From a virus: a DNA stretch of 58,688 nucleotides. The position numbers were made by a program, and so were the translations under genes. Location of the stretch: IMG/VR virus record IMGVR_UViG_3300020125_000336, positions 1-58,688 of that record, one strand, 5' to 3'. Under the pieces are notes generated by a model that saw nothing but the letters and a program-made list of their open reading frames with translations, had not been told where the DNA came from and searched no databases. Every line of letters starts with the position of its first letter. Position 1 is the stretch's first letter. Below, in pieces: positions 1 to 58,688 of the stretch.

Positions 1-127
1 CAGAAAATCCTTTGGTCACTGAACGCTCCAGTATCAGGTGTCCGATTTGGCCCAACAGCGAAAATATCCGGTCTGCGGCATCTTCAACCATTTCATGGGC
101 GTGTTGGTGTTTGAGTGCCACAATCCG
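1..127. repeat. 127-base terminal overlap, left copy
   Basis: Bases 1-127 are identical to 58562-58688. The length equals a common assembly k-mer, and the nuclease gene reads through the join in frame, so this is best read as the overlap of a circular contig. True short terminal repeats of a linear virion genome would look the same and cannot be fully excluded. Confidence 0.9.
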
Positions 128-244
128 TGGCGGGGAAATCAACTCTGTTACCGAGTAATCGCAGTCGCCTTTGTTGTATGGATCGTTTGAGACAGCATCC
201 ACCAACGGCTGCGGCAGATGGCTTGGGTTTGTGATTTTTGGCAC
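1..244 (-). CDS. N-terminal part of Cas4/RecB-like nuclease (gene spans the join)
   Basis: This is the first 81 codons of the nuclease whose main part is at 57813-58688; codons covered by the 127-base repeat appear in both places. Reading back from the repeat, the frame stays open to the stop of the HNH gene at 254. The likely start is GTG at 244, 9 nt after that stop; no ATG is in frame. The added N-terminus contains the segment LPQPLVDAVSNDPY and then SVTELISPPR, which resembles the start of phage PD-(D/E)XK nucleases of this type. Full product about 330 residues. Confidence 0.8.
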   Translation of the reverse strand, partial: MPKITNPSHLPQPLVDAVSNDPYNKGDCDYSVTELISPPRIVALKHQHAHEMVEDAADRIFSLLGQIGHLILERSVTKGFS

Positions 245-253
245 AGCTGCATT

Positions 254-697
254 TTAAGTTGGATATTCTCCAAAAGCAACGCTTTTACAACGTGCTCTTA
301 ATTTTTCATAGCTCCTCGAAGTTCCGGTAGTTTTGGCGTGGTCAGAGGGCGTCATCACTTGCAAATTACTGCGCCGGTTGTCGTCCTTAATTCCGTTTAT
401 GTGGTGAACATGCTCACTGCTTTCCAGCTTCCGGCCTAAAACCTTTTCCATCACGTGCCGGTGCTCTCGCACACCCTTGCCGTTCACCCGAATAATCCGG
501 TAACCATAGAAGTCTAGATAACCGCGCCACGGCCTGCCTTTATTCCGACGCCTTGGGATGCCGTACTTAACCAGCCAAGCGCAAACAGTGCCGACGCTCG
601 CATCGCAATAGGCGGCGATTTGAGCCGGTGTCCAGCGCCTACGCAGGTACAGCCTGCGAATCACGGCTTCGCCTGGGGACTTTGTTGGATAACTCAT
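254..697 (-). CDS. HNH endonuclease with N-terminal helix-turn-helix
   Basis: 147 residues. Residues about 20-50 look like a small helix-turn-helix (TPAQIAAYCDASVGTVCAWL). The HNH core follows: EHRHVMEKVLGRKL, then EHVHHINGIKDDNRRSNL with the HH, N and N positions expected of the His-Me-finger metal site. It probably makes a nick or double-strand break in DNA as a free-standing homing endonuclease. It lies between the 68-residue protein upstream (59-base overlap) and the Cas4-like nuclease, inside the early minus operon. The family call is firm; the target site is unknown. Confidence 0.88.
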   Translation of the reverse strand: MSYPTKSPGEAVIRRLYLRRRWTPAQIAAYCDASVGTVCAWLVKYGIPRRRNKGRPWRGYLDFYGYRIIRVNGKGVREHRHVMEKVLGRKLESSEHVHHINGIKDDNRRSNLQVMTPSDHAKTTGTSRSYEKLRARCKSVAFGEYPT

Positions 698-845
698 AAG
701 CTTCTCTCACGGTGTTGTACGCCTCGGCTCGTTTCTGCATGCGGATCAAGGTCTGCGGCACCTTCACCGGCCCTTTTTCAATGTACTCGAACCATGCCAT
801 TAGGATTTTATCCCTGTTCTTTTTTGGTCTGTCTTTCATATTCAT
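639..845 (-). CDS. small basic hypothetical protein
   Basis: 68 residues, Lys/Arg-rich at both ends. The start at 845 overlaps the stop of the upstream gene as ATGA. The 3' end runs 59 bases into the HNH gene in another frame, so the last 15 or so residues may be an accident of insertion of the HNH gene. No family recognised. Confidence 0.55.
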   Translation of the reverse strand: MNMKDRPKKNRDKILMAWFEYIEKGPVKVPQTLIRMQKRAEAYNTVREAYELSNKVPRRSRDSQAVPA

Positions 846-1144
846 AATGATTCCTTCACCCTCTTGACCATCTCGTTGTGCATGGCCTCAGCCTGCTCCA
901 CGGTGCCGGAACAACGGTCCTGATCACCATCCAACGGCCCCTTGCCGAACACCATGGTTTCCCAAAGGATGGGAGGGTCTTTAGGATTGTGTGAATGATC
1001 TACGCCCAGGAACACCGTGGACACCTCATAAGGCCCGATCTTCTTCCTGACGTGCCATCTGGCGTGCCAGGACGCCTGCCACTTGTCCCAGTCCGGCTCA
1101 GGCACTGGCACCCCGTCTTTAAGGACGTAGTTGATGAGTCTCAT
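842..1144 (-). CDS. conserved phage protein of unknown function
   Basis: 100 residues. It opens with a stretch ending VPVPEPDWDKW and contains VSTVFLGVDHSHN followed by PPILWETMVFG, a pattern I recognise from many small phage proteins in early or nuclease-rich operons; no function is established for it. First gene after the structured 1145-1552 spacer and coupled by ATGA to the gene at 845. Confidence 0.75.
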   Translation of the reverse strand: MRLINYVLKDGVPVPEPDWDKWQASWHARWHVRKKIGPYEVSTVFLGVDHSHNPKDPPILWETMVFGKGPLDGDQDRCSGTVEQAEAMHNEMVKRVKESL

Positions 1145-1197
1145 AGGCTATTAGACTGACTGCTGCCCACCGAAGGCAAAAGCCTCAGAACCTCATA

Positions 1198-1248
1198 CCC
1201 CCCTACCCCCCTCTCTCCGATTCCGAGAGAGGCGGTACAACAGGGGGG
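1198..1248. repeat. interrupted long hairpin
   Basis: Three nested stems: CCCCCCT (1198-1204) with AGGGGGG (1242-1248); ACC (1205-1207) with GGT (1234-1236); CCTCTCTC (1210-1217) with GAGAGAGG (1225-1232) around a 7-base loop. All pairs are Watson-Crick. No U-run follows on either strand, so it is not a classic terminator. It may be an RNA processing or stability element, or a DNA site. Confidence 0.7.
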
Positions 1249-1374
1249 AACCCCACGCGAAGTATTTATGAGTCGCCCCCGGCGTTCTGCCTCTGGCATT
1301 AACCTAGCGTTACTCGCAGGCGACATTGAACAAGCGGTTGGTTTTGCACAGTCCGTACCGCATACAACTGCCAC

Positions 1375-1414
1375 AAAAAACAAATCCCCGAGCGTTTTAC
1401 TGCTCAGGGATTTT
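1375..1414 (-). terminator. intrinsic terminator
   Basis: On the minus strand the stem AAATCCC-T-GAGC pairs with GCTC-G-GGGATTT (one U-G wobble, 12 pairs) around an 8-base loop and is followed by G and six Ts (1380-1375). It sits 5 bases downstream of the cloverleaf element, where it would end the transcript of the 6066-1553 operon or of a separate small RNA. Confidence 0.75.
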
Positions 1415-1419
1415 CGCGG

Positions 1420-1507
1420 TGCTCCCGCAAAGGACACCAGCGGTGTCGGACGCACGATCCTGAAAAGATCGGCATCCAAATTCTTCGCTCATGCTTTTGC
1501 GGGAGCA
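1420..1507 (-). ncRNA. candidate cloverleaf-shaped RNA
   Basis: A perfect 12-bp closing stem (TGCTCCCGCAAA 1420-1431 with 1496-1507) encloses three arms: GACACC/GGTGTC with a 3-base loop (1433-1447), CGATC/GATCG with a 7-base loop (1455-1471), and GCAT/ATGC with a 15-base loop (1472-1494). It has the outline of a tRNA but lacks the T-loop signature and canonical arm spacing. The minus strand is preferred because a terminator follows; G-U extensions of the closing stem would fit the plus strand. Function unknown. Confidence 0.5.
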
Positions 1508-1552
1508 TGGCGCGATTAAAAACCTGTGGCGCATCGGGGTCAACATCATTTT

Positions 1553-1765
1553 TTAACTTTCTTCAACAGCCTCCGCCTGACAGGCCGGACACAGCTTGGG
1601 TTTGCAGTCGGGGCAGAACCATTTTTCCTTGCGGTAAATCCATCCCTGCTTGATGGCCAGCATCTCAGAATTGCGCTCGGCAGCCGTTACGGTAGGGGAC
1701 AGCGCACCGCAAACCACTTGGTTGCGGCACAAGTCGCACATGATGTTGCATTCGTAACTGATCAT
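1553..1765 (-). CDS. zinc-ribbon protein
   Basis: 70 residues. Metal-ligand pairs CDLC near residue 10, CPDC near 51 and CPAC near 59 fit one or two zinc-binding knuckles. Start at 1765 overlaps the stop of the 31-residue membrane peptide as ATGA. Last protein gene before the structured spacer and terminator. Possibly a nucleic-acid or protein-binding adaptor; no family name can be given. Confidence 0.7.
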   Translation of the reverse strand: MISYECNIMCDLCRNQVVCGALSPTVTAAERNSEMLAIKQGWIYRKEKWFCPDCKPKLCPACQAEAVEES

Positions 1766-1857
1766 AAAAGCAGCCAGATAAACAGGGCCAGGGCACCCAA
1801 CGCCAGGAGGGCGTCACAGATGGTGATGGTTCGGTCCATCTTCTTTGTGTCAGGCAT
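1762..1857 (-). CDS. 31-residue membrane microprotein
   Basis: An ATG at 1857 opens a 31-codon frame: a charged N-terminus (MPDTKKMDR) then one hydrophobic helix (ALLALGALALFIWLLL) reaching the C-terminus. The stop overlaps the next ATG (ATGA), and it starts 2 bases after the stop of another membrane microprotein, so the reading frames tile without gaps. Predicted single-span inner-membrane peptide with its N-terminus in the cytoplasm. Function unknown. Confidence 0.65.
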   Translation of the reverse strand: MPDTKKMDRTITICDALLALGALALFIWLLL

Positions 1858-1859
1858 CT

Positions 1860-1952
1860 TCAAAGGCCAATCTTTCTCCAAAGCCAGTGTACCAGTTCGC
1901 AGCATAGCCAGCCGATAAAGAACGAAATCAGGGCTATTTCTTGTGCGCTCAC
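1860..1952 (-). CDS. 30-residue membrane microprotein, CCELV family, copy 1
   Basis: A GTG at 1952 overlaps the stop of the upstream gene (GTGA) and opens a 30-codon frame with one hydrophobic helix followed by CCELVHWLWRKIGL. A peptide of identical length with the same CCELVxWLWRxxGL ending lies at 57176-57268. The two share 17 of 30 residues, while codons for the shared core differ at third positions, which argues that both are translated and selected. Probably an inner-membrane peptide with an amphipathic Trp-rich tail. No known family recognised. Confidence 0.75.
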   Translation of the reverse strand: MSAQEIALISFFIGWLCCELVHWLWRKIGL

Positions 1953-2203
1953 GGTCTGGTCCTCGACGTGCCGTCCTCTCGTCCCACCCGGGACACGTCC
2001 TCGATCAGGATGAAGGAGTCCCCGCAAAAGTAGCTGATTCTGCCCATTCGGTTGGCCTTGACGTTGGTTACCTTCCCTGCCCGGGGCTCAATGTCAGTCC
2101 AATTGCGCCACGAGATGGGGTCGCCGACATGGAAATAGCAGTGCTTCCAATGCCAGACCCCATCGGTGGGCGGATTGACCTTTTCAGGAATCGTCACGCT
2201 CAT
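1949..2203 (-). CDS. hypothetical protein
   Basis: 84 residues with a beta-rich, aromatic pattern (WHWKHCYFHVGDPISW, then GKVTNVKANRMGRISYF) that could be a small barrel; no family recognised. Start ATG at 2203 overlaps the preceding stop (ATGA); the stop overlaps the GTG start of the microprotein gene. Confidence 0.65.
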   Translation of the reverse strand: MSVTIPEKVNPPTDGVWHWKHCYFHVGDPISWRNWTDIEPRAGKVTNVKANRMGRISYFCGDSFILIEDVSRVGREDGTSRTRP

Positions 2204-2451
2204 AGCACCGGAAGAGGAACCTGATCGGCTTTGCTTTCATCGAAGCGATCAATCCACTTCTCCACCCACTTGGGCGGCGATCCCTCGTAGTGCTTGTCGG
2301 TTTTAGTGCAGTCGAACTCGATTTCCTCCCCGCACACGTCAGGGTTGCTGAAGCCTTGCCGCTTTAAGGCGCGAGCGATGGCGCAGCTGCTGGCGTTCTC
2401 ACGCACGCCGTAATCAATGTCTCTCTGTGTCACTTCTATCTGTATTTTCAT
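2200..2451 (-). CDS. SCPIAR-family small protein, minus-arm copy
   Basis: 83 residues. The start at 2451 is chosen because AAAGGA lies 6 bases upstream and the MKIQIEVT beginning matches the three paralogues at 7190-8056. The family pattern is a beta strand (I-x-VT), then DI, a Gly/basic turn and S-C-x-IARA-x-x-R-x-G. Small proteins of this kind occur widely in phages and actinobacteria without a known function. Being the only copy on this arm, it may have been split off by the divergence of the two early operons. Confidence 0.75.
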   Translation of the reverse strand: MKIQIEVTQRDIDYGVRENASSCAIARALKRQGFSNPDVCGEEIEFDCTKTDKHYEGSPPKWVEKWIDRFDESKADQVPLPVL

Positions 2452-2534
2452 GTTTTTCCTTTGGTTGTGGGGCGCAGGCAGGCTATGGCTGTTCGGAGTC
2501 ATTCCGGCGTCAATCTTCCATAGCCCACCCCGCC

Positions 2535-2696
2535 CTAAAGTGGGTTGACTCGATAAAGCCGAGCATTTTTATTTGTTTTGGTGCAGAAACTCTTAAACCA
2601 CAACGCCTTAGAGTTGCGCTTGTAGAGCCGCTTGCACTTGTTGCAGCGGTAAAGCCGCGCCGGGATGTTGTCCGGGCTTGTCACATTTTTCCTCAT
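2535..2696 (-). CDS. 53-residue zinc-knuckle protein
   Basis: ATG at 2696 overlaps the stop of the 417-residue gene (ATGA). The product is very basic with LYRCNKCKRLYKRNS and a third Cys near residue 38 (FKSFC), a partial zinc ribbon. It probably binds nucleic acid. It lies between the likely annealing protein and the SCPIAR copy. Confidence 0.7.
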   Translation of the reverse strand: MRKNVTSPDNIPARLYRCNKCKRLYKRNSKALWFKSFCTKTNKNARLYRVNPL

Positions 2697-3946
2697 AACG
2701 CGTCTCCTTTGCTCTTCAGCATGTCAGCCAGGAGATCCAGGGCCTTGCGAAACTCCAGATCTGCTTTGCTGGGCATGCGGGTTTGGCCCTGGCGATCAAC
2801 CCAGCTTTTAGCCTCGAAATGAGCGATAAAGCCCCATAACCGCTGCCGGTCTGCCGCGCTCTGCTCGTCTGTCCCATGCCGGTTGGCGAAGAGGCTCCCA
2901 ATGGTGTCGGGGTTCTTCAGGTAGTCATCCCGCTTCATCCCCTTGCGGGGAATCGGCACAATGCATGTGAAAGGCCACTGCGTAAGGTCGTAGTCGCCTT
3001 CAGTCTGTGGAACATTTTGTTCCACGGGAGGATCTGTCACTGGCGGTGGTGGCGCATGGATTATCGGCTTTTCTGGCACTTTGCCCCCAATGGCGAAGTG
3101 CGTGATGTCAGAAATCAGCTTGGTCATCTCAACTCTGTTGATCGGAACAAACCTAAGTGGCACATCATCAATGGTTTCCGTTGGAAGTATGGCCCCAATT
3201 TCGATGAAATACTGCAAAGCCTCTTGCATGCAGGGCTCCAAATTCTGCGCCATCCAGGCCCGAGTTGCGTCTGTCGCTATGGTAGGTTTCGCTGGGATGG
3301 GCCTGGGAGCGACTTTCGGAGCGATTGGCTGTCTCGATGGGGCCTGGGGCCTTGGGATGGCTCCTGGGGGCTTTTCCGGCGTTCCTGGCATTTCCTCTGC
3401 CGGGGTTGGTTCATACCCTGCCAACGTCATCACGAAGCCCAAGGGCATCCGTAGGGCCTTGGCCGTGGCCCGGGTCTGGGCCATGCTCCGAACGGCGTAG
3501 GCGTCCCGGTCCTGCCAATTTTTCTCAATCTTGAGACATTCAGCCTCGGCGGCTCCCACAATGGCCCCGTCCCTGGTCCGGGCCTCGACTCTGGCCTCCC
3601 AGCCTCCCGGGATCTCCCGGGTCCAGACCAAAACCGGGAAGACTCCCAGCATGGTCCCCAGCAGGGTCCAGGCTTCACAGCGTGGATACTCACGGCCCTG
3701 GATGTTGCTGATCAGGCCCTGAGTCTTGATCACGGCCTTGAGCGCCGTAGCGACTTGGGTCGCCTTCTCAATCACCTCCACCGGCCCAACGGCACCGAAC
3801 AGTCCCACGGGCATGATCCTGACACGTTGACCTTCGGGCACCAGGGCTTGCGGTAGTAGCTGCGCCTCTCCTGCCACGTCCCCGGAATCGTCCAGCGGCT
3901 CAAGATCGGGGTCAGGATCGAAGTTTTGGTGTTCGTGCTCGCTCAT
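2693..3946 (-). CDS. putative single-strand annealing / recombination protein
   Basis: 417 residues. The N-terminal third (about 60-190) contains a conserved-looking core: an Ile-Gln-Gly start, RCEAWTLLGTMLGVFPVL, an EARVEART strand and RSMAQTRATAKALRM. Such phage proteins resemble Rad52/ERF-type annealing proteins in that last Ala/Arg helix. A Pro-rich linker (about 195-240) precedes a second region to the C-terminus. The GGAGGAGAG ribosome site sits inside the 21-codon frame upstream. The nearby VRR-NUC and Cas4-like nucleases make a recombination role plausible, but the assignment is inference. Confidence 0.55.
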   Translation of the reverse strand: MSEHEHQNFDPDPDLEPLDDSGDVAGEAQLLPQALVPEGQRVRIMPVGLFGAVGPVEVIEKATQVATALKAVIKTQGLISNIQGREYPRCEAWTLLGTMLGVFPVLVWTREIPGGWEARVEARTRDGAIVGAAEAECLKIEKNWQDRDAYAVRSMAQTRATAKALRMPLGFVMTLAGYEPTPAEEMPGTPEKPPGAIPRPQAPSRQPIAPKVAPRPIPAKPTIATDATRAWMAQNLEPCMQEALQYFIEIGAILPTETIDDVPLRFVPINRVEMTKLISDITHFAIGGKVPEKPIIHAPPPPVTDPPVEQNVPQTEGDYDLTQWPFTCIVPIPRKGMKRDDYLKNPDTIGSLFANRHGTDEQSAADRQRLWGFIAHFEAKSWVDRQGQTRMPSKADLEFRKALDLLADMLKSKGDAL

Positions 3947-4008
3947 CGTCTCTCCTCCAAAATACGCAGTGCTTCCCCACCTTGGATCGCCTCCAGGGCT
4001 CTTTTCAT
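3943..4008 (-). CDS. 21-codon coupling micro-ORF
   Basis: ATG at 4008 overlaps the upstream stop and its own stop overlaps the ATG at 3946, both as ATGA. The peptide (starts MKRALEAIQGGEAL) is a short charged helix. The strong GGAGGAGAG ribosome site for the next gene is inside it. It may serve mainly to couple translation of the two flanking genes. Confidence 0.5.
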   Translation of the reverse strand: MKRALEAIQGGEALRILEERR

Positions 4009-4304
4009 AGTTTCATTTCCTTCACTTTGTTGGCCCAGGCTTCATCCGTCGGCGCGTCAAGGAAGCCCAGCTTGTAGAATAGGTTTAACTGGAAGTCACG
4101 CGCACCCCGGCAAACTTCGGGCTTGGCCGAAAGTCTCTTTTTGCGAGGCACCAGCGCCTTCGGCCCAGTCGAATGGCAGATGGGTGACGCCTCATTCACG
4201 GCCCGGGACATCAGCAACTGGCGCACCTCCACCCATCCCGTCTCACGGAATGGGCAAGTGGCGCAATTGGTTTTTCTGACTTTGAAGATTTTCACTTTCT
4301 CCAA
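4005..4304 (-). CDS. Cys-rich conserved phage protein
   Basis: About 99 residues from TTG at 4304, or 96 from GTG at 4295. Motifs NCATCPFRETGW near residue 13, SPICHSTG near 40 and EVCRGARDFQL near 63 supply four to five Cys and one His, suggesting a metal or iron-sulfur site. I recognise this CPFR...ICHSTG...CRGARD pattern from other phage genomes, where it is unannotated. It precedes the micro-ORF and the annealing protein with ATGA coupling. Confidence 0.75.
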   Translation of the reverse strand: MEKVKIFKVRKTNCATCPFRETGWVEVRQLLMSRAVNEASPICHSTGPKALVPRKKRLSAKPEVCRGARDFQLNLFYKLGFLDAPTDEAWANKVKEMKL

Positions 4305-4309
4305 CTCTC

Positions 4310-4549
4310 CTAATTGTTGTTATCACTGTCAAGGATGGGTTTTAACTTTTCCACGGCCCCGGTGTCGCCTGCAATCTCGTCAGCTACTTTCCGCAGTACT
4401 CCAGCCACAACTTGAGCGTAGCGCGGGGGAACCTGAACGCTAAAGCCGCTGCCTTGGTCTCCATCCAAAACGATCACGATGGCTCCCTCGGCTCCGGTTG
4501 CGTTTCTGACGTAGGTGCAGACCGGATCGTATTTCCCGGGTCCGATCAT
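4310..4549 (-). CDS. hypothetical protein
   Basis: 79 residues, acidic, with AIVIVLDGDQGSGFSVQVP in the middle and a helical C-terminal half. ATGA overlap with the preceding zinc-ribbon gene. No family recognised. Confidence 0.65.
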   Translation of the reverse strand: MIGPGKYDPVCTYVRNATGAEGAIVIVLDGDQGSGFSVQVPPRYAQVVAGVLRKVADEIAGDTGAVEKLKPILDSDNNN

Positions 4550-4740
4550 AATTTGCAGCCCTCCCCCTGGCAGTAGGTTTCGTCACATTGCGAGCATTGC
4601 AAGTGCGGATGACCGTTCACGAAATAAACCAGCCAAGTCTCGCTCTTGCACTCGGGGCAGACGGCAAGCTTGGCCTTAACCTCGCTATGGTCAGCGCGGG
4701 ATACGACTTTGATTTCTTTGCCCACCAGTCCATCGCTCAT
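4546..4740 (-). CDS. zinc-ribbon protein
   Basis: 64 residues with a clear four-Cys zinc ribbon: CPEC near residue 28 and CSQC near 49, plus a further CQGEGC at the C-terminus. The N-terminal 25 residues are charged. Coupled by ATGA on both sides. A nucleic-acid-binding or transcription role is possible but not shown. Confidence 0.72.
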   Translation of the reverse strand: MSDGLVGKEIKVVSRADHSEVKAKLAVCPECKSETWLVYFVNGHPHLQCSQCDETYCQGEGCKL

Positions 4741-5093
4741 TGACCCTCCGTGGGTGGCGCGACCTTCGGCGCGGCATGGGTGATCAGCTTCGGTAGTCGC
4801 TCGCTGGCGTTTTCCTTAAGCTTCGGCAAGACCTGTGTTATCACTTGGTTCACCAGCTTGCCTGAGCCGTCCCGCCACTCAGAGCGGTACGTGTGATGTT
4901 TCTCGTAACCCTCCAGCCTTTTGGACTTGGCCAGGATGTAAGTCACTGATTGATCCTTGAGTCCGGTGCTGTTGGCGATCCGTCTATTGGTCTGGCACAG
5001 TTGCGCCAGGGCGACGGCTTCAATCTCCTGCTCGGACGTTAACAGCCAACGGTGATGAACCACCTTGGCTCCGCCTGCTTTTTTTTGTTTCAT
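4737..5093 (-). CDS. helix-turn-helix protein
   Basis: 118 residues. Residues about 20-60 (EQEIEAVALAQLCQTNRRIANSTGLKDQSVTYIL, in part) form a plausible helix-turn-helix with the recognition helix at LKDQSVTYILAK. The C-terminal half is helical and basic. Possibly an early-operon regulator; no named family. Confidence 0.6.
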   Translation of the reverse strand: MKQKKAGGAKVVHHRWLLTSEQEIEAVALAQLCQTNRRIANSTGLKDQSVTYILAKSKRLEGYEKHHTYRSEWRDGSGKLVNQVITQVLPKLKENASERLPKLITHAAPKVAPPTEGQ

Positions 5094-5140
5094 TTATTCC
5101 TCTTCTCCTAAGTGTTCAGCGAACTTCGGGCTGGTGGTGT

Positions 5141-5809
5141 TCATATGCGGCTGTGTTTACGGGCGATGCGGTAAGCGGTTTTGTGCATTTCAAGATTGTG
5201 TCCACAGTGAGGGCAGAACAACACAAACTCTGGTTCCGGTGCTGCTGCCGCTACTGGTGCCGGTGCTGGTTCAAAGTTGGAAGTCACAATCCCGTTGCGG
5301 GTGTTCGCGCTGTAGCCCAGGCGTCTGCGTTCAGCGACGGGGATATAGCGTTTCTTCATTCCATGCTCAGCGGATTTGTGCCGTCCCAATGAGCCTTTTG
5401 CGGCTCGCATATCCACGCCGTAGCCGATGAAGCTACAGCCGGAGACTTCGCACTTAAGCTGCACGTTGGCCGGATTTCTCCTGCCGTGGTGCCCCGTTGG
5501 CTTTTTCCTGCTCGGGTTGTAACCAATGTGTTGCTTCTCACCGCCAAAGTTTGGGGTGCGAACGTACTTGCCGTATGCCACGTTCTTAACCCATCTCCAG
5601 TAGATCCAGCGGCGTAACTGGCTTTCTGCTCCCCCTTTTGTGGTGCCGGTAACGGCTCGAATATCCACTGACGTAAACGGCTCGGGTAATCTCATGCCGT
5701 TTTCAGTCTGGTCTTTCCACAATTTCACCGCTGTTTCTGCTGTTGCTCGGTCGTTTGCTAACTGCGGGTTTTCGTTTGTTAACTGCACGTTTATTTCGTT
5801 TTCGTTCAT
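5141..5809 (-). CDS. protein with C-terminal C2H2-like zinc finger
   Basis: 222 residues from ATG at 5809, chosen because AAAGGA lies 6 bases upstream; the longer frame is out of context. Residues about 40-100 look like a winged-helix region (FTSVDIRAVTGTTKGGAESQ). A CEVSGCSF...LGRHKSAEHGM finger follows, with Cys pair and His pair spaced like a classic C2H2 unit. An Ala/Pro linker leads to a final CPHCGHNLEMH. Likely a DNA-binding regulator; no named family. Confidence 0.7.
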   Translation of the reverse strand: MNENEINVQLTNENPQLANDRATAETAVKLWKDQTENGMRLPEPFTSVDIRAVTGTTKGGAESQLRRWIYWRWVKNVAYGKYVRTPNFGGEKQHIGYNPSRKKPTGHHGRRNPANVQLKCEVSGCSFIGYGVDMRAAKGSLGRHKSAEHGMKKRYIPVAERRRLGYSANTRNGIVTSNFEPAPAPVAAAAPEPEFVLFCPHCGHNLEMHKTAYRIARKHSRI

Positions 5810-6066
5810 TGTCTTTCCTTTGTTTTTGTTTTTGTTTCGGTCTCGATAAACCATTTTGCAGATTGACTGCGGAATGGGTGCTTTTGCCTTGTCGGCAGGG
5901 CTTTGCCGGTCTGCTCCAACTTCTCCCACGTGACCAGCTTGGCACCTATGAGCCGTCCCACCATAAGATAGTGGTTCATGCATAGGCCCCTGGATCGCGC
6001 TTCCCTTTTGCAGGCTGGATGCAAACAAGCCTTCACCGCCCGGGCGTTAGTGCGTTGTTTATCCAT
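5806..6066 (-). CDS. small zinc-finger protein, first gene of minus early operon
   Basis: 86 residues. ACLHPACKREARSRGLCMNHY (C-x4-C-x8-C-x2-H) near residue 13 is a compact zinc site. The C-terminus is Lys/Thr-rich. The start codon lies 9 bases downstream of a -10 element and has no Shine-Dalgarno sequence, so the message may be leaderless. ATGA-type overlap with the next gene. Confidence 0.72.
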   Translation of the reverse strand: MDKQRTNARAVKACLHPACKREARSRGLCMNHYLMVGRLIGAKLVTWEKLEQTGKALPTRQKHPFRSQSAKWFIETETKTKTKERQ

Positions 6067-6075
6067 ATATTCTCA

Positions 6076-6104
6076 AGGTTAAGAAAGGGTTTCGCCGTTG
6101 TCAA
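6076..6104 (-). promoter_or_regulatory. early promoter, leftward
   Basis: TTGACA (6104-6099), 17-base spacer, TAACCT (6081-6076). The -35 is perfect and the -10 is weak. Expected transcription start is about 6069, within 3 bases of the ATG at 6066. Confidence 0.55.
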
Positions 6105-6124
6105 CAATCAGTTTTATTTTTGTG

Positions 6125-6153
6125 TTGATTTCTTGAATCTAATCCTTTACAGT
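6125..6153 (+). promoter_or_regulatory. early promoter, rightward
   Basis: TTGATT (6125-6130), 17-base spacer, TACAGT (6148-6153). The ATG at 6161 follows after 7 bases and lacks a Shine-Dalgarno site, again a leaderless arrangement. It forms a divergent pair with the leftward promoter. Confidence 0.55.
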
Positions 6154-6160
6154 TCCCGCC

Positions 6161-6526
6161 ATGAAAACTTACTTTGGATCGCGCACCGCCTCAGGGCGTG
6201 CGCTGGTGATTGTGAAGGGTGAGGACGGCAAGCCCTACAATCTCTCAATCAACCCGTCTGAACGGCTCTGGAGCCACTCCATTGAATTTGAATGGGGTTA
6301 CGGCGGCAGTGGACCAGCCCAGCTTGCGCTTGCCCTGCTGCTGGATTGCACCACGGACAAACAAATCGCCCTGGCCTTGCATCAGGGATTCAAGCGCGAC
6401 GTGGTTGCCACGTTGCCGGATAACGACTGGAAAATCACCACCGAGGAAATCAACAACTGGATCGCCGACCAGCAGAAGCGGCAAGTAACCGAGGACATTG
6501 GACATGACAAAATCCCAAAAGATTGA
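6161..6526 (+). CDS. DUF6166-like protein
   Basis: 121 residues. It begins YFGSRTASGRALV and has FEWGYGGSGPAQLALALLLD near residues 43-62, then a helix and LPDNDWKIT near 85, matching the pattern I know as DUF6166, a small domain common in phages and mobile elements with no assigned activity. First gene of the rightward early operon. Its 3' end overlaps the next gene by 23 bases. Confidence 0.8.
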   Translation: MKTYFGSRTASGRALVIVKGEDGKPYNLSINPSERLWSHSIEFEWGYGGSGPAQLALALLLDCTTDKQIALALHQGFKRDVVATLPDNDWKITTEEINNWIADQQKRQVTEDIGHDKIPKD

Positions 6527-6719
6527 GAAGCACGCTAAAGAGCAGCCGACCCGGGTTGAGTTCTCCCAGGACGGGGGCCGATCCTGGCGGGTCTGGTGCT
6601 TTGGCGACCGGAGCACCACCGTTTACCGGCGACTGATCAAGCTTTATCCCTCATGGGACTTCACCCTGATCACGCCTAAGGGACAATGGAGCACTTACGA
6701 AACCATCAACAGGAACTAA
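6504..6719 (+). CDS. hypothetical protein
   Basis: 71 residues from ATG at 6504 (a TTG lies 6 bases upstream). Basic N-terminus, then a compact beta region (DGGRSWRVWCFGDR, PSWDFTLITPKGQW). Overlaps the end of the DUF6166-like gene. No family recognised. Confidence 0.65.
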   Translation: MTKSQKIEKHAKEQPTRVEFSQDGGRSWRVWCFGDRSTTVYRRLIKLYPSWDFTLITPKGQWSTYETINRN

Positions 6720-6734
6720 AACGAAAGGAAAACA

Positions 6735-7184
6735 ATGAATGTAAAAATGCTAAATAAAGTTAAAGAGCAGATCCGGCAGGAGCCCAAGAGTTTTGATATG
6801 AACGACTGGCTCAGGCCGGGAGTCAACCGGGGCGGCACCGCATGCGGGACGGCGGCTTGTGTCGCTGGCTTTACCTGTGTAGTGGACTGGATGCAGAAGC
6901 ACCCGGACGAATGGAAGAACAAAAAGGAAATCACCCTTTCGGAAATTGTGCGGGGAACACTGCGCGGCAGCTATGATTGCGAAACCGAAGCAATCAATAT
7001 CCTGGGACTAACCCACGAACAAGCCAACCGCTTGTTTTATGTTGATGCGTGGCCGGAGCCTTTCCGGACTGATTACGGAGCGGCGCAAGAAGGGTGCCGC
7101 CAAAACCACTACCAGACCGACCATGAACGCAGGGCGCAAGTAAGCTGTGCGCGAATTGATCACTTCATCAAAACGGGATTATAA
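6735..7184 (+). CDS. conserved phage protein of unknown function
   Basis: 149 residues. A good AAAGGA site precedes the ATG. The segment GTACGTAACVAGFTCVVDW near residue 34, an ILGLTHEQANRLF helix near 88 and WPEPFRTDYGAAQ near 105 recall a recurrent phage protein in which a Cys-containing GTA turn is followed by helices and a final RIDHFIKTG. No function is established. Confidence 0.75.
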   Translation: MNVKMLNKVKEQIRQEPKSFDMNDWLRPGVNRGGTACGTAACVAGFTCVVDWMQKHPDEWKNKKEITLSEIVRGTLRGSYDCETEAINILGLTHEQANRLFYVDAWPEPFRTDYGAAQEGCRQNHYQTDHERRAQVSCARIDHFIKTGL

Positions 7185-7189
7185 GCCCT

Positions 7190-7531
7190 ATGAAAAAGCT
7201 GAAGAAATTAAAAATCGAAGTCACGCAGGATGACATCACCCACGGCAGAAAGGACGACGGGGCTTCTTGTCCCATTGCCCGGGCTTGCCGACGCTTGGGG
7301 TTTATTCCAAACGCCATGCCGGGGCACATGTCGCTTATGTGTAGTGAAACGCACGAGTACTGGCAGGCAGTGACACCATCGGTTGCATCGGTGTTTATGG
7401 GGAATTTCGATTCAGGCTTGCCGGTTCAACCATTCACCTTTGAGATCCAAGCCGTGAATCTGATCGATAGTCCAGACCTGTCAACGGAAGATGTTGAAGC
7501 AGCAACAAAGGAGGCGCAAAATGAAGATTAA
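7190..7531 (+). CDS. SCPIAR-family small protein, tandem copy 1
   Basis: 113 residues, the longest of four paralogues: VTQDDITHGRKDDGASCPIARACRRLGF at the N-terminus (written here in part as VTQDDI and SCPIARA), then a Cys in the next strand and a QPFTFEI end. It has an extra acidic C-terminal tail that overlaps the start of copy 2 by 11 bases. Tandem arrangement implies local duplication. Confidence 0.78.
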   Translation: MKKLKKLKIEVTQDDITHGRKDDGASCPIARACRRLGFIPNAMPGHMSLMCSETHEYWQAVTPSVASVFMGNFDSGLPVQPFTFEIQAVNLIDSPDLSTEDVEAATKEAQNED

Positions 7532-7796
7532 GATCCAAGTCACACGTGAGGACATCAAACACGGGGTCAGGAAAAGTTCCCGATCCTGCCCTATCGCCCG
7601 GGCCATTCAGCGAGAAGGCTGGATACCCGTAGCGGGAGCCGCCGTGGTTTCGGCTACTTGCGAAAAGACCGGCAAGTTTTACCAAGTGCCAACGCCTATA
7701 CAGCTAAGGGAGTTCATGCTGGTCTTTGACATGTATGGGAGCGGCTTTGTGCAGCCGTTCGACTACGAACTGGAAATGAAGGAGGGCGAACATTGA
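7521..7796 (+). CDS. SCPIAR-family small protein, tandem copy 2
   Basis: 91 residues from ATG at 7521, set by a strong AAAGGAGG upstream and by alignment with its paralogues (MKIKIQVTREDIKHG, SCPIARAIQREGW). It shares T-C-x-K-T-G-K-x-Y and Q/EPF endings with copy 3. Unknown function. Confidence 0.8.
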   Translation: MKIKIQVTREDIKHGVRKSSRSCPIARAIQREGWIPVAGAAVVSATCEKTGKFYQVPTPIQLREFMLVFDMYGSGFVQPFDYELEMKEGEH

Positions 7797-8056
7797 AAAT
7801 TAAAATCAAAGTCACCGAGAGTGACATTAAATGGAGCAAGCTCGGGGACGGGGAATCCTGCCCTATCGCCCAAGCCATAACCAGGGCCGGATACAAGCCA
7901 AGTGCGGGATACTTCACGATCTACGCCACCTGCGCCAAAACCGGCAAGGTCTATAGCACGAGGACGCCGACTGAACTGACCAAGTTCATGAGGCGGTACG
8001 ACCATTACGAAACCGTGGAACCATTCAACACAGAACTTAAAATGGAGAAGAAATAA
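7793..8056 (+). CDS. SCPIAR-family small protein, tandem copy 3
   Basis: 87 residues starting at TTG (7793), whose last two bases form the TGA of copy 2; AAGGAGGG lies 7 bases upstream. KIKVTESDIKW and SCPIAQAITRAGY identify it as a paralogue. The invariant Arg of IARA is Gln here. The stop overlaps the next start as TAATG. Confidence 0.8.
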   Translation: MKIKIKVTESDIKWSKLGDGESCPIAQAITRAGYKPSAGYFTIYATCAKTGKVYSTRTPTELTKFMRRYDHYETVEPFNTELKMEKK

Positions 8057-8589
8057 TGAGCGACCCAAAAGAACTGACAGAAATCAAACAGGAACAACTG
8101 ATGACGATCCTGAAGCTTGTCGAGGAAGGCAAGGTCACGTTCGTTCACACCGAAAAGCCAGATCGGCCAGTCGTCAACAAAGAGGAGTTGAAGCGGCTTT
8201 TTTGGAACACCAGCCAGCGACGGGCCAGTGAAGATCCGGTCAGGATGATCCGCATCCGGTGCGACCGGACAGTCAACCAGTGGGCTCTATACGATGAGCG
8301 CGGCAAAAAGGCCATCTCGCACTTCACTTGCGGGGTGATCAAGGACGCTACGCTGTCATCGAAGGAGATCCCGGCTGCTGGTTGCGGTGGGGCCGATTAT
8401 ATCGGCATGGCCAGTGGGGACATGATTAGCCCACGCCAGCCCCTCACGGTGCCGACGGGACAGGTTCACCGGCTTGTCTTTGACCGTTACGCCGGTCACT
8501 TCATTGACTCAGTGACACAGAACGAAATAACCCGCGTGGACTACCTGATCCTGAAGGAGGGTTGTCACGCCGAATATATACGCGCATGA
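8056..8589 (+). CDS. hypothetical protein
   Basis: 177 residues. An N-terminal helical region is followed by a beta-rich half with a Gly-rich stretch (PAAGCGGADYIGMASGD) and VHRLVFDRYAGHF. No family recognised. Coupled to both neighbours (TAATG before, ATGA after). Confidence 0.65.
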   Translation: MSDPKELTEIKQEQLMTILKLVEEGKVTFVHTEKPDRPVVNKEELKRLFWNTSQRRASEDPVRMIRIRCDRTVNQWALYDERGKKAISHFTCGVIKDATLSSKEIPAAGCGGADYIGMASGDMISPRQPLTVPTGQVHRLVFDRYAGHFIDSVTQNEITRVDYLILKEGCHAEYIRA

Positions 8590-8933
8590 GCACACCAAAC
8601 AAACTGATTGCCCTGCCAGAGTCGTACGAAAAGGATGCCCGTAAACTGTCCACGGACGTTCTAGCCAGCATAGCCGAAAGAGTCGAAGCCAAATCAGGGG
8701 AGCTGCACAAGCACTTGCTTAACCTGCTCGACGATCCCGACCGGCAAGGCACGTTCTGCGCTGACCTGTTCGCCCTGGGGACAATGGTCACGGCGCAAGG
8801 CGGGGACATGCATGACGCGGTATTCTCCATCCTGCTGCAATTCTGCCGGTTTATCGTTGCTCGTAAGCACAAGCTGATCACGGACGATCCAAAGGCCGAA
8901 ATCGAAAGGACACTGCATGCAAAACGAAACTGA
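8586..8933 (+). CDS. hypothetical helical protein
   Basis: 115 residues from ATG at 8586 (ATGA overlap). Mostly helical; two central helices with Cys near residues 58 and 87, and a basic C-terminus. Overlaps the next gene by 17 bases. No family recognised. Confidence 0.65.
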   Translation: MSTPNKLIALPESYEKDARKLSTDVLASIAERVEAKSGELHKHLLNLLDDPDRQGTFCADLFALGTMVTAQGGDMHDAVFSILLQFCRFIVARKHKLITDDPKAEIERTLHAKRN

Positions 8934-9303
8934 TCACAAGCTCTGGCGCGAAGGCAAAGGCCCCCAGGGGACCAAGCAGCCCGAAACCAAGGGTTGGCCC
9001 GAGGATAAATGGCCAGAGGGTTGGCCGGAAGCCGGGAGCACCGAGACGCCCGGGTATCTCACCTGGGAGGGGGAGCCCTACACGTTTAAACCGCTGTCGG
9101 GCGGCTACTGCGCCGTAAAGTGCTGCTCCTGGCAGAACTCCCGGCTGGAACGGGAATACCGGAACGAGATACACAACCGCAAGAAGCTCCTGGGGTCGCT
9201 CCGATGGGGTCGGCTCCGCGCCCTGGTCATTGGATGGGCGATAGCCAAGGGGCAAGACCCGGACGATGCGAAGCGGTTTGCCACGCATATCCAATACCAT
9301 TAA
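8917..9303 (+). CDS. hypothetical protein
   Basis: 128 residues. The first 45 are Trp/Pro/Gly-rich and low in complexity (WPEDKWPEGWPEAG); the rest is a compact helical domain with GGYCAVKCC near residue 62. Last gene before the structured RNA element at 9311-9421. No family recognised. Confidence 0.65.
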   Translation: MQNETDHKLWREGKGPQGTKQPETKGWPEDKWPEGWPEAGSTETPGYLTWEGEPYTFKPLSGGYCAVKCCSWQNSRLEREYRNEIHNRKKLLGSLRWGRLRALVIGWAIAKGQDPDDAKRFATHIQYH

Positions 9304-9310
9304 AGCTCAT

Positions 9311-9421
9311 GGTGATGGCTAATGCTGAGTCGCTTTCAGCTGCGGGGGTAAGCCAGCGTTGGCGCACCCAAAAGGGTTAATCCCCCACTGGTGCTGAAGG
9401 CTGAGAACTTTAGCCATCACC
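9311..9421 (+). ncRNA. candidate structured RNA with nested stems
   Basis: A perfect 12-bp stem (GGTGATGGCTAA 9311-9322 with 9410-9421) encloses a 9-bp stem with one G-U pair (9332-9340 with 9393-9401), then GGGGG/CCCCC (9344-9348 with 9382-9386) and two small hairpins near 9352-9363 and 9366-9377. The wobble supports the plus strand. It starts 7 bases after a stop codon and is followed by a modest U-rich tract, so it could be an elaborate terminator or a separate small RNA. Confidence 0.6.
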
Positions 9422-9457
9422 TTTGTTTGCTATACATAGAACCTCTTTTGACATACA

Positions 9458-9475
9458 TTGACAAGGAATAGACAA
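9458..9475 (+). promoter_or_regulatory. TTGACAAGG-ATAGAC element, copy 1
   Basis: An 18-base element identical at 16 positions to 10673-10690. It includes a perfect -35-like TTGACA and lies 34 bases before the GTG at 9510. A matching -10 is not evident, so it may be an operator or phage-specific promoter part. Confidence 0.45.
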
Positions 9476-9509
9476 CAGGCCGAAAGGCCACAACCAAAAG
9501 GAAAACACA

Positions 9510-10247
9510 GTGAAGAACCGAATTAAGTTGAGCGACTACTGGGACAAGAAGCAGGATGAAAAACCCAAAAAGGTGCAGGATATTATATCCGAGTTTGCCG
9601 CCATCAAGGATTTCACCGTCAAAATGATGGCGCATATCCTTGAGCCGATCAATCTGCCGCCCGACCAGCGGTTAGAGGAGTTCAAGAAGCGGCTGGAACC
9701 ACTGCGCGAGCAGCTAGAGGCGCATGGCCGAACCGTGGAAGGGCTGGCGGAGCAGATCAACGCCGCAAGTGTGCGGTGGGATGAAGTCATGAAGGAAAGG
9801 ACCGGCAAAACCGCGTGGCAGCACATTGCCGACTTTGACGGCGATGGCGCGGAAATTGCCAAGACTGCATTTGCGGAGTCCGTGGCCAATGTCATGGGCA
9901 AGGTATTTAAGGAGGAGGAGGACCGGAAGCCTGCCATGGTATCAATCGAGGTTAAAGGCGATGCCCCGCCAGCCCTGCGTCAGGCCCTGATGAAGGCGAT
10001 AGACAATGCGATTAAGGAAGCCACCAGCAGCCCCGGCAAGTCGTGGACGGGAAAGCAGCTGCACGAACTACTCAATCCCGACCAGTTGCGCGAGATGCGG
10101 AAGATCCTGCGGCAGGAAAAGCCCATGGAGGAGCGCACCAAGGAGCTACGGGCCATGCTCAAGACTGTGACGTTGCCGGATGGGCTCGACGCTGACTTCC
10201 TGGGGCACGCGCTGAGCCATCTTTGGCAGGAGGGAGAGCAGCTATGA
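9510..10247 (+). CDS. hypothetical coiled-coil-rich protein
   Basis: 245 residues, starting at GTG with AAAAGGAAAA upstream. Charged helices throughout, with heptad-like stretches at about 45-90 and 195-235, and a weakly ordered middle. Begins the second rightward transcription unit after the structured RNA. No family recognised. Confidence 0.65.
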   Translation: MKNRIKLSDYWDKKQDEKPKKVQDIISEFAAIKDFTVKMMAHILEPINLPPDQRLEEFKKRLEPLREQLEAHGRTVEGLAEQINAASVRWDEVMKERTGKTAWQHIADFDGDGAEIAKTAFAESVANVMGKVFKEEEDRKPAMVSIEVKGDAPPALRQALMKAIDNAIKEATSSPGKSWTGKQLHELLNPDQLREMRKILRQEKPMEERTKELRAMLKTVTLPDGLDADFLGHALSHLWQEGEQL

Positions 10248-10444
10248 AGACGCGAACCACGTGGCAGAAGCTGCAAACCATGGATCGAGCACTATCGGAA
10301 AGCGGTTGCATCGCCTTTGCCGCTATCGATCAGCCTTTAGTGACTGAACTTTGTGAAATCATCGGCGCACTTTACCGAATTGCGGAAAGCTCGCAGATTG
10401 AATCAGTGCTGCGCGACAGCCTGACCAGGGAGTTGACGTTATGA
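10244..10444 (+). CDS. small helical protein, DQxxVxxLC paralogue 1
   Basis: 66 residues from ATG at 10244 (ATGA overlap). AIDQPLVTELCEIIG near residue 27 matches ALDQAIVDQLCDLIA in the gene at 11058, followed in both by a helix and an ELQ/LTREL end. Probably duplicated small helical proteins. Unknown function. Confidence 0.68.
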   Translation: MKTRTTWQKLQTMDRALSESGCIAFAAIDQPLVTELCEIIGALYRIAESSQIESVLRDSLTRELTL

Positions 10445-10468
10445 GCGACAAACCCCGGCAACGCATTT

Positions 10469-10657
10469 ATGAGGCTTAAAACCAGTCGAGAGCGCAAGGC
10501 GCAAGCCCGGGTAAGTTTCTTTGTTCCCGGGCGCAAGGCAGCGAGCATGAGCGGGGGGTTAAACAATTGCCGCCGGAAGCATCCGAAGTGGGAGATGATC
10601 ATGCGTTACGTGGAAGAGAGCGGGGTGAAGGGGACGCGGATCTGGCGGGTGAAATAA
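10469..10657 (+). CDS. small basic protein, possible frameshifted start
   Basis: 62 residues, very basic, ending KGTRIWRVK. It has no ribosome site. The 12-codon frame at 10441-10479 (starting MSDKPRQRIYEA, coupled by ATGA to the previous gene) would join it smoothly as ...YEAKTSRERK if one T were absent at about 10476-10477. Either an indel or an overlapping start explains this. An internal ATG at 10547 is also possible. Confidence 0.45.
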   Translation: MRLKTSRERKAQARVSFFVPGRKAASMSGGLNNCRRKHPKWEMIMRYVEESGVKGTRIWRVK

Positions 10658-10672
10658 AGTTAAAACTGAGTG

Positions 10673-10702
10673 TTGACAAGGCATAGACGAAGGGATTAAA
10701 AA
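10673..10702 (+). promoter_or_regulatory. promoter with TTGACAAGG-ATAGAC element, copy 2
   Basis: TTGACA (10673-10678), 18-base spacer, TAAAAA (10697-10702), then 8 bases to the ATG at 10711. The 18-base element recurs at 9458. Confidence 0.5.
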
Positions 10703-10710
10703 CAGGGCGT

Positions 10711-11058
10711 ATGCAGCACTTACAAATCAGTGAACACGAGACCGAGATCACCGAGTTGGCGATCCAGACGGTCCTACATCAGCAGAGCATCAACGAACAG
10801 CGCAAGGGGACGGAGTTTTATCGGAAGCCCTATGATCTGGCGTTGCATATTGTTATGGCCCTCAAAGCGAGGGGTTTTAGAATCAGCGTCAGCCCGTTTG
10901 AGACGGGGACGGAGCGAGAGGTATTGTCCAGCATCCGCAAGAGTTTGCCGCTTGAGAGCAGGGACAGCGAGCATCTACAGGGGATGCATTTAGGCAAGCT
11001 GGGGATACGAACCAAGCAGGACGCCTTGCCCAAGGGTCTGCGAAGGAGGGCAGAATAA
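10711..11058 (+). CDS. hypothetical protein
   Basis: 115 residues, acidic helices first, then a strand-turn region (ARGFRISVSPFETGTER) and a basic tail. Start codon lies 8 bases after a -10-like TAAAAA. TAATG overlap with the next gene. No family recognised. Confidence 0.62.
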   Translation: MQHLQISEHETEITELAIQTVLHQQSINEQRKGTEFYRKPYDLALHIVMALKARGFRISVSPFETGTEREVLSSIRKSLPLESRDSEHLQGMHLGKLGIRTKQDALPKGLRRRAE

Positions 11059-11282
11059 TGAGCCGCAAAGCCGCCTCAGTGGAGGTTTACAGCGCCCTAA
11101 GCCTGTTGCGATTGGCCTTAATCGGCCAAGGGGCCATAATGGCATGCACTGCCCTGGATCAGGCCATAGTGGACCAGTTGTGTGACTTGATCGCAGTGCA
11201 GCACAAGGCTCTAAGGGAGATATACAGCGAGCAGGACATCGCCCAGGAGTTGCAGAGCATTTTAGAGCATCCAGAGCTTTAA
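11058..11282 (+). CDS. small helical protein, DQxxVxxLC paralogue 2
   Basis: 74 residues. Residues about 32-46 (ALDQAIVDQLCDLIA) align with the gene at 10244, with an equivalent C-terminal helix. The N-terminus differs. TAATG start; followed by an intrinsic terminator. Confidence 0.68.
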   Translation: MSRKAASVEVYSALSLLRLALIGQGAIMACTALDQAIVDQLCDLIAVQHKALREIYSEQDIAQELQSILEHPEL

Positions 11283-11304
11283 GGGAGGGTGTAAGAGTGC
11301 ATCC

Positions 11305-11338
11305 GGCCAGTCAGGTGAAAGCCTTGACTGGCCTTTTT
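11305..11338 (+). terminator. intrinsic terminator
   Basis: GGCCAGTCA (11305-11313) pairs perfectly with TGACTGGCC (11325-11333); inner AGG/CCT extends the stem with one bulge. Five Ts follow (11334-11338). It lies 22 bases after the stop at 11282. Confidence 0.85.
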
Positions 11339-11358
11339 GCTGCCCTAACCTTGCCCAG

Positions 11359-11700
11359 GTGCCAAAACTGCTATTCACCACCGAGACAGCCAAGATCGCC
11401 GCCGACAAGAGCCGCGAAGCCCGACGCCTGAGAGCCGAAGCCCAAGCCAATGGATTCTCCGTGGAACCGGAGCCGGATAGGGCTTACGTCAGCTTGAGGG
11501 TCAAATGCGTGAGACGACAGATTGAGTCAGTCAACCGCAGGATAGAGTCAGAGTCCGATCCTATGCGCTTAGACCGGCTTGTCAACGCAGTGTATAGACT
11601 GACGGAGTTGGAGCGCGTACTGAGTGGTCGGCCCTTACCCGGTCAGCTGAAGCCCGTTGCTCAGAGGCAGGTCAGGCCAGAGGCGGAGCCGATCCGCTAG
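11359..11700 (+). CDS. small coiled-coil phage protein
   Basis: 113 residues from GTG at 11359. A basic Ala/Arg helix (AADKSREARRLRAEAQ) precedes a Val/Arg/Glu coiled coil near residues 45-85 ending ELERVLSGRPLPG. I recognise this ERVLxGRPLPG type from other phages, sometimes near packaging genes, without a firm function. It follows the terminator, so transcription depends on read-through or a local promoter not seen. Confidence 0.6.
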   Translation: MPKLLFTTETAKIAADKSREARRLRAEAQANGFSVEPEPDRAYVSLRVKCVRRQIESVNRRIESESDPMRLDRLVNAVYRLTELERVLSGRPLPGQLKPVAQRQVRPEAEPIR

Positions 11701-11705
11701 TCTCA

Positions 11706-12200
11706 AGTCAGAAGTCAGACGGGGGACGGTGAAGGCTTAAACTTCGCAAAACGTAGATTAGGTGTACAAGCATGCTTAATCGTCCGACCGTCCCCACACC
11801 CTGCCCCACCCGGCACCCAGTTTACGAAGGGATGGATCAGCGGGACTCCCAATTTACAGACAGGTCATCTTGGAAGATCTGAGACGGCTTCAAGACAGAC
11901 TTAGGCTATTGGGCACACGCCGCCCTTATTAGACGGGCGACTGCTTTTGCAGCCCCAGTGTCGGTCCTGATCCCTCACGGGCCTTTGCCGTTCAAAGCAA
12001 TGGCGCGGAGAACACTGGTTTAAGGCTTTCGAGTCGAGGGACGTTTCTTCGGGCGGCGGTGTTCGGTATCCCCCGGAGTGTCCGGAGGGTTCCTGAGACT
12101 GTTTCGTCCACGGTTGACCAAGGGCGGTTACGCCTTTGAGGATCGTTGGAGGGGCAGTCTTTGTCCGTCTTGGATTGCTTCTCTGAGTTCTGATCTGACT
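11706..12200 (+). ncRNA. candidate large structured RNA
   Basis: A closing stem AGTCAGA (11706-11712) with TCTGACT (12194-12200) continues as TCAGA (11715-11719) with TCTGA (12189-12193), 12 pairs with a 2-base bulge. Nested inside are CAAGACAGACT (11891-11901) paired with two segments of 12155-12172, CCAGTGT/ACACTGG, CGCCC/GGGCG near 11930, CTGC-TTTT-GCAG near 11941, CCGGA-GTG-TCCGG near 12073 and GGCG-GTTA-CGCC near 12123. Size and setting recall large ornate phage RNAs such as GOLLD or ROOL; no match is claimed. Confidence 0.4.
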
Positions 12201-12209
12201 CGAAATTGG

Positions 12210-12298
12210 CGCTCCCATGTGTAACAGCGAGGTTTGCCCTCATTGTTGCTGGGCGTTGCCTAGGCGCTTGCAGCGGGAGCGTTAAACTGTCACACATG
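12210..12298 (-). repeat. interleaved inverted-repeat pair
   Basis: CGCTCCC (12210-12216) pairs with GGGAGCG (12275-12281), and CATGTGTAACAG (12216-12227) pairs with CTGTCACACATG (12287-12298) at 11 of 12 positions. The order is A-B-A'-B', so both can form only as a pseudoknot. The single mismatch is a wobble on the minus strand. It lies just past the end of the gene at 12343. Confidence 0.55.
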
Positions 12299-12342
12299 CT
12301 CTTCTTCTACGCCACTCCCCCACGTTCCGTCAACACCTTACG

Positions 12343-12975
12343 TCACATTATCTTATCCAGCACCTTCTGCACCGTCTTGGCTATCGGCAACACCGGCTTG
12401 GGATAGCTGGTGAAATAATCAGGCGGCAAGTCGTCCAGCCTCGGATCACGCAGCAAACGCTTCAGGCCAGAGGCCACACAGAGCAGGCTGATCGGATGCA
12501 GCGCCCCCTGCGGCACCCACCATACATGCTTCTTGGGGTCCCACCAGCTGGCTCGAACCTCCCGGCCCTTCAGCCACCCACGAAAACAAAACACCGGAAT
12601 CTCCCCCGTCACCAGCACGTAGTAATGAGCCAGATTATCCGCCACCCGGGAACCATGCTGGCCATAAATGCACAGGTGCCCCGTGCTGTACTTGGTCCAG
12701 CGCACCTGCACGTTCGTCCCCAGGTCCGGACTGTGAAAACTCCCCGTCGCCCCGACCGGCTCCTTCAACTTGAAATAACGCTGGGCGGCTATCTCGGAGC
12801 CTTTGGATTGAATGTCCTGCTCCCGCCGCGCTACCTCCTGCTCCTCGGGGGTCCCGGCGAACGGGAACTTGTCCTTCAGGCCCCGGCGGATCGAGTCCTC
12901 CCGGCGCTCAATGCCCTGCTTTATAGCCAGCTCAATATCAGCCGTTACCAGCGTCCAGATTTCCGTCGAGTTCAT
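12343..12975 (-). CDS. PD-(D/E)XK-like phage protein (tentative)
   Basis: 210 residues. The N-terminal third is helical. The centre reads KGSEIAAQRYF, then DLGTNVQVRW, YVLVTGEIPVFCFRGWLKG, a pattern (E...D-(I/L)-G-x-x-QVR) that I associate with a family of small phage nuclease-like proteins; QVR would be the degenerate E-x-K. A catalytic role is inferred. Its 5' end overlaps the small gene at 12938-13129. Confidence 0.5.
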   Translation of the reverse strand: MNSTEIWTLVTADIELAIKQGIERREDSIRRGLKDKFPFAGTPEEQEVARREQDIQSKGSEIAAQRYFKLKEPVGATGSFHSPDLGTNVQVRWTKYSTGHLCIYGQHGSRVADNLAHYYVLVTGEIPVFCFRGWLKGREVRASWWDPKKHVWWVPQGALHPISLLCVASGLKRLLRDPRLDDLPPDYFTSYPKPVLPIAKTVQKVLDKIM

Positions 12976-13129
12976 CAGCTTCCTCCAGCAGTTTCACGTT
13001 TTTGATGTCACCGCTCATATTGGCGGCGTAACGCAGGGCGTCAGCCTGGATGTGGCGAACCGCGCGAATCGCCTGATCCACCCGGCCCACCACATCCAGA
13101 CTCAATACCCATTCTTCAGCCAGTCTCAT
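12938..13129 (-). CDS. small hypothetical protein
   Basis: 63 residues from ATG at 13129 (longer frames upstream run into the periodic spacer). One basic/aliphatic helix (VDQAIRAVRHIQADALRYAANM) then an acidic C-terminus (LLEEADELDGNL). Overlaps the next start by 38 bases. No family recognised. Confidence 0.6.
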   Translation of the reverse strand: MRLAEEWVLSLDVVGRVDQAIRAVRHIQADALRYAANMSGDIKNVKLLEEADELDGNLDAGNG

Positions 13130-13171
13130 AACCAACACTTTACACGGCAACCCGGGCCACAGCCAACACAA

Positions 13172-13880
13172 AACCTGGCTTTACCGGCACGTTGCACAAC
13201 AGGGCCTCACTTCACCAGCACCAAACGCCACTTTACACGACTCTGCCGCTGCAAGACGGCCCTTCGCCTCACAATGCCCTTACGCCACGCCGCGAGCCGT
13301 CGCCAATACCCTGCCGCCCGTTGCCTCGCCTGCGCCTGACGGTCCCCCACATTGCCATGCCCATACTACGCCTCGCCTCGCCACACTTTGCCTTTACTCC
13401 ACGACACTCAACCATGCCGTGGCACCACAAAACCTTGCTTGCCAATACCTATGCAAAACCTTACTCAACTGTGCCAACGCTCCACCCCGCGCTGCCTGTG
13501 CTGCGCCGACTAGCCCATTGCCACTGCGCCACATGACTATACAAAGCCAGAGCGACCCATAACACGACTTCGCCCTGACGTTGCTTCACGATCCTGCGCC
13601 CTCACTGCACTTTCCATTACCATAACCCCACCTAACATAACTGTGCCATCGCATTGCCTCTGCCCCGCCACACATGCCCTCACCTCGCCCTGGCACTGCC
13701 AAACATGACCTTGCCATAGCAGCACGACACTTCACTCAGCCCGTGCTAAGCAAGACAGCACCGGCACAGTGCGCTACTACGCTATGCTTTGCCAGGACGA
13801 TACACTACAATGCTTTGCCCTTGCCTCACTCACCTATCCATTCCCATGCCGCAGCATGGCCTTCCTAAACTTTCCTTTAC
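13172..13880. repeat. 700-base non-coding spacer with 5-base periodicity
   Basis: The sequence repeatedly places C, usually after a purine, every fifth base on the plus strand (TTGCC, ATGCC, TCGCC, CACAC types). Example: from 13376 to 13415 the second base of each pentamer is C in almost every unit, then the phase slips by one. The same pattern holds near 13560-13620 and 13700-13735. Open frames here have a Pro/His-rich low-complexity product and no ribosome site. It looks like a decayed pentanucleotide array. Confidence 0.6.
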
Positions 13881-13884
13881 GTAA

Positions 13885-14577
13885 CTATGCCTTTGCCACC
13901 GTGGGCATTTCACTCCACGTGAACCGGCCATAGCCGCCTGAACGCCATTGGCCGGACCCCTTGTAATTGCCCATGTCCAGGCACTGCTTCACTAATTCAA
14001 GCGTTAATTCCCGCCACGCGGCGTAATCCTTTTTGCTCTGCGACTCGAATAGAACCACCTCGAACTCGCAGTACGAGCCTTCCTCCACGAACTCGCTCCG
14101 CGCCAGCGCCACGCGATCCCCGCGCAGCGTGGTCGCTCGCAATGGACGCTGCAAGGTGCCGTGCGGCTTCTCGATAATCTTGCCATTTTTGTCGAACAGA
14201 TAGACGCGCCGGGGATTCACATAGAGAGCCCCATCGCACGCCTTCTTGTAATTCCAAGGGTTCAACTTCTGCACCTCCCCCAGTTCGATCATCTGGCTGA
14301 CGCACTCCTTGAAAAAGCCGCGCCAGGTGTAATCCCACACGTGCAGCCCGGTTTTGTCCCGCTGAAAGACCGTGCTGCCCTTGGTGATTTGCTCGTCCAC
14401 CGGGACGGCGGCAATCTCCTCCTGCATCTTGATGGCCTTTTCGTCGGGGGTGATGTCGCCTTTGTAATCGGCGATTTTTGCGCTGATGAACTCCTCCTGC
14501 AATTCGGGATTGCCAGAAGCCGTCGCGAGAAACGGAGTCACAAACTCCGCCCGAACTCGCATTATGCTCTTTTTCAT
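13885..14577 (-). CDS. RAMP-like conserved phage protein
   Basis: 230 residues from ATG at 14577. N-terminal strand MRVRAEFVTPFL, then a helix-preceding VWDYTWRGFFKECV near residue 90, LQRPLRATTLRGDRVALARSEFV near 145-167 (in part), and a C-terminal GSGQWRSGGYGRF near 212. The strand start, G-x-F-K helix and final glycine-rich loop recall Cas RAMP ferredoxin-fold proteins. Similar stand-alone proteins occur in prophages without known function. The RAMP relation is inference. Flanked by non-coding regions on both sides. Confidence 0.6.
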   Translation of the reverse strand: MKKSIMRVRAEFVTPFLATASGNPELQEEFISAKIADYKGDITPDEKAIKMQEEIAAVPVDEQITKGSTVFQRDKTGLHVWDYTWRGFFKECVSQMIELGEVQKLNPWNYKKACDGALYVNPRRVYLFDKNGKIIEKPHGTLQRPLRATTLRGDRVALARSEFVEEGSYCEFEVVLFESQSKKDYAAWRELTLELVKQCLDMGNYKGSGQWRSGGYGRFTWSEMPTVAKA

Positions 14578-14902
14578 AACTGATACTTTACACAATTATG
14601 AAAAGGAGGCAAGCATTATTTTTAAGTTTTGGAGGCCCAGCTGTGGGACGGGCTTTACCGCCAGCGGCTGAACCGCAGTTAAATGCCTCCAAAACTCACC
14701 CGCAGCCGGTTCCCCGTCCACATGCCTTTCGGGCTGACTCAACGAGGATTACGGACTGCGGGTGCCCAGGACCAAACCACCCAACAAAACCCTCATGCCA
14801 GCGATGACACACCGTGAGGGCGGCGGTGACGAAATAAGGCCCGTGGAAACAGTGAACCCAAAACCCCGTGCCATGTCGCGCTCGACTGGCTTACGCTAAA
14901 TG
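14578..14902. other. 325-base gene-free leader region with stems
   Basis: On the minus strand this lies between the gene ending at 14903 and the start at 14577. No gene is seen; the plus frame at 14598 is not convincing. It contains the structured element 14625-14820. Confidence 0.7.
14625..14820 (+). ncRNA. candidate structured RNA, three stems
   Basis: Perfect 12-bp stem AGTTTTGGAGGC (14625-14636) with 14685-14696; inside it AGCTGTGG (14639-14646) pairs with CCGCAGTT (14673-14680), two wobbles favouring the plus strand. Directly adjacent is a perfect 9-bp stem CACCCGCAG (14697-14705) with 14756-14764, then CCCTCA/TGAGGG (14790-14795 with 14815-14820). Could be a regulatory leader or a small RNA. 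Confidence 0.5.
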
Positions 14903-15202
14903 TTACGGAGTGGGGGTCGGCGGAGCGTCCGGAACCAGATCATCCACCACCTGGGCCTGGACCAATAAATCGGCTACCGCCTGTTGCAGTTCCGGGGTGA
15001 CGGTGCCGCCAGCGGCGATCTGCGCTTGCAGGTCTTTGATCATCTGGAGCAGGTTCCCGCTTTCGGTGCCAATCTTCACGAGTTGGGCGATAACGGTGCG
15101 GAGTTGGGTTGTGATTTCAGCTTGTGTTGCCATAATTTTATGCAGGTGTTCATCAACTATTTTGAAGTAACCTAAAACCAGTTCTTCAAACTTGACTTTC
15201 AT
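14903..15202 (-). CDS. small coiled-coil protein
   Basis: 99 residues from ATG at 15202, or 76 from 15133. A long amphipathic helix (AEITTQLRTVIAQLVKIG, LLQMIKDLQAQIAAGG) and a Pro-rich end. Such short coiled coils in phages can be structural or chaperone-like. Last gene of the long minus operon. Confidence 0.6.
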   Translation of the reverse strand: MKVKFEELVLGYFKIVDEHLHKIMATQAEITTQLRTVIAQLVKIGTESGNLLQMIKDLQAQIAAGGTVTPELQQAVADLLVQAQVVDDLVPDAPPTPTP

Positions 15203-15392
15203 TCGTTGCAGTGTACGTCTCTTCCATCACTTTGGCACGCACTTTCTTTGCGCAAAAGATTTCCTCCACCCGCTTCAAGCCGCTTTCCCCGGGCGTGGGC
15301 TCGTGGAAGATGGTATTGCCCTTGGCTATGCCCCTGCGCCACTCCCGCAGCGCCTTCTGGTAGCGGAGAAGTTTATGCAGCGCGGTGGCCAT
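15186..15392 (-). CDS. small basic hypothetical protein
   Basis: 68 residues from ATG at 15392, overlapping the end of the helix-turn-helix gene. Lys/Arg-rich helix (LHKLLRYQKALREWRRG), then FHEPTPGESGLKRVEEIF. No family recognised. Confidence 0.6.
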   Translation of the reverse strand: MATALHKLLRYQKALREWRRGIAKGNTIFHEPTPGESGLKRVEEIFCAKKVRAKVMEETYTATNESQV

Positions 15393-15675
15393 TGTCGTGG
15401 ATCTTCCGAATCTGGCCGATGCGCTGCCGGGTGACGTTGAACTTCCGGGCGATGTCCGAATCGCGCATGCTCCAATCAATCTTGTCAGGGTTCACCTTGA
15501 CGGTGCTCTTCCAACGGCTGTCACTCCAGGGAACGCGCCTGCCGTCTTTGCGATGGTAGCCGCGTTTGATCAGCCAATAGCGCGTGGTGGCGTAATTTCG
15601 CCGGAGCCTCCGTGCCGCCTGGTGAACGGAGAGTCCTTTGGGCAGATTGTTAATCAGGTTGTTCCAGGCGATCAT
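15373..15675 (-). CDS. double helix-turn-helix protein
   Basis: 100 residues. Two helix-turn-helix units are visible: GLSVHQAARRLRRNYATTRYWL near residue 15 (written in part) and RDSDIARKFNVTRQRIGQIR near 72. Basic throughout. Could be a DNA-binding regulator or a small-terminase-like protein; position away from the terminase favours a regulator. ATGA coupled to the gene upstream. Confidence 0.68.
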   Translation of the reverse strand: MIAWNNLINNLPKGLSVHQAARRLRRNYATTRYWLIKRGYHRKDGRRVPWSDSRWKSTVKVNPDKIDWSMRDSDIARKFNVTRQRIGQIRKIHDNGHRAA

Positions 15676-15977
15676 GTCAGTCTGACTGGGACCGATCTAT
15701 CGTTTCCGATTATCGGCTCCATGGGCACAGTTTTAAATTCAGCCAGCTTCCGGCCCAGTTTCGGAATCCGGCCATCAATCAATCCGCTGGCCTGGACCCG
15801 GCACTTGTCGGCTTCGTCGCGCTTTCGCTTGGCATCTACTTCATATCCGTCCATTTTGAAAAGCTGCGACGCAGAATAATCGAGGCCCTCAGCCCGTTCC
15901 AAGAGCGTTCGGGCTTTTGCTTTGCAGTGGTCAATTTCTTCTTCGATTTCCTGGGATGTTTCATATCGGCGTTTCAT
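15672..15977 (-). CDS. helical hypothetical protein
   Basis: 101 residues, strongly charged helices with Cys near residues 18 and 59. Its ATG lies 6 bases downstream of a -10-like TAGCGT, so it may have its own leaderless message. No family recognised. Confidence 0.62.
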   Translation of the reverse strand: MKRRYETSQEIEEEIDHCKAKARTLLERAEGLDYSASQLFKMDGYEVDAKRKRDEADKCRVQASGLIDGRIPKLGRKLAEFKTVPMEPIIGNDRSVPVRLT

Positions 15978-15983
15978 TCTTTT

Positions 15984-16013
15984 ACGCTACGGCTCGGCAC
16001 TGGAATCTGTCAA
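15984..16013 (-). promoter_or_regulatory. promoter for the 15977-14903 genes
   Basis: TTGACA (16013-16008), 18-base spacer, TAGCGT (15989-15984). The ATG at 15977 follows after 6 bases, again a leaderless layout. Confidence 0.5.
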
Positions 16014-16022
16014 GGTTCGGTT

Positions 16023-19000
16023 TTAGAACTTTTCCGGAGTCATCCTTTCTGGCTCCATTTTCTCTGGTGCCATCCTCTCAGGCTCAATTCGTTCTTTATC
16101 TTCTTTGGCGTAAACATCGCTGGAGATACGCGCTCCGGTGGACCCAGCCATTGTCGCACCCAGCGCCTTCAGTCCCTTGAGCCATTTGTTGGCATCCTCG
16201 GGCGACATTCCTTGATTGATCCAAAGCTCTTTAATCCCCTCTTCAAGCGGGATCGGGGCGAATTGTTCCATGAGATATTCAGACCAATCGTAAGGCTTCT
16301 CTCCGCGCAACCGCTGCGAACGTGGCACCGGCTCGTTGCTCCATGGCATCGGGCGATTGGCAAAGTCCTGGGCTGTTAAAACATCACTCACCACTCCGCC
16401 GAACGGGCTCAGTTTCTGTCGAGCGTAACGGCCCAACGATTCGCTCGCGGCATCCGAACGTTGGGTCAGTTTTTCATACTTTGTGCGATCCGTCCTGAGC
16501 ACGTGAAGCAACTGCGCGAATGCCCTCACGATGCCGATAATGGGGCTGACGATCTTCGCCTCGGCACCGAATGCTTTGAACGCCATAAAATCTCCCCGGC
16601 GAGCATTCCAATCCGGGTCCAGAATTGGGGCGTTGATCCGCTGCTTGCTGCCCTGCCAGCTGAGAATGGCTTGATTGGCGATCAGCAGTCCAATGTAAGT
16701 CCCCACCACCGCCGCCTTCTCTTTGACTTGGTGCATCACGAACTGCTTTTCAACCGGCGTAATTTCATTGGGCCTGGTTTGCCATTTGATGCCCAGGTCC
16801 ATGGCTTTAACCGTATCACCCAGCAGCCATCCCCAGCGGGACAACTCCAGGCGCGGAGCAAATAGACTGACGTTGGCAAGCCCGGTGAAGATGCCCATGT
16901 TGGCTCTTGAAAAGCCGGTGGCCTTGTTCACCGCATCCGCCACCATCCTGGCCATTTGAACATTAGGCTCAATCCTCACGCCGTCTTTAGTTTTGACTTC
17001 GATCTGCGTCAGGGCGGGGTCCATGTTGTCCCAAATCTGATTAAACCTGGCCTGTCGGAATTCCTTCAGCGCATCGAACCCTCGTTGCCCCATGTCCGTA
17101 AGTTGTTTCCATCCTTTGGATACCCCGGTCAAGGGCTTGATCAACTCCAGCTGTTGCAGCTGGTAATCGTCAAAGTAATGGAACGGGTCATTGGCCAGTC
17201 CGGCGCGCCGAGCCAAATGATAATTGTGATCGTTACGCAGCAACTGCATCGCCGTGATGTGGGATTTCTCATTCATCGAGAACTTCCACTGATGCCAAAA
17301 GCTGGGCCAGTAACCATGCGCATCGCCATTAACATCTTTGAAATACCACGTGTGCAGGTTGAACATGTTCAGCCCAGCGTGCGTGATCATCCCCACTGCG
17401 CCGTGGCCGGTAATCTTCGCCGCAAACATGAAGCGCGGGATCTTCTTGAAGAACAGCTTCCACGTTGGCAGCGCCTGCTCCTCAATCCAGCGCTTTGCCG
17501 CCGCTCGCATCCGGCGCAGCTCTGAATTCTTGCGCCACATTTCCATCGTGCTCTGGCGCATCGAGTCGGACTCGTTCAACAACTCCGTGATCTTCCTGGC
17601 GCTGACACCTTTTTCATCAGCAATGACCTGAATAATAGTGTCCAGTTCCATGTCGCCTTGATCCATTAATTCACGGGCTCGCTTGCGAACCGATCTCGGC
17701 GTCAGTTCGGTCATTTCCGCGATCTTCTTTTTGCGCTTGGCTTCTTCCTTCTCAAATTCCTCGCGCTTAACCTTGATGTTCCCTGGCTTTCCGGTTCCTG
17801 TTTTAACCGTCCCGGGCTTCTCTGTGGTCCCGTACATCTCTTCTTCCAGGCGCTTCTGCTCAGCCGCCTCGTCCAGCTTGGTGGCCTCGCCCAATTGGTA
17901 ATCAACCGCATCGTTGGCCTCCTGGGCGTTCTCCTGAGCCTGCTGAACTGACTTGGCAATCTTTTCTGCCTTGTCGGTCTGCTTTGGCGTAAATTCCTTC
18001 CACTTGCCCGTTGTGGGATCGTAGGTGATTTCTTTGAAGTACCGGGAAATATCCGTGAACGTTCCAGTGTCCAAGTCAATTGCGCCCTGCTGCGCTTCAC
18101 CGGCTGCGTGCCACACCGTTTGCATCGGTTTGCTGGCTTCATCCCACTGAACCGCTTCATCGTAAGTCGGCTTCCAATCTGGCGCATCTTTGCCACGGGA
18201 CAGTTCAATCTTACGAGCCTGGGAAAACTTCTGCTCCGCCTTGGCCCGGACAACAGCGATCATATCTGCGCTGATGTCTTTGCCTCCACTGTCGGCAAAT
18301 TTCTGAACTGCCTTCTCGGCGGCTTGCGGATCAGTCGCCAGCAAATCACGGCCACGTTGCACGGCTTTGCGCCACGTCGTTCCTTCACCCGGAGGAACTG
18401 GTTCAGTGAATCCCATCCTGGCTCTCCACTCACGCAACCTCGCGGCGATGCCGTAAAGGTCTTTGGCTGGTTCTTGCGTCAATGACTTCAACGTGGTGGG
18501 CGGAACGGGCGGGACATCGGGCGGCTTGCCTTTGCCACCACCCGGCAGCAGCACGGACCCCTCCTGAAAACGCAGCGCTCGCTTGGCTTTCATCTCCGCC
18601 AGACGCTGGATAGCTGCGTCACGGGTCATGCCTTCGGGTATGATGAAATGGAAGTTGTCGGCTTTGGCCAGCTTCCTGATTGCCTCACGCCAGTTGCCGC
18701 CAGCGGCTTTGACCACTCGCTCGATTTCAGGCACGAACTTTTCGGCCCTATTTGACTTACCGGCTGCTTGTGCAGTAGGCTCACTTATGGCTGGCGATCC
18801 TGAGGGTGGTTCAGCACCCTCAGTTATAGCCGAACCCTCTGCTGTCGCCGCTGGAGGCACAGGTCTTGTCTGTGAAGTTTCCCCTGGCTCGCCCGGGGGA
18901 AGCTTTTCCTGTCGCGGCAAATTCTTCAGCGCTTCGCTGGCTGCATCCATGTCAGAGATCGCCTTCTTCAATTGCCCCGGGCTGCGCGATCTTATCTGCT

Positions 19001-22000
19001 CAAACATGTTGCCCACTTCCGCCATTACATCTTTCGATGCTTCCGGCGAAACCTGAGCTTCTCGCTGAGCGCTATCGCCACCGCCTGTTTCTGCGGGTAG
19101 CCGCTGTGCCTCAGTTCCGATATGTTCTGGCTGACCACCTTTTTGCTGCTGCCCTTCTTTAATGGCATCTTGTTGTCCTTTCAGTTCACCGTGTTCTCTT
19201 AAAAATTTGATCCTTTGAGCAGCATCTTCCAGCGCCTGCTTGTTCTGCCTTTCAGCCCTCAACTTCTCGTTGAGCTTGTTCATCTTGGCCACGATGTTCG
19301 GAACCTCATTGGGCTTGGCGGCTTTGGCCTGCGCCGTGAGCCGATCCATCTGTGCCTGGAGATCTTTTATCTTCCCCTCATCGCCTTGAGGAAAGATGGC
19401 ACCAGCCTCGCGGCGATTGCGACCATAGGAAAATCGGGATGTGCTGCCACCTATTCCGCCACCGGGTTTTTTTGGTTCATCCTCGGGAGGAGGCTTGTTG
19501 ATGTTGCGCTCGATCCAATCCTCGATCTTCTTTCTCTGCCAATTAGTCATCTCGGTCTTTTCCAGCTCACCGCTCTGGCGAAGAATGGTGGCGATATAGC
19601 CGGGGGCCATTTTGCCCTTCATGTCATCAAACCAGCGCGTGGGGTCCTTGGGGTCATGCTTTAGAGCGAACCTTAATTGGTTATCGGCGTCCTGCCGGAT
19701 GAATTCTTTCAAATCGACGCCCCTGCCCTCGAACGTTGATCTGCCACGCACAGTTTTCAGGTAAGCTGTAATGTGCTCGTCAGGAGTTTCTGCCTCCTTT
19801 TCCTCTTCTGCGTACAAATCTTTGGGGATTTCCGGTTTGCTCTTTCTGAGGCGTTCAACCTCTGCCTTTTCTTCGGCTGAAAGTTCTTTCCGCTCAGGTC
19901 CAATTTGCTGGTCTATCCAGTCGTAGATGGAATCACGATGCTTTTTGAACATCACGTTTTTCCTGACCCACCCCGTCATGCGCATGGACGCCGCCAGCTT
20001 TTCTCTATTGGCCTTAGTTTGTTCCGGCGTGGCCATTTGGTTAGTGGTCATCCGATCCAATACTGAAACTGGATCTTTACCAAGATCGCCTGACAAACTT
20101 TTCACGTTGCCTTGCGCAAGTTCCATCAACGTTGGTATGGGGCCTTCTTGAAATCTCAACCGAACTCGGCTCTTGAAACTCCCTGGTCCTTCATACTGAT
20201 GGAAGTTGAGAATCTGCTCAGGCAGCCTGCCTTTTTGAGAAGCATATTCAGACTCTCCTTGCTGGAGCTTGGTCTGCTGCTGAAACTCATCGGAGTACTG
20301 GTCAAGGACATCGTTTATGGAATCCAGCAACTGTTTCCGCTGTGGTGTAAGCGTTTCATCACTGGCCAGACGGGCGGCTTCATCTCGAATCTTATTGGCC
20401 TCGAAGCGAGCGCTGGACACGTCGCCTTCTTTCAGGAACTGCTCCACTACGGCGAACGAGGTTTGCAGGCGTGGTGGCAATCTTTCAATGCCTTCGCGCC
20501 GTGGAAGTGGCGGGGCATCGGAGGGCCGGTCACGGATCGCAGTTATGTCGTGGCCAAGGTGGTAGCTCTTTTCCGTGCCGCCGCCCTTGTAAGTAATTTC
20601 AAACGGATGCTTTCCAACTTCCGGTGTGTGCGTGGCCTTGGCACCGGCAATAACTTTGCCTTTCTCGTCCACCATTAGCACGTGTGGATCAGCCAAGTCC
20701 CGAATGTCACGAGTGGCGTCAGGTTTAATTTCCAGATATGTGCCGTCTGGCTGCTTGTCAGCAAGAATTATCTTGCCGCCAGATCTCCTGGCTTTCGTGA
20801 TCGCTTCTACAGCCTTTCCAGAAATAAACACCACTGCATGCGGATCTCCCGAAATGTCATTTTTTGGCATTCCAACACCCGGTGGCCTGGAGAATCCACT
20901 TAGTCGCGTGGTTCGGCCACGTTCATCCATCATGTACTGGATTCCCTCAGAGGTGACGAACCCAGTTTGTCCAGCCACTGGCGGCTTGGTGGGCTTAATC
21001 GCCTCCCGTTCAGCCTCCACGGCCTTCTTTTTCTCCCGACGCTTATCCGCCGCCTCCTTAGCCTCGGTCACCTGCTGTTGCTTAATGGTGATGTCCCGAA
21101 TCTCCGCGAGATTCTTGTTCAGAGTTTTCTTATAATCTCTGATGAAACCAGCGACGGTGAGCTGAGGTGCGCCTTCCGCCCTGGCAAAGTTGGCGTCAAT
21201 TACCCGATCTTCCAGCTTCTTGCGATCAGCCAGACGAGTTTGGATAGCCTGATTCTCACGCAGTAGTTTTTGCTTTCTGGACTCCAGCCGTGGATCTGAA
21301 CGACCAATGGTTTCAAGCCTGGCTGTTTCAGCAGCTTCTGTGGCGGCAGCAGCTTTGGCATCCGCCACTCTCTTTGCTTCTGCTTGAGTTTCAGTCAGAA
21401 GTTCTTCAGGAATCGGAGTTGCCGCGCCCGTGGCCGGTTTTACTGGTGGCTTGGGCTCTTGTGGCACTGTGACTCCGCCTTCAGCTCGCGGTGGCTCTCG
21501 AAGTTCAATGGGAGGCACACTGCCTGGAGGGCTCCAGGGGCCTAAGGCTGGCTGCCCCATTGGGCCTGGCCTTGGAATAGTTGGACCAATCGGTTGGTCA
21601 TAACCAATTGGAATATTCGGCCCCAGCATTGGACCGGACGCTGGAACTGATGGCGGCATCCTTAATTGCTCACCCCACGAACCCTGGTAAGGACCAGCGC
21701 CAATTTGATCAGGTCGGGGCAAAAGCCGTCTCTCCTGTTCCGGTTGTGTTAGCGGTGTTGGCAGGGCTGGTGGCGCAAAAGGAAACTGCTGTGGCTGTCC
21801 AGTTCCGGTGAGACCGATGCGCGGCGGCGGAGCCTTTGGTTCAAGTCCGTAAATGTCCGGTCTTTGAGTCAGGTCCGTGCTGCCCTTGAGCAACGGGGAT
21901 ATTTCCGACATCGCTCCACCCAGCGTGAACCCGGTTGCTGTCACGCCATCGGCAATCAGTTTGGCGATCAGTTTATTGTCACGCTTTTCTGGTGGCTTGC

Positions 22001-22532
22001 CTGATTCCTCACCCAACTTCGTGGCGATCTCTGGAACTTCCTTCCCCATTTTGTAGGTGAAGTAGGCAATCAACGCCTTTTGGATTGGCGCAGAAACTCC
22101 GCCGATGCCAAGGGTTGAAAGTCCAAATGGCGACATCAACGTGTCCAGCGTCCCCACCGCGCTCTCCGCTACGCCTCCGCCAATATCCTCTACCAGCTGC
22201 TGCCCTGGTGTCGGCGGCTTGCTCAGTTGCAGGTTTGGCTGATATGCCGGGGCAACTCCCGAAATGGGCTGGAGGGAACGGGAAAGGTTAAGGCTGATTG
22301 GTCCGGTCTGCTCGCCTATTGGTTTGGGTGGGATCAGCGGCGTCGGCGGAACTGGCTGGACCTGCTCCTCCAATGCGCCTGCGTAAGGGCCACGGAAATA
22401 AGCGCCTTTAAACCCCTCGATTATGGATGGATCGATTAACGTCCTGGGAGGTGCCACGTCCTCTGGGCCACCGAAGTCAGGAAGCTTTGGCTTTTCTGCT
22501 ACGGCTGTGTCCCCGAAATCGGGTAGTGGCAT
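16023..22532 (-). CDS. giant ejection-type / polyvalent virion protein
   Basis: 2169 residues. Pro-rich first 450 residues, then charged coiled coils (about 450-560, 900-1300 and 1700-1900) with interspersed small domains, including a beta-rich segment near 590-720 ([18 protein letters not shown], then [12 protein letters not shown]). The C-terminal third is helical, resembles large phage internal proteins, and has one strong membrane-like helix ([16 protein letters not shown]) near residue 1960. It ends in a short PERM/PEKM repeat. Expected to be packaged and ejected with the DNA. No peptidase, muramidase or polymerase motif was identified by eye. Confidence 0.6.
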
Positions 22533-22536
22533 AAAA

Positions 22537-23361
22537 TCATTCTACCATTTCCCAGTGACTTTCATCACGATCTTTTTTAGGGTCAGCCAAGTCACCCAAG
22601 TAGCGCCATTTCTTGCCGTTTTTATCTGGGAATATTTTGCCCTTAGCAGTGGGCGCTGGCGTGGGCGTAAGCGCTGATGGGGAACCTTTGCCAAAAAGAT
22701 CACGCAGTATTCCCATAGTGCCACCAGTATTTGGGCTTGCTACTGCTTCCTCAGGTTTCAGCCCAACGTTAGGAGGAGCGCTGGGAAGCTGGCTTTGGGC
22801 CTGCCTTGCCAGTGCGTTGGCGTGCGCAATCCCCTTCACTCTGGCGTACTCTTTTGGCCCCATGCTTCTGGAAACATTGCCTGCGGGGTCTATGGTAATT
22901 CTTTCAGGTGATTCTTTTGGTGGTCGCGGAGCAACGCCAGGTACCAACTCCATCTGGCCGGTTTCCTCGTTGTATGAGTACGGCTGGCCGTTATCCCAAT
23001 GGATGTTGGACTTTCCTCCCTTCAACCGCTCTTGAAAATCCCGGTACTTCATCAACGAATCAATATTGGCCATCTGCTGGTCCAGTGCCCTGGATCTCAT
23101 AGACGCGTTCAAATCCAAGGTCTTATCTCTCAACTCCATTTGAGCATTGGCCAACGCCATCCTCCCCTGTAACGCCTGCTGCGCCATTCCCTCCTTTGAG
23201 GCCAATTGCTGATACGCCAGCTGGAGCCGGTCTGCCGCTGTTTCCTGGCGAATATCTTCAGCGCGTGCGCCCAGACCGAGTTTAGAGCCTGCTGCCATGG
23301 CCCCAGTGAAGGTTTCAGGGCCGATGTTAAGCCACGGTGGGAATGGTGCTGCGAGTGCCAT
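22537..23361 (-). CDS. probable internal virion / ejection protein
   Basis: 274 residues. N-terminal Ala/Gly-rich segment followed by a long helical region (about 35-120, rich in Gln, Ala, Met) and a Pro-rich flexible C-terminus. Composition and position between adaptor-side genes and the giant protein fit podovirus ejection proteins. Start context GAAAGGCATTT-ATG. Confidence 0.55.
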   Translation of the reverse strand: MALAAPFPPWLNIGPETFTGAMAAGSKLGLGARAEDIRQETAADRLQLAYQQLASKEGMAQQALQGRMALANAQMELRDKTLDLNASMRSRALDQQMANIDSLMKYRDFQERLKGGKSNIHWDNGQPYSYNEETGQMELVPGVAPRPPKESPERITIDPAGNVSRSMGPKEYARVKGIAHANALARQAQSQLPSAPPNVGLKPEEAVASPNTGGTMGILRDLFGKGSPSALTPTPAPTAKGKIFPDKNGKKWRYLGDLADPKKDRDESHWEMVE

Positions 23362-23374
23362 AAATGCCTTTCAG

Positions 23375-24148
23375 TTAAAACGCTTCAATCGCTGACGGAT
23401 CGAACTCAGGCGCTATGGCTCCGCCCATTCCTTCGTAAGCGGAGTCGAAAGAGCCCAGGTTGTAACCGAATTCATCAGCATACATTGGATTGGCTGCCGC
23501 CGCTCCCGCGGTTCCCTGCCCGGCTGTGGGTGGATTCCAGAATGCGTTGTAGGCGTCGGTACGCCACTTGTCAACCCCGCCACTCGCTCCGCCCATGGCA
23601 TCTGTTGCTGAACCCGTGCCCCCGGCTGGACCACGCATCCTTTGCAGGTACTGGTCAAAAAGCTGTTGGGCCAGATTGTTAGCCTGCTCTGGATTTGGAG
23701 CGGCGTTATACAGGGCGTTTCGACTGGCGATTTCAGTTTGCAACGCTGGATTGACCGTCTGAGTGCCACTAATCGTGGGAATCAGGGAGTTGTAATTCTG
23801 TAACCCTTGCTGTTCCAATTGCTGGCTCGTGAGCACATTGCTCAAAAGGTTGTGCTGATTGGCCAATGTCCCAGGCACGGCGTTGGTCCCTGGCATCCCG
23901 CTCTTACCAGCGTAAGTGGCGGAGGCGTTTTGCAGATTGGCCAGCGTTTCAGGTGAAAGCCTGCCGCCCAATTGTGAAATCAGATTACTCCCTGCCAGCT
24001 TATTGGCTTCCCCTTGGACTGGGAAAACGTTGGACAAATCAGCATACGGGTTCGGCAAGCCGATGGAGCCAGGGACGGTACCGTACGCGCCACTTCCTGA
24101 CCAAGGGCTGGGATTGATGTTATAATCTGACAAACCTGCGACTGCCAT
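23375..24148 (-). CDS. probable internal virion / ejection protein
   Basis: 257 residues, rich in Gly, Ala, Asn and Gln with helical segments (NLAQQLFDQYLQRM near residue 160). Low-complexity character and location suggest an ejection-type structural protein. Start context GAAAGGTAAATT-ATG. No named family. Confidence 0.55.
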   Translation of the reverse strand: MAVAGLSDYNINPSPWSGSGAYGTVPGSIGLPNPYADLSNVFPVQGEANKLAGSNLISQLGGRLSPETLANLQNASATYAGKSGMPGTNAVPGTLANQHNLLSNVLTSQQLEQQGLQNYNSLIPTISGTQTVNPALQTEIASRNALYNAAPNPEQANNLAQQLFDQYLQRMRGPAGGTGSATDAMGGASGGVDKWRTDAYNAFWNPPTAGQGTAGAAAANPMYADEFGYNLGSFDSAYEGMGGAIAPEFDPSAIEAF

Positions 24149-24160
24149 AATTTACCTTTC

Positions 24161-25171
24161 TCAAAAACACTGCTGGCTCCACGTGTGGGGGCCGAGGACG
24201 TTGTTGTTTACCGCAAATTGTTCTTCAGGGATCTCATCGGCAATTTCCAGATTGCCTTCATGCACGGCAGCCAGTTCCCACGCCTTAGCCGTTTGGAAAT
24301 CACCCGCCTCCTCCGCTTTCACGGACATGATCATCATCTTGAGAGCGTCCACGTTGTTTATGGGTAGGGCATCCGTATCCACCTGGGCGGGGATGAACTT
24401 CAACTTCACGCGCAGCAAAACTCCGAACTTCACGCCGCAGCATCCGGGGCCGGATACCGTGCCTGTTCCGTGGTTGGGCCAATTCATTGACAGGTGGTAT
24501 TTGGAATACTGGGGGTTCGTTTCGGATGGCTCGTATTGCGCCAGATCCTCCAGCACATCAGCCGTCGCATTGTAGGCGTAGAGGTTGATTGGGCATTCGG
24601 TCGGATCTTTGACGACATAATCAATGTGACGCACGTACGTGCTGGTGCTGGCAAACGGCGTGCCCAGAGTGAGCGTCACGCCGGTTTCCCAAGTTCCATC
24701 AGGGTTCTCGGTCTGAAGGGCCTGGCCATTATTGTCAGTGCCGAATATCTGGACGGTCTTGCCCAAGTCAGCCTGACAGCGGGTGTAAGCACGGATCAAC
24801 CGGCCTTCGCCCTGGATGTCTTGAAACACAGAGGAGGTGCCACGCTGTTCCAATCCGCTCACCTGCTGTCCCATCCACGAGTGCCACGAGCATTCACGTT
24901 GGTTGGATGGCATGAAACGCCACCATCCGTTTTCCACCTGCACCGAGCGATTGCATACGTTGACCCGGCGAATGGCCCCAACGTAGCGCGGAGCGACAAA
25001 GCACCCGTTGGTGACGCAGACAAAGATGTCCTCCACCGTGCCGATGAAGTCCCCCCGGCGCATGTAGCGTCGAGCGGCGTCGTTGATCAGGGAGATGAAT
25101 TCAACTGAATCAGCGCACGCTGATGCAATTTGAACGATCCGAGACTGTTTGGCTTGTAGTAAAGTAATCAT
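24161..25171 (-). CDS. tail tubular / adaptor-like protein
   Basis: 336 residues from ATG at 25171. The N-terminus (LINDAARRYMRRGDFIGTVEDI near residue 25, written in part as INDAARRYMRRGDF) matches a motif I know from short-tailed-phage neck or adaptor proteins. It is followed by a mainly beta region with several Cys and a helical end. It would bridge the portal and the nozzle. Start context lacks a strong ribosome site. Confidence 0.65.
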   Translation of the reverse strand: MITLLQAKQSRIVQIASACADSVEFISLINDAARRYMRRGDFIGTVEDIFVCVTNGCFVAPRYVGAIRRVNVCNRSVQVENGWWRFMPSNQRECSWHSWMGQQVSGLEQRGTSSVFQDIQGEGRLIRAYTRCQADLGKTVQIFGTDNNGQALQTENPDGTWETGVTLTLGTPFASTSTYVRHIDYVVKDPTECPINLYAYNATADVLEDLAQYEPSETNPQYSKYHLSMNWPNHGTGTVSGPGCCGVKFGVLLRVKLKFIPAQVDTDALPINNVDALKMMIMSVKAEEAGDFQTAKAWELAAVHEGNLEIADEIPEEQFAVNNNVLGPHTWSQQCF

Positions 25172-25172
25172 A

Positions 25173-25880
25173 TTAAAAAGGATAGGTTTTTCCGGCTCCG
25201 CTGTTATACAGGTCCGTGAGTTGGGATGAGTTGAGCACACTTCCCAACCATACTCCAGTTTCATCTATCAACGTATCTGGAAAGCCAATTCTTACGATCC
25301 ACGTCTGGCTTGGAATGGTTGTGCCTGCATCGGAAGCCGAAGTAGGGCTCACGGTAAATGCGCCGTTATTCACCGATACCTGAGTTTTTTGGGAAATAGG
25401 GTCGTACTGGCCAACAATGAAGTACCAAGTGTTTGTGGCAAAGGCGAATGGGAGTGTCGCAACCACGTCCGGACCAACGGCGGGAGAGAACTTAAAAGCT
25501 GCGGAAATGTTGGTGATGTCAAACCTGAAATCAAGATCCCAGGCAGCCATTTCCAAAGCGCTATGCGCATTGCCCGGAGGTTGTTGGGGGACAAGGAATT
25601 TAATCCATAAGACAAACGTAAGGCCAGTGCCAGGAATGTAATGCAGCGAGTTTCCGCTTGGAGTTGTGTAGAATAGCGTGTCCAAAATACCGCCCGTGAA
25701 AAGCGCATTCCCAATGAGTCCTGGCGCATCACCTGTTTCAGTGCCGCCTACCAACAAGCCATTGCTGCCGATGGAGTCGGCCCGGGTGCCAGTTGCTTCA
25801 TCCAACTTCCAATATGCCGATGGAGTCGGAATGGATGAATTCACCGTTATCGAGAAATTCTTTTGGCACGCAATGCTCAT
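25173..25880 (-). CDS. LamG-like jelly-roll surface protein
   Basis: 235 residues. After an MSIACQKNFSITVNSS beginning, a LamG/concanavalin-like domain spans about 20-230: AYWKLDEATGTRADSIG, LTFVLWIKF, NTWYFIVGQYD and LIDETGVWLGSVLNSSQLTDLYNSG. Such domains bind glycans. ATGA coupled to the Ig-domain gene. Likely part of the host-recognition complex. Confidence 0.78.
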   Translation of the reverse strand: MSIACQKNFSITVNSSIPTPSAYWKLDEATGTRADSIGSNGLLVGGTETGDAPGLIGNALFTGGILDTLFYTTPSGNSLHYIPGTGLTFVLWIKFLVPQQPPGNAHSALEMAAWDLDFRFDITNISAAFKFSPAVGPDVVATLPFAFATNTWYFIVGQYDPISQKTQVSVNNGAFTVSPTSASDAGTTIPSQTWIVRIGFPDTLIDETGVWLGSVLNSSQLTDLYNSGAGKTYPF

Positions 25881-26842
25881 GTGGACTCCGTTTGCAGCGT
25901 GATGGTGAATGAAAACGTTCCGGCAACGGTTGGGGTTCCTGAAATAATGCCAGTAGTTTCATCCAGTGACAGTCCAGTCGGCAGTGCTCCGGATGTCACC
26001 TGCCAGCTCAGCGTCTGCTTTGCGCACGATGTTGCAACTAAGGTTTGAGAGTAAGCAACATTAGCGGTGGCATTTGGCAATGTGCCCGGGGTTATGTTGA
26101 CGACGCAAATATCGTACTTCTTCACCATGTAATCCCCGTTAGGCGCAGTCACCTTGACGTAGAACGTGAACTGGCCTTCCACTGTTGTGGTGCCACTCAG
26201 AAACACCAGTGCCCCACCGGCCCCGGTTGTGAGCGTGAGCCCAGTTGGCACGGAGCCGGAAACAATTTCCCAGAAGTTGTCCTGCTCGATGCCATCTCCC
26301 AAAAACCCACCTTGCGCCGTTATGGATTGCGAGTACGCAGATCCAAGGCAGGTCTCAGGCGGCAAATTGGAAAGGCAGATGCGATGCTGGGCTGCCAGGC
26401 GGCAGGCCAAAGCATGAGCCTGAGAATCCGCTAACCCTTGGGAACGACCGATGAACTCCCCGCCAGGGACATAATACGTGAACAGGTTGCCATCGGGGCA
26501 CTTCACGGCGCACGACTGCCCACGGTTAAAAAAGAGGATAGTGGTTGTGCCGGGATTGTCGGGATCTGGTTTGTCTGGTCCAGGGCAGTTCAAGCTGATC
26601 TGAGCGCAGCGTGCAAAAAGTTCAATCGCAACCGATGCCCTCTCCTCCGGGCTGGCACCGATGCGAACAGCAGCGGTGACCAGCTGATCGCAGCACAGCA
26701 TTTTCAATGTGCTGGGATCGCAACTAAAACCCTCGGGGCAGATCAGCACAGGCCCGAACTCGATCAGATCCAGGGAGTATGCTGACATCCCGAAATCATC
26801 GGCATCCACACAATCCAGGGGTAAGCAGGCTTTGCAACTCAT
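25877..26842 (-). CDS. virion protein with two putative-Ig domains
   Basis: 321 residues from ATG at 26842, two bases after the LamG-gene stop. N-terminal half is Cys-rich and shows the recurrent phage segment CAVKCPDGNLFTYYVPGG with SQGLADSQAHALACR. Two tandem He_PIG-type Ig repeats follow: SGSVPTGLTL...SGTTTVEGQFTF near residue 210 and SGALPTGLSLDETTGIISG near 290. Expected to be an extended fibre segment. Confidence 0.75.
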   Translation of the reverse strand: MSCKACLPLDCVDADDFGMSAYSLDLIEFGPVLICPEGFSCDPSTLKMLCCDQLVTAAVRIGASPEERASVAIELFARCAQISLNCPGPDKPDPDNPGTTTILFFNRGQSCAVKCPDGNLFTYYVPGGEFIGRSQGLADSQAHALACRLAAQHRICLSNLPPETCLGSAYSQSITAQGGFLGDGIEQDNFWEIVSGSVPTGLTLTTGAGGALVFLSGTTTVEGQFTFYVKVTAPNGDYMVKKYDICVVNITPGTLPNATANVAYSQTLVATSCAKQTLSWQVTSGALPTGLSLDETTGIISGTPTVAGTFSFTITLQTEST

Positions 26843-26844
26843 GG

Positions 26845-27666
26845 CTAGTAATGGTAAACGTTGGTGCCGTAGTTGTGAAAGGCGTTCACCAGAGTTTGGT
26901 CCAGCAGGGCACTGGATGTCAGCGAGTTGGTCCATATCCAAAACTCCTTAATCCTCAAAGAGTTTCCGCTGGCCCTGAATTCGTTTCGGCCTAAAAGCTG
27001 AATCGGTCCAGCTGGATTTCCAAAATATAAACCGTTGGCCACAGCGCCCTGGTATCCAGACGATACAATTGAATTTGTCCAACACTCCAAAGACTGATTT
27101 GGCGTGCCCCCTGAATTGGTCACACTTTGACTGACAATGAGATCTATGAAGAAATTGGTCAGCCCGTCCATTTTGTTGGTGATGAGGTTTTGGGCGGTGC
27201 ATCCACCGGATATGGCAAACGGCCACGTCAACGTTCCTCCATCACGCCACCCAAGTTCCGGGTTATTTAAACAAACACTTTCATTCCGTGAGGAAAGAAG
27301 TTGAGGATGCGTCCCACTGAATCCAACCACGTCGATGATGAAGCCAAAGGAGCAATTGCTGGTCAGCGGGAAGCTGGCATTGCTGAGCCAGTGGCTGGAA
27401 TCGAACCACACTCCATCCGATGAATTAGTCGGACGGTTGGCAGTCGCCCCGTTGGTGTAAACCACGGACTGAACCTGATCGGTCCAGCTCACCACAGCGG
27501 TATTCGTAGCCAGGTCTGTGGCCACCCACCTGTATGCCACCTGAGCCAGATTGGTTGTGATTCCAGCTGAAACGATTGCGTTAGGAGCCAGGAACGGCAG
27601 CCCCGTTGTCGCGTTAAACGGCTGCGCGGCGGCACTCAGGCACAGGAATGGAAGCAGCCACTTCAT
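26845..27666 (-). CDS. secreted LamG-like fibre protein
   Basis: 273 residues with a cleavable-type signal peptide (MKWLLPFLCLSAAAQ, probable cut after AAA). The rest is a concanavalin-like fold with WFDSSHWLSN near residue 87, SFGFIIDVVGFSG near 105 and EFWIWTNSLTSSALL at the end. ATGA coupled to the beta-helix gene. A signal peptide on a virion-type protein is unusual. Confidence 0.72.
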   Translation of the reverse strand: MKWLLPFLCLSAAAQPFNATTGLPFLAPNAIVSAGITTNLAQVAYRWVATDLATNTAVVSWTDQVQSVVYTNGATANRPTNSSDGVWFDSSHWLSNASFPLTSNCSFGFIIDVVGFSGTHPQLLSSRNESVCLNNPELGWRDGGTLTWPFAISGGCTAQNLITNKMDGLTNFFIDLIVSQSVTNSGGTPNQSLECWTNSIVSSGYQGAVANGLYFGNPAGPIQLLGRNEFRASGNSLRIKEFWIWTNSLTSSALLDQTLVNAFHNYGTNVYHY

Positions 27667-28901
27667 GGTATCTTAACGTTGCTTATCTTGAGGTTTCTGG
27701 CGGTGATCTTGGTGGGCAACGGCGGGTCCTGAGCCGTCACAAGTGGGTGAGGGTAAACCAGTGTTACCACTTGGGCAGGCACGAGATTGCTGAAATAAAC
27801 ACCGTTTCCCATATAGGCATCCGTGTTGTATCCTGGCTGCGGGATTCCGTCGTACGTGGTTCCGTTGCACACGTTCCCCCATATCCAATAGTTGGTTATG
27901 GGGTCGTAAATGGTTCCCGTGAACCAACTGCTTGTCGGGTCGATATCCTCCTCATGAAAGTAGATTCCAAGACTGCTGGCCGTTCCCGTGACGATGTTCG
28001 AGAACAGCAATCCGGACCCGGCGCGAGCGGTGATGAATTGCACCCCGCTGCTCAATCCGGTGCAGGTAAATGTGTTGCTGTAGATATTAAGCACGTAAGT
28101 GCCACGAGGGGTGGCTGGATTGGATGGAACACCCTGGTTGCCATGACACTCAAAGAATTGTGGGGCGCTGCTGTTGACCGTGATGTTTACATTGAAAGAC
28201 GAGTGCCTGACCACGTATCCGCCGCCATCCTGGGCGGAGAACATGATATTGGGTCCACTCCCGCTGCTGTCGAATGTGTTCCAAATCCCCACGTTGGATT
28301 CATAGACCATTGAATTAGTGCTCGCAAAGTCGGGCGGGAACCACGCCGTATTTGTCCTGACCCACCATTCCTCCACCGGGGTTGAGCTTTCGCTGGTCGA
28401 AGAGGTGGGGGAAATTGTCCTGGCAAACCTGTTGCAGTCAACAACAGTGCAGTGATCCACTACGCCAGCGCACCCGTTATAAAATGCGAATCCGCCGCCT
28501 GGGGACGACCCGTTGAAGTTCTGAATCCAGCAATGGTCTATGCGAGCCCTGCTGTTGGTGGCGCACCAAATGTGCATACAGTCGCTATTGTCGGACGGCC
28601 CAAGGAATTTTATTCCGCTTACACGCACTATTCCTGACCCGCTTAACTGGATCTGAACAGCTTGTCCGTTGCAGGTCACAATGGTGCTGTTGGTGCCTGC
28701 GCCTATCACAGAGAGGTGTTTTGTGATGCTTAAGGTAGAGGCCCACGTGACAGAACCCGCTGGGACATTAACCGTGTCCCCGTCGTTCATACCGTTTACG
28801 GCATTCTGAACCGTGCTCAGGTTGGCGTTGGGACAATTGGTCGTCGCCGCGTCAACGCTCAAGCACGCCAATCCAATCAGAATCGAGGTGATGGTTTTCA
28901 T
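27663..28901 (-). CDS. secreted right-handed beta-helix protein
   Basis: 412 residues. Signal peptide MKTITSILIGLACLSVDA, then a parallel beta-helix with pectate-lyase-like coils: VQNAVNGMNDGDTVNVPAGS near residue 31, GAGTNSTIV near 70, RIDHCWIQNF near 120 and VVDHCTVVDCNRF near 144. Could degrade or bind surface polysaccharide as a tailspike. No catalytic residues can be assigned by eye. TGATG coupled to the fibre upstream. Confidence 0.75.
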   Translation of the reverse strand: MKTITSILIGLACLSVDAATTNCPNANLSTVQNAVNGMNDGDTVNVPAGSVTWASTLSITKHLSVIGAGTNSTIVTCNGQAVQIQLSGSGIVRVSGIKFLGPSDNSDCMHIWCATNSRARIDHCWIQNFNGSSPGGGFAFYNGCAGVVDHCTVVDCNRFARTISPTSSTSESSTPVEEWWVRTNTAWFPPDFASTNSMVYESNVGIWNTFDSSGSGPNIMFSAQDGGGYVVRHSSFNVNITVNSSAPQFFECHGNQGVPSNPATPRGTYVLNIYSNTFTCTGLSSGVQFITARAGSGLLFSNIVTGTASSLGIYFHEEDIDPTSSWFTGTIYDPITNYWIWGNVCNGTTYDGIPQPGYNTDAYMGNGVYFSNLVPAQVVTLVYPHPLVTAQDPPLPTKITARNLKISNVKIP

Positions 28902-30115
28902 CAGAAGAAAGTCGGACGAATGACCAGATTGGTGGTGCCCCAGACCGGTGAATACTTCACCCAGATAATGCCAACCGTGGCGTTGGTGAGCACGGCGCTA
29001 CGCGTTCCATCGGAACTGGTGAAAGACGCAAAATAGACCGTTACGTTGGTACTGGCGGCATTGCTGATGGACAGGCTTACGCCACTGGAGTACGCGCCCA
29101 ACTTCCCGGCCACTCCAGTCAGCGAGCATGGCGTGAATGTGGTATAATAATTATCGGCAAAACCCAGGCTCAAAACATTGGTCGGACCAGCCCACGAGTT
29201 GGTGGACACAGCGTAGCCTCTGCCAAAGAACCCGTTCATGTTGGTATCGAACCCAGCAACAATGGTGGTTCCATCAGCATCCAGAATGTCGATGACGCCA
29301 CTCTTGTTGGTATCCACAAAGGTGGTTGGCCCAACCCAGGTCTCGTTGGTGCCATATCCTCCAAAACTCAAGACGTATCCGTTGGAGGTGAGTTGGAAGT
29401 TTTGCACCGTCAAGTTGGTGACGTAGAGATTGGTGATGTAGGAAAAATTACTGATGTTCGTTGTGGCGTTGACGGTCGTGGCAAAAAGATTGGTAGTGTA
29501 CAGGTTTGTCGTGAACGAAAAATTACTGATGTTGGTTACCGCATTGACCGTGGTGGCAAAGATATTTGTTGCGTAAAGGTTAGTCGTGAAATCGTAGTTG
29601 TTGATGTTCGTGACAGCGTTCACCGTGGTGGCGAAGAGATTGGTGGTGTAGATATTGGTGGAGTACAGGTTGGTGATGTAAGCCGTGCTGTCGAAGATGT
29701 TCGTGACGAACAAATTGGAAGTAATTTCCGTTGTCACAAACAAATTGGTCGTGAAATCGTAGTTGTTTATGTTGGTTACCGCGTTGATCGTCGTGGCGAA
29801 AATATTGGTTGAGAAATCGTAGTTGTTGATATTCGTGACGGCGTTGATCGTGGTGGAGTAGAGGTTGGTGATGTAAGCGACATTCACCACGATGTTGGTG
29901 CCTATTGCGTTCGTTACGGTAATGCCCATCTGGTTCGCAAACTCCGACTCGGTGATGTTGTAATTCGTGGACCCTCGCCACACCAAAATCAGGTCATTGG
30001 CGTTAAGGGTGGACGTGTGAGGAAACTGCGGGTAAGTGATGATCTTAAAGACGGTCTGCGCTCCGAGTGTCAGGAGCGCCACCACGATCAATAGTCCAAT
30101 GAGGCATTTTTTCAT
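28901..30115 (-). CDS. Asn/Thr-repeat fibre protein with signal peptide
   Basis: 404 residues. N-terminal hydrophobic export signal (MKKCLIGLLIVVALLTLGAQ), a short folded segment, then a shaft of repeats (residues about 80-235) built from units such as ATTINAVTNINNYDF and TTNLF/STNIY. After it come two Ca-site-like loops (DTNKSGVIDILDADG and DTNMNGFFG) and a beta-rich tip. The repeat pattern suggests a trimeric fibrous shaft. Confidence 0.7.
   Translation of the reverse strand: MKKCLIGLLIVVALLTLGAQTVFKIITYPQFPHTSTLNANDLILVWRGSTNYNITESEFANQMGITVTNAIGTNIVVNVAYITNLYSTTINAVTNINNYDFSTNIFATTINAVTNINNYDFTTNLFVTTEITSNLFVTNIFDSTAYITNLYSTNIYTTNLFATTVNAVTNINNYDFTTNLYATNIFATTVNAVTNISNFSFTTNLYTTNLFATTVNATTNISNFSYITNLYVTNLTVQNFQLTSNGYVLSFGGYGTNETWVGPTTFVDTNKSGVIDILDADGTTIVAGFDTNMNGFFGRGYAVSTNSWAGPTNVLSLGFADNYYTTFTPCSLTGVAGKLGAYSSGVSLSISNAASTNVTVYFASFTSSDGTRSAVLTNATVGIIWVKYSPVWGTTNLVIRPTFF
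29411..29878 (-). repeat. coding repeat array of the fibre shaft
   Basis: About five copies of a 15-20 codon unit encoding ATT(I/V)NAVTNI(N/S)N(Y/F)(D/S)F, separated by one to three TTNLF-type pentads. The pattern is visible on DNA as recurring GTTGGTGATGTA/GAAATCGTAGTTG segments on the plus strand. Confidence 0.75.
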
Positions 30116-30117
30116 AA

Positions 30118-32208
30118 TCAGGTTCCGATAAGCGATCCGCCGCCGCCACTTTGCACACTGCCGCCACCGCCGCCGATCAGGCCAATCACCCTCTCTGTTT
30201 CAGTTGAAACCGGGCAGCAATAAGGAGGTGAAAATCTGGGCCGAGGCGCGGCGATTGCTTCAAAGCGTGCGCCCTTAAACTGACAGTGACCCACGATGAT
30301 GATTTTGATCTGAAAGTTGAACCCTTCCCGCAATGGGCGGTTGTTGGTCGGATCACAGAAGTTGGAACTTGGCTCCCCCAGGCCCATAACAGGCCGGAAT
30401 TGAGGCTTGGAATCGTCCGAGTCTGACCCGGCGCATTCAGTCCACCTATACCACAGCGTCCAGCATGGGTATTCGTCCGGCTTCCAATAAACATCAAACC
30501 CCACGGTTCCGATCAACTGGTCCACGTAGATTTCACCGTTGGTGAGGCGCTTGTAAATTCTGGTCCGTTGATCCGCGTCTTTGAATATCGTGGGGGACCA
30601 CATTTCAATCCGAATGGGGACGCTGCCGTCATCCTGAATCAGCTCGCTTTCAGTGGGCATGATCTCCCAAAGCTCAATCTGGCTATTGGTGGTGTTGACG
30701 GTGAAGGCAAAGCATCTTTGCACCCCGGCAAATTCCCCCACGAGCAATTGCAGCACGTTGAGCCCGGTCCAAAGCCCGTCATAAACTGAAGGGGCCTTCC
30801 CGCGCAGCGTGGAAATCGGATCGAAGTTCAGCGCCACAATTCCACGATGATAAACACCTGATCCAACACGCTTGGGGCTGACGGTGAGCAAATACCGATT
30901 GTCAAAAACTACCGAGCTGCTGAACTGAGAGAGTCCACGGTCATCCCGAGCCAAAATCGGGTCAACTTCAAGGCTCTGCGGCACGTTGCCCCAAGTGTCA
31001 AAATCACGCCGTCCCAGAATCAGTGAGCGAAGGCCATCCACGGCGCGAAACAGAATGTCGCCGTTGGCGTTCTGAGTTGACCACTGCGAAAGCGCTCCGT
31101 TGCTGATTAATGATTCAGTGAGTATGGGGTTGGTCAACGATTGCCACGTCAGCCGGTCCACCGGGGAGTTGCACGAGAACACCTTGTCCGGGGTGAATAT
31201 CTGCACCGGCCCTTGCCCAAGCGAAGCATCAAGGGTTGCCGCTTCTCGAATGGCTCTTATGTCTCCAGCGCTCCCGGGGACAGTGAACAGACCACCACCG
31301 GCCAGGAAGTTGTTTTCCGTCACATGCAGGACGGCATCGCGGAACTCGTTGGCCTGAGTGCCGCTACTCCCGCCAACCAAATCACTAACGATCCATTGTT
31401 TCCCGTTAGGCAGGCTGACCCAATTCCGGCCCATCACATAAGCGCCCATCCGGCCAGGTGGCAGAGAATTCTGGGCGTGAAACCAAGAAACGGTTACTCC
31501 AGAACTGATGACTCCTCCCGTTGGTGTGGAGCTTTGGTTGACCAGATCCACGGTCCCGGTTGTTCCACCTGTTGGGGTTGGTGCTCCCTTGACCAAAAAT
31601 TGTCCGTTTTGGATCGTGACCAAATCTCCGTCGTTAAGATTGGTGATGTCAGCAAGAGGGACTGCGGTTGCAGTGCCACCGGGCGGCGGAATGACAAAAT
31701 CAGCAGTAGTGGTGGTGGTCAGATAAGCTGTCGGCCCCAGGCGATTGGAGAAAGTGTCCGAAGTGTAAATTGGACGCGACACCCCGTCGTTCCAGATCGT
31801 CCACTCCTCGGATTGCCAGAGCCACGCCTGATCTGGTCCGGCAGGATTGGGGCCACCGAGCACCGCACTGGCAGTCATCTCGGTGACAACGGCGGTATCG
31901 TCCAGCCCTGGGGTAAACTGAAACAACCTTCCCGATATGGCTGCTCTTAGGCTTTCCGCACCGGAATCAGGATTGTAAAAACAGCCGCCTTGAAACTTGA
32001 AAGTGGCAAAATCCATGACCCCGCTCAGCTTCATTTTGCGGTACACTGGGCGATGGGAGACGAAGGTGCCTCGCACCGTGCCGTTGACCAAATTGTTCAG
32101 CTGGTTCTTTGGTAACAGCAGCGGGTCAATCCCAAGGTTCATCCCCGCTTCAAAATTGCCGAGGAAATCGTAAAGCGTGTCTGGCTTATAATCTTGTGGA
32201 GCAGGCAT
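30118..32208 (-). CDS. tail nozzle (tubular protein B-like)
   Basis: 696 residues. Starts PQDYKPDTLYDFLGNFEAGMN and has propeller-like strands throughout (SPVDRLTWQSLTNP, RDFDTWGNVPQSLEVDPIL, DDRGLSQFSSSVVFDNRYLLTV). This resembles the beta-propeller nozzle proteins that close the tail of podoviruses. The C-terminus is Gly/Ser-rich. Lies between the small neck-type protein and the fibre. Confidence 0.68.
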   Translation of the reverse strand: MPAPQDYKPDTLYDFLGNFEAGMNLGIDPLLLPKNQLNNLVNGTVRGTFVSHRPVYRKMKLSGVMDFATFKFQGGCFYNPDSGAESLRAAISGRLFQFTPGLDDTAVVTEMTASAVLGGPNPAGPDQAWLWQSEEWTIWNDGVSRPIYTSDTFSNRLGPTAYLTTTTTADFVIPPPGGTATAVPLADITNLNDGDLVTIQNGQFLVKGAPTPTGGTTGTVDLVNQSSTPTGGVISSGVTVSWFHAQNSLPPGRMGAYVMGRNWVSLPNGKQWIVSDLVGGSSGTQANEFRDAVLHVTENNFLAGGGLFTVPGSAGDIRAIREAATLDASLGQGPVQIFTPDKVFSCNSPVDRLTWQSLTNPILTESLISNGALSQWSTQNANGDILFRAVDGLRSLILGRRDFDTWGNVPQSLEVDPILARDDRGLSQFSSSVVFDNRYLLTVSPKRVGSGVYHRGIVALNFDPISTLRGKAPSVYDGLWTGLNVLQLLVGEFAGVQRCFAFTVNTTNSQIELWEIMPTESELIQDDGSVPIRIEMWSPTIFKDADQRTRIYKRLTNGEIYVDQLIGTVGFDVYWKPDEYPCWTLWYRWTECAGSDSDDSKPQFRPVMGLGEPSSNFCDPTNNRPLREGFNFQIKIIIVGHCQFKGARFEAIAAPRPRFSPPYCCPVSTETERVIGLIGGGGGSVQSGGGGSLIGT

Positions 32209-32783
32209 TATCCAATGATCGCCCAGTCAACGGTTGAAACATCGGTGGCGCTGCTGGAATTGATCGTGAACCCAACGCCCACTACCCGGCTGGCGGAAGG
32301 TGCACTCAGGTTGCCCAACGCCCCCAACGGCGTGTTGCGGCTCAAAAAGATCTTGCTCGATGCCGTCACCAGTGGAGTGGCAACTGTCACGGTTCCGGCC
32401 ACCAAAATCGCCACCCCAGTCGTCACGGCAATTGCAGCAGGCCCGGCTATTCCGCCAGGGGATACTCCTGCGCCGGACACAATGTTGGTGGCTGGCGCGA
32501 TGTCCCCGGCGTAATTCAAGGCGACAACGGTGGCGGTGGTTGGCCCGGTAATCGCAGAAACCCGCACGTGGGCCGGGCCACTAATCACCAGCACCTGGCC
32601 TACGACCATGAAAGCGGTGGAGATGACGGTGATGGTCCCGGTGGCGTAGGTAAAATCTGCGATGGTGAAGGTATAGGCGTTTTGACCATTGGTTCCGTCC
32701 AATCCACCCAGGCCTTCAATGCCGGGGATGTTGACGGAGAGCGGTACACTGCAACAAGGCTGACAAGGGGCAGTAGCTGGCAT
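32208..32783 (-). CDS. neck/tail-associated structural protein
   Basis: 191 residues. Two Cys pairs at the start (PCQPCCSVPL), then IPGIEGLGGLDGTNGQNAYTFT (in part) followed by Gly/Val/Thr-rich strands and a WAIIG end. The collagen-like G-x-x-G-x-x-G start and beta body are common in small tail-associated proteins. Stop and next start share one base. Confidence 0.58.
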   Translation of the reverse strand: MPATAPCQPCCSVPLSVNIPGIEGLGGLDGTNGQNAYTFTIADFTYATGTITVISTAFMVVGQVLVISGPAHVRVSAITGPTTATVVALNYAGDIAPATNIVSGAGVSPGGIAGPAAIAVTTGVAILVAGTVTVATPLVTASSKIFLSRNTPLGALGNLSAPSASRVVGVGFTINSSSATDVSTVDWAIIG

Positions 32784-32786
32784 AAT

Positions 32787-33296
32787 TTATTCTTTCAGTA
32801 AGTATTTTACGTGATTCCATGTGTCACCCTGGATGGCGCGTTGGCCAACGGATGGCTGGACACCAAAACGGATTGCTATACTTCTCATGCTTGCCCCGTT
32901 TTGGAAGTGCAGAGCACGCATGAGCTTTACATCGAAGTCTGTCAATTTGGCCTGACTGTTTTTCGCACCAACGAAAGACGCTCGCCTGCCTTTCTCTTTC
33001 ATGTCGTCGTGATTGTCTTTCAATGTGCCAAGAAAAAGGTGACGTGGATTAACGCACGCCGCGTTGTCGCAAGAATGCAAAACGTTTAGCCTGCCTGGAT
33101 CTTGTCCATTTTGCAAAAACCACATCACACGGGCAGCGTAGGTAGTTGTTTCGCACACCCAAAAAACAGCTCGAATGCCGCTTCCAAGCCCACCTGTCCA
33201 AGACCAGCATTCATCCGGACAACGCTTGTTGACCTTTGACCAGAATCTTTCAACATCGCGTGTTGAGATTTTCGGCAGTGGCTTTGGATGGCTCAT
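32787..33296 (-). CDS. HNH homing endonuclease
   Basis: 169 residues. WSKVNKRCPDECWSWTG near residue 19 is the typical opening; the core HSCDNAACVNPRHLFLGTLKDN near 79 (shown in part) gives the H, N and H metal/catalytic positions and a Cys pair; a C-terminal helix-turn-helix (SMRSIAIRFGVQPSVGQRAI) probably binds DNA. First gene behind the strong leftward promoter at 33330, next to the terminase gene. Confidence 0.9.
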   Translation of the reverse strand: MSHPKPLPKISTRDVERFWSKVNKRCPDECWSWTGGLGSGIRAVFWVCETTTYAARVMWFLQNGQDPGRLNVLHSCDNAACVNPRHLFLGTLKDNHDDMKEKGRRASFVGAKNSQAKLTDFDVKLMRALHFQNGASMRSIAIRFGVQPSVGQRAIQGDTWNHVKYLLKE

Positions 33297-33308
33297 AGAA
33301 TTTTAAGA

Positions 33309-33337
33309 TTGCAGTATTCGTCAAGCAGCATTATAGC
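33309..33337 (+). promoter_or_regulatory. candidate promoter, rightward packaging genes
   Basis: TTGCAG (33309-33314), 17-base spacer, TATAGC (33332-33337), overlapping the leftward -10. Leader to the ATG at 33371 is about 27 bases without a clear ribosome site. Confidence 0.4.
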
Positions 33338-33338
33338 A
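33330..33338 (-). promoter_or_regulatory. extended -10 promoter, leftward late
   Basis: TGCTATAAT on the minus strand (33338-33330): perfect TATAAT with the TGn extension and no good -35. It would drive the HNH gene and the tail operon down to 14903, with an expected start near 33323. Confidence 0.65.
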
Positions 33339-33370
33339 CCTCCAGTGATAACCGCACCACTATAGGTTGT

Positions 33371-35209
33371 ATGGCAAGAGAAATTGAACGCTATGGCGCG
33401 TATTGGAGTTCCAGCCTGGAACAACTGGAAGTGGAGCTTGCGTGCATCAAGAAGGGAGGCAAATGGACAGGAAAAGACGGCCAGCCTTGTGGTTTAGGGC
33501 TTTTTGAGCATTACATGAACGCCCGGAAATTGGCGTGGCCTGAACGTTATCGGCACCGTTGGACGGAGCTAATTTACCATGAAATCATCAGCAACATCGT
33601 TACCGTCCTCCTGGGGGCCGGTTCCACCGGAAAGACAAGCCACGCTGCTGAGTATGCTTTGTTGTCCTATTGGGCACGACCTCACGATACTCTTGTGCTC
33701 GTCAGCACCACCACCGTTGACAAGCTCAATTCCGCCATTCTGGGAGAAATCAAGATGCTCCTACGAGCCGCCCAGGAGCGGTTCCCATGGCTGGCAGGGC
33801 ACGTTATTGATTCAAAGCACGCCATTGTCACAGATGATATTGAGGTTACAAACGTACGCGACATTCGTAAGGGCATCATCGGCAAAGCCTGCTATGTGGG
33901 CCAGAGTTGGGTTGGATTGGGTGTGCTGTCGGGAATCAAGCAGAAGCGAATAATCTTCATAGCCGACGAAGCCCAGTTCATGCAGGCGTCTTTCATGGAC
34001 TGCCTGCCAAACATGTTCCAATCAGTGGACTTGGACGCCAACGGCGAGCCGGACATCAAGGTCATCCCGTCCGGCAACCCTAAACACGATCCTTACGATC
34101 AGCTCTCGATTGTGGCCGAGCCGGTTGAAGGTTGGGCGGCGTACGACGGCATCGAAAAGACCACCACGTGGAACACCAAGTTTCATCGTGGCCGGTGCGT
34201 CAATCTTGTCGGCACTGATTCACCGAACTTCGACGTACCAGAAGGCAAGCGTCCCCCGTTCCCGCGCCTGATCAATCGCAGCACCGTGCGCCTGGTTGAG
34301 ACGCGTTGGGGCAAGGATAGCCTTCAGTACTGGAGCCAGTGTAAAGGCGTGATGCGGCTGAACATGATGGGAAAACGCGTGCTCACAATAGCACTGTGCC
34401 ATCAGCATCACGCCTTTGATCCCGTGGTATGGAAAGACGACGTGCAGACTAAAATCGGGTTCCTCGATCCCGCCTGGGGCGGCGAGGGCTCAGATCGTTG
34501 TATTTGGGGCTGGCTGGAGTTCGGCACCGATATCAACAACAGAGAAGTGATCGCATTCGGCGAATACGCCAACATCCCTATTATCGTTACCAACCCGCTG
34601 TCACCGGATGACCAGATTGCGCAATTCGTGGGGCGCGAAGCCAAGCGCAACGGCATTTCACCGATGAATATTTTTTACGGCTCCACTGGACGGGGGACCA
34701 CCGGCTCAGCCCTGGCCAAAGTGTTTGGGCATGAAGCTCCAATTGCCATCGCTGAAGGTGATAAACCGACAGACCGACCAGTGCGAGCCGATCTCTTTGT
34801 CAGCGAGCCAAACGGGGTTCGCCGCCACAAACGCGCCGATGAGGAATACGCCCGGATGAACGCCGAGCTTTGGTTTGCCGTACGCAACGTGGTTGAGTCC
34901 GAGCAGATGCGCGACCTGCCAGAGGAAGTGGCCAAGGAATTCACGATGCGCGAGTACATGCCCACCCGGGGAGGTAAAGTCGAACTGGAGAAGAAAGAGG
35001 ACACCCGCGAGCGCATGGGCACCTCGCCTGACTTGGCGGATGCCTTCAGCTTCGGCGTGGAGGGCGCACGGCAGCGCGGCTTCACTGTCGGCCATGCTGG
35101 TTTCAAAGTCATCGAAGCCAACGAGGACAACGAGGATTGGTTCGACACCGAAGCCCAGGAATACGCCAATGCCATGCAGGCCGGACATTTGGATCACTCA
35201 AGCCTATGA
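33371..35209 (+). CDS. terL: terminase large subunit
   Basis: 612 residues. ATPase: Walker A GAGSTGKT at 82-89 and Walker B IIFIADE ending at 200. Nuclease: a DPAWGG motif at about 366 supplies the first acidic ligand, and SPDLADAFSFG near 560 the last. It packages DNA into the procapsid by translocating and cutting it at the portal. No small terminase subunit is evident next to it. ATGA coupled to the HAD gene. Confidence 0.95.
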   Translation: MAREIERYGAYWSSSLEQLEVELACIKKGGKWTGKDGQPCGLGLFEHYMNARKLAWPERYRHRWTELIYHEIISNIVTVLLGAGSTGKTSHAAEYALLSYWARPHDTLVLVSTTTVDKLNSAILGEIKMLLRAAQERFPWLAGHVIDSKHAIVTDDIEVTNVRDIRKGIIGKACYVGQSWVGLGVLSGIKQKRIIFIADEAQFMQASFMDCLPNMFQSVDLDANGEPDIKVIPSGNPKHDPYDQLSIVAEPVEGWAAYDGIEKTTTWNTKFHRGRCVNLVGTDSPNFDVPEGKRPPFPRLINRSTVRLVETRWGKDSLQYWSQCKGVMRLNMMGKRVLTIALCHQHHAFDPVVWKDDVQTKIGFLDPAWGGEGSDRCIWGWLEFGTDINNREVIAFGEYANIPIIVTNPLSPDDQIAQFVGREAKRNGISPMNIFYGSTGRGTTGSALAKVFGHEAPIAIAEGDKPTDRPVRADLFVSEPNGVRRHKRADEEYARMNAELWFAVRNVVESEQMRDLPEEVAKEFTMREYMPTRGGKVELEKKEDTRERMGTSPDLADAFSFGVEGARQRGFTVGHAGFKVIEANEDNEDWFDTEAQEYANAMQAGHLDHSSL

Positions 35210-35547
35210 AAACTCACGCGGTTGATTTGGACAAAACTCTCGCCTTTCACCATTCCGACATGGGCATCCGCGTGATTGGAAAGCCCATCCCGTCCATGAT
35301 GAAGATGGTGAAGCACTGGATTGCCAATGGAGACAAAGTGGTAATCTTCACTGCGCGAGCCGGGGCCAAGGGGGCACGTCCAGCTATCCGCAAGTGGCTT
35401 CGCCGCCAGGGCATCGGGGAGTTGGAAATCACCAACATTAAGAGACCAGAATTTGACGATCTTTATGACGATAAAGCTGTGCCGGTAAAACCCAACGAGG
35501 GGCCGGTTGAGTCCTGGGAAGATGCTGCAAGAAAGGAATTGATGTAA
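35206..35547 (+). CDS. HAD-superfamily phosphatase-like protein
   Basis: 113 residues from ATG at 35206. HAD motif I VDLDKTLAF (D7, D9), motif II in VVIFTARAG near residue 47 and an acidic motif IV DDLYDDKAVPV near 87. Compact enough to be a capless HAD. In phages such enzymes may hydrolyse nucleotides or 5'/3' phosphates; substrate unknown. Lies between terminase and head genes in one coupled run. Confidence 0.8.
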   Translation: MKTHAVDLDKTLAFHHSDMGIRVIGKPIPSMMKMVKHWIANGDKVVIFTARAGAKGARPAIRKWLRRQGIGELEITNIKRPEFDDLYDDKAVPVKPNEGPVESWEDAARKELM

Positions 35548-35867
35548 TGCCGTGCAGACTACGTTCGTATGACACATCTCCTCCAGGCGGGTACTGCTAT
35601 GTGGAGCCGGGGTTTCCTAAGATGTGCGTTCCGGTCATCGAAGACATTGCCCGTGCGCTCAGCGCGTACCGAAAGGGAAATGGAAAACCACGATCCAGCG
35701 TCCCCGAATGCCTTCAAGACGTTGACGAATTTCAATGCCTGCGACTGGGTTGTAATCCGTCGTACTGTGTCAGCACTGCCGCTCCGCAGGGGGGCGCTCC
35801 TGTTACTGCGCTTAATTCCAGCAGCCCCATTATCACGCCGTGTCGCGGTTGTGGAGTTCCGGCATGA
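35547..35867 (+). CDS. Cys-rich hypothetical protein
   Basis: 106 residues. Pattern TSPPGGYCYVEP near residue 10 and CLRLGCNPSYC near 63, with a final CRGCG; at least seven Cys. TAATG start. I recall similar PPGGYxY(V/F)xP phage proteins near head genes, without a function. Confidence 0.65.
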   Translation: MPCRLRSYDTSPPGGYCYVEPGFPKMCVPVIEDIARALSAYRKGNGKPRSSVPECLQDVDEFQCLRLGCNPSYCVSTAAPQGGAPVTALNSSSPIITPCRGCGVPA

Positions 35868-36262
35868 ACCCGCTGGATGAAATCAAAAATGACATCACAG
35901 GGCTGGCGGCACTTCGAGACTGGCTCGGTGACGGTGAGCCGGTCCACCCTATGGTGGCTGAATTTCGCGCTCAGCGTTGCGCTGCTGGCGACAACGGTAA
36001 GCGCTGTCCTCTTAACCAGGGCCAGGGCTGGCTGGAAACCGCCAAAGGCGAAGTCTCAGATTGGATTCGGAAGGAAATGGAACTGAAGAACGGCATGGAA
36101 TTGCACGTCACCAACGAAACCCATTTGCACGTCTGCAAGGCGTGCAGCTGCTATTTACGGCTCAAAGTATGGATGCCGAGCCACCACGTTAGACAACACA
36201 CCACACCAGAGCAGCTGGCTAAGATGCCTGATTTCTGCTGGATAAAGACGGAACTTTTATGA
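35864..36262 (+). CDS. hypothetical protein with a Cys motif
   Basis: 132 residues from ATG at 35864 (ATGA). AQRCAAGDNGKRCPLNQGQGW near residue 35 (in part) and HVCKACSCYLRLKVWMP near 90 provide Cys pairs suited to a zinc site. Common next to portal genes in environmental phages; function unknown. Confidence 0.65.
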   Translation: MNPLDEIKNDITGLAALRDWLGDGEPVHPMVAEFRAQRCAAGDNGKRCPLNQGQGWLETAKGEVSDWIRKEMELKNGMELHVTNETHLHVCKACSCYLRLKVWMPSHHVRQHTTPEQLAKMPDFCWIKTELL

Positions 36263-38517
36263 ACTTCTCAACCGCACCTCGCGTGCTTCAAACCATTCGG
36301 GCCGGTGACACGGTTGAATGGAATCGCGGCGAGAACCGTACCAAAATCAACAACCAGGCCAACTGCGCCCCACCGCTCACACCAGAGACAGCCAAGAAGC
36401 TGGGCATCAAAATTAATGTGAATTGGGGCGAGTTGATGACTCTCCTGGCTCACGCACGGCGGCAGTACATGAACGCTTTTTGGTCCAACCTGCTGTTCTT
36501 CAAGGTCAGCATCCCTCTGGCACCAAAAGAATTCCAGGCTGACTGGGGAAGCCAGATCACACAGTTGATCAACAAGCCGATGCGCAAGTCCCTGCCATTT
36601 TTTGAGCTGCATCGCTCGAAATGGGCGGCGGTGGTGTGCCATGGTCCAGGGCCAATGATGTGGTACAAGAGGGATTGGTGGAGGCCGGAATTTGTTGCCA
36701 TTGAAGATCTGCGCATTCCCACCGACACTACCCTGGACTTTGAGAATCTGGACTGGTGGGCGGTGCGGATGCGCTACACCCCATACGAGCTTTCAAAATC
36801 CGCGTTCAATGACACCAAACGCAACAAGTGGGATAAAAAGTCAGTGGCTGAAATCCTCAAGAATTACAAAGAGATCAACTACGATGACCCCACTAACAGC
36901 TACGATTGGGAAACTCAACCTGAAAAGCTGGCTGAGCTGGTTAAACAGGATGGCGGATATTATTCTTCCGATGCCGTGCCATCCATCCCGCTCTGGCACT
37001 TCTATTTCAAAGACGACACCGACGAAGAAAATAAGGGTGTTTTCATGCGCATTGTGCCTGAGACCGGCGCTGTGCGCGGAGACACGCCTGAAAAATTCCT
37101 TTGGACATCCGATGAACCCGAAGCTGAAACCCGTGAACAATTACTCCACTGCCAATTCGGTGACCTGTGCAACAAAGCCCCGTTTAACTATCACTCAATT
37201 AGATCGCTGGGTTTTGCGCTCTTGGAACCCACCTTCTACACGAACATCACCCGCTGCCGGATGCTCCAGCACTTGCACGACAATTTCAATGTGTGGCTGC
37301 GCGTCACAGACCCCGCTGATCGCGCACGCGCCCAGGTGCAAGAGTTCTCCAACTATTCGGTGGTCAAACCCGGCGTTGACATCATCACCCAACAGCAAAG
37401 GCACCAAGTTGATCCGGGCTTGCTCGAAATGGCAATGTCTCAACTGAAGCAGCTTCAGCAGGAGGCGTCATCGAGTTATACACAAGATACTGACACCGGC
37501 ACAAAGCGCGAGCAAACCGCGTACGAGACCGGCGTGAAGATGCAGCAGGTCAACGCCATGATGTCCGGGCTCCTGATGACGGCGTTCATCTACGAAGGAC
37601 ACGCCTACGAGGAAATCTGCCGCCGCTTCTGCCTGCAAGACAGCGAAGATCCCGACATCAAGATGTTCCATAAACGCTGTGAACAGTACGGCATTCCCAA
37701 GCGCTGGTTAAATCACAGCCTTTGGGATATTGAGCCAGTGACACCGCTGGGCATGGGTAATCCCACCATGGCGATGGCTTCCGCACAACAGCTTATGAGC
37801 GCAGCTGGTGCGTTCGACGCCACCGCGCAGCAGGAGATTAAGCATGAGTGGCTGATTGCCGTGACCAACGATGCTCGCAAAGCCGCACGCTGGGCTCCGC
37901 TTGGAAAGGATCGCGCTATGACCGATTCCACCCGTGACGCACAATCTATCTTCGGGACGCTCATGCAGGGAGTGCCGGTTCCACCACGGGAAGAACTGAG
38001 CGCCACCGAACAAATCGAAGCCATGCTGCCGATGCTCGCTGGCGTTATCGTGCGCCTGGAAAAGAACGGCGGTGTGGCTGATGAGCATGATGCGTTGGGG
38101 CTCCAAACTGTGGCTCAATACATTGGTGCCCAGATCCAGACTCTCACCGGCGATCCGCAAATGAAGCAGAAGGTGAAGCAGTACGGGGATGTTCTTAACA
38201 AGCTGATGAATCAGGTCAAAGCCCTGATCCAGCGTGGCCAGGAACAGAAGCAAAAGCAGAATGGCCAGGGCGGAGATCCTGCCGCCGCCGCCAAGGTCCA
38301 GTCCATCATGATGACCACCGCTGCCAAGGTGAAGGCCAAGGAAATGGCAGACCAGCAAAAGCAGAAACAAACCTCCGAGAAATACGTGCGCGAAGAACGC
38401 CGCAAAGACGCCGAGGTGTTCGCTGATATTCAGCGAGAAAATCTCAAGGCCCGGGTTCAGGCTCACAACCAGTTGCAGCAAAACCGGCTCAAAAGCACCA
38501 AACCCAAATCTGAATGA
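36259..38517 (+). CDS. portal protein
   Basis: 752 residues. Large podovirus-type portal, assigned from length, helical/beta alternation, the position after terminase and a Gln/Lys-rich C-terminal tail (about 640-750, e.g. QRGQEQKQKQNGQGG) typical of portal barrels. It forms the dodecameric channel for DNA entry and exit. ATGA at the start; its TGA shares a base with the next ATG. Confidence 0.85.
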   Translation: MNFSTAPRVLQTIRAGDTVEWNRGENRTKINNQANCAPPLTPETAKKLGIKINVNWGELMTLLAHARRQYMNAFWSNLLFFKVSIPLAPKEFQADWGSQITQLINKPMRKSLPFFELHRSKWAAVVCHGPGPMMWYKRDWWRPEFVAIEDLRIPTDTTLDFENLDWWAVRMRYTPYELSKSAFNDTKRNKWDKKSVAEILKNYKEINYDDPTNSYDWETQPEKLAELVKQDGGYYSSDAVPSIPLWHFYFKDDTDEENKGVFMRIVPETGAVRGDTPEKFLWTSDEPEAETREQLLHCQFGDLCNKAPFNYHSIRSLGFALLEPTFYTNITRCRMLQHLHDNFNVWLRVTDPADRARAQVQEFSNYSVVKPGVDIITQQQRHQVDPGLLEMAMSQLKQLQQEASSSYTQDTDTGTKREQTAYETGVKMQQVNAMMSGLLMTAFIYEGHAYEEICRRFCLQDSEDPDIKMFHKRCEQYGIPKRWLNHSLWDIEPVTPLGMGNPTMAMASAQQLMSAAGAFDATAQQEIKHEWLIAVTNDARKAARWAPLGKDRAMTDSTRDAQSIFGTLMQGVPVPPREELSATEQIEAMLPMLAGVIVRLEKNGGVADEHDALGLQTVAQYIGAQIQTLTGDPQMKQKVKQYGDVLNKLMNQVKALIQRGQEQKQKQNGQGGDPAAAAKVQSIMMTTAAKVKAKEMADQQKQKQTSEKYVREERRKDAEVFADIQRENLKARVQAHNQLQQNRLKSTKPKSE

Positions 38518-38582
38518 TGCCAGAAGGCTGGGCATGGGATGAAGATGACGATCCACCAGAGGATTGTGAGGATGATGAATGA
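38517..38582 (+). CDS. 21-residue acidic micro-ORF
   Basis: ATG at 38517 shares its A with the portal stop (TGATG), and its own TGA overlaps the ATG at 38579. The peptide is MPEGWAWDEDDDPPEDCEDD plus one Glu: half of it is Asp/Glu, with two Trp. Exact tiling between two genes suggests a translated microprotein or a coupling device. Confidence 0.55.
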   Translation: MPEGWAWDEDDDPPEDCEDDE

Positions 38583-39880
38583 AGGAAATTTCTGAAGTAA
38601 CCGCGTGTATTGTTGACCACAGCCTGAACGTTGGTCTGGCAATCGAACTGGCCAGCCGCAAGGCGTTCAAACGGGTGCTCTACCACAACGCCGCCTGGAT
38701 TGAAGCCTTTCCCAAGCTCAACAAGGGCTGCATCGGGGACGGCTATGACGACGTAGAGGTGACCGACGATTACTGGGCTATGAAGGGTGAGATCGACTTA
38801 TTCATTTTTCCTGATCTTTACCACGCTGGCGAGCAACTTGAGCTTGAGGCTCAGGACTTTCTAGTTTGGGGTTCGCGCAACGGGGACAAAACAGAAATGT
38901 ATCGGCAAGACTTCCTTAAAAAGCTTGCGCAAGTGGGGCTGGAAGTGCCTCCCCACAAAATCATCACTGGTCTAACCGCTTTGCGCGAACACCTTTTGGA
39001 CCGGGAGGACAAGTACATCAAGATCGACAAGTGGCGCGGTACGATTGAAACCACCCACTGGCGCAGCTGGGCGATGGACGAGAGCTTACTGGACTGGTGG
39101 GCAGTCCTGTTCGGCCCCCTCAAAGAGATGATCGATTTCATCGTTTGTGACGCGATTGAAACCGAACTGGAAATCGGGTGCGACACTTTCTGCATTGACG
39201 GCAAATACCCCGATCTGATGGTTGAGGGGGTAGAGTACAAGGATCAGTGCTACTTTGGGACGGTCAAGAAGCGCCCAGAGATTCCAGAGCAGCTTAACGC
39301 TGTGCTGGAAGCGTTCTCCGACGAACTCGCTCGTGTCCATTATCGTAATCTGATCAGCAGTGAGGTGCGGATAAAGGACGATCACTTCTTCTTCACCGAT
39401 CCCACGCGCCGTTTTCCCTGTCCCGCCGGGAACTCGCAGTTGAAGCTTTACCGCAATCTCCCCGAAATAATTTACCACGGTGCGGCAGGTGAACTGGTGC
39501 AGCCCGAAATGAATGGCCAATTTGGTGCCGAATGCGTCTTGGTTGCCAAAGGCCCCAAGAAGCTCTGGTCCGAGATCCAGTTTCCAGCTGAATTGATGGA
39601 CTCGGTAATCTGCGCTGGTAGTTGCTACGTAGGGGGTAAGGTATGTACTCCTCCAGATGATTCCGAGGATGATGGGGTAGGATGGCTCGTGAACATCGGC
39701 GTCAGCGCAAAAGGCACGATTGAGGGCATCCTTGAAAAAGCCAAGGAGTTGCCCGATGGCGTCACTGCTAACACTGATGATCTGGTTCAAGTGCTGAAGG
39801 AGATCGAAACCGCCGAAAGTGAAGGCGTTCCCTTCACTGACGATCCAATGCCGACTCCGGCTGAGATTGTTTCAGATTAA
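38579..39880 (+). CDS. ATP-grasp-like phage protein
   Basis: 433 residues. N-terminal Rossmann-like region (EVTACIVDHSLNVGLAIELA, DLFIFPDLYHAG), then DKYIKIDKWRGTIET near residue 140 and TFCIDGKYPDLMVEGVEYKD near 205, which fit the nucleotide-binding strands of ATP-grasp ligases such as PurD. I recognise this type from other phages, next to the portal. Substrate unknown; a carboxylate-amine ligation is expected of the fold. Convergent with the gene at 39872 (9-base overlap). Confidence 0.65.
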   Translation: MKEISEVTACIVDHSLNVGLAIELASRKAFKRVLYHNAAWIEAFPKLNKGCIGDGYDDVEVTDDYWAMKGEIDLFIFPDLYHAGEQLELEAQDFLVWGSRNGDKTEMYRQDFLKKLAQVGLEVPPHKIITGLTALREHLLDREDKYIKIDKWRGTIETTHWRSWAMDESLLDWWAVLFGPLKEMIDFIVCDAIETELEIGCDTFCIDGKYPDLMVEGVEYKDQCYFGTVKKRPEIPEQLNAVLEAFSDELARVHYRNLISSEVRIKDDHFFFTDPTRRFPCPAGNSQLKLYRNLPEIIYHGAAGELVQPEMNGQFGAECVLVAKGPKKLWSEIQFPAELMDSVICAGSCYVGGKVCTPPDDSEDDGVGWLVNIGVSAKGTIEGILEKAKELPDGVTANTDDLVQVLKEIETAESEGVPFTDDPMPTPAEIVSD

Positions 39881-40345
39881 ACGCGACGGATAGGGCTTCT
39901 TGCCAAGGTAATCCATCAGGAGTCCAACGCGCTTTTCCATTTCGGGAGAATATTCACACAGGTTCCGCGCCTCATTAAGCAGGTCTGCTGTCTGCGTTGA
40001 TAATAGCGGCAATCCAGTGGACATGCACCGCACCTGTGTATCGTGCCAGTCAATGGCCAGGTGCGCAGCTGCCAGGTCGCCATGCCTCGTGGGGACAGGG
40101 TTGCCGTGCCCACAAAATGTCATGGTGTCCTCCAAAAGCCGCTCCTGGCCTTTGTGGCCCCTGTAGTCGATGGCTCCGCCCGATTTAACCCATAGATCGT
40201 AGGTGTGCAGGTAAAGCCCAATACCGCGCTGGGCTTTATCGGACAGGCCAGCATCCAGAATATTTAATTGGACCAAGTTGTCCATCAGCGGGTTGAACTG
40301 CTGAACGGTGATTGGGAATAATCCGTTAGGGAGTAATTTGAGCAT
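39872..40345 (-). CDS. hypothetical protein
   Basis: 157 residues. Helical N-terminus, then TFCGHGNPVPTRHGDLAAAHLAIDWHDTQV near the centre (shown as key part GHGNPVPTRHGD) and a helical end. TAATG overlap with the scaffold-like gene. Last gene of the minus head/sugar block. No family recognised. Confidence 0.62.
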   Translation of the reverse strand: MLKLLPNGLFPITVQQFNPLMDNLVQLNILDAGLSDKAQRGIGLYLHTYDLWVKSGGAIDYRGHKGQERLLEDTMTFCGHGNPVPTRHGDLAAAHLAIDWHDTQVRCMSTGLPLLSTQTADLLNEARNLCEYSPEMEKRVGLLMDYLGKKPYPSRLI

Positions 40346-41520
40346 TACAGAAGAGCCTTTCTCGCCGCCTGTTCCCAGGTTTCGTTCGCATCAGCTGGTG
40401 CCGCTGGCGCTCCGCCAGGATGCTTGGTCTTGCCAGGGTCTGATTCTTTCTCGTGATCCAGCTTTGCCTTCAAGTCGTTAATTTCCTGGCGCATCCGCGT
40501 GATTTGCAGCTTCATCGGGAAGAACGCCGCCACCATTTGCCGCACGTGCGCCTGTTTAATTACCGCTTTGTCTGCTGATTCTGGCTTCTGGTCAAAAATG
40601 GAGTAACCCTTATTGCGCATTTCAGCTGCCTCCTTGTCGTCAGGCGCATCACGGTAATCATCCACCGATTCAACCAACTCTCGGTTTACCTGAACGTAGG
40701 CTTTACTCAGCTGCTCGCGGGTGGCCACCGCTTTGCCCTCTTCCTCTTTGGCTCGCTGCGCGGCGTTGGCTCGTTCTTCTTTAAGCGCGTTCTGGTAGTT
40801 GTAATCGAGCCGGTGAAGCTCGTTTAAGTGGTTAATCACCGTCTGCGAGTCGTCGCCAAACATGGTCCTGGCCACAGCGCTGGCCTTGTTAATCGGCATG
40901 GCATAAAGCTGCTGCAAATCATCAAACTTGGCCTGTCGGATGGCTTCACCTTCTTCATTCAGCACGTTCAGCTGCTCGATTACGTGCTTGGAATAGGCAG
41001 CAGCGTCATCAAAGGGCTTGCGATATTGCTGGATGAACTCCGGGGAGGATTCCTGTTTAATCGCCCGGACTTCAGCGCGTGCATCCGCCAGTTCCTTTTC
41101 CAGAATCGTCTGCCGCGCCACCAGTGCCTCGGTGTCCTTGCCCCTCAACTCGTACTCTTTGATTTTCTGCTGAAGCGTCTGGAGGGTGCTGCTGGCAGTT
41201 GCCGCTTCTTGCCGAGCGCGTTCCAATTCGGCGCGTAGCTCCTTTGGTCCACGGGCTGGGTCCGGTTTAACCGGCTCCGGCTTGGCTGGCTCGGTTGGCT
41301 TGGCGGGTTCCCCCGGCTTTACTTGCTCCTTGCCCTTGGTGGTTTCAGGCGGCTTGTCGTAAGCCTTTACCTTCGCTTCCAATTCAGCAAAGGGGTTCTC
41401 GGGCGCGGGAGGCGCGGGGGGCGCGGGGGGCGCGGGGGGCGCTGCTGGTGCTGGTGCAGGCGCGGGAGCCGGGGCGGCTGGCGCGGGAGCGGCGGGATGT
41501 GGAACAATTGCGTCTGGCAT
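40345..41520 (-). CDS. probable scaffold protein
   Basis: 391 residues. N-terminal 45 residues are almost pure Pro/Ala; a Lys/Pro/Glu linker follows; residues about 95-180 and 235-300 form coiled coils (LRAELERARQEAATASS, LVARQTILEKELADARAEV); the C-terminus is helical and basic. Length and architecture fit a phage scaffold that shapes the procapsid. Unusually it is encoded opposite to portal and capsid genes. Confidence 0.65.
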   Translation of the reverse strand: MPDAIVPHPAAPAPAAPAPAPAPAPAAPPAPPAPPAPPAPENPFAELEAKVKAYDKPPETTKGKEQVKPGEPAKPTEPAKPEPVKPDPARGPKELRAELERARQEAATASSTLQTLQQKIKEYELRGKDTEALVARQTILEKELADARAEVRAIKQESSPEFIQQYRKPFDDAAAYSKHVIEQLNVLNEEGEAIRQAKFDDLQQLYAMPINKASAVARTMFGDDSQTVINHLNELHRLDYNYQNALKEERANAAQRAKEEEGKAVATREQLSKAYVQVNRELVESVDDYRDAPDDKEAAEMRNKGYSIFDQKPESADKAVIKQAHVRQMVAAFFPMKLQITRMRQEINDLKAKLDHEKESDPGKTKHPGGAPAAPADANETWEQAARKALL

Positions 41521-41522
41521 AA

Positions 41523-41804
41523 TTAATCTTTCTTCTCAAATTGCTTCACTAATGGCATCTCGTCCAAAATATGGTGAAGGCCGGGGCTAGGGAAATCATC
41601 TCCCTCCTCTTCGGCTTGGCCGATAGTGGACAGGGAATTTTCGTAGTGCCGTGCGCCAGCCAGGGACTCTGTGGTTTGGGCATTCTCCAAAATCATGGAG
41701 CGCACGTGCAGAAGGACATCATCGAAGCGCGGATCGCCCGTCACCGCCGCCCACCATTTGCACAGGTCTTTTTTGGACTGAAAGAGGGCTTTGATTTGAT
41801 TCAT
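41523..41804 (-). CDS. small conserved head-region protein
   Basis: 93 residues from ATG at 41804 (ATGA). LFQSKKDLCKWWAAVTGDPRFDDV near the start (shown in part) and SPGLHHILDEMP near the end. I recall similar SPGLxHxLD proteins beside scaffold genes in short-tailed phages. Function unknown. Confidence 0.65.
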   Translation of the reverse strand: MNQIKALFQSKKDLCKWWAAVTGDPRFDDVLLHVRSMILENAQTTESLAGARHYENSLSTIGQAEEEGDDFPSPGLHHILDEMPLVKQFEKKD

Positions 41805-42421
41805 GGCTTCAGCTCGGTCTCGAATTGTTCGCAAATTCTTGGCAGCACGGTATAGACTTTTAGATGGGGCAGGGTATGCAGCGCAACTGAAATATCCAAA
41901 GGCGCGTAGACTTTACGCTGAGTTTTGAGCAGCACCGGCAGCGCTTTCTTGGCGATGATCGTGGAGTGACCACACACCGGGTACTTTAGATCCCACACCT
42001 CACCGGCCACATGCGTCTTGGGCTTGTCGCTCGCACAGCAGGACCCGATGAACAACATATCGAAGTCTCGGGGCACACTGCGCAATGCAGCTTCGGTGCG
42101 TTCACGCCAGTTGGCGGGGAATTTGCAGTCCCACTCCAGCTGCCAGAAATGTTCCTCTGGGCACATGTTCATCGCTGCCCACAACATGTAAAAACTGATC
42201 CACGTGGCCACGGGCTTCACGCCGATGTTCCAGCCGCCGCCCGGGTTGTCGCGCTCGTAAGTGTAAATCGTGCGCAGCCCTGAGATGGTGCCGTGGATAC
42301 CGTTAAACGGCTCAGCTTCGATGCCCACCTTGTTGAAGTGCGAGGAAATAAACGCCCATTTTTCGGGCATCTCCTGAAGCACGACCACGAAGGGCCTGAT
42401 ATTGTATGAACCGATAATCAC
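41801..42421 (-). CDS. glycosyltransferase family 25-like protein
   Basis: 206 residues. FVVVLQEMPEKWAFISSHF near residue 11 with FNGIHG near 39 mirrors the opening of GT25 enzymes; LEWDCKFPANW near 94 is at the place of the acidic motif; CGHSTIIAKKALPVLL near 149 fits the later core. GT25 members add galactose or glucose to LPS or proteins. Part of the sugar cassette; ATGA coupled both sides. Confidence 0.75.
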   Translation of the reverse strand: MIIGSYNIRPFVVVLQEMPEKWAFISSHFNKVGIEAEPFNGIHGTISGLRTIYTYERDNPGGGWNIGVKPVATWISFYMLWAAMNMCPEEHFWQLEWDCKFPANWRERTEAALRSVPRDFDMLFIGSCCASDKPKTHVAGEVWDLKYPVCGHSTIIAKKALPVLLKTQRKVYAPLDISVALHTLPHLKVYTVLPRICEQFETELKP

Positions 42422-43029
42422 AGCACGTCCTTGAATGGATTCCCACAGCCCTTGGTGTTGCTGGGCACGTCACTAATTACGACACTGCCCATGCCAATCA
42501 GGCAGTTGTTCCCGATGGTAACGTGGTCCCGAATCATCGCGCCGATGCCGATCATGGTGTGGCTCCCGATGCGCACGTGGCCTCCAGTAACCACTCCCGG
42601 CGCGAGGTGTGTGAAGTCTCCCACAATCGAATCGTGATCCAAGCTCGCGTTGGTGTTTATGATTGAAAGCGAACCGATGCTGCAATTCTCTGCCACCACC
42701 GCCCCGGGCGCAATGAAGGTTCCCAGGCCAATCTCCAGGCCACCAGCGCAGTAGGCCATGGGGCTGACCATGCTGAAAGTATTCATCGCCGTCTTGCCCA
42801 TTTTAGTGGCGATTTTGAATCGGCCTTCGTTGTCCCCCACAGCGTTGAACCACATGTGCTGGGGGAATTTCTTCCAATCGTCCACTTTGCCCAGCACTTT
42901 AACTCCGTGCTTTATAACCCCCACCTGCTCAAAATCATCGAGGCATCCGACGATCAACTTGCCCGATCCCCGGATTGAGCCGATTACCACGCCTGCATGG
43001 CCTCCGCTGCCTATGATAACGAGGGACAT
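42418..43029 (-). CDS. PglD/NeuD-family sugar O/N-acyltransferase
   Basis: 203 residues. N-terminal Rossmann-like part (MSLVIIGSGGHAGVVIGS) and C-terminal left-handed beta-helix with hexad repeats (GTFIAPGAVVAENCSIGS, VRIGSHTMIGIGAMIRDHV, LIGMGSVVI). The active-site His is expected in SLDHDSIVGDF. These trimers acetylate amino sugars with acetyl-CoA. The DegT aminotransferase gene overlaps it, so the two likely act in sequence on a nucleotide sugar. Confidence 0.88.
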   Translation of the reverse strand: MSLVIIGSGGHAGVVIGSIRGSGKLIVGCLDDFEQVGVIKHGVKVLGKVDDWKKFPQHMWFNAVGDNEGRFKIATKMGKTAMNTFSMVSPMAYCAGGLEIGLGTFIAPGAVVAENCSIGSLSIINTNASLDHDSIVGDFTHLAPGVVTGGHVRIGSHTMIGIGAMIRDHVTIGNNCLIGMGSVVISDVPSNTKGCGNPFKDVL

Positions 43030-43661
43030 TTCTTTTGGTAAACTGGAAATTGTGACAAGTCCGGATAGGGCAGCGTGATGTCGGCCATGTGCCTCTTGCT
43101 GCCATCGAGGTTGTAAAACTGAGTCATCAGCAGCACGCCCTGAGCAGCTACTTGGGGCATCATGTAGCAGTTCCGGCCAATCATCGTGAACTTATCCACG
43201 TGATAACTGCACTCCCCGCGCCCGGAATTCCTGGCTCGCTTGAACCACTCGTAATCCTCCTCGTCGTCACAGAGAATGGCCCCTCCCTTGCCCAGTTTGA
43301 GGTGCTTATAGGCTCCTGTGAACGAGACGCACTGAAGCTGCCCAGGCATGTACATGTTCGCCGTGAAGGTTAGCGCTGAGTCCCATATCCTCGTGGGCCA
43401 GAGCCGGTACTTGCCGGTCAAGGTCTTGGTGCCTGAGTCCACGAACTTCACCTTGGCCCCGGCCAGGATGATCTCGCACGGCACCGATGGATAAGTGCGG
43501 CAAGGGATCATGATTTCCATGTCTTGAACCCGTTCGTGGTAGAGGCACAGAGACAATGCGTTGCTGGCGTTGTCCACCGCCACGGCGTACGGCGCACCCG
43601 TGTAATTACACAGCGCTTCCTCGAACATTTGGGTGATTTTGTGTGGGCCTTGGGCGCTCAT
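43011..43661 (-). CDS. DegT/DnrJ-family aminotransferase, short
   Basis: 216 residues, against about 370 usual. FEEALCNYTGAPYAVAVDNASNALSL (in part NYTGAPYAVAVDNAS) and YPSVPCEIILAGAKVKFVD mark the large PLP domain; SFTGAYKHLKLGKGGAI near 112 holds the candidate Schiff-base Lys; the small C-terminal domain is mostly missing. It would transfer an amino group to a keto-sugar. Overlaps the acetyltransferase start by 19 bases. Confidence 0.78.
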   Translation of the reverse strand: MSAQGPHKITQMFEEALCNYTGAPYAVAVDNASNALSLCLYHERVQDMEIMIPCRTYPSVPCEIILAGAKVKFVDSGTKTLTGKYRLWPTRIWDSALTFTANMYMPGQLQCVSFTGAYKHLKLGKGGAILCDDEEDYEWFKRARNSGRGECSYHVDKFTMIGRNCYMMPQVAAQGVLLMTQFYNLDGSKRHMADITLPYPDLSQFPVYQKKCPSLS

Positions 43662-44629
43662 AATTTAAGCATTTCGGGAGTGATTTTAACCAGCAGACAA
43701 GCGGAGTCATTTACCCCAACGGACACCGCAAAGCCGTTTTCCAGCACCGCAATTCCACCTGGGAACACCACATTCGCCTTCCAATGGAAAGGACGGTCTC
43801 TCACCTTTAAGTTGTCGATCTCGGAGCCGAACAAGATCGGCCTTTTACTCACTCTCAGCACTTGGAATGGGGGCTTTGCAGCCATGGTGCAAGCGCCGAC
43901 AAAGTAGCGGCGGTTGTACGTCCCGAATTCGTTGTCCAGGGTGCTGTGGAAGAATCGCAAATAGTTGCCGTTGAACTCGATTGGCGGCGTGCCTCCTTTG
44001 ATTGGCCCGTAATCCCACCTTGGCCCTTCCGTCTCATAGGTGTTGACAGGTTCGCCGTCATCCAGACAGTAGATCTGTTGTTGCGGGTGACAGTGGTGGA
44101 TGCAGTGCAGCCGTCCCTGGTGACTGAAGAAAACCCAGTTTTTCTCCATTATGGACCAGTCGTTCCTGCCGATATTTGGCTGCTTAATATCCTCTAACCG
44201 CCCGTTGATTAACTTCCCGTAACGCACCACTGACCTGAACGGCGTGATCGGCGCTGAGGAAATCACAAAGGACATATACAGCTCTTCGTCATGGTGAAAG
44301 AACTTCGGGTCCTCGGCGCTGCGGTTAGCTTCGGTGACGATGACTCGGTTGCTCAGGATCTCGCCCGTGGGATCGACTTGGGCCAACATCAACTGCGTTG
44401 CCAGACTAGGTTCGTGGTGATGTCGGTACGCCATGACCATGAAACCGTTATCCTCGATGACAGCCGGGTTGTACCCGAATGGCTTCAGCCCGGTTATATC
44501 TAGGGGCTCAGTGCCAGCCTGTGCCGACACCTTGGGGTAACGCGAAGTTGTTTTGTGACCGGCAATGAACGCGTTCGCCAGCTTGTTGTTCCAGGCAATC
44601 CTGGGACTCATGACAGGGGCTTCACTCAT
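43658..44629 (-). CDS. GH130-like beta-propeller
   Basis: 323 residues from ATG at 44629 (ATGA). Propeller motifs: FGYNPAVIEDNGFMVMAYRH near residue 51, SAEDPKFFHHDEELYMSFV near 104, MEKNWVFFSHQGRLHCIHHC near 155 and GGTPPIEFNGNYLRFFHSTL near 208. This is the layout of GH130 mannoside phosphorylases or hydrolases and related sugar-binding propellers. Acts probably on, or senses, the sugar made by the cassette. Confidence 0.7.
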   Translation of the reverse strand: MSEAPVMSPRIAWNNKLANAFIAGHKTTSRYPKVSAQAGTEPLDITGLKPFGYNPAVIEDNGFMVMAYRHHHEPSLATQLMLAQVDPTGEILSNRVIVTEANRSAEDPKFFHHDEELYMSFVISSAPITPFRSVVRYGKLINGRLEDIKQPNIGRNDWSIMEKNWVFFSHQGRLHCIHHCHPQQQIYCLDDGEPVNTYETEGPRWDYGPIKGGTPPIEFNGNYLRFFHSTLDNEFGTYNRRYFVGACTMAAKPPFQVLRVSKRPILFGSEIDNLKVRDRPFHWKANVVFPGGIAVLENGFAVSVGVNDSACLLVKITPEMLKL

Positions 44630-45942
44630 GCGTCTCGATGGCAGCATCCGGTGGTGTCGATTGCGCCCCGCTCTCTAAACAGAGCCACCAGAACATGTGG
44701 CCAATGATGGTCCGTCCCCATCACGAAGTCAGGGATGTCTTTATAAGCTTCCTTCCACCAAACCTTAGTGGCGCAGAAAAGGTCTCCGACAGGAAAGTGG
44801 GTCCTCTCCCCGTTCTTGACTGCAATTCGGTAGGCGAAGCACGCCGTGTTAGCCACCAGTATTTGCGTGGTGCCTTTGTCTATTGTGGTGCCTGGGCGGG
44901 TGATGCACACCCAGTCATGGTCCCGGGCGCGTTGCATCCCCATGCGGAGCGCGTCACGCAGGTACGGGAAGCGCTTGGGGTCCCCCAGGTGTGGCTGGGC
45001 ACTATCTTTGCCACAGGACCCAATCTCAATCGGAGTTGGTATCCACTGCGCGAAGCTGGACTTTGGCACTTTGCACGTTCCTCCTTCGTATGCTTGCCAT
45101 ATGTGAACTATGCGCGGCAAGTCTTTCATTGGTTCAATGGCTTTGATTGCTTTCACCATTTCATGTGCGCGTGCGGGGAAGTCCGAATAGCGGCAGTACC
45201 ACACAAATTGGGGACGCCAGGAAGAGCCGTTCCATAGCAGCGGCTTGTCGTTGGTAAGCGCAACCACCGGCAACTGCGGCACTGCGCGGCTCAGGTGCAA
45301 AGGCGCAGAATCTATGGCTACCAGGCAATACGCTTTCTCGTACAGGCCGAGAATATCGAAAAACCGATCAGCCTTGATCGTGCTCAGGTCAATAATGTTG
45401 CAGCCGGTCAACTCCAGCAATTGCAGCACAAGCGCTTTGTAAAGGAACGGGGACGAAATACCGTCCAACGCAGCCAAGATGAAACGCCGTTTGCTTTTTG
45501 GGATCAGTTTTAACTCGCGTTCGCAATTGCGCCTGTCGAACACGAGCGGGAAGCAGTAGTCCCAATCCCCTAGCCGTTTAGCCACGCGCCACGCCTCTTT
45601 TTGGTACGACGTGCAAATAGCGTGTTCCAAGCCAGCCGGTTGGTACGTGTATTTGCGCACCATCTCAGGTGGTCCGAGGACCTGGGTGCAGACGGGCTTG
45701 CCCAGTTTCGCCGCTTCGCCCATTGCGCCTTCAATGTCGTGTGTGTCGCCTTTCCAGGGCAGGATGTCGCAATAACTGTTCTCCAGATGCGGCACGTACT
45801 GCTCCTGCACCATCATGGCTGAACGGCTTCCTTCCTGCGAGTCGCGCCAGAGCAGTGGCATCAGGTTGAGCTGATCTCCCAGGCGAGCGAGTTGGACGTA
45901 AAGGTTTTTGTACGTCACTTGGCCCTTTTCCTTCGCTGCCAT
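44626..45942 (-). CDS. two-domain glycosyltransferase (GT9-like plus second domain)
   Basis: 438 residues from ATG at 45942. The N-terminal 265 residues resemble heptosyltransferase-type GT9 folds: VQLARLGDQLNLMPLLW near 13 and a C-terminal nucleotide-sugar site VAIDSAPLHLSRAVPQLPVV near 210. The remaining 170 residues (RIVHIWQAYEGG, ALRMGMQRARDHDWVCITRPG) look like a separate GT-like domain. Such fusions could add two sugars. Upstream overlap with the Cys-rich gene. Confidence 0.68.
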   Translation of the reverse strand: MAAKEKGQVTYKNLYVQLARLGDQLNLMPLLWRDSQEGSRSAMMVQEQYVPHLENSYCDILPWKGDTHDIEGAMGEAAKLGKPVCTQVLGPPEMVRKYTYQPAGLEHAICTSYQKEAWRVAKRLGDWDYCFPLVFDRRNCERELKLIPKSKRRFILAALDGISSPFLYKALVLQLLELTGCNIIDLSTIKADRFFDILGLYEKAYCLVAIDSAPLHLSRAVPQLPVVALTNDKPLLWNGSSWRPQFVWYCRYSDFPARAHEMVKAIKAIEPMKDLPRIVHIWQAYEGGTCKVPKSSFAQWIPTPIEIGSCGKDSAQPHLGDPKRFPYLRDALRMGMQRARDHDWVCITRPGTTIDKGTTQILVANTACFAYRIAVKNGERTHFPVGDLFCATKVWWKEAYKDIPDFVMGTDHHWPHVLVALFRERGAIDTTGCCHRDA

Positions 45943-46355
45943 TCGACGCTTAACCGCTTGGAGCACTCCTTGCAATGGGATCGAACTCCTCCCCATCGGC
46001 GTGGACTTTTGCTTTTGTAAAAGTCAGTCAGAGGCTTCGTAATGCGGCAACCAGGGCAAACCTTTTTGTCTTTAGGCAAGTCGTAAAACGAATCGCCAGG
46101 AAAACCAGCGTGCCTACAGTTGCAAGACATGCACAGAATTCGCCACTCGCCATTCCTGTCGTGCTGTAGTGTGATGACTGTTTTTGAGCCGTCCCTTTTG
46201 AACCAGTTCATCCTGTGCCCACAACACGGGCAGGCCATATTCTTCGGAATACTGGCAATAAGTTCTTTTTCAGATGGAACGGACTTGCCGTTGTATTTGG
46301 CGAGCGTCCTCATTCGGGAAACGCGCCATTTCTTAGGATTGGCTTCCGGGTTCAT
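45915..46355 (-). CDS. multi-zinc-finger protein
   Basis: 146 residues from ATG at 46355, or 155 from 46382. Cys pairs CPCC near 41, CMSC near 75, CPGC near 103 and CKEC near 131, with nearby His, fit two zinc knuckles; FYKSKSPRRWGG and a basic tail suggest DNA binding. The last half is reminiscent of phage endonuclease-VII/HNH-like zinc proteins. Precedes the glycosyltransferases. Confidence 0.6.
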   Translation of the reverse strand: MNPEANPKKWRVSRMRTLAKYNGKSVPSEKELIASIPKNMACPCCGHRMNWFKRDGSKTVITLQHDRNGEWRILCMSCNCRHAGFPGDSFYDLPKDKKVCPGCRITKPLTDFYKSKSPRRWGGVRSHCKECSKRLSVEWQRRKRAK

Positions 46356-46599
46356 GGACAGTCGGCTTTGGTGGTGTCTCAAGTATCCTAATTAAGGCGT
46401 CAGCCATATCCGCCGCCGCGCCCATATTGCAGATCACTTGATCCTTGCGGTTGATTTGCACCAGCGCCACGGCGAAGTGGATCGCGAAATAATCACGAGT
46501 GCTCATGCGTGGAAGTCCGTCATCGGGTCCGGTAAGTGGGTTTTGATAGCTACTCATATCGTTTTTAAACTGCCTGTAGAGTCGTTCATGGTAGGTCAT
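46333..46599 (-). CDS. hypothetical protein
   Basis: 88 residues. MSTRDYFAIHFAVALVQINRK near 32 (in part) and NMGAAADMADALIRIL near 58 recall small phage proteins that pair an RDYFA helix with an AxxxADALI helix. Function unknown. Overlaps both neighbours. Confidence 0.68.
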   Translation of the reverse strand: MTYHERLYRQFKNDMSSYQNPLTGPDDGLPRMSTRDYFAIHFAVALVQINRKDQVICNMGAAADMADALIRILETPPKPTVHEPGSQS

Positions 46600-46783
46600 T
46601 TTTGTGGTTGTTCATTCGGCGTTCGATTTCGATTAAAGCAAATTTATTTGGAAGGTGCGTTCCCTCTTCCCATCCCTGGTACGTGCGGATGCTGGCTCCA
46701 AGGATATTAGCAGCTTCCTTTTGTAGCCACTTGTTGCCGGTTCTCCACTTACGCAAAGCGGCTGCGAAATCCTCTCTGCTCAT
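46586..46783 (-). CDS. XRE-family helix-turn-helix regulator
   Basis: 65 residues from ATG at 46783, whose ATGA overlap with the HNH stop favours it over the longer frame. FAAALRKWRTGNKWLQKEAANILGASIRTYQGWE (in part QKEAANILGASIRTYQGWE) is a full Cro/CI-type helix-turn-helix. Sits at the head of the sugar cassette, so it may control it. Confidence 0.82.
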   Translation of the reverse strand: MSREDFAAALRKWRTGNKWLQKEAANILGASIRTYQGWEEGTHLPNKFALIEIERRMNNHKNDLP

Positions 46784-47229
46784 AGATACTTTCTGGCAAT
46801 ACCTTTTCTTATCCTCCAAACGCACTGAAAAGTAACCGAATACTCTTTGGCCAAATCCCTCGTGGTTTTCGCGCTGCGTCTTATTTCAATTACCTGCTCG
46901 TCAGTCAGTTTTGAAAAATTGTTCTTGGGTCCAAGCAAGAGTTTGTGTCGGCCACGCGCAACCATGTCCATCATGTTTTGAGAATTGGTTTTTGCCTCGA
47001 TGTGATCGGGGCGAACACAGCGCGGGGTGTCGCATTTGTGGCAAACCTTTTTCCCCTCTGGAACCGGCCCATGGTGGATGATGTAAGAGGCAACGTGGGC
47101 CAAAATCTGTTTCCCGCCCATCGTTAAACGAGCGTAGATACCGCTTGGGGTTGCGCGTGAAATCCAGCATTCATCCCCAACGGCAACGGCCTCCCAAAAC
47201 CGCTTCAGGTCACTTGTGCTGAATGTCAT
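46780..47229 (-). CDS. HNH homing endonuclease
   Basis: 149 residues. FWEAVAVGDECWISRA near 11, VCHKCDTPRCVRPDHIEAKT near 62 as the HNH core, a basic linker and a C-terminal helix-turn-helix (TTRDLAKEYSVTFQCVWRI). First gene of the minus head/sugar block, divergent from the major capsid gene. Confidence 0.9.
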   Translation of the reverse strand: MTFSTSDLKRFWEAVAVGDECWISRATPSGIYARLTMGGKQILAHVASYIIHHGPVPEGKKVCHKCDTPRCVRPDHIEAKTNSQNMMDMVARGRHKLLLGPKNNFSKLTDEQVIEIRRSAKTTRDLAKEYSVTFQCVWRIRKGIARKYL

Positions 47230-47296
47230 CCCGCCTCATTACGACTTTCTGCGTCCTCTTGTCTAGTAATTTCTTTCCTTTGTGATTTCCGCCTTT

Positions 47297-47425
47297 GGGA
47301 GTAAGACGGGATCGCTGGACATAAAGCGTTCGCAAACGCAGTGACGTAAAGCGGCTCGTCACCCGCTCAACTGAGAAGTTGATCTTCAAGACGTAGGTCA
47401 GGCTTCGTCTGCCTGGAAAATTCCC
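47297..47425 (+). ncRNA. hairpin-rich leader of the capsid gene
   Basis: Four consecutive perfect hairpins: GCGTT-CGCA-AACGC (47326-47339), GTGACG/CGTCAC (47341-47362), TCAACT-GAGA-AGTTGA with a GNRA loop (47367-47382) and CAGGC/GCCTG (47399-47415). GGGAGT (47297-47302) can pair with ATTCCC (47420-47425) to close them. Ends 29 bases before the capsid ATG. Confidence 0.5.
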
Positions 47426-47454
47426 GAACTAATTAACGAAACACTATATTTTTT

Positions 47455-48954
47455 ATGCCGCTCACGTCAGCGCAATGTCAGCAGTTTAACGATTTCCTTG
47501 GACGCCGCCCCTACGACTGGGACAAGCGGATCTCCAAAGACCGGAAGCCATTTAATTATCTCTATACCGGCATGTACCGGACAGAGACGTGGCCAAACTT
47601 CACCGGAACCACCCACCTCTATGAGCGAATCTACGTCACTCGCCCGAATGACCCGGGCCTGTGGACGCAATTCACCGCTGATCCGTGCGTGGGCAACCCG
47701 TGCGATGTCCCGCGTCAGTTCGTTGGGCACGGCGTGGATCAGCTGCGCTATGACCGTTACAAGCGGGAATACCAGACCCCGGTGTTCTGCTTGGACCAGC
47801 TGGATACGATTGAGGAAGGCATCGCCAAGATGGGCGCTATTGCCGAAGGCTACAAGGACCTGCCTGAGAATATCTGCTCCGACTTCCTGCGCTTGCTGAC
47901 GCTGCGCAAGGCTGGCACGGCAGCTCAAGGCGCTGGTCTGTTCCTTTGTGGCCCCCAGGATAGTTCGGGCAACCCCGTTGCTCTGGATGTCACCGAAAAC
48001 ATGTTCGGGGTTAATACCTCCACTACTGGCGGTGTTACGCAGAACTCGTTGTTCATCAACTTGAACGCCAACGGTGGATTGACGGCGCTGGGCTATGGCA
48101 CCACGCCGCTGCTTGCGGCTGCCCTGGGCCAGTTATCCATGGAATATCTCGCCAACGCGCAGGAAGACCTGGCGGCGAATGGCTACCATTCCAGGGATTG
48201 GCTCATGGACGGGAAGTTCAGCATCACCGTGGACGCCACCACCAGGCGGCGTTTGCTGGTTGCGAACCCCGCGCTCACGCAGATGTATTCGGCGGCTGAC
48301 TTCGCCAAAGGCGGGGCCTTCTACAGCTTCGGGGTCACCACCGGCTGCGGTGACTGGATGTTCAAAGAAGATAAACAACAGATGCGTTTTGGATTCCGCC
48401 AGGATTTGGACGGCAAAGACCTGAACGGCGTCACCCTGACCGGCGCTGTCTGGATTCAGCAGATTTGGCCCTATGAAAACGTGGCGGCGACCTACGGTCT
48501 GAAGCCCGTTTACTCCACTGCCTGGAAGAACGCGCCGGTGCGCCTCTATCACGTTTACAACCGGGACGCTCGCATTATCTACGTGGGTGACGTGACTTCG
48601 GTGAACGACGAAATGAAGTTCGGGCTCGCTCGCAGCTTCATGGGCAATTGGACGTGGAAGTCGCCTGAGTTCTTCCAGTACACGGACCCGAACACGGGCC
48701 TGACTTGCAGCATGCCGAACGATAAGCGCAACAAAGGCTATTGGCTCGGTGAATATGATTTGGCGGAAAAGACGATCTATCCTGAGATTGAACGTCTCAT
48801 TCTGGCGCTCGGTGAGCCCCAGCCGTACGTGCGGGTGCCTCGCACCAACACTGCGCCTACCGGCTCGGCCACTTACCAGAGCTTGCTGGCCTACAACTCG
48901 CTGTGCGGCGAGTATGTCCCGCCACCCGCGTTTGCCCTCCCTCCAGAGGACTAA
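47455..48954 (+). CDS. major capsid protein
   Basis: 499 residues. Assigned from size, position as first gene of the late rightward operon, soluble mixed alpha/beta composition and the small decoration-type genes after it. Segments such as QLRYDRYKREYQTPVFCLDQL and RHFGxAR-like FGLARSFMGNW fit HK97-fold capsid proteins of podovirus-like phages, but no diagnostic motif is certain by eye. The ATG is preceded by CTATATTTTTT and no ribosome site. Confidence 0.78.
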   Translation: MPLTSAQCQQFNDFLGRRPYDWDKRISKDRKPFNYLYTGMYRTETWPNFTGTTHLYERIYVTRPNDPGLWTQFTADPCVGNPCDVPRQFVGHGVDQLRYDRYKREYQTPVFCLDQLDTIEEGIAKMGAIAEGYKDLPENICSDFLRLLTLRKAGTAAQGAGLFLCGPQDSSGNPVALDVTENMFGVNTSTTGGVTQNSLFINLNANGGLTALGYGTTPLLAAALGQLSMEYLANAQEDLAANGYHSRDWLMDGKFSITVDATTRRRLLVANPALTQMYSAADFAKGGAFYSFGVTTGCGDWMFKEDKQQMRFGFRQDLDGKDLNGVTLTGAVWIQQIWPYENVAATYGLKPVYSTAWKNAPVRLYHVYNRDARIIYVGDVTSVNDEMKFGLARSFMGNWTWKSPEFFQYTDPNTGLTCSMPNDKRNKGYWLGEYDLAEKTIYPEIERLILALGEPQPYVRVPRTNTAPTGSATYQSLLAYNSLCGEYVPPPAFALPPED

Positions 48955-49013
48955 TCGGCGAATCGGTAGGGGTGCGGGGCTTCGGCCCTGCACCTTTTAT
49001 TTGGAACTAAATT

Positions 49014-49331
49014 ATGGCTTACGACGCTCCAGCAGGGGACCCACCCAATCCGGGCGCAATGATGGACCATGGTGCCATGCACGAAAATCACATGGAAGGT
49101 GGCATGCTGCACATCGGCCCCGACATGCTTCCCAAAGGGATGAAGCTCAACAAAGGGGACATCGTGGAATTCAAAGTCACCGGCGATCAGGATGCCGATG
49201 GCGATTGGCCCATCGAATATAACCACGGTGATAAAGGCGAAGAAGAAAAGGGCGAGTCCTGGGAGGAAGGTTTGATGAAACACATGTCGCCACGCTACGG
49301 TGGCGAGGAAGGTCAACAGGAAGCTTACTGA
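49014..49331 (+). CDS. small acidic head-region protein
   Basis: 105 residues, rich in Met, His, Gly and Asp. The centre PKGMKLNKGDIVEFKVTGDQ (in part) looks like a small beta barrel; the ends are disordered. Possibly a capsid decoration or stabilising protein. Start context AACTAAATT-ATG. Confidence 0.6.
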   Translation: MAYDAPAGDPPNPGAMMDHGAMHENHMEGGMLHIGPDMLPKGMKLNKGDIVEFKVTGDQDADGDWPIEYNHGDKGEEEKGESWEEGLMKHMSPRYGGEEGQQEAY

Positions 49332-49334
49332 TTT

Positions 49335-49757
49335 ATGGCTATAACTCTCGAAACAATTGCAGCACCTGGGGCAACCCCCATTGCCAATAACGCGGCTTCG
49401 GCCAAGTCATTTGCCAACGACTACTCCAAGTTGATCAATCGGAATATTTCTTCCCAGGACCGGAAGATGATCAGCATTACCGGCCTGATCTACGAACTGG
49501 CGGCAGCTGGAGGCACAAACTACAAGTCGAACCACGCTGGGCTTCGCCAGGATGCCACGGTTTACACTGGAGGCATCCCTATGATCGATCTCGAAGTCGC
49601 AATGGCTGCGCTGGAATGGAATGCTGGCAGAGCTGCTGACGCAACGCTGTCAGCCGATGTTCCAGCCCTCATTGCCAGTGGACCCAAGCTGGATGCCAGT
49701 CCGGTTGATGCACTGGACAGAATCATCATCTTTCTGCGAGCCAAACTCGGAAAGTAA
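49335..49757 (+). CDS. hypothetical head-region protein
   Basis: 140 residues, Ala-rich helices with a middle segment on a turn (GLRQDATVYTGGIPMIDLE). No family recognised. Follows the capsid genes with 3-base spacing. Confidence 0.6.
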   Translation: MAITLETIAAPGATPIANNAASAKSFANDYSKLINRNISSQDRKMISITGLIYELAAAGGTNYKSNHAGLRQDATVYTGGIPMIDLEVAMAALEWNAGRAADATLSADVPALIASGPKLDASPVDALDRIIIFLRAKLGK

Positions 49758-49760
49758 TTA

Positions 49761-50837
49761 ATGGCTTGTGACGCTGCAACTCTCGAAGCACTTTCCGTCC
49801 TGACCGATAAAAACACTCGGCTAAGCGACAGGGATCGGTTGATATGCCTGGCCAGTGTTTATGGTACTGCCGCAGGTTACGCCAACTCCCAGGTAGCGAT
49901 TAACGCAGCGTACGCCAATCTCTACCAAAGGCTCTCTGACCGGGATCTTCTCATGGCTTTTCAATCCCAAGTTTGCTCCTCCAGCGGCGTCGGAGGCGGC
50001 GGAAACGACCCACTGGTCACATCGTGGAATGCCAGAGCTATTGCCAACGGTTGTATTCCTTCGCAGGCAACCTTGAGCTGCCTTAACACTTTCTGTGTTG
50101 GTATCCGAGCGCAGACCTACTTCACCAAGCTGAAAAGCGTCAACTTCCTTTCGCCAGACAGTTTCCTATGCGCGATGACCCCGTTAATTGTGCACGCACA
50201 GGACGTGGGGTTTTGGAAGGCTCAGACAGGCGCTTTCCCTGCTGGTGGAAATACTATTGTTACTGGCTCTATCGCAGAACTTGGTCCACTGGGATTTCGA
50301 TCTGATTACCCGTTATCAGCCAGCCCAGGAAACAACAATTACAATCCTGCCGCGATCTTCGCCTCAAGAACTAGCTGGGGGGTCACTATTTACACGACCA
50401 CCAATGACGGTTTGCATGGTCCCCAGGGCATTTCATGGGGAGTAGACGATGGCGCTGATTACAACATGGGTTCCAATAATACCGGTGGGTTCACTGCCAT
50501 GTACGCCAATGACTCACCCACTGCGTTCTCAGCCGCGTTTAGTTTCTATGGATATTACTCCTTCAACGTAAGTGGCCCAAGCGCAAGAACTATTTATGCT
50601 GCCAACTCCACGCATGCCCATGCGGTTTTCACCAGTAGCGCAATAGCTCTCGGCGGAAACCTGCTCAGCAGACAATTTGCCTGGGCGGGTGTCAACGACA
50701 ACCTTGCGAACAATGGAGGCACGAGTAATTGGCACTCGTTTTTCGCCTTGCACGACCCACTGACTTTGGCTGAATCAGCTGATTTTTACACGCGCATTCA
50801 AACATTGAGAGTGTGCCTCGGAAGTGGATTTGTATAA
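49761..50837 (+). CDS. probable receptor-binding fibre protein
   Basis: 358 residues. Residues 1-70 hold two copies of a helix ending in RLSDRD, also found in the next gene, and may be a virion attachment module. After a Gly-rich hinge (GVGGGGN) comes a beta-sandwich-like domain with WGVTIYTTTNDGLHG and AESADFYTRIQTLR at the end, the latter typical of phage LamG-like adhesins. Confidence 0.62.
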   Translation: MACDAATLEALSVLTDKNTRLSDRDRLICLASVYGTAAGYANSQVAINAAYANLYQRLSDRDLLMAFQSQVCSSSGVGGGGNDPLVTSWNARAIANGCIPSQATLSCLNTFCVGIRAQTYFTKLKSVNFLSPDSFLCAMTPLIVHAQDVGFWKAQTGAFPAGGNTIVTGSIAELGPLGFRSDYPLSASPGNNNYNPAAIFASRTSWGVTIYTTTNDGLHGPQGISWGVDDGADYNMGSNNTGGFTAMYANDSPTAFSAAFSFYGYYSFNVSGPSARTIYAANSTHAHAVFTSSAIALGGNLLSRQFAWAGVNDNLANNGGTSNWHSFFALHDPLTLAESADFYTRIQTLRVCLGSGFV

Positions 50838-50850
50838 CGAAAGGTATTTT

Positions 50851-51105
50851 ATGGCTTGTGACGCTCAATCTTTAATCAACACGGCATACGCCAATGGGTA
50901 CGCCAAACTTTCTGACCGGGATCTGCGCGAGTGCCTGCTGGCAGCCGCTTGCGCCGGTGGAGGTGGCGGCGGTGGTGGATCTGGCGCTGTGCTCCAAGAT
51001 GCCACGGGCAGTGCGCCACCCGATCCGACTAAACCGGCAATCTCCTTCCCAACTGGCGGCGGCGGAATCTCTGAGTGGGACGTGGCCTCGCAAACTTGGA
51101 TCTGA
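50851..51105 (+). CDS. short attachment-module protein
   Basis: 84 residues from ATG at 50851, chosen because MACDAQSL matches MACDAATL of the previous gene. A helix with KLSDRDLRECLL, a run of Gly, and a short strand end. It looks like the attachment module of the previous protein without its receptor domain. Confidence 0.62.
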   Translation: MACDAQSLINTAYANGYAKLSDRDLRECLLAAACAGGGGGGGGSGAVLQDATGSAPPDPTKPAISFPTGGGGISEWDVASQTWI

Positions 51106-51107
51106 TT

Positions 51108-52547
51108 ATGAAAAAACTGCACCTGCTTCCTTGGCTTGGGCTCATGGTACTGCTCGTAGTGGCCTTCGTGCCAAGCTTGACGGACTTCAACACCAGTGAT
51201 TTCTCCACCACGGGCAACAAGGTCAGGTTCAACCCGGGCATGACGAACTACTGGACTTCCTTGGGAGGAGGCACCGGCATCGCCACCAACAACGGCACCG
51301 GATTGGGGAACACATTTACCAACGCCACGCTGTGGAACGGCACGAACCAAGGAAATGCATTTACCAGCCCTGGCTCAGGGGTAAATTCTGAACAATTCGG
51401 ACTGTCAGCCAATGCTTCCGGGACGAGTGCGACTGCTTTGGGATATTTGGCTGCGGCTACAAACATAGATTCCACTGCTCTGGGCAAGTCTTCTATCGCA
51501 GGCGAGTCGGCTACTGCTGTTGGATCACAGGCAAAAGCGACCGACCAGGGTGCTACCGCTATTGGACTAAGATCCACCGCCAGAGCCCCATTGAGTGTTG
51601 CCATTGGAGGATTGTCAGTTGTAGCTCCAACTCACACTCAAAGCATGGCTTTTGGATATACTGCCGCAACAACTACAAACAACCAGATCATGCTCGGCAC
51701 AGCCACGGAAACAGTGGTGTGTCCAGGCATACTCCAAGCACCGTTCATAACCGGCTTAAGTTCCAACAGCTTTTTCGGATTATTTAACGCCAATGGAGTG
51801 CTATTTATGGAAGCGACCAACAACGCCTTTTGGCTGACCAATGCTGGCGCAGCCATAGCCAGGCTTGATAGGCTTAGCGTTTCGGGCAATGAGACCAACA
51901 CCAGCTTCGGTGCCGGGGTTGTCCACTCTGACGCTAACGGAAAGAAATCATCGAGCGCAGTGGTAGAATCAGACTTAACCCTCAGCGCCAACACGACGGC
52001 AAACGTCACGACTAGCCAGCACGGATTTGCTCCCGTGCTTCCAAACGATGCAACAAAGTATCTGGATGGGACAGGCGCTTACAGTGTGCCTGCTGGCGGA
52101 TCTACTCCTTGGGTTAGACAGATATTAATGTGGAATAGTGGCGGGTCAGTTGTACTTAATAACACAACAACTTATGGTGCTTTGGCTGGAGGTTCTACTT
52201 GGTCCGGTTCAGGTGGATTCGGATCAGAAGCTATATCTGCTACTGTGGGTCCGGTTGGTGGCTATTTAAGTAATTTTACCGTCTTTATTGCTGCCAGCAC
52301 TGTTCCTTCATTGACCACAAACATAGTGTTTACTGTTCAAACCAATGCTCCACAGGCTAACTCTCCTACCTGTGTGGCCTCTCCTTTGGTTTGCACTCTT
52401 TTTGGAGGAGGATCAAGATTTACAAATGATACTGTCCACTCCGCAACCTCTCTTCCGAACGGAGGAACATTTGATGTAAAGGTAGTTACTACCAATAACG
52501 TAACAACCGCTGCCTATTCGTGGACTGTAGAGTGGTGGCACCAATGA
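51108..52547 (+). CDS. secreted YadA-head-like fibre protein
   Basis: 479 residues from ATG at 51108. N-terminal hydrophobic signal (LPWLGLMVLLVVAFVPS). Residues about 95-195 carry 14-residue repeats of trimeric adhesin heads: ATALGYLAAATNIDSTALG, ATAVGSQAKATDQGATAIG; then NQIMLGTATETVVCPG, a neck-like motif. A Ser/Gly-rich C-terminal beta domain follows. A trimeric fibre bearing an export signal. Confidence 0.75.
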   Translation: MKKLHLLPWLGLMVLLVVAFVPSLTDFNTSDFSTTGNKVRFNPGMTNYWTSLGGGTGIATNNGTGLGNTFTNATLWNGTNQGNAFTSPGSGVNSEQFGLSANASGTSATALGYLAAATNIDSTALGKSSIAGESATAVGSQAKATDQGATAIGLRSTARAPLSVAIGGLSVVAPTHTQSMAFGYTAATTTNNQIMLGTATETVVCPGILQAPFITGLSSNSFFGLFNANGVLFMEATNNAFWLTNAGAAIARLDRLSVSGNETNTSFGAGVVHSDANGKKSSSAVVESDLTLSANTTANVTTSQHGFAPVLPNDATKYLDGTGAYSVPAGGSTPWVRQILMWNSGGSVVLNNTTTYGALAGGSTWSGSGGFGSEAISATVGPVGGYLSNFTVFIAASTVPSLTTNIVFTVQTNAPQANSPTCVASPLVCTLFGGGSRFTNDTVHSATSLPNGGTFDVKVVTTNNVTTAAYSWTVEWWHQ

Positions 52548-54955
52548 GGCTAAGCACTCTAACGTTTTTGTTGCTGCTGTTCTGCGAGTCGGCTTTCAGT
52601 CAGACATGCTCCAATCTATTTGTAACCTTTGAGGGCGGAACGAATGGAACGGTTGTTACACCCGCGCTTTTAAGTTCAAATACTTTTGGAAATCTTCAAG
52701 GTTATTGGGAAGTTGATCCGGGTGATGGTGGAATAACCGGATTCCCTGGCGGTTTAAAATGGTCCACCAATGCACAGCACGCATTATCCAGCTCGATAAG
52801 TGTTTGTGGCGACGGAACACAATCAGGTGCGGGAACTTTGGGGTTGCAAGCTTACAACACAACGAACAGTTCGTGGTCGCCTTGCCATTTCAATTTTAGC
52901 AATGCCGTATCCTACGTGACCGTTTCATGCTGGCTTTATTGGACAATGACCAATACGGCCAATTACGACATACTTGATGTTCATTACTCAAGCGGGGCCG
53001 TGGCCTATAACAACCTATTGCTTTCGACTCGTCCTACGTTTGCCTATATCCAAAGTGAAATCAGCGGGTGCGGGACATGTACCGATTATTTAACGAACTC
53101 TGTTGGGGATTACTCAACTCTCCCTCCATTCACCTGGTATTTTGCTAAGTTGACGTATGACGTAAGAACGAACTTCCCGAATATGTCTCTGGTATTAACA
53201 GATACCAACGGAGGACTAGTTGGAGCATATACCTGTTATCAGCCGTGTCCCGGCGGAACCTCAATGGCTCACGTATCGCTTGGTGTTTTCACGTCATCTT
53301 ATTTAACAAACGACCCGACTGCTTTTGTCTATGTTGATTCACTACTTATTGAGGTGGGAACCAATACTACAACGTGCCCTCACCCCACGAACGAAATAGC
53401 CTGCACTTATACAGCCCTGACTAACGCCATCGCCTGCGCCCAGGAAGGCGACACGATTCTGATAGACCCTGGCACAGCTACCATTCTTGACACGATCAAT
53501 ATTAATGCTGAGGTGAGCTACCACATCAAAGGATCTGGAACTAACAGCACCATACTGGTTGCGGATAGTGGGGTAGGTACTGTGTTTAATATTTCATCGA
53601 ACAGCGCCAACATGATGACGGTTTCGGATATGACGTGTTCCGAGACAGGAGCTGGGAATATATTTTTCTCTGTAGGACCAAACAACCCCGGCACTCCGCT
53701 GGCTGGCTACGTTCGGCTCTACAACCTGAGCCTGACAAACATGCTATTTTACGGCATGAGTATTGGCTCGTCCGACTCATATACTTTGGTTGATCATTGC
53801 AATTTCGTTGTCGCTCCCGGCGCTACTAATTGGAATTGCGTGGTGGTTTATGGCAACCAATGGTTCTCTTGGTCCACGAACGGCAACCAGCTGGGGACCA
53901 TTCGACAGAACGTGGTCGAGGACTGCTCGTTCCTGAATAACTCCGGCAATGTGGGAAATGGGTTCTTTGACGGCTACAACGGCGGAGCACTGACTTGGAG
54001 GCACAACCTTTGTGACGGCAACGCCGCCACAGGAAACCACGGCTACGACTCGGCAGTTACTTCCATGAAGTCCATGGAGGTGTACAACAACATCTTCACG
54101 AACATTGACAACCTGTGTTTTGGGAGCCGTGGCGGTGCGTGGCTCTTTTTCAGCAACACGGTTTACGGGCTTAATCCTTCGAGTGGTGGACAGGGGAACA
54201 TGGGTCCTGGCTTCGATTACTACCGGGCTGTGGCCGTGGTTCCGAGCGTGCAGCAGACCTTGGGCTATCCTGGCCTAACGTTTACCAATAGCTATTCCAC
54301 AAACTGGACTGACGGAACGGATTTGCAGATTGGCTTCTCTCATTATACGCTTTACAGCAGCATTACGACTGGAGGCCACCAGAACGTATCCGGGGCCGTG
54401 CTCATCGGCTCCGACCTGCCTCACACCATGACCAATCTCGTGGCGTGCCTGAATGCGGATACTGGGGCCGGTTCAGTTTACACCGCCATTTCGACCAACG
54501 CCTACCCCATCGGGAAGTCTCCGAATAACGACGTGAGCTGCCACACCGACAGCACCGGGACCAACCTTTACATGCTCAACAAGCTGGACGGCACCAACGT
54601 CTATTCCGGCTCCATCGCCGGTTATCCGGCTGCGATGGCTCCGGGCGTGCTGACCATGAGCTTTCGCACGAATTATCCCGCGCCGGTGGTTTATCCCATG
54701 TTCCAATGGAGCAATGTGTTACATTATTCCGATGCAGTGGTTACCAACATCGTTTGGGTGGACAGATTTGAAGGCGACAGCCACGTGCCGAATTATTCCA
54801 CCAATCTCCTCCAGCGAAACCGGGACTTCTTTGACGCCATGATCGCCACCAATTACACGCCGTTGCAGTATCCCGATCCCTTAACCGGCAACACTAATCC
54901 GCCTCCGACGGCGCTCCGTGCTTCGTTTGTTGGCAGAAATCTACAACTGAAGTGA
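52544..54955 (+). CDS. secreted beta-helix tailspike-like protein
   Basis: 803 residues from ATG at 52544 (ATGA). Signal peptide MRLSTLTFLLLLFCESAFS|Q. Residues about 25-270 look LamG-like; about 290-640 form a right-handed beta-helix (IACAQEGDTILIDPGTATIL, HIKGSGTNSTILVADSG, TLVDHCNFVV, WRHNLCDGNAATG). Pectate-lyase-type fold; may cleave or bind surface glycan. Shares its architecture with the gene at 27663. Confidence 0.76.
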   Translation: MRLSTLTFLLLLFCESAFSQTCSNLFVTFEGGTNGTVVTPALLSSNTFGNLQGYWEVDPGDGGITGFPGGLKWSTNAQHALSSSISVCGDGTQSGAGTLGLQAYNTTNSSWSPCHFNFSNAVSYVTVSCWLYWTMTNTANYDILDVHYSSGAVAYNNLLLSTRPTFAYIQSEISGCGTCTDYLTNSVGDYSTLPPFTWYFAKLTYDVRTNFPNMSLVLTDTNGGLVGAYTCYQPCPGGTSMAHVSLGVFTSSYLTNDPTAFVYVDSLLIEVGTNTTTCPHPTNEIACTYTALTNAIACAQEGDTILIDPGTATILDTININAEVSYHIKGSGTNSTILVADSGVGTVFNISSNSANMMTVSDMTCSETGAGNIFFSVGPNNPGTPLAGYVRLYNLSLTNMLFYGMSIGSSDSYTLVDHCNFVVAPGATNWNCVVVYGNQWFSWSTNGNQLGTIRQNVVEDCSFLNNSGNVGNGFFDGYNGGALTWRHNLCDGNAATGNHGYDSAVTSMKSMEVYNNIFTNIDNLCFGSRGGAWLFFSNTVYGLNPSSGGQGNMGPGFDYYRAVAVVPSVQQTLGYPGLTFTNSYSTNWTDGTDLQIGFSHYTLYSSITTGGHQNVSGAVLIGSDLPHTMTNLVACLNADTGAGSVYTAISTNAYPIGKSPNNDVSCHTDSTGTNLYMLNKLDGTNVYSGSIAGYPAAMAPGVLTMSFRTNYPAPVVYPMFQWSNVLHYSDAVVTNIVWVDRFEGDSHVPNYSTNLLQRNRDFFDAMIATNYTPLQYPDPLTGNTNPPPTALRASFVGRNLQLK

Positions 54956-54958
54956 CCT

Positions 54959-55243
54959 ATGATACAGAACCTGCTAACAAATTGGAAAACCACATCGGCT
55001 GGCATGACCATGCTGATTGGAGCCTGGGTCCACATGGCCTTTGCTCTGAATTCCCATACAGCCACTGAGACGGATTGGACTACGACCTTGGTAGCCACCG
55101 TTGCCGGGATTGGGCTGATAGCCGCTGGTGATGCCGGGACCAGTGTTCCCAAGTCCGACATACCAGCACTCAAGCAAGACGTGGCAAAAGCCATTGAAAC
55201 CAACGATACCACAACCCTTAAAAAGACGGATATTAAACCATGA
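54959..55243 (+). CDS. holin-like membrane protein
   Basis: 94 residues. LLTNWKTTSAGMTMLIGAWVH near the N-terminus includes the first membrane segment, and LVATVAGIGLIAAGDAGTS the second; the tail is charged. This LLTNWKTT(S/L)AG type is common in phages and often assumed to be a holin. ATGA coupled to the next membrane peptide. Confidence 0.65.
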   Translation: MIQNLLTNWKTTSAGMTMLIGAWVHMAFALNSHTATETDWTTTLVATVAGIGLIAAGDAGTSVPKSDIPALKQDVAKAIETNDTTTLKKTDIKP

Positions 55244-55404
55244 GCATTGCACTTCTATTGTGGATCATTATGATCGTCGGCCTGTTATTCGGTGTTTACA
55301 CCAATCGCACCTCGCTCCCGGCGTGGGCTGGCAACAGTCTTGTCCAATGGGTGCTTTTTGCCCTCCTGGGCTGGGCTGTCTTTGGGGCTGCCGTTCACCG
55401 ATGA
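55240..55404 (+). CDS. 54-residue two-span membrane protein
   Basis: ATG at 55240 (ATGA) to TGA at 55404, which overlaps the next ATG. Two hydrophobic segments: ALLLWIIMIVGLLFGVY and VQWVLFALLGWAVFGAAV, separated by a polar loop with Asn/Arg/Thr. Size and layout fit a small holin or antiholin partner of the preceding gene. Confidence 0.65.
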   Translation: MSIALLLWIIMIVGLLFGVYTNRTSLPAWAGNSLVQWVLFALLGWAVFGAAVHR

Positions 55405-55949
55405 AATGGCTCCAGCCAATTTTGCTTCTGACGGCGCTGCCGGTGCTGGCGCAAGTGCCGCCGTTGCCGCCGATGCCGGTTAAATTGCTTTCTCCCAAGC
55501 ACGCTGAACACGTGGCATCCCTTGGCAAGACCATGGTTAAGGCTGCTGTGACAGCCCCGGCGCAGAACTTCCTGATGCTCACGTGGAATTACCCTTCTAA
55601 TCTGGTCCCGTTGGTCGTGTTTGAGATCTATCACGCCACGTACTTGAACAGCTTTCCGGCTTTGACCAACCAGCTCCAGATTCCATCCGGGTTTACGCTG
55701 TTGCTGGAAGTGACTGGAGGAACCAATTGCCTGATCCAGCCACAGATGGCAATGGAGTTCTTCATCGTTCGGGCCCGGGACATCGCCACGGGGGCACACA
55801 GCGCCTGGAATGCGGCAGCGGCAATGACGGGGGCCTTGGAACGAGTGGTGATGGTGACGCCCACCAATGGCCAAGTCGTCTCAAACACAATCACGCTGGA
55901 GGCTCAGGTCATCACTTTGGACCCTCCTTTCACGCTTGCCCTGAAATAA
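55401..55949 (+). CDS. secreted beta-sandwich protein
   Basis: 182 residues from ATG at 55401. Signal peptide MKWLQPILLLTALPVLA|Q, Pro-rich segment, then one fibronectin/Ig-like domain (FLMLTWNYPSNLVPLVVFEIY and FFIVRARDIATGAHSAWNAA in part). Lies among holin-like genes, so it may act in the envelope or decorate the surface. Function unknown. Confidence 0.65.
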   Translation: MKWLQPILLLTALPVLAQVPPLPPMPVKLLSPKHAEHVASLGKTMVKAAVTAPAQNFLMLTWNYPSNLVPLVVFEIYHATYLNSFPALTNQLQIPSGFTLLLEVTGGTNCLIQPQMAMEFFIVRARDIATGAHSAWNAAAAMTGALERVVMVTPTNGQVVSNTITLEAQVITLDPPFTLALK

Positions 55950-55952
55950 TTT

Positions 55953-56291
55953 ATGAAGAAAACACTGTTGATCCTCGCCTTGTCACTTCCCCTGTGGCTG
56001 GGCATGACGTGCTCCCCCTCGGCGCAAACCACGGCCTACAACACCCTGGCCACCACCGGCATCACGGTGAACACGGCTTACACGACGTATTTGAATCTGG
56101 TGGTTACGGGCAAAGTGGCCACCAACAGCGTTCCAGCTGTCAGCCAAGCTTACAACGACTTCCAAACCGCTTATGGCGCGGCTTTGACCATCGCGCAGTT
56201 CAACCCCAACGCCATTGCCCCCTCCAACGTGGTGGCATCGGCTAATGCCTTAGTGGCCAAAATCAACCTGACAGAAGGAAAGGCACCATGA
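55953..56291 (+). CDS. secreted small protein
   Basis: 112 residues. Signal peptide MKKTLLILALSLPLWLG with MTCSPSAQ after it: the Cys at 19 may be lipidated although the lipobox is imperfect, or cleavage falls after PSA. The mature part is Ala/Thr/Asn-rich helices. Position fits an outer spanin-like or periplasmic protein. Function unknown. Confidence 0.6.
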   Translation: MKKTLLILALSLPLWLGMTCSPSAQTTAYNTLATTGITVNTAYTTYLNLVVTGKVATNSVPAVSQAYNDFQTAYGAALTIAQFNPNAIAPSNVVASANALVAKINLTEGKAP

Positions 56292-56521
56292 TGAGCGCAG
56301 AAATGATTGTGCAGTTGATTCTCCAGCTTGGCATCCCCATCGCGGAGCAGATCTGGAAGATGTTCGCCACGCCCGGATACACCCCCACGCAGACCGATTG
56401 GGACACCCTCAAAGCCCTCTCGGCTAAAACTGCCCGTACCCGCATGCTGGAGGCCCTGGCAGCCAACGGGATCGACCCCACCAGCCCTCAGGGCTTGGCT
56501 TTGCTGGCTTTGACCCCATGA
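56288..56521 (+). CDS. small helical lysis-region protein
   Basis: 77 residues. Amphipathic first helix (MIVQLILQLGIPIAEQIWKMF) then DWDTLKALSAKTARTRMLEAL. ATGA overlaps on both sides. I recall similar proteins near phage holins. Function unknown. Confidence 0.62.
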   Translation: MMSAEMIVQLILQLGIPIAEQIWKMFATPGYTPTQTDWDTLKALSAKTARTRMLEALAANGIDPTSPQGLALLALTP

Positions 56522-56751
56522 CCAAAGAAGAGCACGAAATTATGATCTGGTTCAACACCCGGGCGCTGGTTGAGGCTCACAAGCGCAGGGACGAGGACGC
56601 CATGCGCTTTTACAGCCAGCAAAAGCAAAGGTTAAAGAAGCAGCATTACTGTGCTGATTGCTTCACCCCCATCAACGGCAACTCCACCCGTTGTCTCCTG
56701 CACGCCAACAAACACAGGTATTGGGCAAGGAGGCTCGTTGAGTCCTCTTGA
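56518..56751 (+). CDS. small zinc-knuckle protein
   Basis: 77 residues. Basic helix followed by HYCADCFTPINGNSTRCLLHANKH near residue 43 (C-x2-C...C-x2-H pattern). Probably binds zinc and perhaps nucleic acid. Start and stop each overlap neighbouring genes. Confidence 0.65.
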   Translation: MTKEEHEIMIWFNTRALVEAHKRRDEDAMRFYSQQKQRLKKQHYCADCFTPINGNSTRCLLHANKHRYWARRLVESS

Positions 56752-56980
56752 ACACATGATGTATGCGCTGGGCCAGATGGTTATGGCCGACGCCGCCATC
56801 ACGCCGGGATGTATCCCCAACATTGCCACAGCTGAATTACACACTTCAACGTTCCACCTTTTGGCGGCTATCGCTGAAATCAATAATCCGCAAATCAATG
56901 AGCCAGGAAACATCCAACAAACTGCACCAAATATTCATTGTCCTGATCCCGTCGATTCCGGCGTTACTGGCGTGGGTTAG
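56738..56980 (+). CDS. hypothetical protein
   Basis: 80 residues from TTG at 56738, chosen because AAGGAGG lies 4 bases upstream and the stop of the preceding gene follows just inside; ATG at 56756 is the alternative. ALGQMVMADAAITPGCIPNI near 10. Overlaps the next gene out of frame by 83 bases. No family recognised. Confidence 0.55.
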   Translation: MSPLEHMMYALGQMVMADAAITPGCIPNIATAELHTSTFHLLAAIAEINNPQINEPGNIQQTAPNIHCPDPVDSGVTGVG

Positions 56981-57140
56981 CTCTTTATCCAACAAAAAGA
57001 AGCTCCACGAGATCCACATGCAGTTTAACTCTCGCTTTGACGAGATGATCCAGGCGGTGAAAACCACTGCTCACGCCGCTGGTAAAAAAGAGCAGCAGGA
57101 AGAAGATCGAGCGCGACAATCCCCTGGTCACGGTTTGTAA
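56898..57140 (+). CDS. small membrane-anchored coiled-coil protein
   Basis: 80 residues. One membrane segment (IFIVLIPSIPALLAWVSSL) after a short N-terminus, then a charged helix (KKLHEIHMQFNSRFDEMIQ) and a Lys/Glu-rich tail. Inner-spanin-like topology, though other roles are possible. Last gene of the rightward late operon. Confidence 0.62.
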   Translation: MSQETSNKLHQIFIVLIPSIPALLAWVSSLSNKKKLHEIHMQFNSRFDEMIQAVKTTAHAAGKKEQQEEDRARQSPGHGL

Positions 57141-57175
57141 AGGTCGCCCGGAGCCGGATACCAGCATTAACTCGC

Positions 57176-57268
57176 TCATAGCCCCAGACTCCGCCACAGC
57201 CAGCGCACCAGCTCACAGCAGGCGTAACCCATGGCAAAGGCGATAAGTACTACTAGCTGATCGTGCAT
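57176..57268 (-). CDS. 30-residue membrane microprotein, CCELV family, copy 2
   Basis: ATG at 57268 opens a 30-codon frame ending GYACCELVRWLWRSLGL. It aligns along its full length with the microprotein at 1860-1952 (17 of 30 identical). In the ten-codon core from the first Cys to WLWR the codons differ synonymously at Cys, Glu, Val, Leu and Arg. It follows the VRR-NUC gene by 34 bases, across a small GC-rich hairpin, at the end of the leftward early operon. Confidence 0.75.
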   Translation of the reverse strand: MHDQLVVLIAFAMGYACCELVRWLWRSLGL

Positions 57269-57277
57269 AAAATGTAA

Positions 57278-57291
57278 CCCCGGAGCCGGGG
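57278..57291. terminator. weak GC hairpin between convergent units
   Basis: CCCCGG-AG-CCGGGG hairpin between the VRR-NUC stop and the microprotein start. No strong U-run follows on either strand. Possibly an attenuator for the microprotein or part of the converging-operon boundary. Confidence 0.35.
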
Positions 57292-57302
57292 CGCTTCGGT
57301 TT

Positions 57303-57677
57303 TCATGGTTTGCCAATAATGTGCATGAATTGCTCTTTGCTCCGCACCTCCACAATCTCGTGGCCCAACTTATGGGCCCAGGCCCTTAGAATCTGCTGCG
57401 CCTTGGTCAGCTTGCCGGTCTTGGACTTTGCTTCGATGATGAAAACTCTGCCCCGGCTCCCCAGGATGATGAAGTCCGGTGAGCCCACTTCCAGGGTGCT
57501 GGGCCGGTCCATCCGGGCGTGAATCGTGATCCAGCCCCGGTGACGGCATTCAGCCATGATGGCATCGTGCAGGTCTCTCTCCTTCTCCACGCAGACGTAG
57601 CTGGCCGGGATGGGTTTGGTCTGTTTTGCCAGACGGGCCAGGGCTGACATGTATTCCGCATTGGTCCAGGCGCTCAT
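57303..57677 (-). CDS. VRR-NUC domain nuclease
   Basis: 124 residues from ATG at 57677, set by ATGA overlap with the upstream stop. EKERDLHDAIMAECRHRGW near 31, MDRPSTLEVGSPDFIIL near 56, VFIIEAKSKTGKLTKAQQ near 78: the G-D...E-x-K...Q order of VRR-NUC (PD-(D/E)XK) nucleases, with likely ligands D68, E82 and K84. May resolve branched DNA or act in recombination together with the Cas4-like nuclease. Confidence 0.9.
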   Translation of the reverse strand: MSAWTNAEYMSALARLAKQTKPIPASYVCVEKERDLHDAIMAECRHRGWITIHARMDRPSTLEVGSPDFIILGSRGRVFIIEAKSKTGKLTKAQQILRAWAHKLGHEIVEVRSKEQFMHIIGKP

Positions 57678-57970
57678 TTCTTTGGCTCTAGCTCCAGCAC
57701 TGCTCGGCACATGATGACCGTGGGCTCGGTTTCATCCTCCCAGGTTGGCCACAATGCCTTGAGCAATTCAAGCCCAGCCGCATTGTGCCGCACAAATCCT
57801 TTCTTAATCGCCTCACTGATGGGTGCAACCAAGGCCACCCCGGCAGGATAGTTCCAGGCGATCATGGCCACGGTCTCCGGGTTCTCCTTGCGCCACTTCT
57901 CGGCGTTCTCCCACATGGTCTGCAATTGGGCTACGTATTTTTTTTCCTGTTCTTTGTCTTTGAAATTCAT
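57674..57970 (-). CDS. hypothetical protein
   Basis: 98 residues, charged helices then IAWNYPAGVALVAPISEAIKK (in part) and PTVIMCRAVLELEPK at the end. A good AAGGAGGAAA site precedes the ATG. Lies between two nucleases; the upstream nuclease frame runs 158 bases into it. No family recognised. Confidence 0.65.
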   Translation of the reverse strand: MNFKDKEQEKKYVAQLQTMWENAEKWRKENPETVAMIAWNYPAGVALVAPISEAIKKGFVRHNAAGLELLKALWPTWEDETEPTVIMCRAVLELEPKK

Positions 57971-58688
57971 TTTCCTCCTTCAGCTTTTGGAATTGTTCGC
58001 ACCATTGAGAAACAAGGCAGTACGACTCGCATCTGGTGTTGACCCCGGGCCGATGCACCACGTAGTGCCCTGCGCCGGTATCAGCTGCCGCTCTTGCCTC
58101 TTTCGAGGTATCCATCAGCAATACTGCTCTTTTGCGTCCAGGGGCCATTACAGCCCACTTGTCCGGTTTGGCCCATCTTTCCAGCGGGGAGCACTCAGGA
58201 AGGGTCGTCCTGGCCATCATGTGCAGCGTGAGCCGTTCGCAGACAAAGCCATTTTGCTCCTCCGCTGACCACAACTTCACCGGGAACACCTGCACTTGCA
58301 TTTGTGGGTAGTCTCGATTCCGCCGCGCCTCAGCTACGCTCCAATCTCTGTAGATGGCCACAATCTGCGCAGCCTTAATGTTCATGCCGTTCTCCCGCGC
58401 CAGGAACGCAAGGCAGTTAACCTGTTGCTCGTGCTCTGGTTTCACGCCGTGAACAGCTGCCCACAAAGAAGTCACTTTGTAGTCAACTATTTGTTCTTCG
58501 TGCATGAGATCCACTTGGCCTGAAATGGTTTTGCCCATAACCTCTGCTCTTAACCGCTTCTCAGAAAATCCTTTGGTCACTGAACGCTCCAGTATCAGGT
58601 GTCCGATTTGGCCCAACAGCGAAAATATCCGGTCTGCGGCATCTTCAACCATTTCATGGGCGTGTTGGTGTTTGAGTGCCACAATCCG
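57813..58688 (-). CDS. Cas4/RecB-like exonuclease with Cys cluster, main part
   Basis: 289 codons are seen here; with the part beyond the join (1-244) about 330 residues. RecB motifs in full-length numbering: H/E in GHLILERS near 68-73, GQVDLM with D99, VDYKVTS with D108 and K110, and Q128 in HEQQVN. Cys205 (PECSPLERW) with Cys259, Cys263 and Cys269 (RCESYCLVSQWC) match the four-Cys iron-sulfur site of Cas4/AddB-type nucleases. Likely processes DNA ends for recombination or replication. The last 50 residues overlap the next gene in another frame and are probably not conserved. Confidence 0.88.
   Translation of the reverse strand, partial: RIVALKHQHAHEMVEDAADRIFSLLGQIGHLILERSVTKGFSEKRLRAEVMGKTISGQVDLMHEEQIVDYKVTSLWAAVHGVKPEHEQQVNCLAFLARENGMNIKAAQIVAIYRDWSVAEARRNRDYPQMQVQVFPVKLWSAEEQNGFVCERLTLHMMARTTLPECSPLERWAKPDKWAVMAPGRKRAVLLMDTSKEARAAADTGAGHYVVHRPGVNTRCESYCLVSQWCEQFQKLKEENEFQRQRTGKKIRSPIADHVGERREVAQGEPGDRGHDRLELSCRGGLGCTHQ
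58562..58688. repeat. 127-base terminal overlap, right copy
   Basis: Identical to bases 1-127; see the left copy. Removing one copy gives a circular molecule of about 58,561 bp. Confidence 0.9.

Follow-up and report, generated by a model that had tools for sequence, protein, structure and literature searches.

A diverged pair of 30-residue microproteins, probably membrane-spanning, in the recombination gene cluster of a phage

Annotation normally misses genes as short as 30 codons. Micro-genes of the kind described here, encoding peptides A and B, are common in phages, and the two peptides fit into the broad class of phage small proteins reviewed in PMC11323111. Like the single-TM microproteins of phage early regions, they are tiny, phage-encoded and subject to fast turnover between relatives. 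They differ from other phage microproteins in that two diverged paralogues, with the motif CCELVxWLWRxxGL in common, are kept in one genome. In descriptive terms both are phage single-TM microproteins, being encoded by a phage, shorter than 50 residues, built around one hydrophobic helix and located in a phage operon.

Among type I toxins, DinQ of E. coli is a 27-residue peptide that forms an inner-membrane helix (PMC3567139). A and B resemble it in having one helix whose second half contains Glu and Arg, and A shares its GTG start. Unlike DinQ, they are operonic and translationally coupled, and their sequence similarity to it is weak for B (score 28, p 0.011) and not significant for A (p 0.44), so that homology to DinQ is not supported for A. 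As in type I toxins, each peptide is short (30 aa) and is predicted, from modelling and hydropathy, to form a hydrophobic helix. A search of the opposite strand near A and B for promoters of the sigma-70-like type, from which an antisense antitoxin might be made, found none. We compare the two genes below with each other, with their surroundings in the window (the whole 58,688-nucleotide stretch of DNA analyzed) and with related phages.

Sequence conservation of the two peptides

The original prediction had described two 30-residue ORFs at the positions given in Table 1, and both are present there on the minus strand. Read from its GTG start, A translates as VSAQEIALISFFIGWLCCELVHWLWRKIGL. The alignment with B is gapless, and the claimed identity of 17 in 30 residues holds when the GTG is taken as Met (16 of 29 if the start is left out). 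The pair has a Smith-Waterman score of 102, compared to a mean of 21.7 and a maximum of 58 in 20,000 joint shuffles; about 7e-5 pairs with such a score are expected by chance among the 236,328 pairs of small ORFs (20-60 aa) in the whole genome. When trivial copies within the end repeats are set aside, A and B form the top small-ORF pair, and the runner-up scores 53.

Differences between the two genes number 8, 9 and 21 at codon positions 1, 2 and 3, respectively. Synonymous divergence is saturated (pS 0.86), compared to a pN of 0.30 overall and 0.14 for the C-terminal half. Neutral simulation at the same nucleotide distance retained about 8 residues on average, and the observed 16 were reached in 0 of 20,000 simulations; neutral drift is thus rejected by both the codon positions and the simulations. 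Codons differ synonymously at C18, E19, V21, L24, R26, G29 and L30 and are the same at C17, L20, W23 and W25. The earlier statement that the Cys, Glu, Val, Leu and Arg codons of the core all differ was therefore slightly overstated: it is correct for C18, E19, V21, L24 and R26, but the codons of C17 and L20 are identical. The flanking sequences, 120 nt on each side, show no relatedness between the copies, which argues, with the substitution pattern and the pair score, that the protein and not the DNA has been conserved, as originally proposed. Reading frames are open upstream of both starts, and the residues encoded there are dissimilar between the copies, so the similarity begins at the proposed start codons.

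A and B are real coding genes and paralogues under purifying selection, which is strongest in the C-terminal half; the conservation evidence for the family comes from these two sequences. The duplication is ancient and the copies have diverged. An internal paralogue pair of this sort is direct evidence, independent of expression data, that a tiny ORF of a phage is a real gene under selection, and it shows which residues are important, here those of the shared motif.

AlphaFold2 predicts one helix (residues 3-28, mean pLDDT 91). Hydropathy over 15 residues peaks at approximately 2.0-2.1, with the maximum in the first two thirds of the peptide. By these predictions A and B very probably span the membrane. 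Pair score, selection and predicted helix together support the original picture of a single-helix microprotein, probably membrane-spanning, that is present twice. Charge placement, read by the positive-inside rule, would put the N-terminus in the periplasm and the C-terminus in the cytoplasm. Conserved positions are not significantly gathered on one face of the helix (p 0.35).

Gene neighbourhood and translation starts

The end repeat marks the record as circular, and A and B thus lie not at opposite ends but within one leftward gene cluster, on the same strand and separated by about 3.15 kb (Table 1). They are a local paralogous pair within that cluster. The junction of the 127-bp ends appears to lie within the exonuclease gene. 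In leftward order, the A block comprises the genes for the 417-aa protein, a 100-aa protein, the 84-aa protein, A, TM2 and the 70-aa Cys-rich protein, followed by a gap with a terminator-like hairpin. Past the gap are genes for another 100-aa protein, an HNH endonuclease, the exonuclease, a 98-aa protein and the VRR_NUC nuclease, and then B. The hairpin and the gene-poor gap suggest that A and B may be on different transcripts. Both copies had been assigned to a single leftward early operon; the same-strand leftward cluster is as described, but hairpin and gap separate it into two gene blocks, and it is the neighbouring recombination genes that suggest early expression.

Table 1. Coordinates of the features discussed, in the window unless another record is named
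Feature	Position	Strand	Remarks
Peptide A, 30 aa, MSAQEIALISFFIGWLCCELVHWLWRKIGL	1860..1952	-	GTG start; single predicted helix, residues 3-28
Peptide B, 30 aa, MHDQLVVLIAFAMGYACCELVRWLWRSLGL	57176..57268	-	ATG start; diverged paralogue of A; final gene in the leftward cluster
Identical 127-bp ends	1-127 and 58562-58688		consistent with circular assembly
417-aa protein, phrog_19042, function unknown	2693..3946	-	conserved cluster anchor; adjoins exonuclease gene in relatives
84-aa protein, function unknown	1949..2203	-	4-nt overlap of its stop with A's GTG
TM2, 31-aa single-TM microprotein, MPDTKKMDRTITICDALLALGALALFIWLLL	1762..1857	-	begins 2 nt past A's stop
70-aa Cys-rich small protein	1553..1765	-	coupled to TM2 gene; weak relative in phage L044
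Terminator-like hairpin and T run	1382..1413	-	between A block and B block
Exonuclease-like protein, phrog_2139	57813..58682	-	conserved anchor; frame crosses the record's artificial ends
VRR_NUC nuclease gene	57303..57710	-	directly upstream of B
GC-rich hairpin, GCCCCGGCTCCGGGGT	57277..57292	-	between nuclease stop and B's ATG
First peptide of L035, 31 aa, MIHQVFVLLIVFFLGFDACAGFVMLMRRRGR	10810-10905 (L035)		follows 417-aa anchor by ATGA overlap

The start of A is preceded by GAGG at a distance of about 8 nt and shares a GTGA overlap with the gene upstream, and this translational coupling binds A to the upstream operon. Relatives of the overlapping 84-aa protein were looked for and none were found. 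On the other side, the TM2 gene has an ATGA overlap with the gene for the 70-aa protein; TM2 itself shows no similarity to A or B. No clear ribosome-binding site is seen in the start region of B. A 17-codon ORF overlaps the nuclease stop by ATGA, runs through the GC hairpin and ends 14 nt inside B, and B could therefore be translated by re-initiation. Approximately 36 nt separate the stop codon of B from where the convergent rightward late region ends.

Most of the large proteins tested from positions 16023-38517 of the window, including one of 2169 aa, lack a clear match in Pfam or PHROGs, and a 696-aa protein from the same region has no match in phage records. The mostly unmatched large proteins indicate that this uncultivated phage is very divergent.

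Homologue searches and microproteins of related phages

We found no confirmed homologue of A or B in viral contigs, 84,980 prokaryote species genomes, phage records, Pfam, PHROGs, NCBIfam or PADLOC, nor, with B as the query, in plasmids or the PDB. This agrees with the earlier remark that no such family was known, queries of 30 residues being hard to search. Phage relatives were gathered in two ways, 24 loci through the 417-aa protein and 46 through the exonuclease. A pair profile of A and B recovered both in the window's own record, its performance being shown for these known copies, and gave no confirmed homologue in the approximately 70 related phage records. Further homologues had been named as a check on the pair; none were confirmed, and the paralogue evidence stands regardless. 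On the evidence of these searches, A and B are an orphan pair of phage microproteins.

All weak matches from these searches were examined and rejected. The L003 match is in the wrong frame inside larger ORFs, that in L018 (an Actinobacteria MAG) is another frame of a 128-aa ORF, that in L008 sits within a larger gene, and that in L084 contains in-frame stop codons, with no ORF present. The match in L023 is to A alone and falls in the C-terminal tail of a 137-aa protein; B matches nothing there. Six contigs bear a relaxed form of the motif, and none has a matching small hydrophobic ORF. A tblastn match in a tail gene of an E. coli phage (E = 7) is due to chance.

Other coupled single-helix microproteins are encoded close to the anchor genes in many relatives. 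Phage L035 has two coupled TM microproteins in tandem, directly after its 417-aa homologue. The first of these, of 31 residues, aligns with A at a score of 37 and with B at 43 (shuffle p approximately 0.0007 each), but it came out of a scan of 6,557 ORFs, after which the similarity is not significant, so the peptide remains a candidate only. It agrees with A and B at nine residues (M1, L8, I9, F11, G14, C18, L24, R26 and G29) and, like A, is coupled and has a second coupled TM microprotein after it; unlike A and B, it lacks CCELV and the WLW core. It is thus a possible, unproven distant relative. Adding it to the profile brought in no additional member, the strong match in its own record arising by construction. 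L044, the closest relative by its exonuclease (53%), has an unrelated 59-aa membrane protein at the position of B. From the arrangement of these genes in relatives, coupled single-helix microproteins seem to be a trait of the recombination cluster that recurs and changes quickly. Such microproteins follow the 417-aa homologue in L035 (10810-11357) and in L040 and L041 (10858-11766), with clear conservation of MNILLGTLILALLLSMIAAMWVDVTEACHEAFL.../MNLAIGLLILALLVSMLVAMWVDVTDACHEAFL... and MSRQFDWLLAGAWAAV... between L035 and L040/L041.

Possible functions and nearby structured RNAs

A toxin, a superinfection-exclusion peptide and a host-membrane modulator had been proposed as functions of the pair, and from context we prefer the last. 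The most likely role, to which we give about an even chance, is that A and B modulate a membrane protein early in infection. They would be paralogous single-pass inner-membrane microproteins made alongside the recombination (early-type) gene cluster, with an Arg/Trp-rich C-terminus on the cytoplasmic side and the N-terminus toward the periplasm. The motif CCELVxWLWRxxGL would place the small residues G14, C17 and C18, a membrane-buried Glu19 and interfacial Trp23, Trp25 and Arg26 within the half of the bilayer that faces the cytoplasm. Each peptide might then act as a regulatory helix that binds a host or phage membrane protein via helix contacts, and this binding would alter a membrane-dependent activity early in infection. 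Since the ancient duplication, A is coupled to the upstream operon and B sits separately behind a hairpin at the cluster end, a placement that could provide two doses or timings. Membrane insertion, topology, partner binding, timing and effect are in each case what we infer for A and B. In favour of a modulator we count the pair similarity, the selection, the unrelated flanks, the GTGA/ATGA overlaps, the helix and its hydropathy, as well as the coupled microproteins in relatives, the L035 tandem and the 59-aa membrane protein of L044. Counted against it are the non-significant helix face, which gives no direct sign of a packing surface, the start region of B, and the failure of approximately 70 related records to yield a confirmed homologue.

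The alternatives differ in how well they fit the same observations. Membrane-depolarising peptides such as DinQ, TisB and Lpt oligomerise in the inner membrane, collapse its potential and halt the host; A and B match them in size and architecture (a single helix, about 27-30 aa), the GTG start recurs in A, DinQ likewise has a Glu-Arg polar patch in the latter half of the helix (PMC3567139), and B has its weak DinQ score. A toxin of this type is nevertheless unlikely, because A, a true paralogue of B, is not similar to DinQ, neither peptide matches a toxin family in Pfam, PHROGs or NCBIfam, the structured RNA at 1370-1530 pairs with the A and B mRNAs no better than shuffles do, and A is within a coupled operon whereas type I toxins stand alone. 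The nearness of B to the convergent late genes could instead point to a lysis helper or regulator, akin to a small holin, pinholin or antiholin, the more so as the last frame of the late region (56898-57140, 80 aa) has a hydrophobic segment and L044 retains a membrane protein at the convergent position. Both copies, however, are on the early-type strand opposite the late genes, on which B merely converges; A is 3 kb away within the recombination cluster, outside the late lysis cassette; and A, B and the 80-aa frame match no holin family, all of which makes a lysis function quite improbable.

Superinfection exclusion, in which the peptides would act at the inner membrane to keep the DNA of related phages from entering, is a little-favoured reading and seems very unlikely. 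Such functions are typically served by small membrane proteins encoded in early-type positions, and two diverged copies could broaden the range blocked, but there is no similarity to any known family. That the pair consists of chance ORFs, or reflects conserved DNA and not protein, is extremely improbable: the ORFs are very short, lack homologues and in the case of B lack a clear ribosome-binding site, yet pair score, codon-position bias and neutral simulation all disfavour it. A different proposal, which we regard as quite doubtful, is that A, B and the L035 peptide belong to one ancient, fast-diverging family of tandem, translationally coupled membrane microproteins of the 417-aa-protein/exonuclease recombination module in uncultivated phages, serving that module and not acting as stand-alone toxins. 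If so, they might, for example, tether phage recombination or replication to the membrane.

The gene-poor gap after A's operon contains, on the minus strand at 1370-1530, an extremely stable structured RNA (MFE -87.2 kcal/mol in 161 nt, z -10.5) with the terminator-like hairpin at its end. It has no match in Rfam and no sequence relative among the related loci collected. A very stable structured RNA also follows early-type genes in the related phage L010 (12040-12260, plus strand; MFE -91.7, z -5.7), and its alignment with the RNA of the window is not convincing. Long hairpin-rich stretches are found in the window at 9280-9480 on the minus strand and at 14580-14800 on the plus strand (z -3.2 and -3.8, respectively).

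Follow-up and report, generated by a model that had tools for sequence, protein, structure and literature searches.

What does a phage gain from fibre-type proteins that carry signals for export? Phage tail parts are normally assembled in the cytoplasm and, to our knowledge, classical phage tail fibres and tailspikes have no signal peptides, unlike three adjacent genes (genes 1 to 3) in the window analysed here, i.e. the whole stretch of 58,688 bases at positions 1-58,688 of virus record IMGVR_UViG_3300020125_000336, from an uncultured bacterial virus. The original prediction held that these genes each begin with a signal peptide, and that their products may be displayed on the infected cell, released as glycan-active decoys or anchored in a virion membrane by the signal. 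No paper describing exported tail fibres was found in the open-access literature searched, and in a survey of hypervariable phage adhesins the lack of signals, unlike in surface-displayed bacterial adhesins, was taken as supporting a phage origin (PMC6199706). The coordinates and the minus strand first given for genes 1 to 3 are correct, and the locus is composed as follows.

28901..30115, minus strand: gene 1, fibre shaft of 404 aa; predicted signal peptide at residues 1-19 (30115-30059).
27663..28901, minus strand: gene 2, beta-helix-like protein of 412 aa; predicted signal peptide at residues 1-18 (28901-28848).
26845..27666, minus strand: gene 3, 273 aa, called lectin-like only from its position and its relatives; predicted signal peptide at residues 1-14 (27666-27625).
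25877..26842, minus strand: downstream neighbour of the cassette, with putative Ig (He_PIG) domains and no signal.
30118..32208, minus strand: conserved gene upstream of the cassette, a putative tail nozzle without a signal; used as an anchor for finding relatives.

The start codons of genes 1 to 3 are fixed by tight translational coupling to the preceding gene: the first ATG of gene 1 lies two bases past the stop codon of the 30118-32208 gene, while gene 2 and gene 3 each have a start codon that shares bases with the stop codon before it (TGATG-type and ATGA, respectively). At these starts all three N-termini combine a charged n-region, a hydrophobic core and a c-region obeying the -3/-1 rule, as scored with a home-made heuristic of n/h/c-regions and the -3/-1 rule rather than with SignalP. 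The predicted N-termini and cut sites are MKKCLIGLLIVVALLTLGA^Q (gene 1), MKTITSILIGLACLSVDA^A (gene 2) and MKWLLPFLCLSAAA^Q (gene 3), and inspection of these sites revealed no lipobox with Cys at +1. The signals first proposed for the three genes hence appear real, Sec-type and each with a plausible signal-peptidase I site, and the same score flags three rightward genes (starting at 51108, 52544 and 55953) as the other strong cases in the window. Within 56 contigs having a related capsid-candidate gene, the score is passed by 70 of 231 genes downstream of that gene and by 14 of 407 genes elsewhere, as well as by 81 of 3190 shuffled N-termini. Only 1.4% of control stretches from mature regions have cleavage-site-like scores above the real median. 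Ala occupies -1 in 84% and Gln +1 in 34% of 64 signals, frequencies that are partly built in, as both the score and the site chooser favour alanine at -1.

In their predicted architecture of shaft and beta-helix, in their putative lectin- or enzyme-like tips and in their place among structural genes, the products of genes 1 to 3 resemble the fibres and tailspikes of phage tails (PHROG tail fibre families; the Sf6 and LKA1 beta-helix depolymerases). A few relatives match PHROG tail families; genes 1 to 3 themselves have no match to known tail fibre families in Pfam or PHROGs. After its signal, gene 1 encodes a collar-like segment followed by Asn/Thr-rich repeats, and its AlphaFold model (pLDDT 38) is of too low quality for a structure search. 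For the beta-helix assigned to gene 2 there are a partial model, confident at residues 20-130, and loose fold matches to PL6 lyases and tailspikes (E 0.004-0.2), the best in the PDB being a PL6 lyase (E 0.004), with tailspikes at E 0.01-0.2. The LamG label of gene 3 finds no confirmation, as Pfam and PHROGs gave no LamG match; a weak one (E 0.026, below Pfam's cut-off) belongs to the gene at 25173-25880, which has no signal. The gene 3 domain recurs C-terminally in two signal-bearing fibres of related contigs (L071:16264, E 6e-6; L075:3947, E 2e-5). Sequence searches of the PDB with the gene 2 family, the gene 3 family and the G005 fibre returned nothing useful. Elsewhere in the window, a 191 aa protein without a signal (32208-32783), beside the nozzle-like gene, matches K1-lyase_C (PF24146, 1.6e-19) and is a short fibre candidate, and a single gene of 2169 aa (16023-22532) has no Pfam match, a very long gene being similarly placed in relatives.

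Conservation of the signals was followed in relatives. Genes 1 to 3 have the conserved 30118-32208 gene on one side and the 24161 gene on the other, in a structural gene block of which both flanks are kept in relatives; neither flanking gene has a family match, and we infer a tail function for them. The closest relative (IMGVR_UViG_3300046690_000366, here G001) has all three genes, all with signals, and no relative of the three without a signal was found. Gene 2 and its G001 counterpart have mature bodies 83% identical behind a rewritten signal (25%), while in gene 3 the signal is the better conserved part (71%, against 36% for the mature body), so that a signal is retained whichever of the two, signal sequence or body, has diverged. 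It is also kept in the gene 1 relatives at L002:8001-9245 (60%) and at L036:12370 and L060:13326 (31%); the latter two, and a gene 3 relative in L060, belong to the other fibre locus, again with signals. In G001 a series of signal-bearing genes of fibre, LamG-like and beta-helix type stands near the cassette genes, mostly with short overlaps. Eight contigs with a relative of the 30118-32208 gene keep the flanking genes and lack the cassette at that place, which identifies it as an accessory insertion. Family scans with genes 1 and 2 yielded few further relatives, no relatives of genes 1 and 2 or of the two anchor genes were found among INPHARED phages, and an 811 aa rightward protein has no relative in the viral contigs. 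Judged from sequence, genes 1 to 3 appear to form an accessory cassette of fibre-type proteins with genuine, cleavable Sec signals.

The feature extends well beyond this cassette. A scan with the gene at 47455-48954, whose position and size alone make it a capsid candidate, gave the 56 loci of the group, and signal-bearing fibre-like genes recur in at least 25 contigs. As the terminase, portal and capsid candidates have no convincing match in Pfam, PHROGs or NCBIfam, these names were read from sequence and gene order. Two signal-bearing relatives match PHROG tail families (L031:14336, tail fibre, 4e-5; L073:14686, baseplate wedge, 2e-9), and residues 45-114 of another (L075) match an annotated tail fibre of Cylindrospermopsis phage Cr-LKS3, itself without a signal. 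The domains found on signal-bearing relatives are Melibiase, BNR, GH130-like, subtilase, YadA-head and Laminin_G_3, with alpha-galactosidase on L056, L050 and L079; some of the fibre-like genes are fusions with an alpha-galactosidase, BNR or lectin-like domain. At L090:4919-9901, on an apparently unrelated contig with a different-looking capsid block, signal-bearing genes of the same kinds (fibre, Laminin_G_3, beta-helix and short genes) again stand in a row. Glycosyltransferase-looking genes recur upstream of the capsid candidate (L034:1947, L045:1229, L050:459, L061:501), and in the window small genes that look HNH-like by eye (32787-33296 and 46780-47229) adjoin the terminase and capsid candidates.

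A second, rightward set in the window places signal-bearing fibres directly beside a small protein that may serve for docking:

49761..50837, plus strand: docking-type protein without a signal; its C-terminal domain is common to the signal-bearing fibre L076:14988 (E 4e-18).
50824..51105, plus strand: putative short docking stub, a Cys-repeat relative with a Gly linker and a Trp-containing end.
51108..52547, plus strand: fibre with YadA-head repeats, 479 aa, with a predicted signal peptide; relative at G001:39191-41032.
52544..54955, plus strand: protein of 803 aa with a beta-helix region and a predicted signal peptide.
55401..55949, plus strand: putative signal-bearing protein from an internal ATG of ORF 55128-55949 (internal start MKWLQPILLLTALPVLAQ, read by eye); similar-looking gene at G001 46176-46709.

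The stub ends two bases before the signal-bearing fibre at 51108. The C-terminal domain of the 49761..50837 protein, found also on other longer docking-type proteins that have no signal, occurs in exported and non-exported adhesins alike. Throughout the group, the stretch from the capsid candidate to the fibres contains short Cys-repeat proteins, which we infer to be docking stubs. For the stubs that have a Trp-containing end, a class defined post hoc after inspection of the data, the very next gene bears a signal in 11 of 12 cases, versus 80 of 407 for other genes (Fisher 3e-7), and the reading frame directly after the twelfth (L069) carries one as well. Fibres L044 and L062 of the group have no signal, which counts against the reading favoured below; both begin at a PPxxxN..DT motif, the very motif that follows the predicted cleavage site in other fibres. 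Searching by this mature motif alone retrieved one new contig, where a signal is likewise present. Programmed frameshifting as a means of joining stub and fibre is unlikely, as spacing and frame vary between contigs. In two contigs (L064:4491-6353 and L068:11968-13863) a single open frame runs from docking repeats and Trp end through the hydrophobic segment to the fibre, which may represent fusions or internal starts.

Taken together, the products of genes 1 to 3 are probably exported and have an extracytoplasmic role. The export of fibre-type proteins contained in the original prediction is thereby retained, on the strength of the N-termini and their conservation in relatives. Late in infection the proteins would pass through the inner membrane and signal peptidase I would trim the exported fibres to the conserved mature N-terminus; the mature proteins would then wait in the periplasm until freed at lysis. 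A docking stub would meanwhile be built into the particle in the cytoplasm, and the freed mature fibres would then join progeny virions through it. That the mature fibres join virions via the stub is, taken by itself, not far below an even chance; it would account for the coupling of stub and fibre genes and for the shared mature N-terminus. A mature fibre joining a stub built in the cytoplasm would be assembled in two compartments. This complete scheme, with a cytoplasmic stub and a Sec-exported fibre cut in the periplasm to a docking-competent N-terminus and joined at lysis, is tentative and, as a whole, less likely than not. Joining at lysis through a co-expressed stub was not among the uses first proposed and is somewhat better supported than these.

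The strongest competitor has lysis set the proteins free as soluble glycan-binding or glycan-cutting agents that never join a virion; these would block or remove receptors on neighbouring cells and cell debris, or else loosen extracellular polymer. We regard this as well possible, if short of likely. If the exported proteins act freely, their enzyme domains and the absence of a stub beside genes 1 to 3 would be explained: exported relatives carry alpha-galactosidase, BNR, GH130-like, beta-helix and subtilase domains, some genes of LamG-like or beta-helix type stand alone, without a shaft, and neither the window nor G001 has a stub adjoining genes 1 to 3, such a neighbour being found only beside the gene 1 relative of L060. 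The many exported proteins with enzyme domains or without a shaft would fit free enzymes equally well and thus count against joining. However, virion tailspikes carry such enzymes too, and free action leaves unexplained both the coupling to stubs and the mature N-terminal motif common to fibres without signals. Joining the virion is therefore rated slightly above a free glycan-binding or glycan-cutting role, the data favouring it only mildly. Exported fibre modules across a whole phage group would break the rule of cytoplasmic fibres, and would mean either an assembly route that is new or a released set of glycan-active proteins. They would also warn annotation pipelines against calling signal-bearing fibre genes bacterial.

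Surface display, in which the proteins are retained at the surface of the infected cell, where they alter adsorption or aggregation, is improbable. It would agree with the presence of signals and with the YadA-head repeats of one fibre: like the YadA-type trimeric autotransporter adhesins (type Vc), the 51108-52547 protein has a signal peptide and such repeats. It differs from them in having the head region only; no C-terminal YadA-like anchor or translocator was matched, so that it would have no self-made route through the outer membrane. Neither a YadA anchor nor PEP-CTERM or another sorting family was reported for genes 1 to 3 or 51108, the whole set has no C-terminal sorting motif in common, and genes 1 to 3 have no lipobox. 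Phage proteins exported to act at the envelope do exist, namely the small superinfection-exclusion lipoproteins T5 Llp and phi80 Cor; genes 1 to 3 share with them export by a phage, but differ in encoding large fibre-type proteins without a lipobox. Very unlikely is a hydrophobic N-terminus that escapes export and serves as a virion anchor or trimer-starting segment, for although the L064 and L068 fibres hold a hydrophobic segment within one ORF with the stub, cleaved signals typically show what is seen here, a charged n-region, an AxA-type site and Gln or Ala at +1. As the sites look cleavable, a virion membrane anchor is the least likely of the three uses first envisaged. The faintest of the candidates is that the genes were acquired from host secreted proteins and retain signals without a role for the phage: a host origin is conceivable for the beta-helix, GH141-like and Ig domains of relatives, but signals were kept or renewed over deep divergence, on fibre-type sequences.

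Genome contigs yielded a single Anaerolineae MAG contig, not enough for naming a host. Lipoprotein-like genes beside the lysis region hint at a host with two membranes; one such gene, of about 200 aa, recurs beside the fibre and lysis region (L032, L038, L043, L045, L062, L072, L075, L085).
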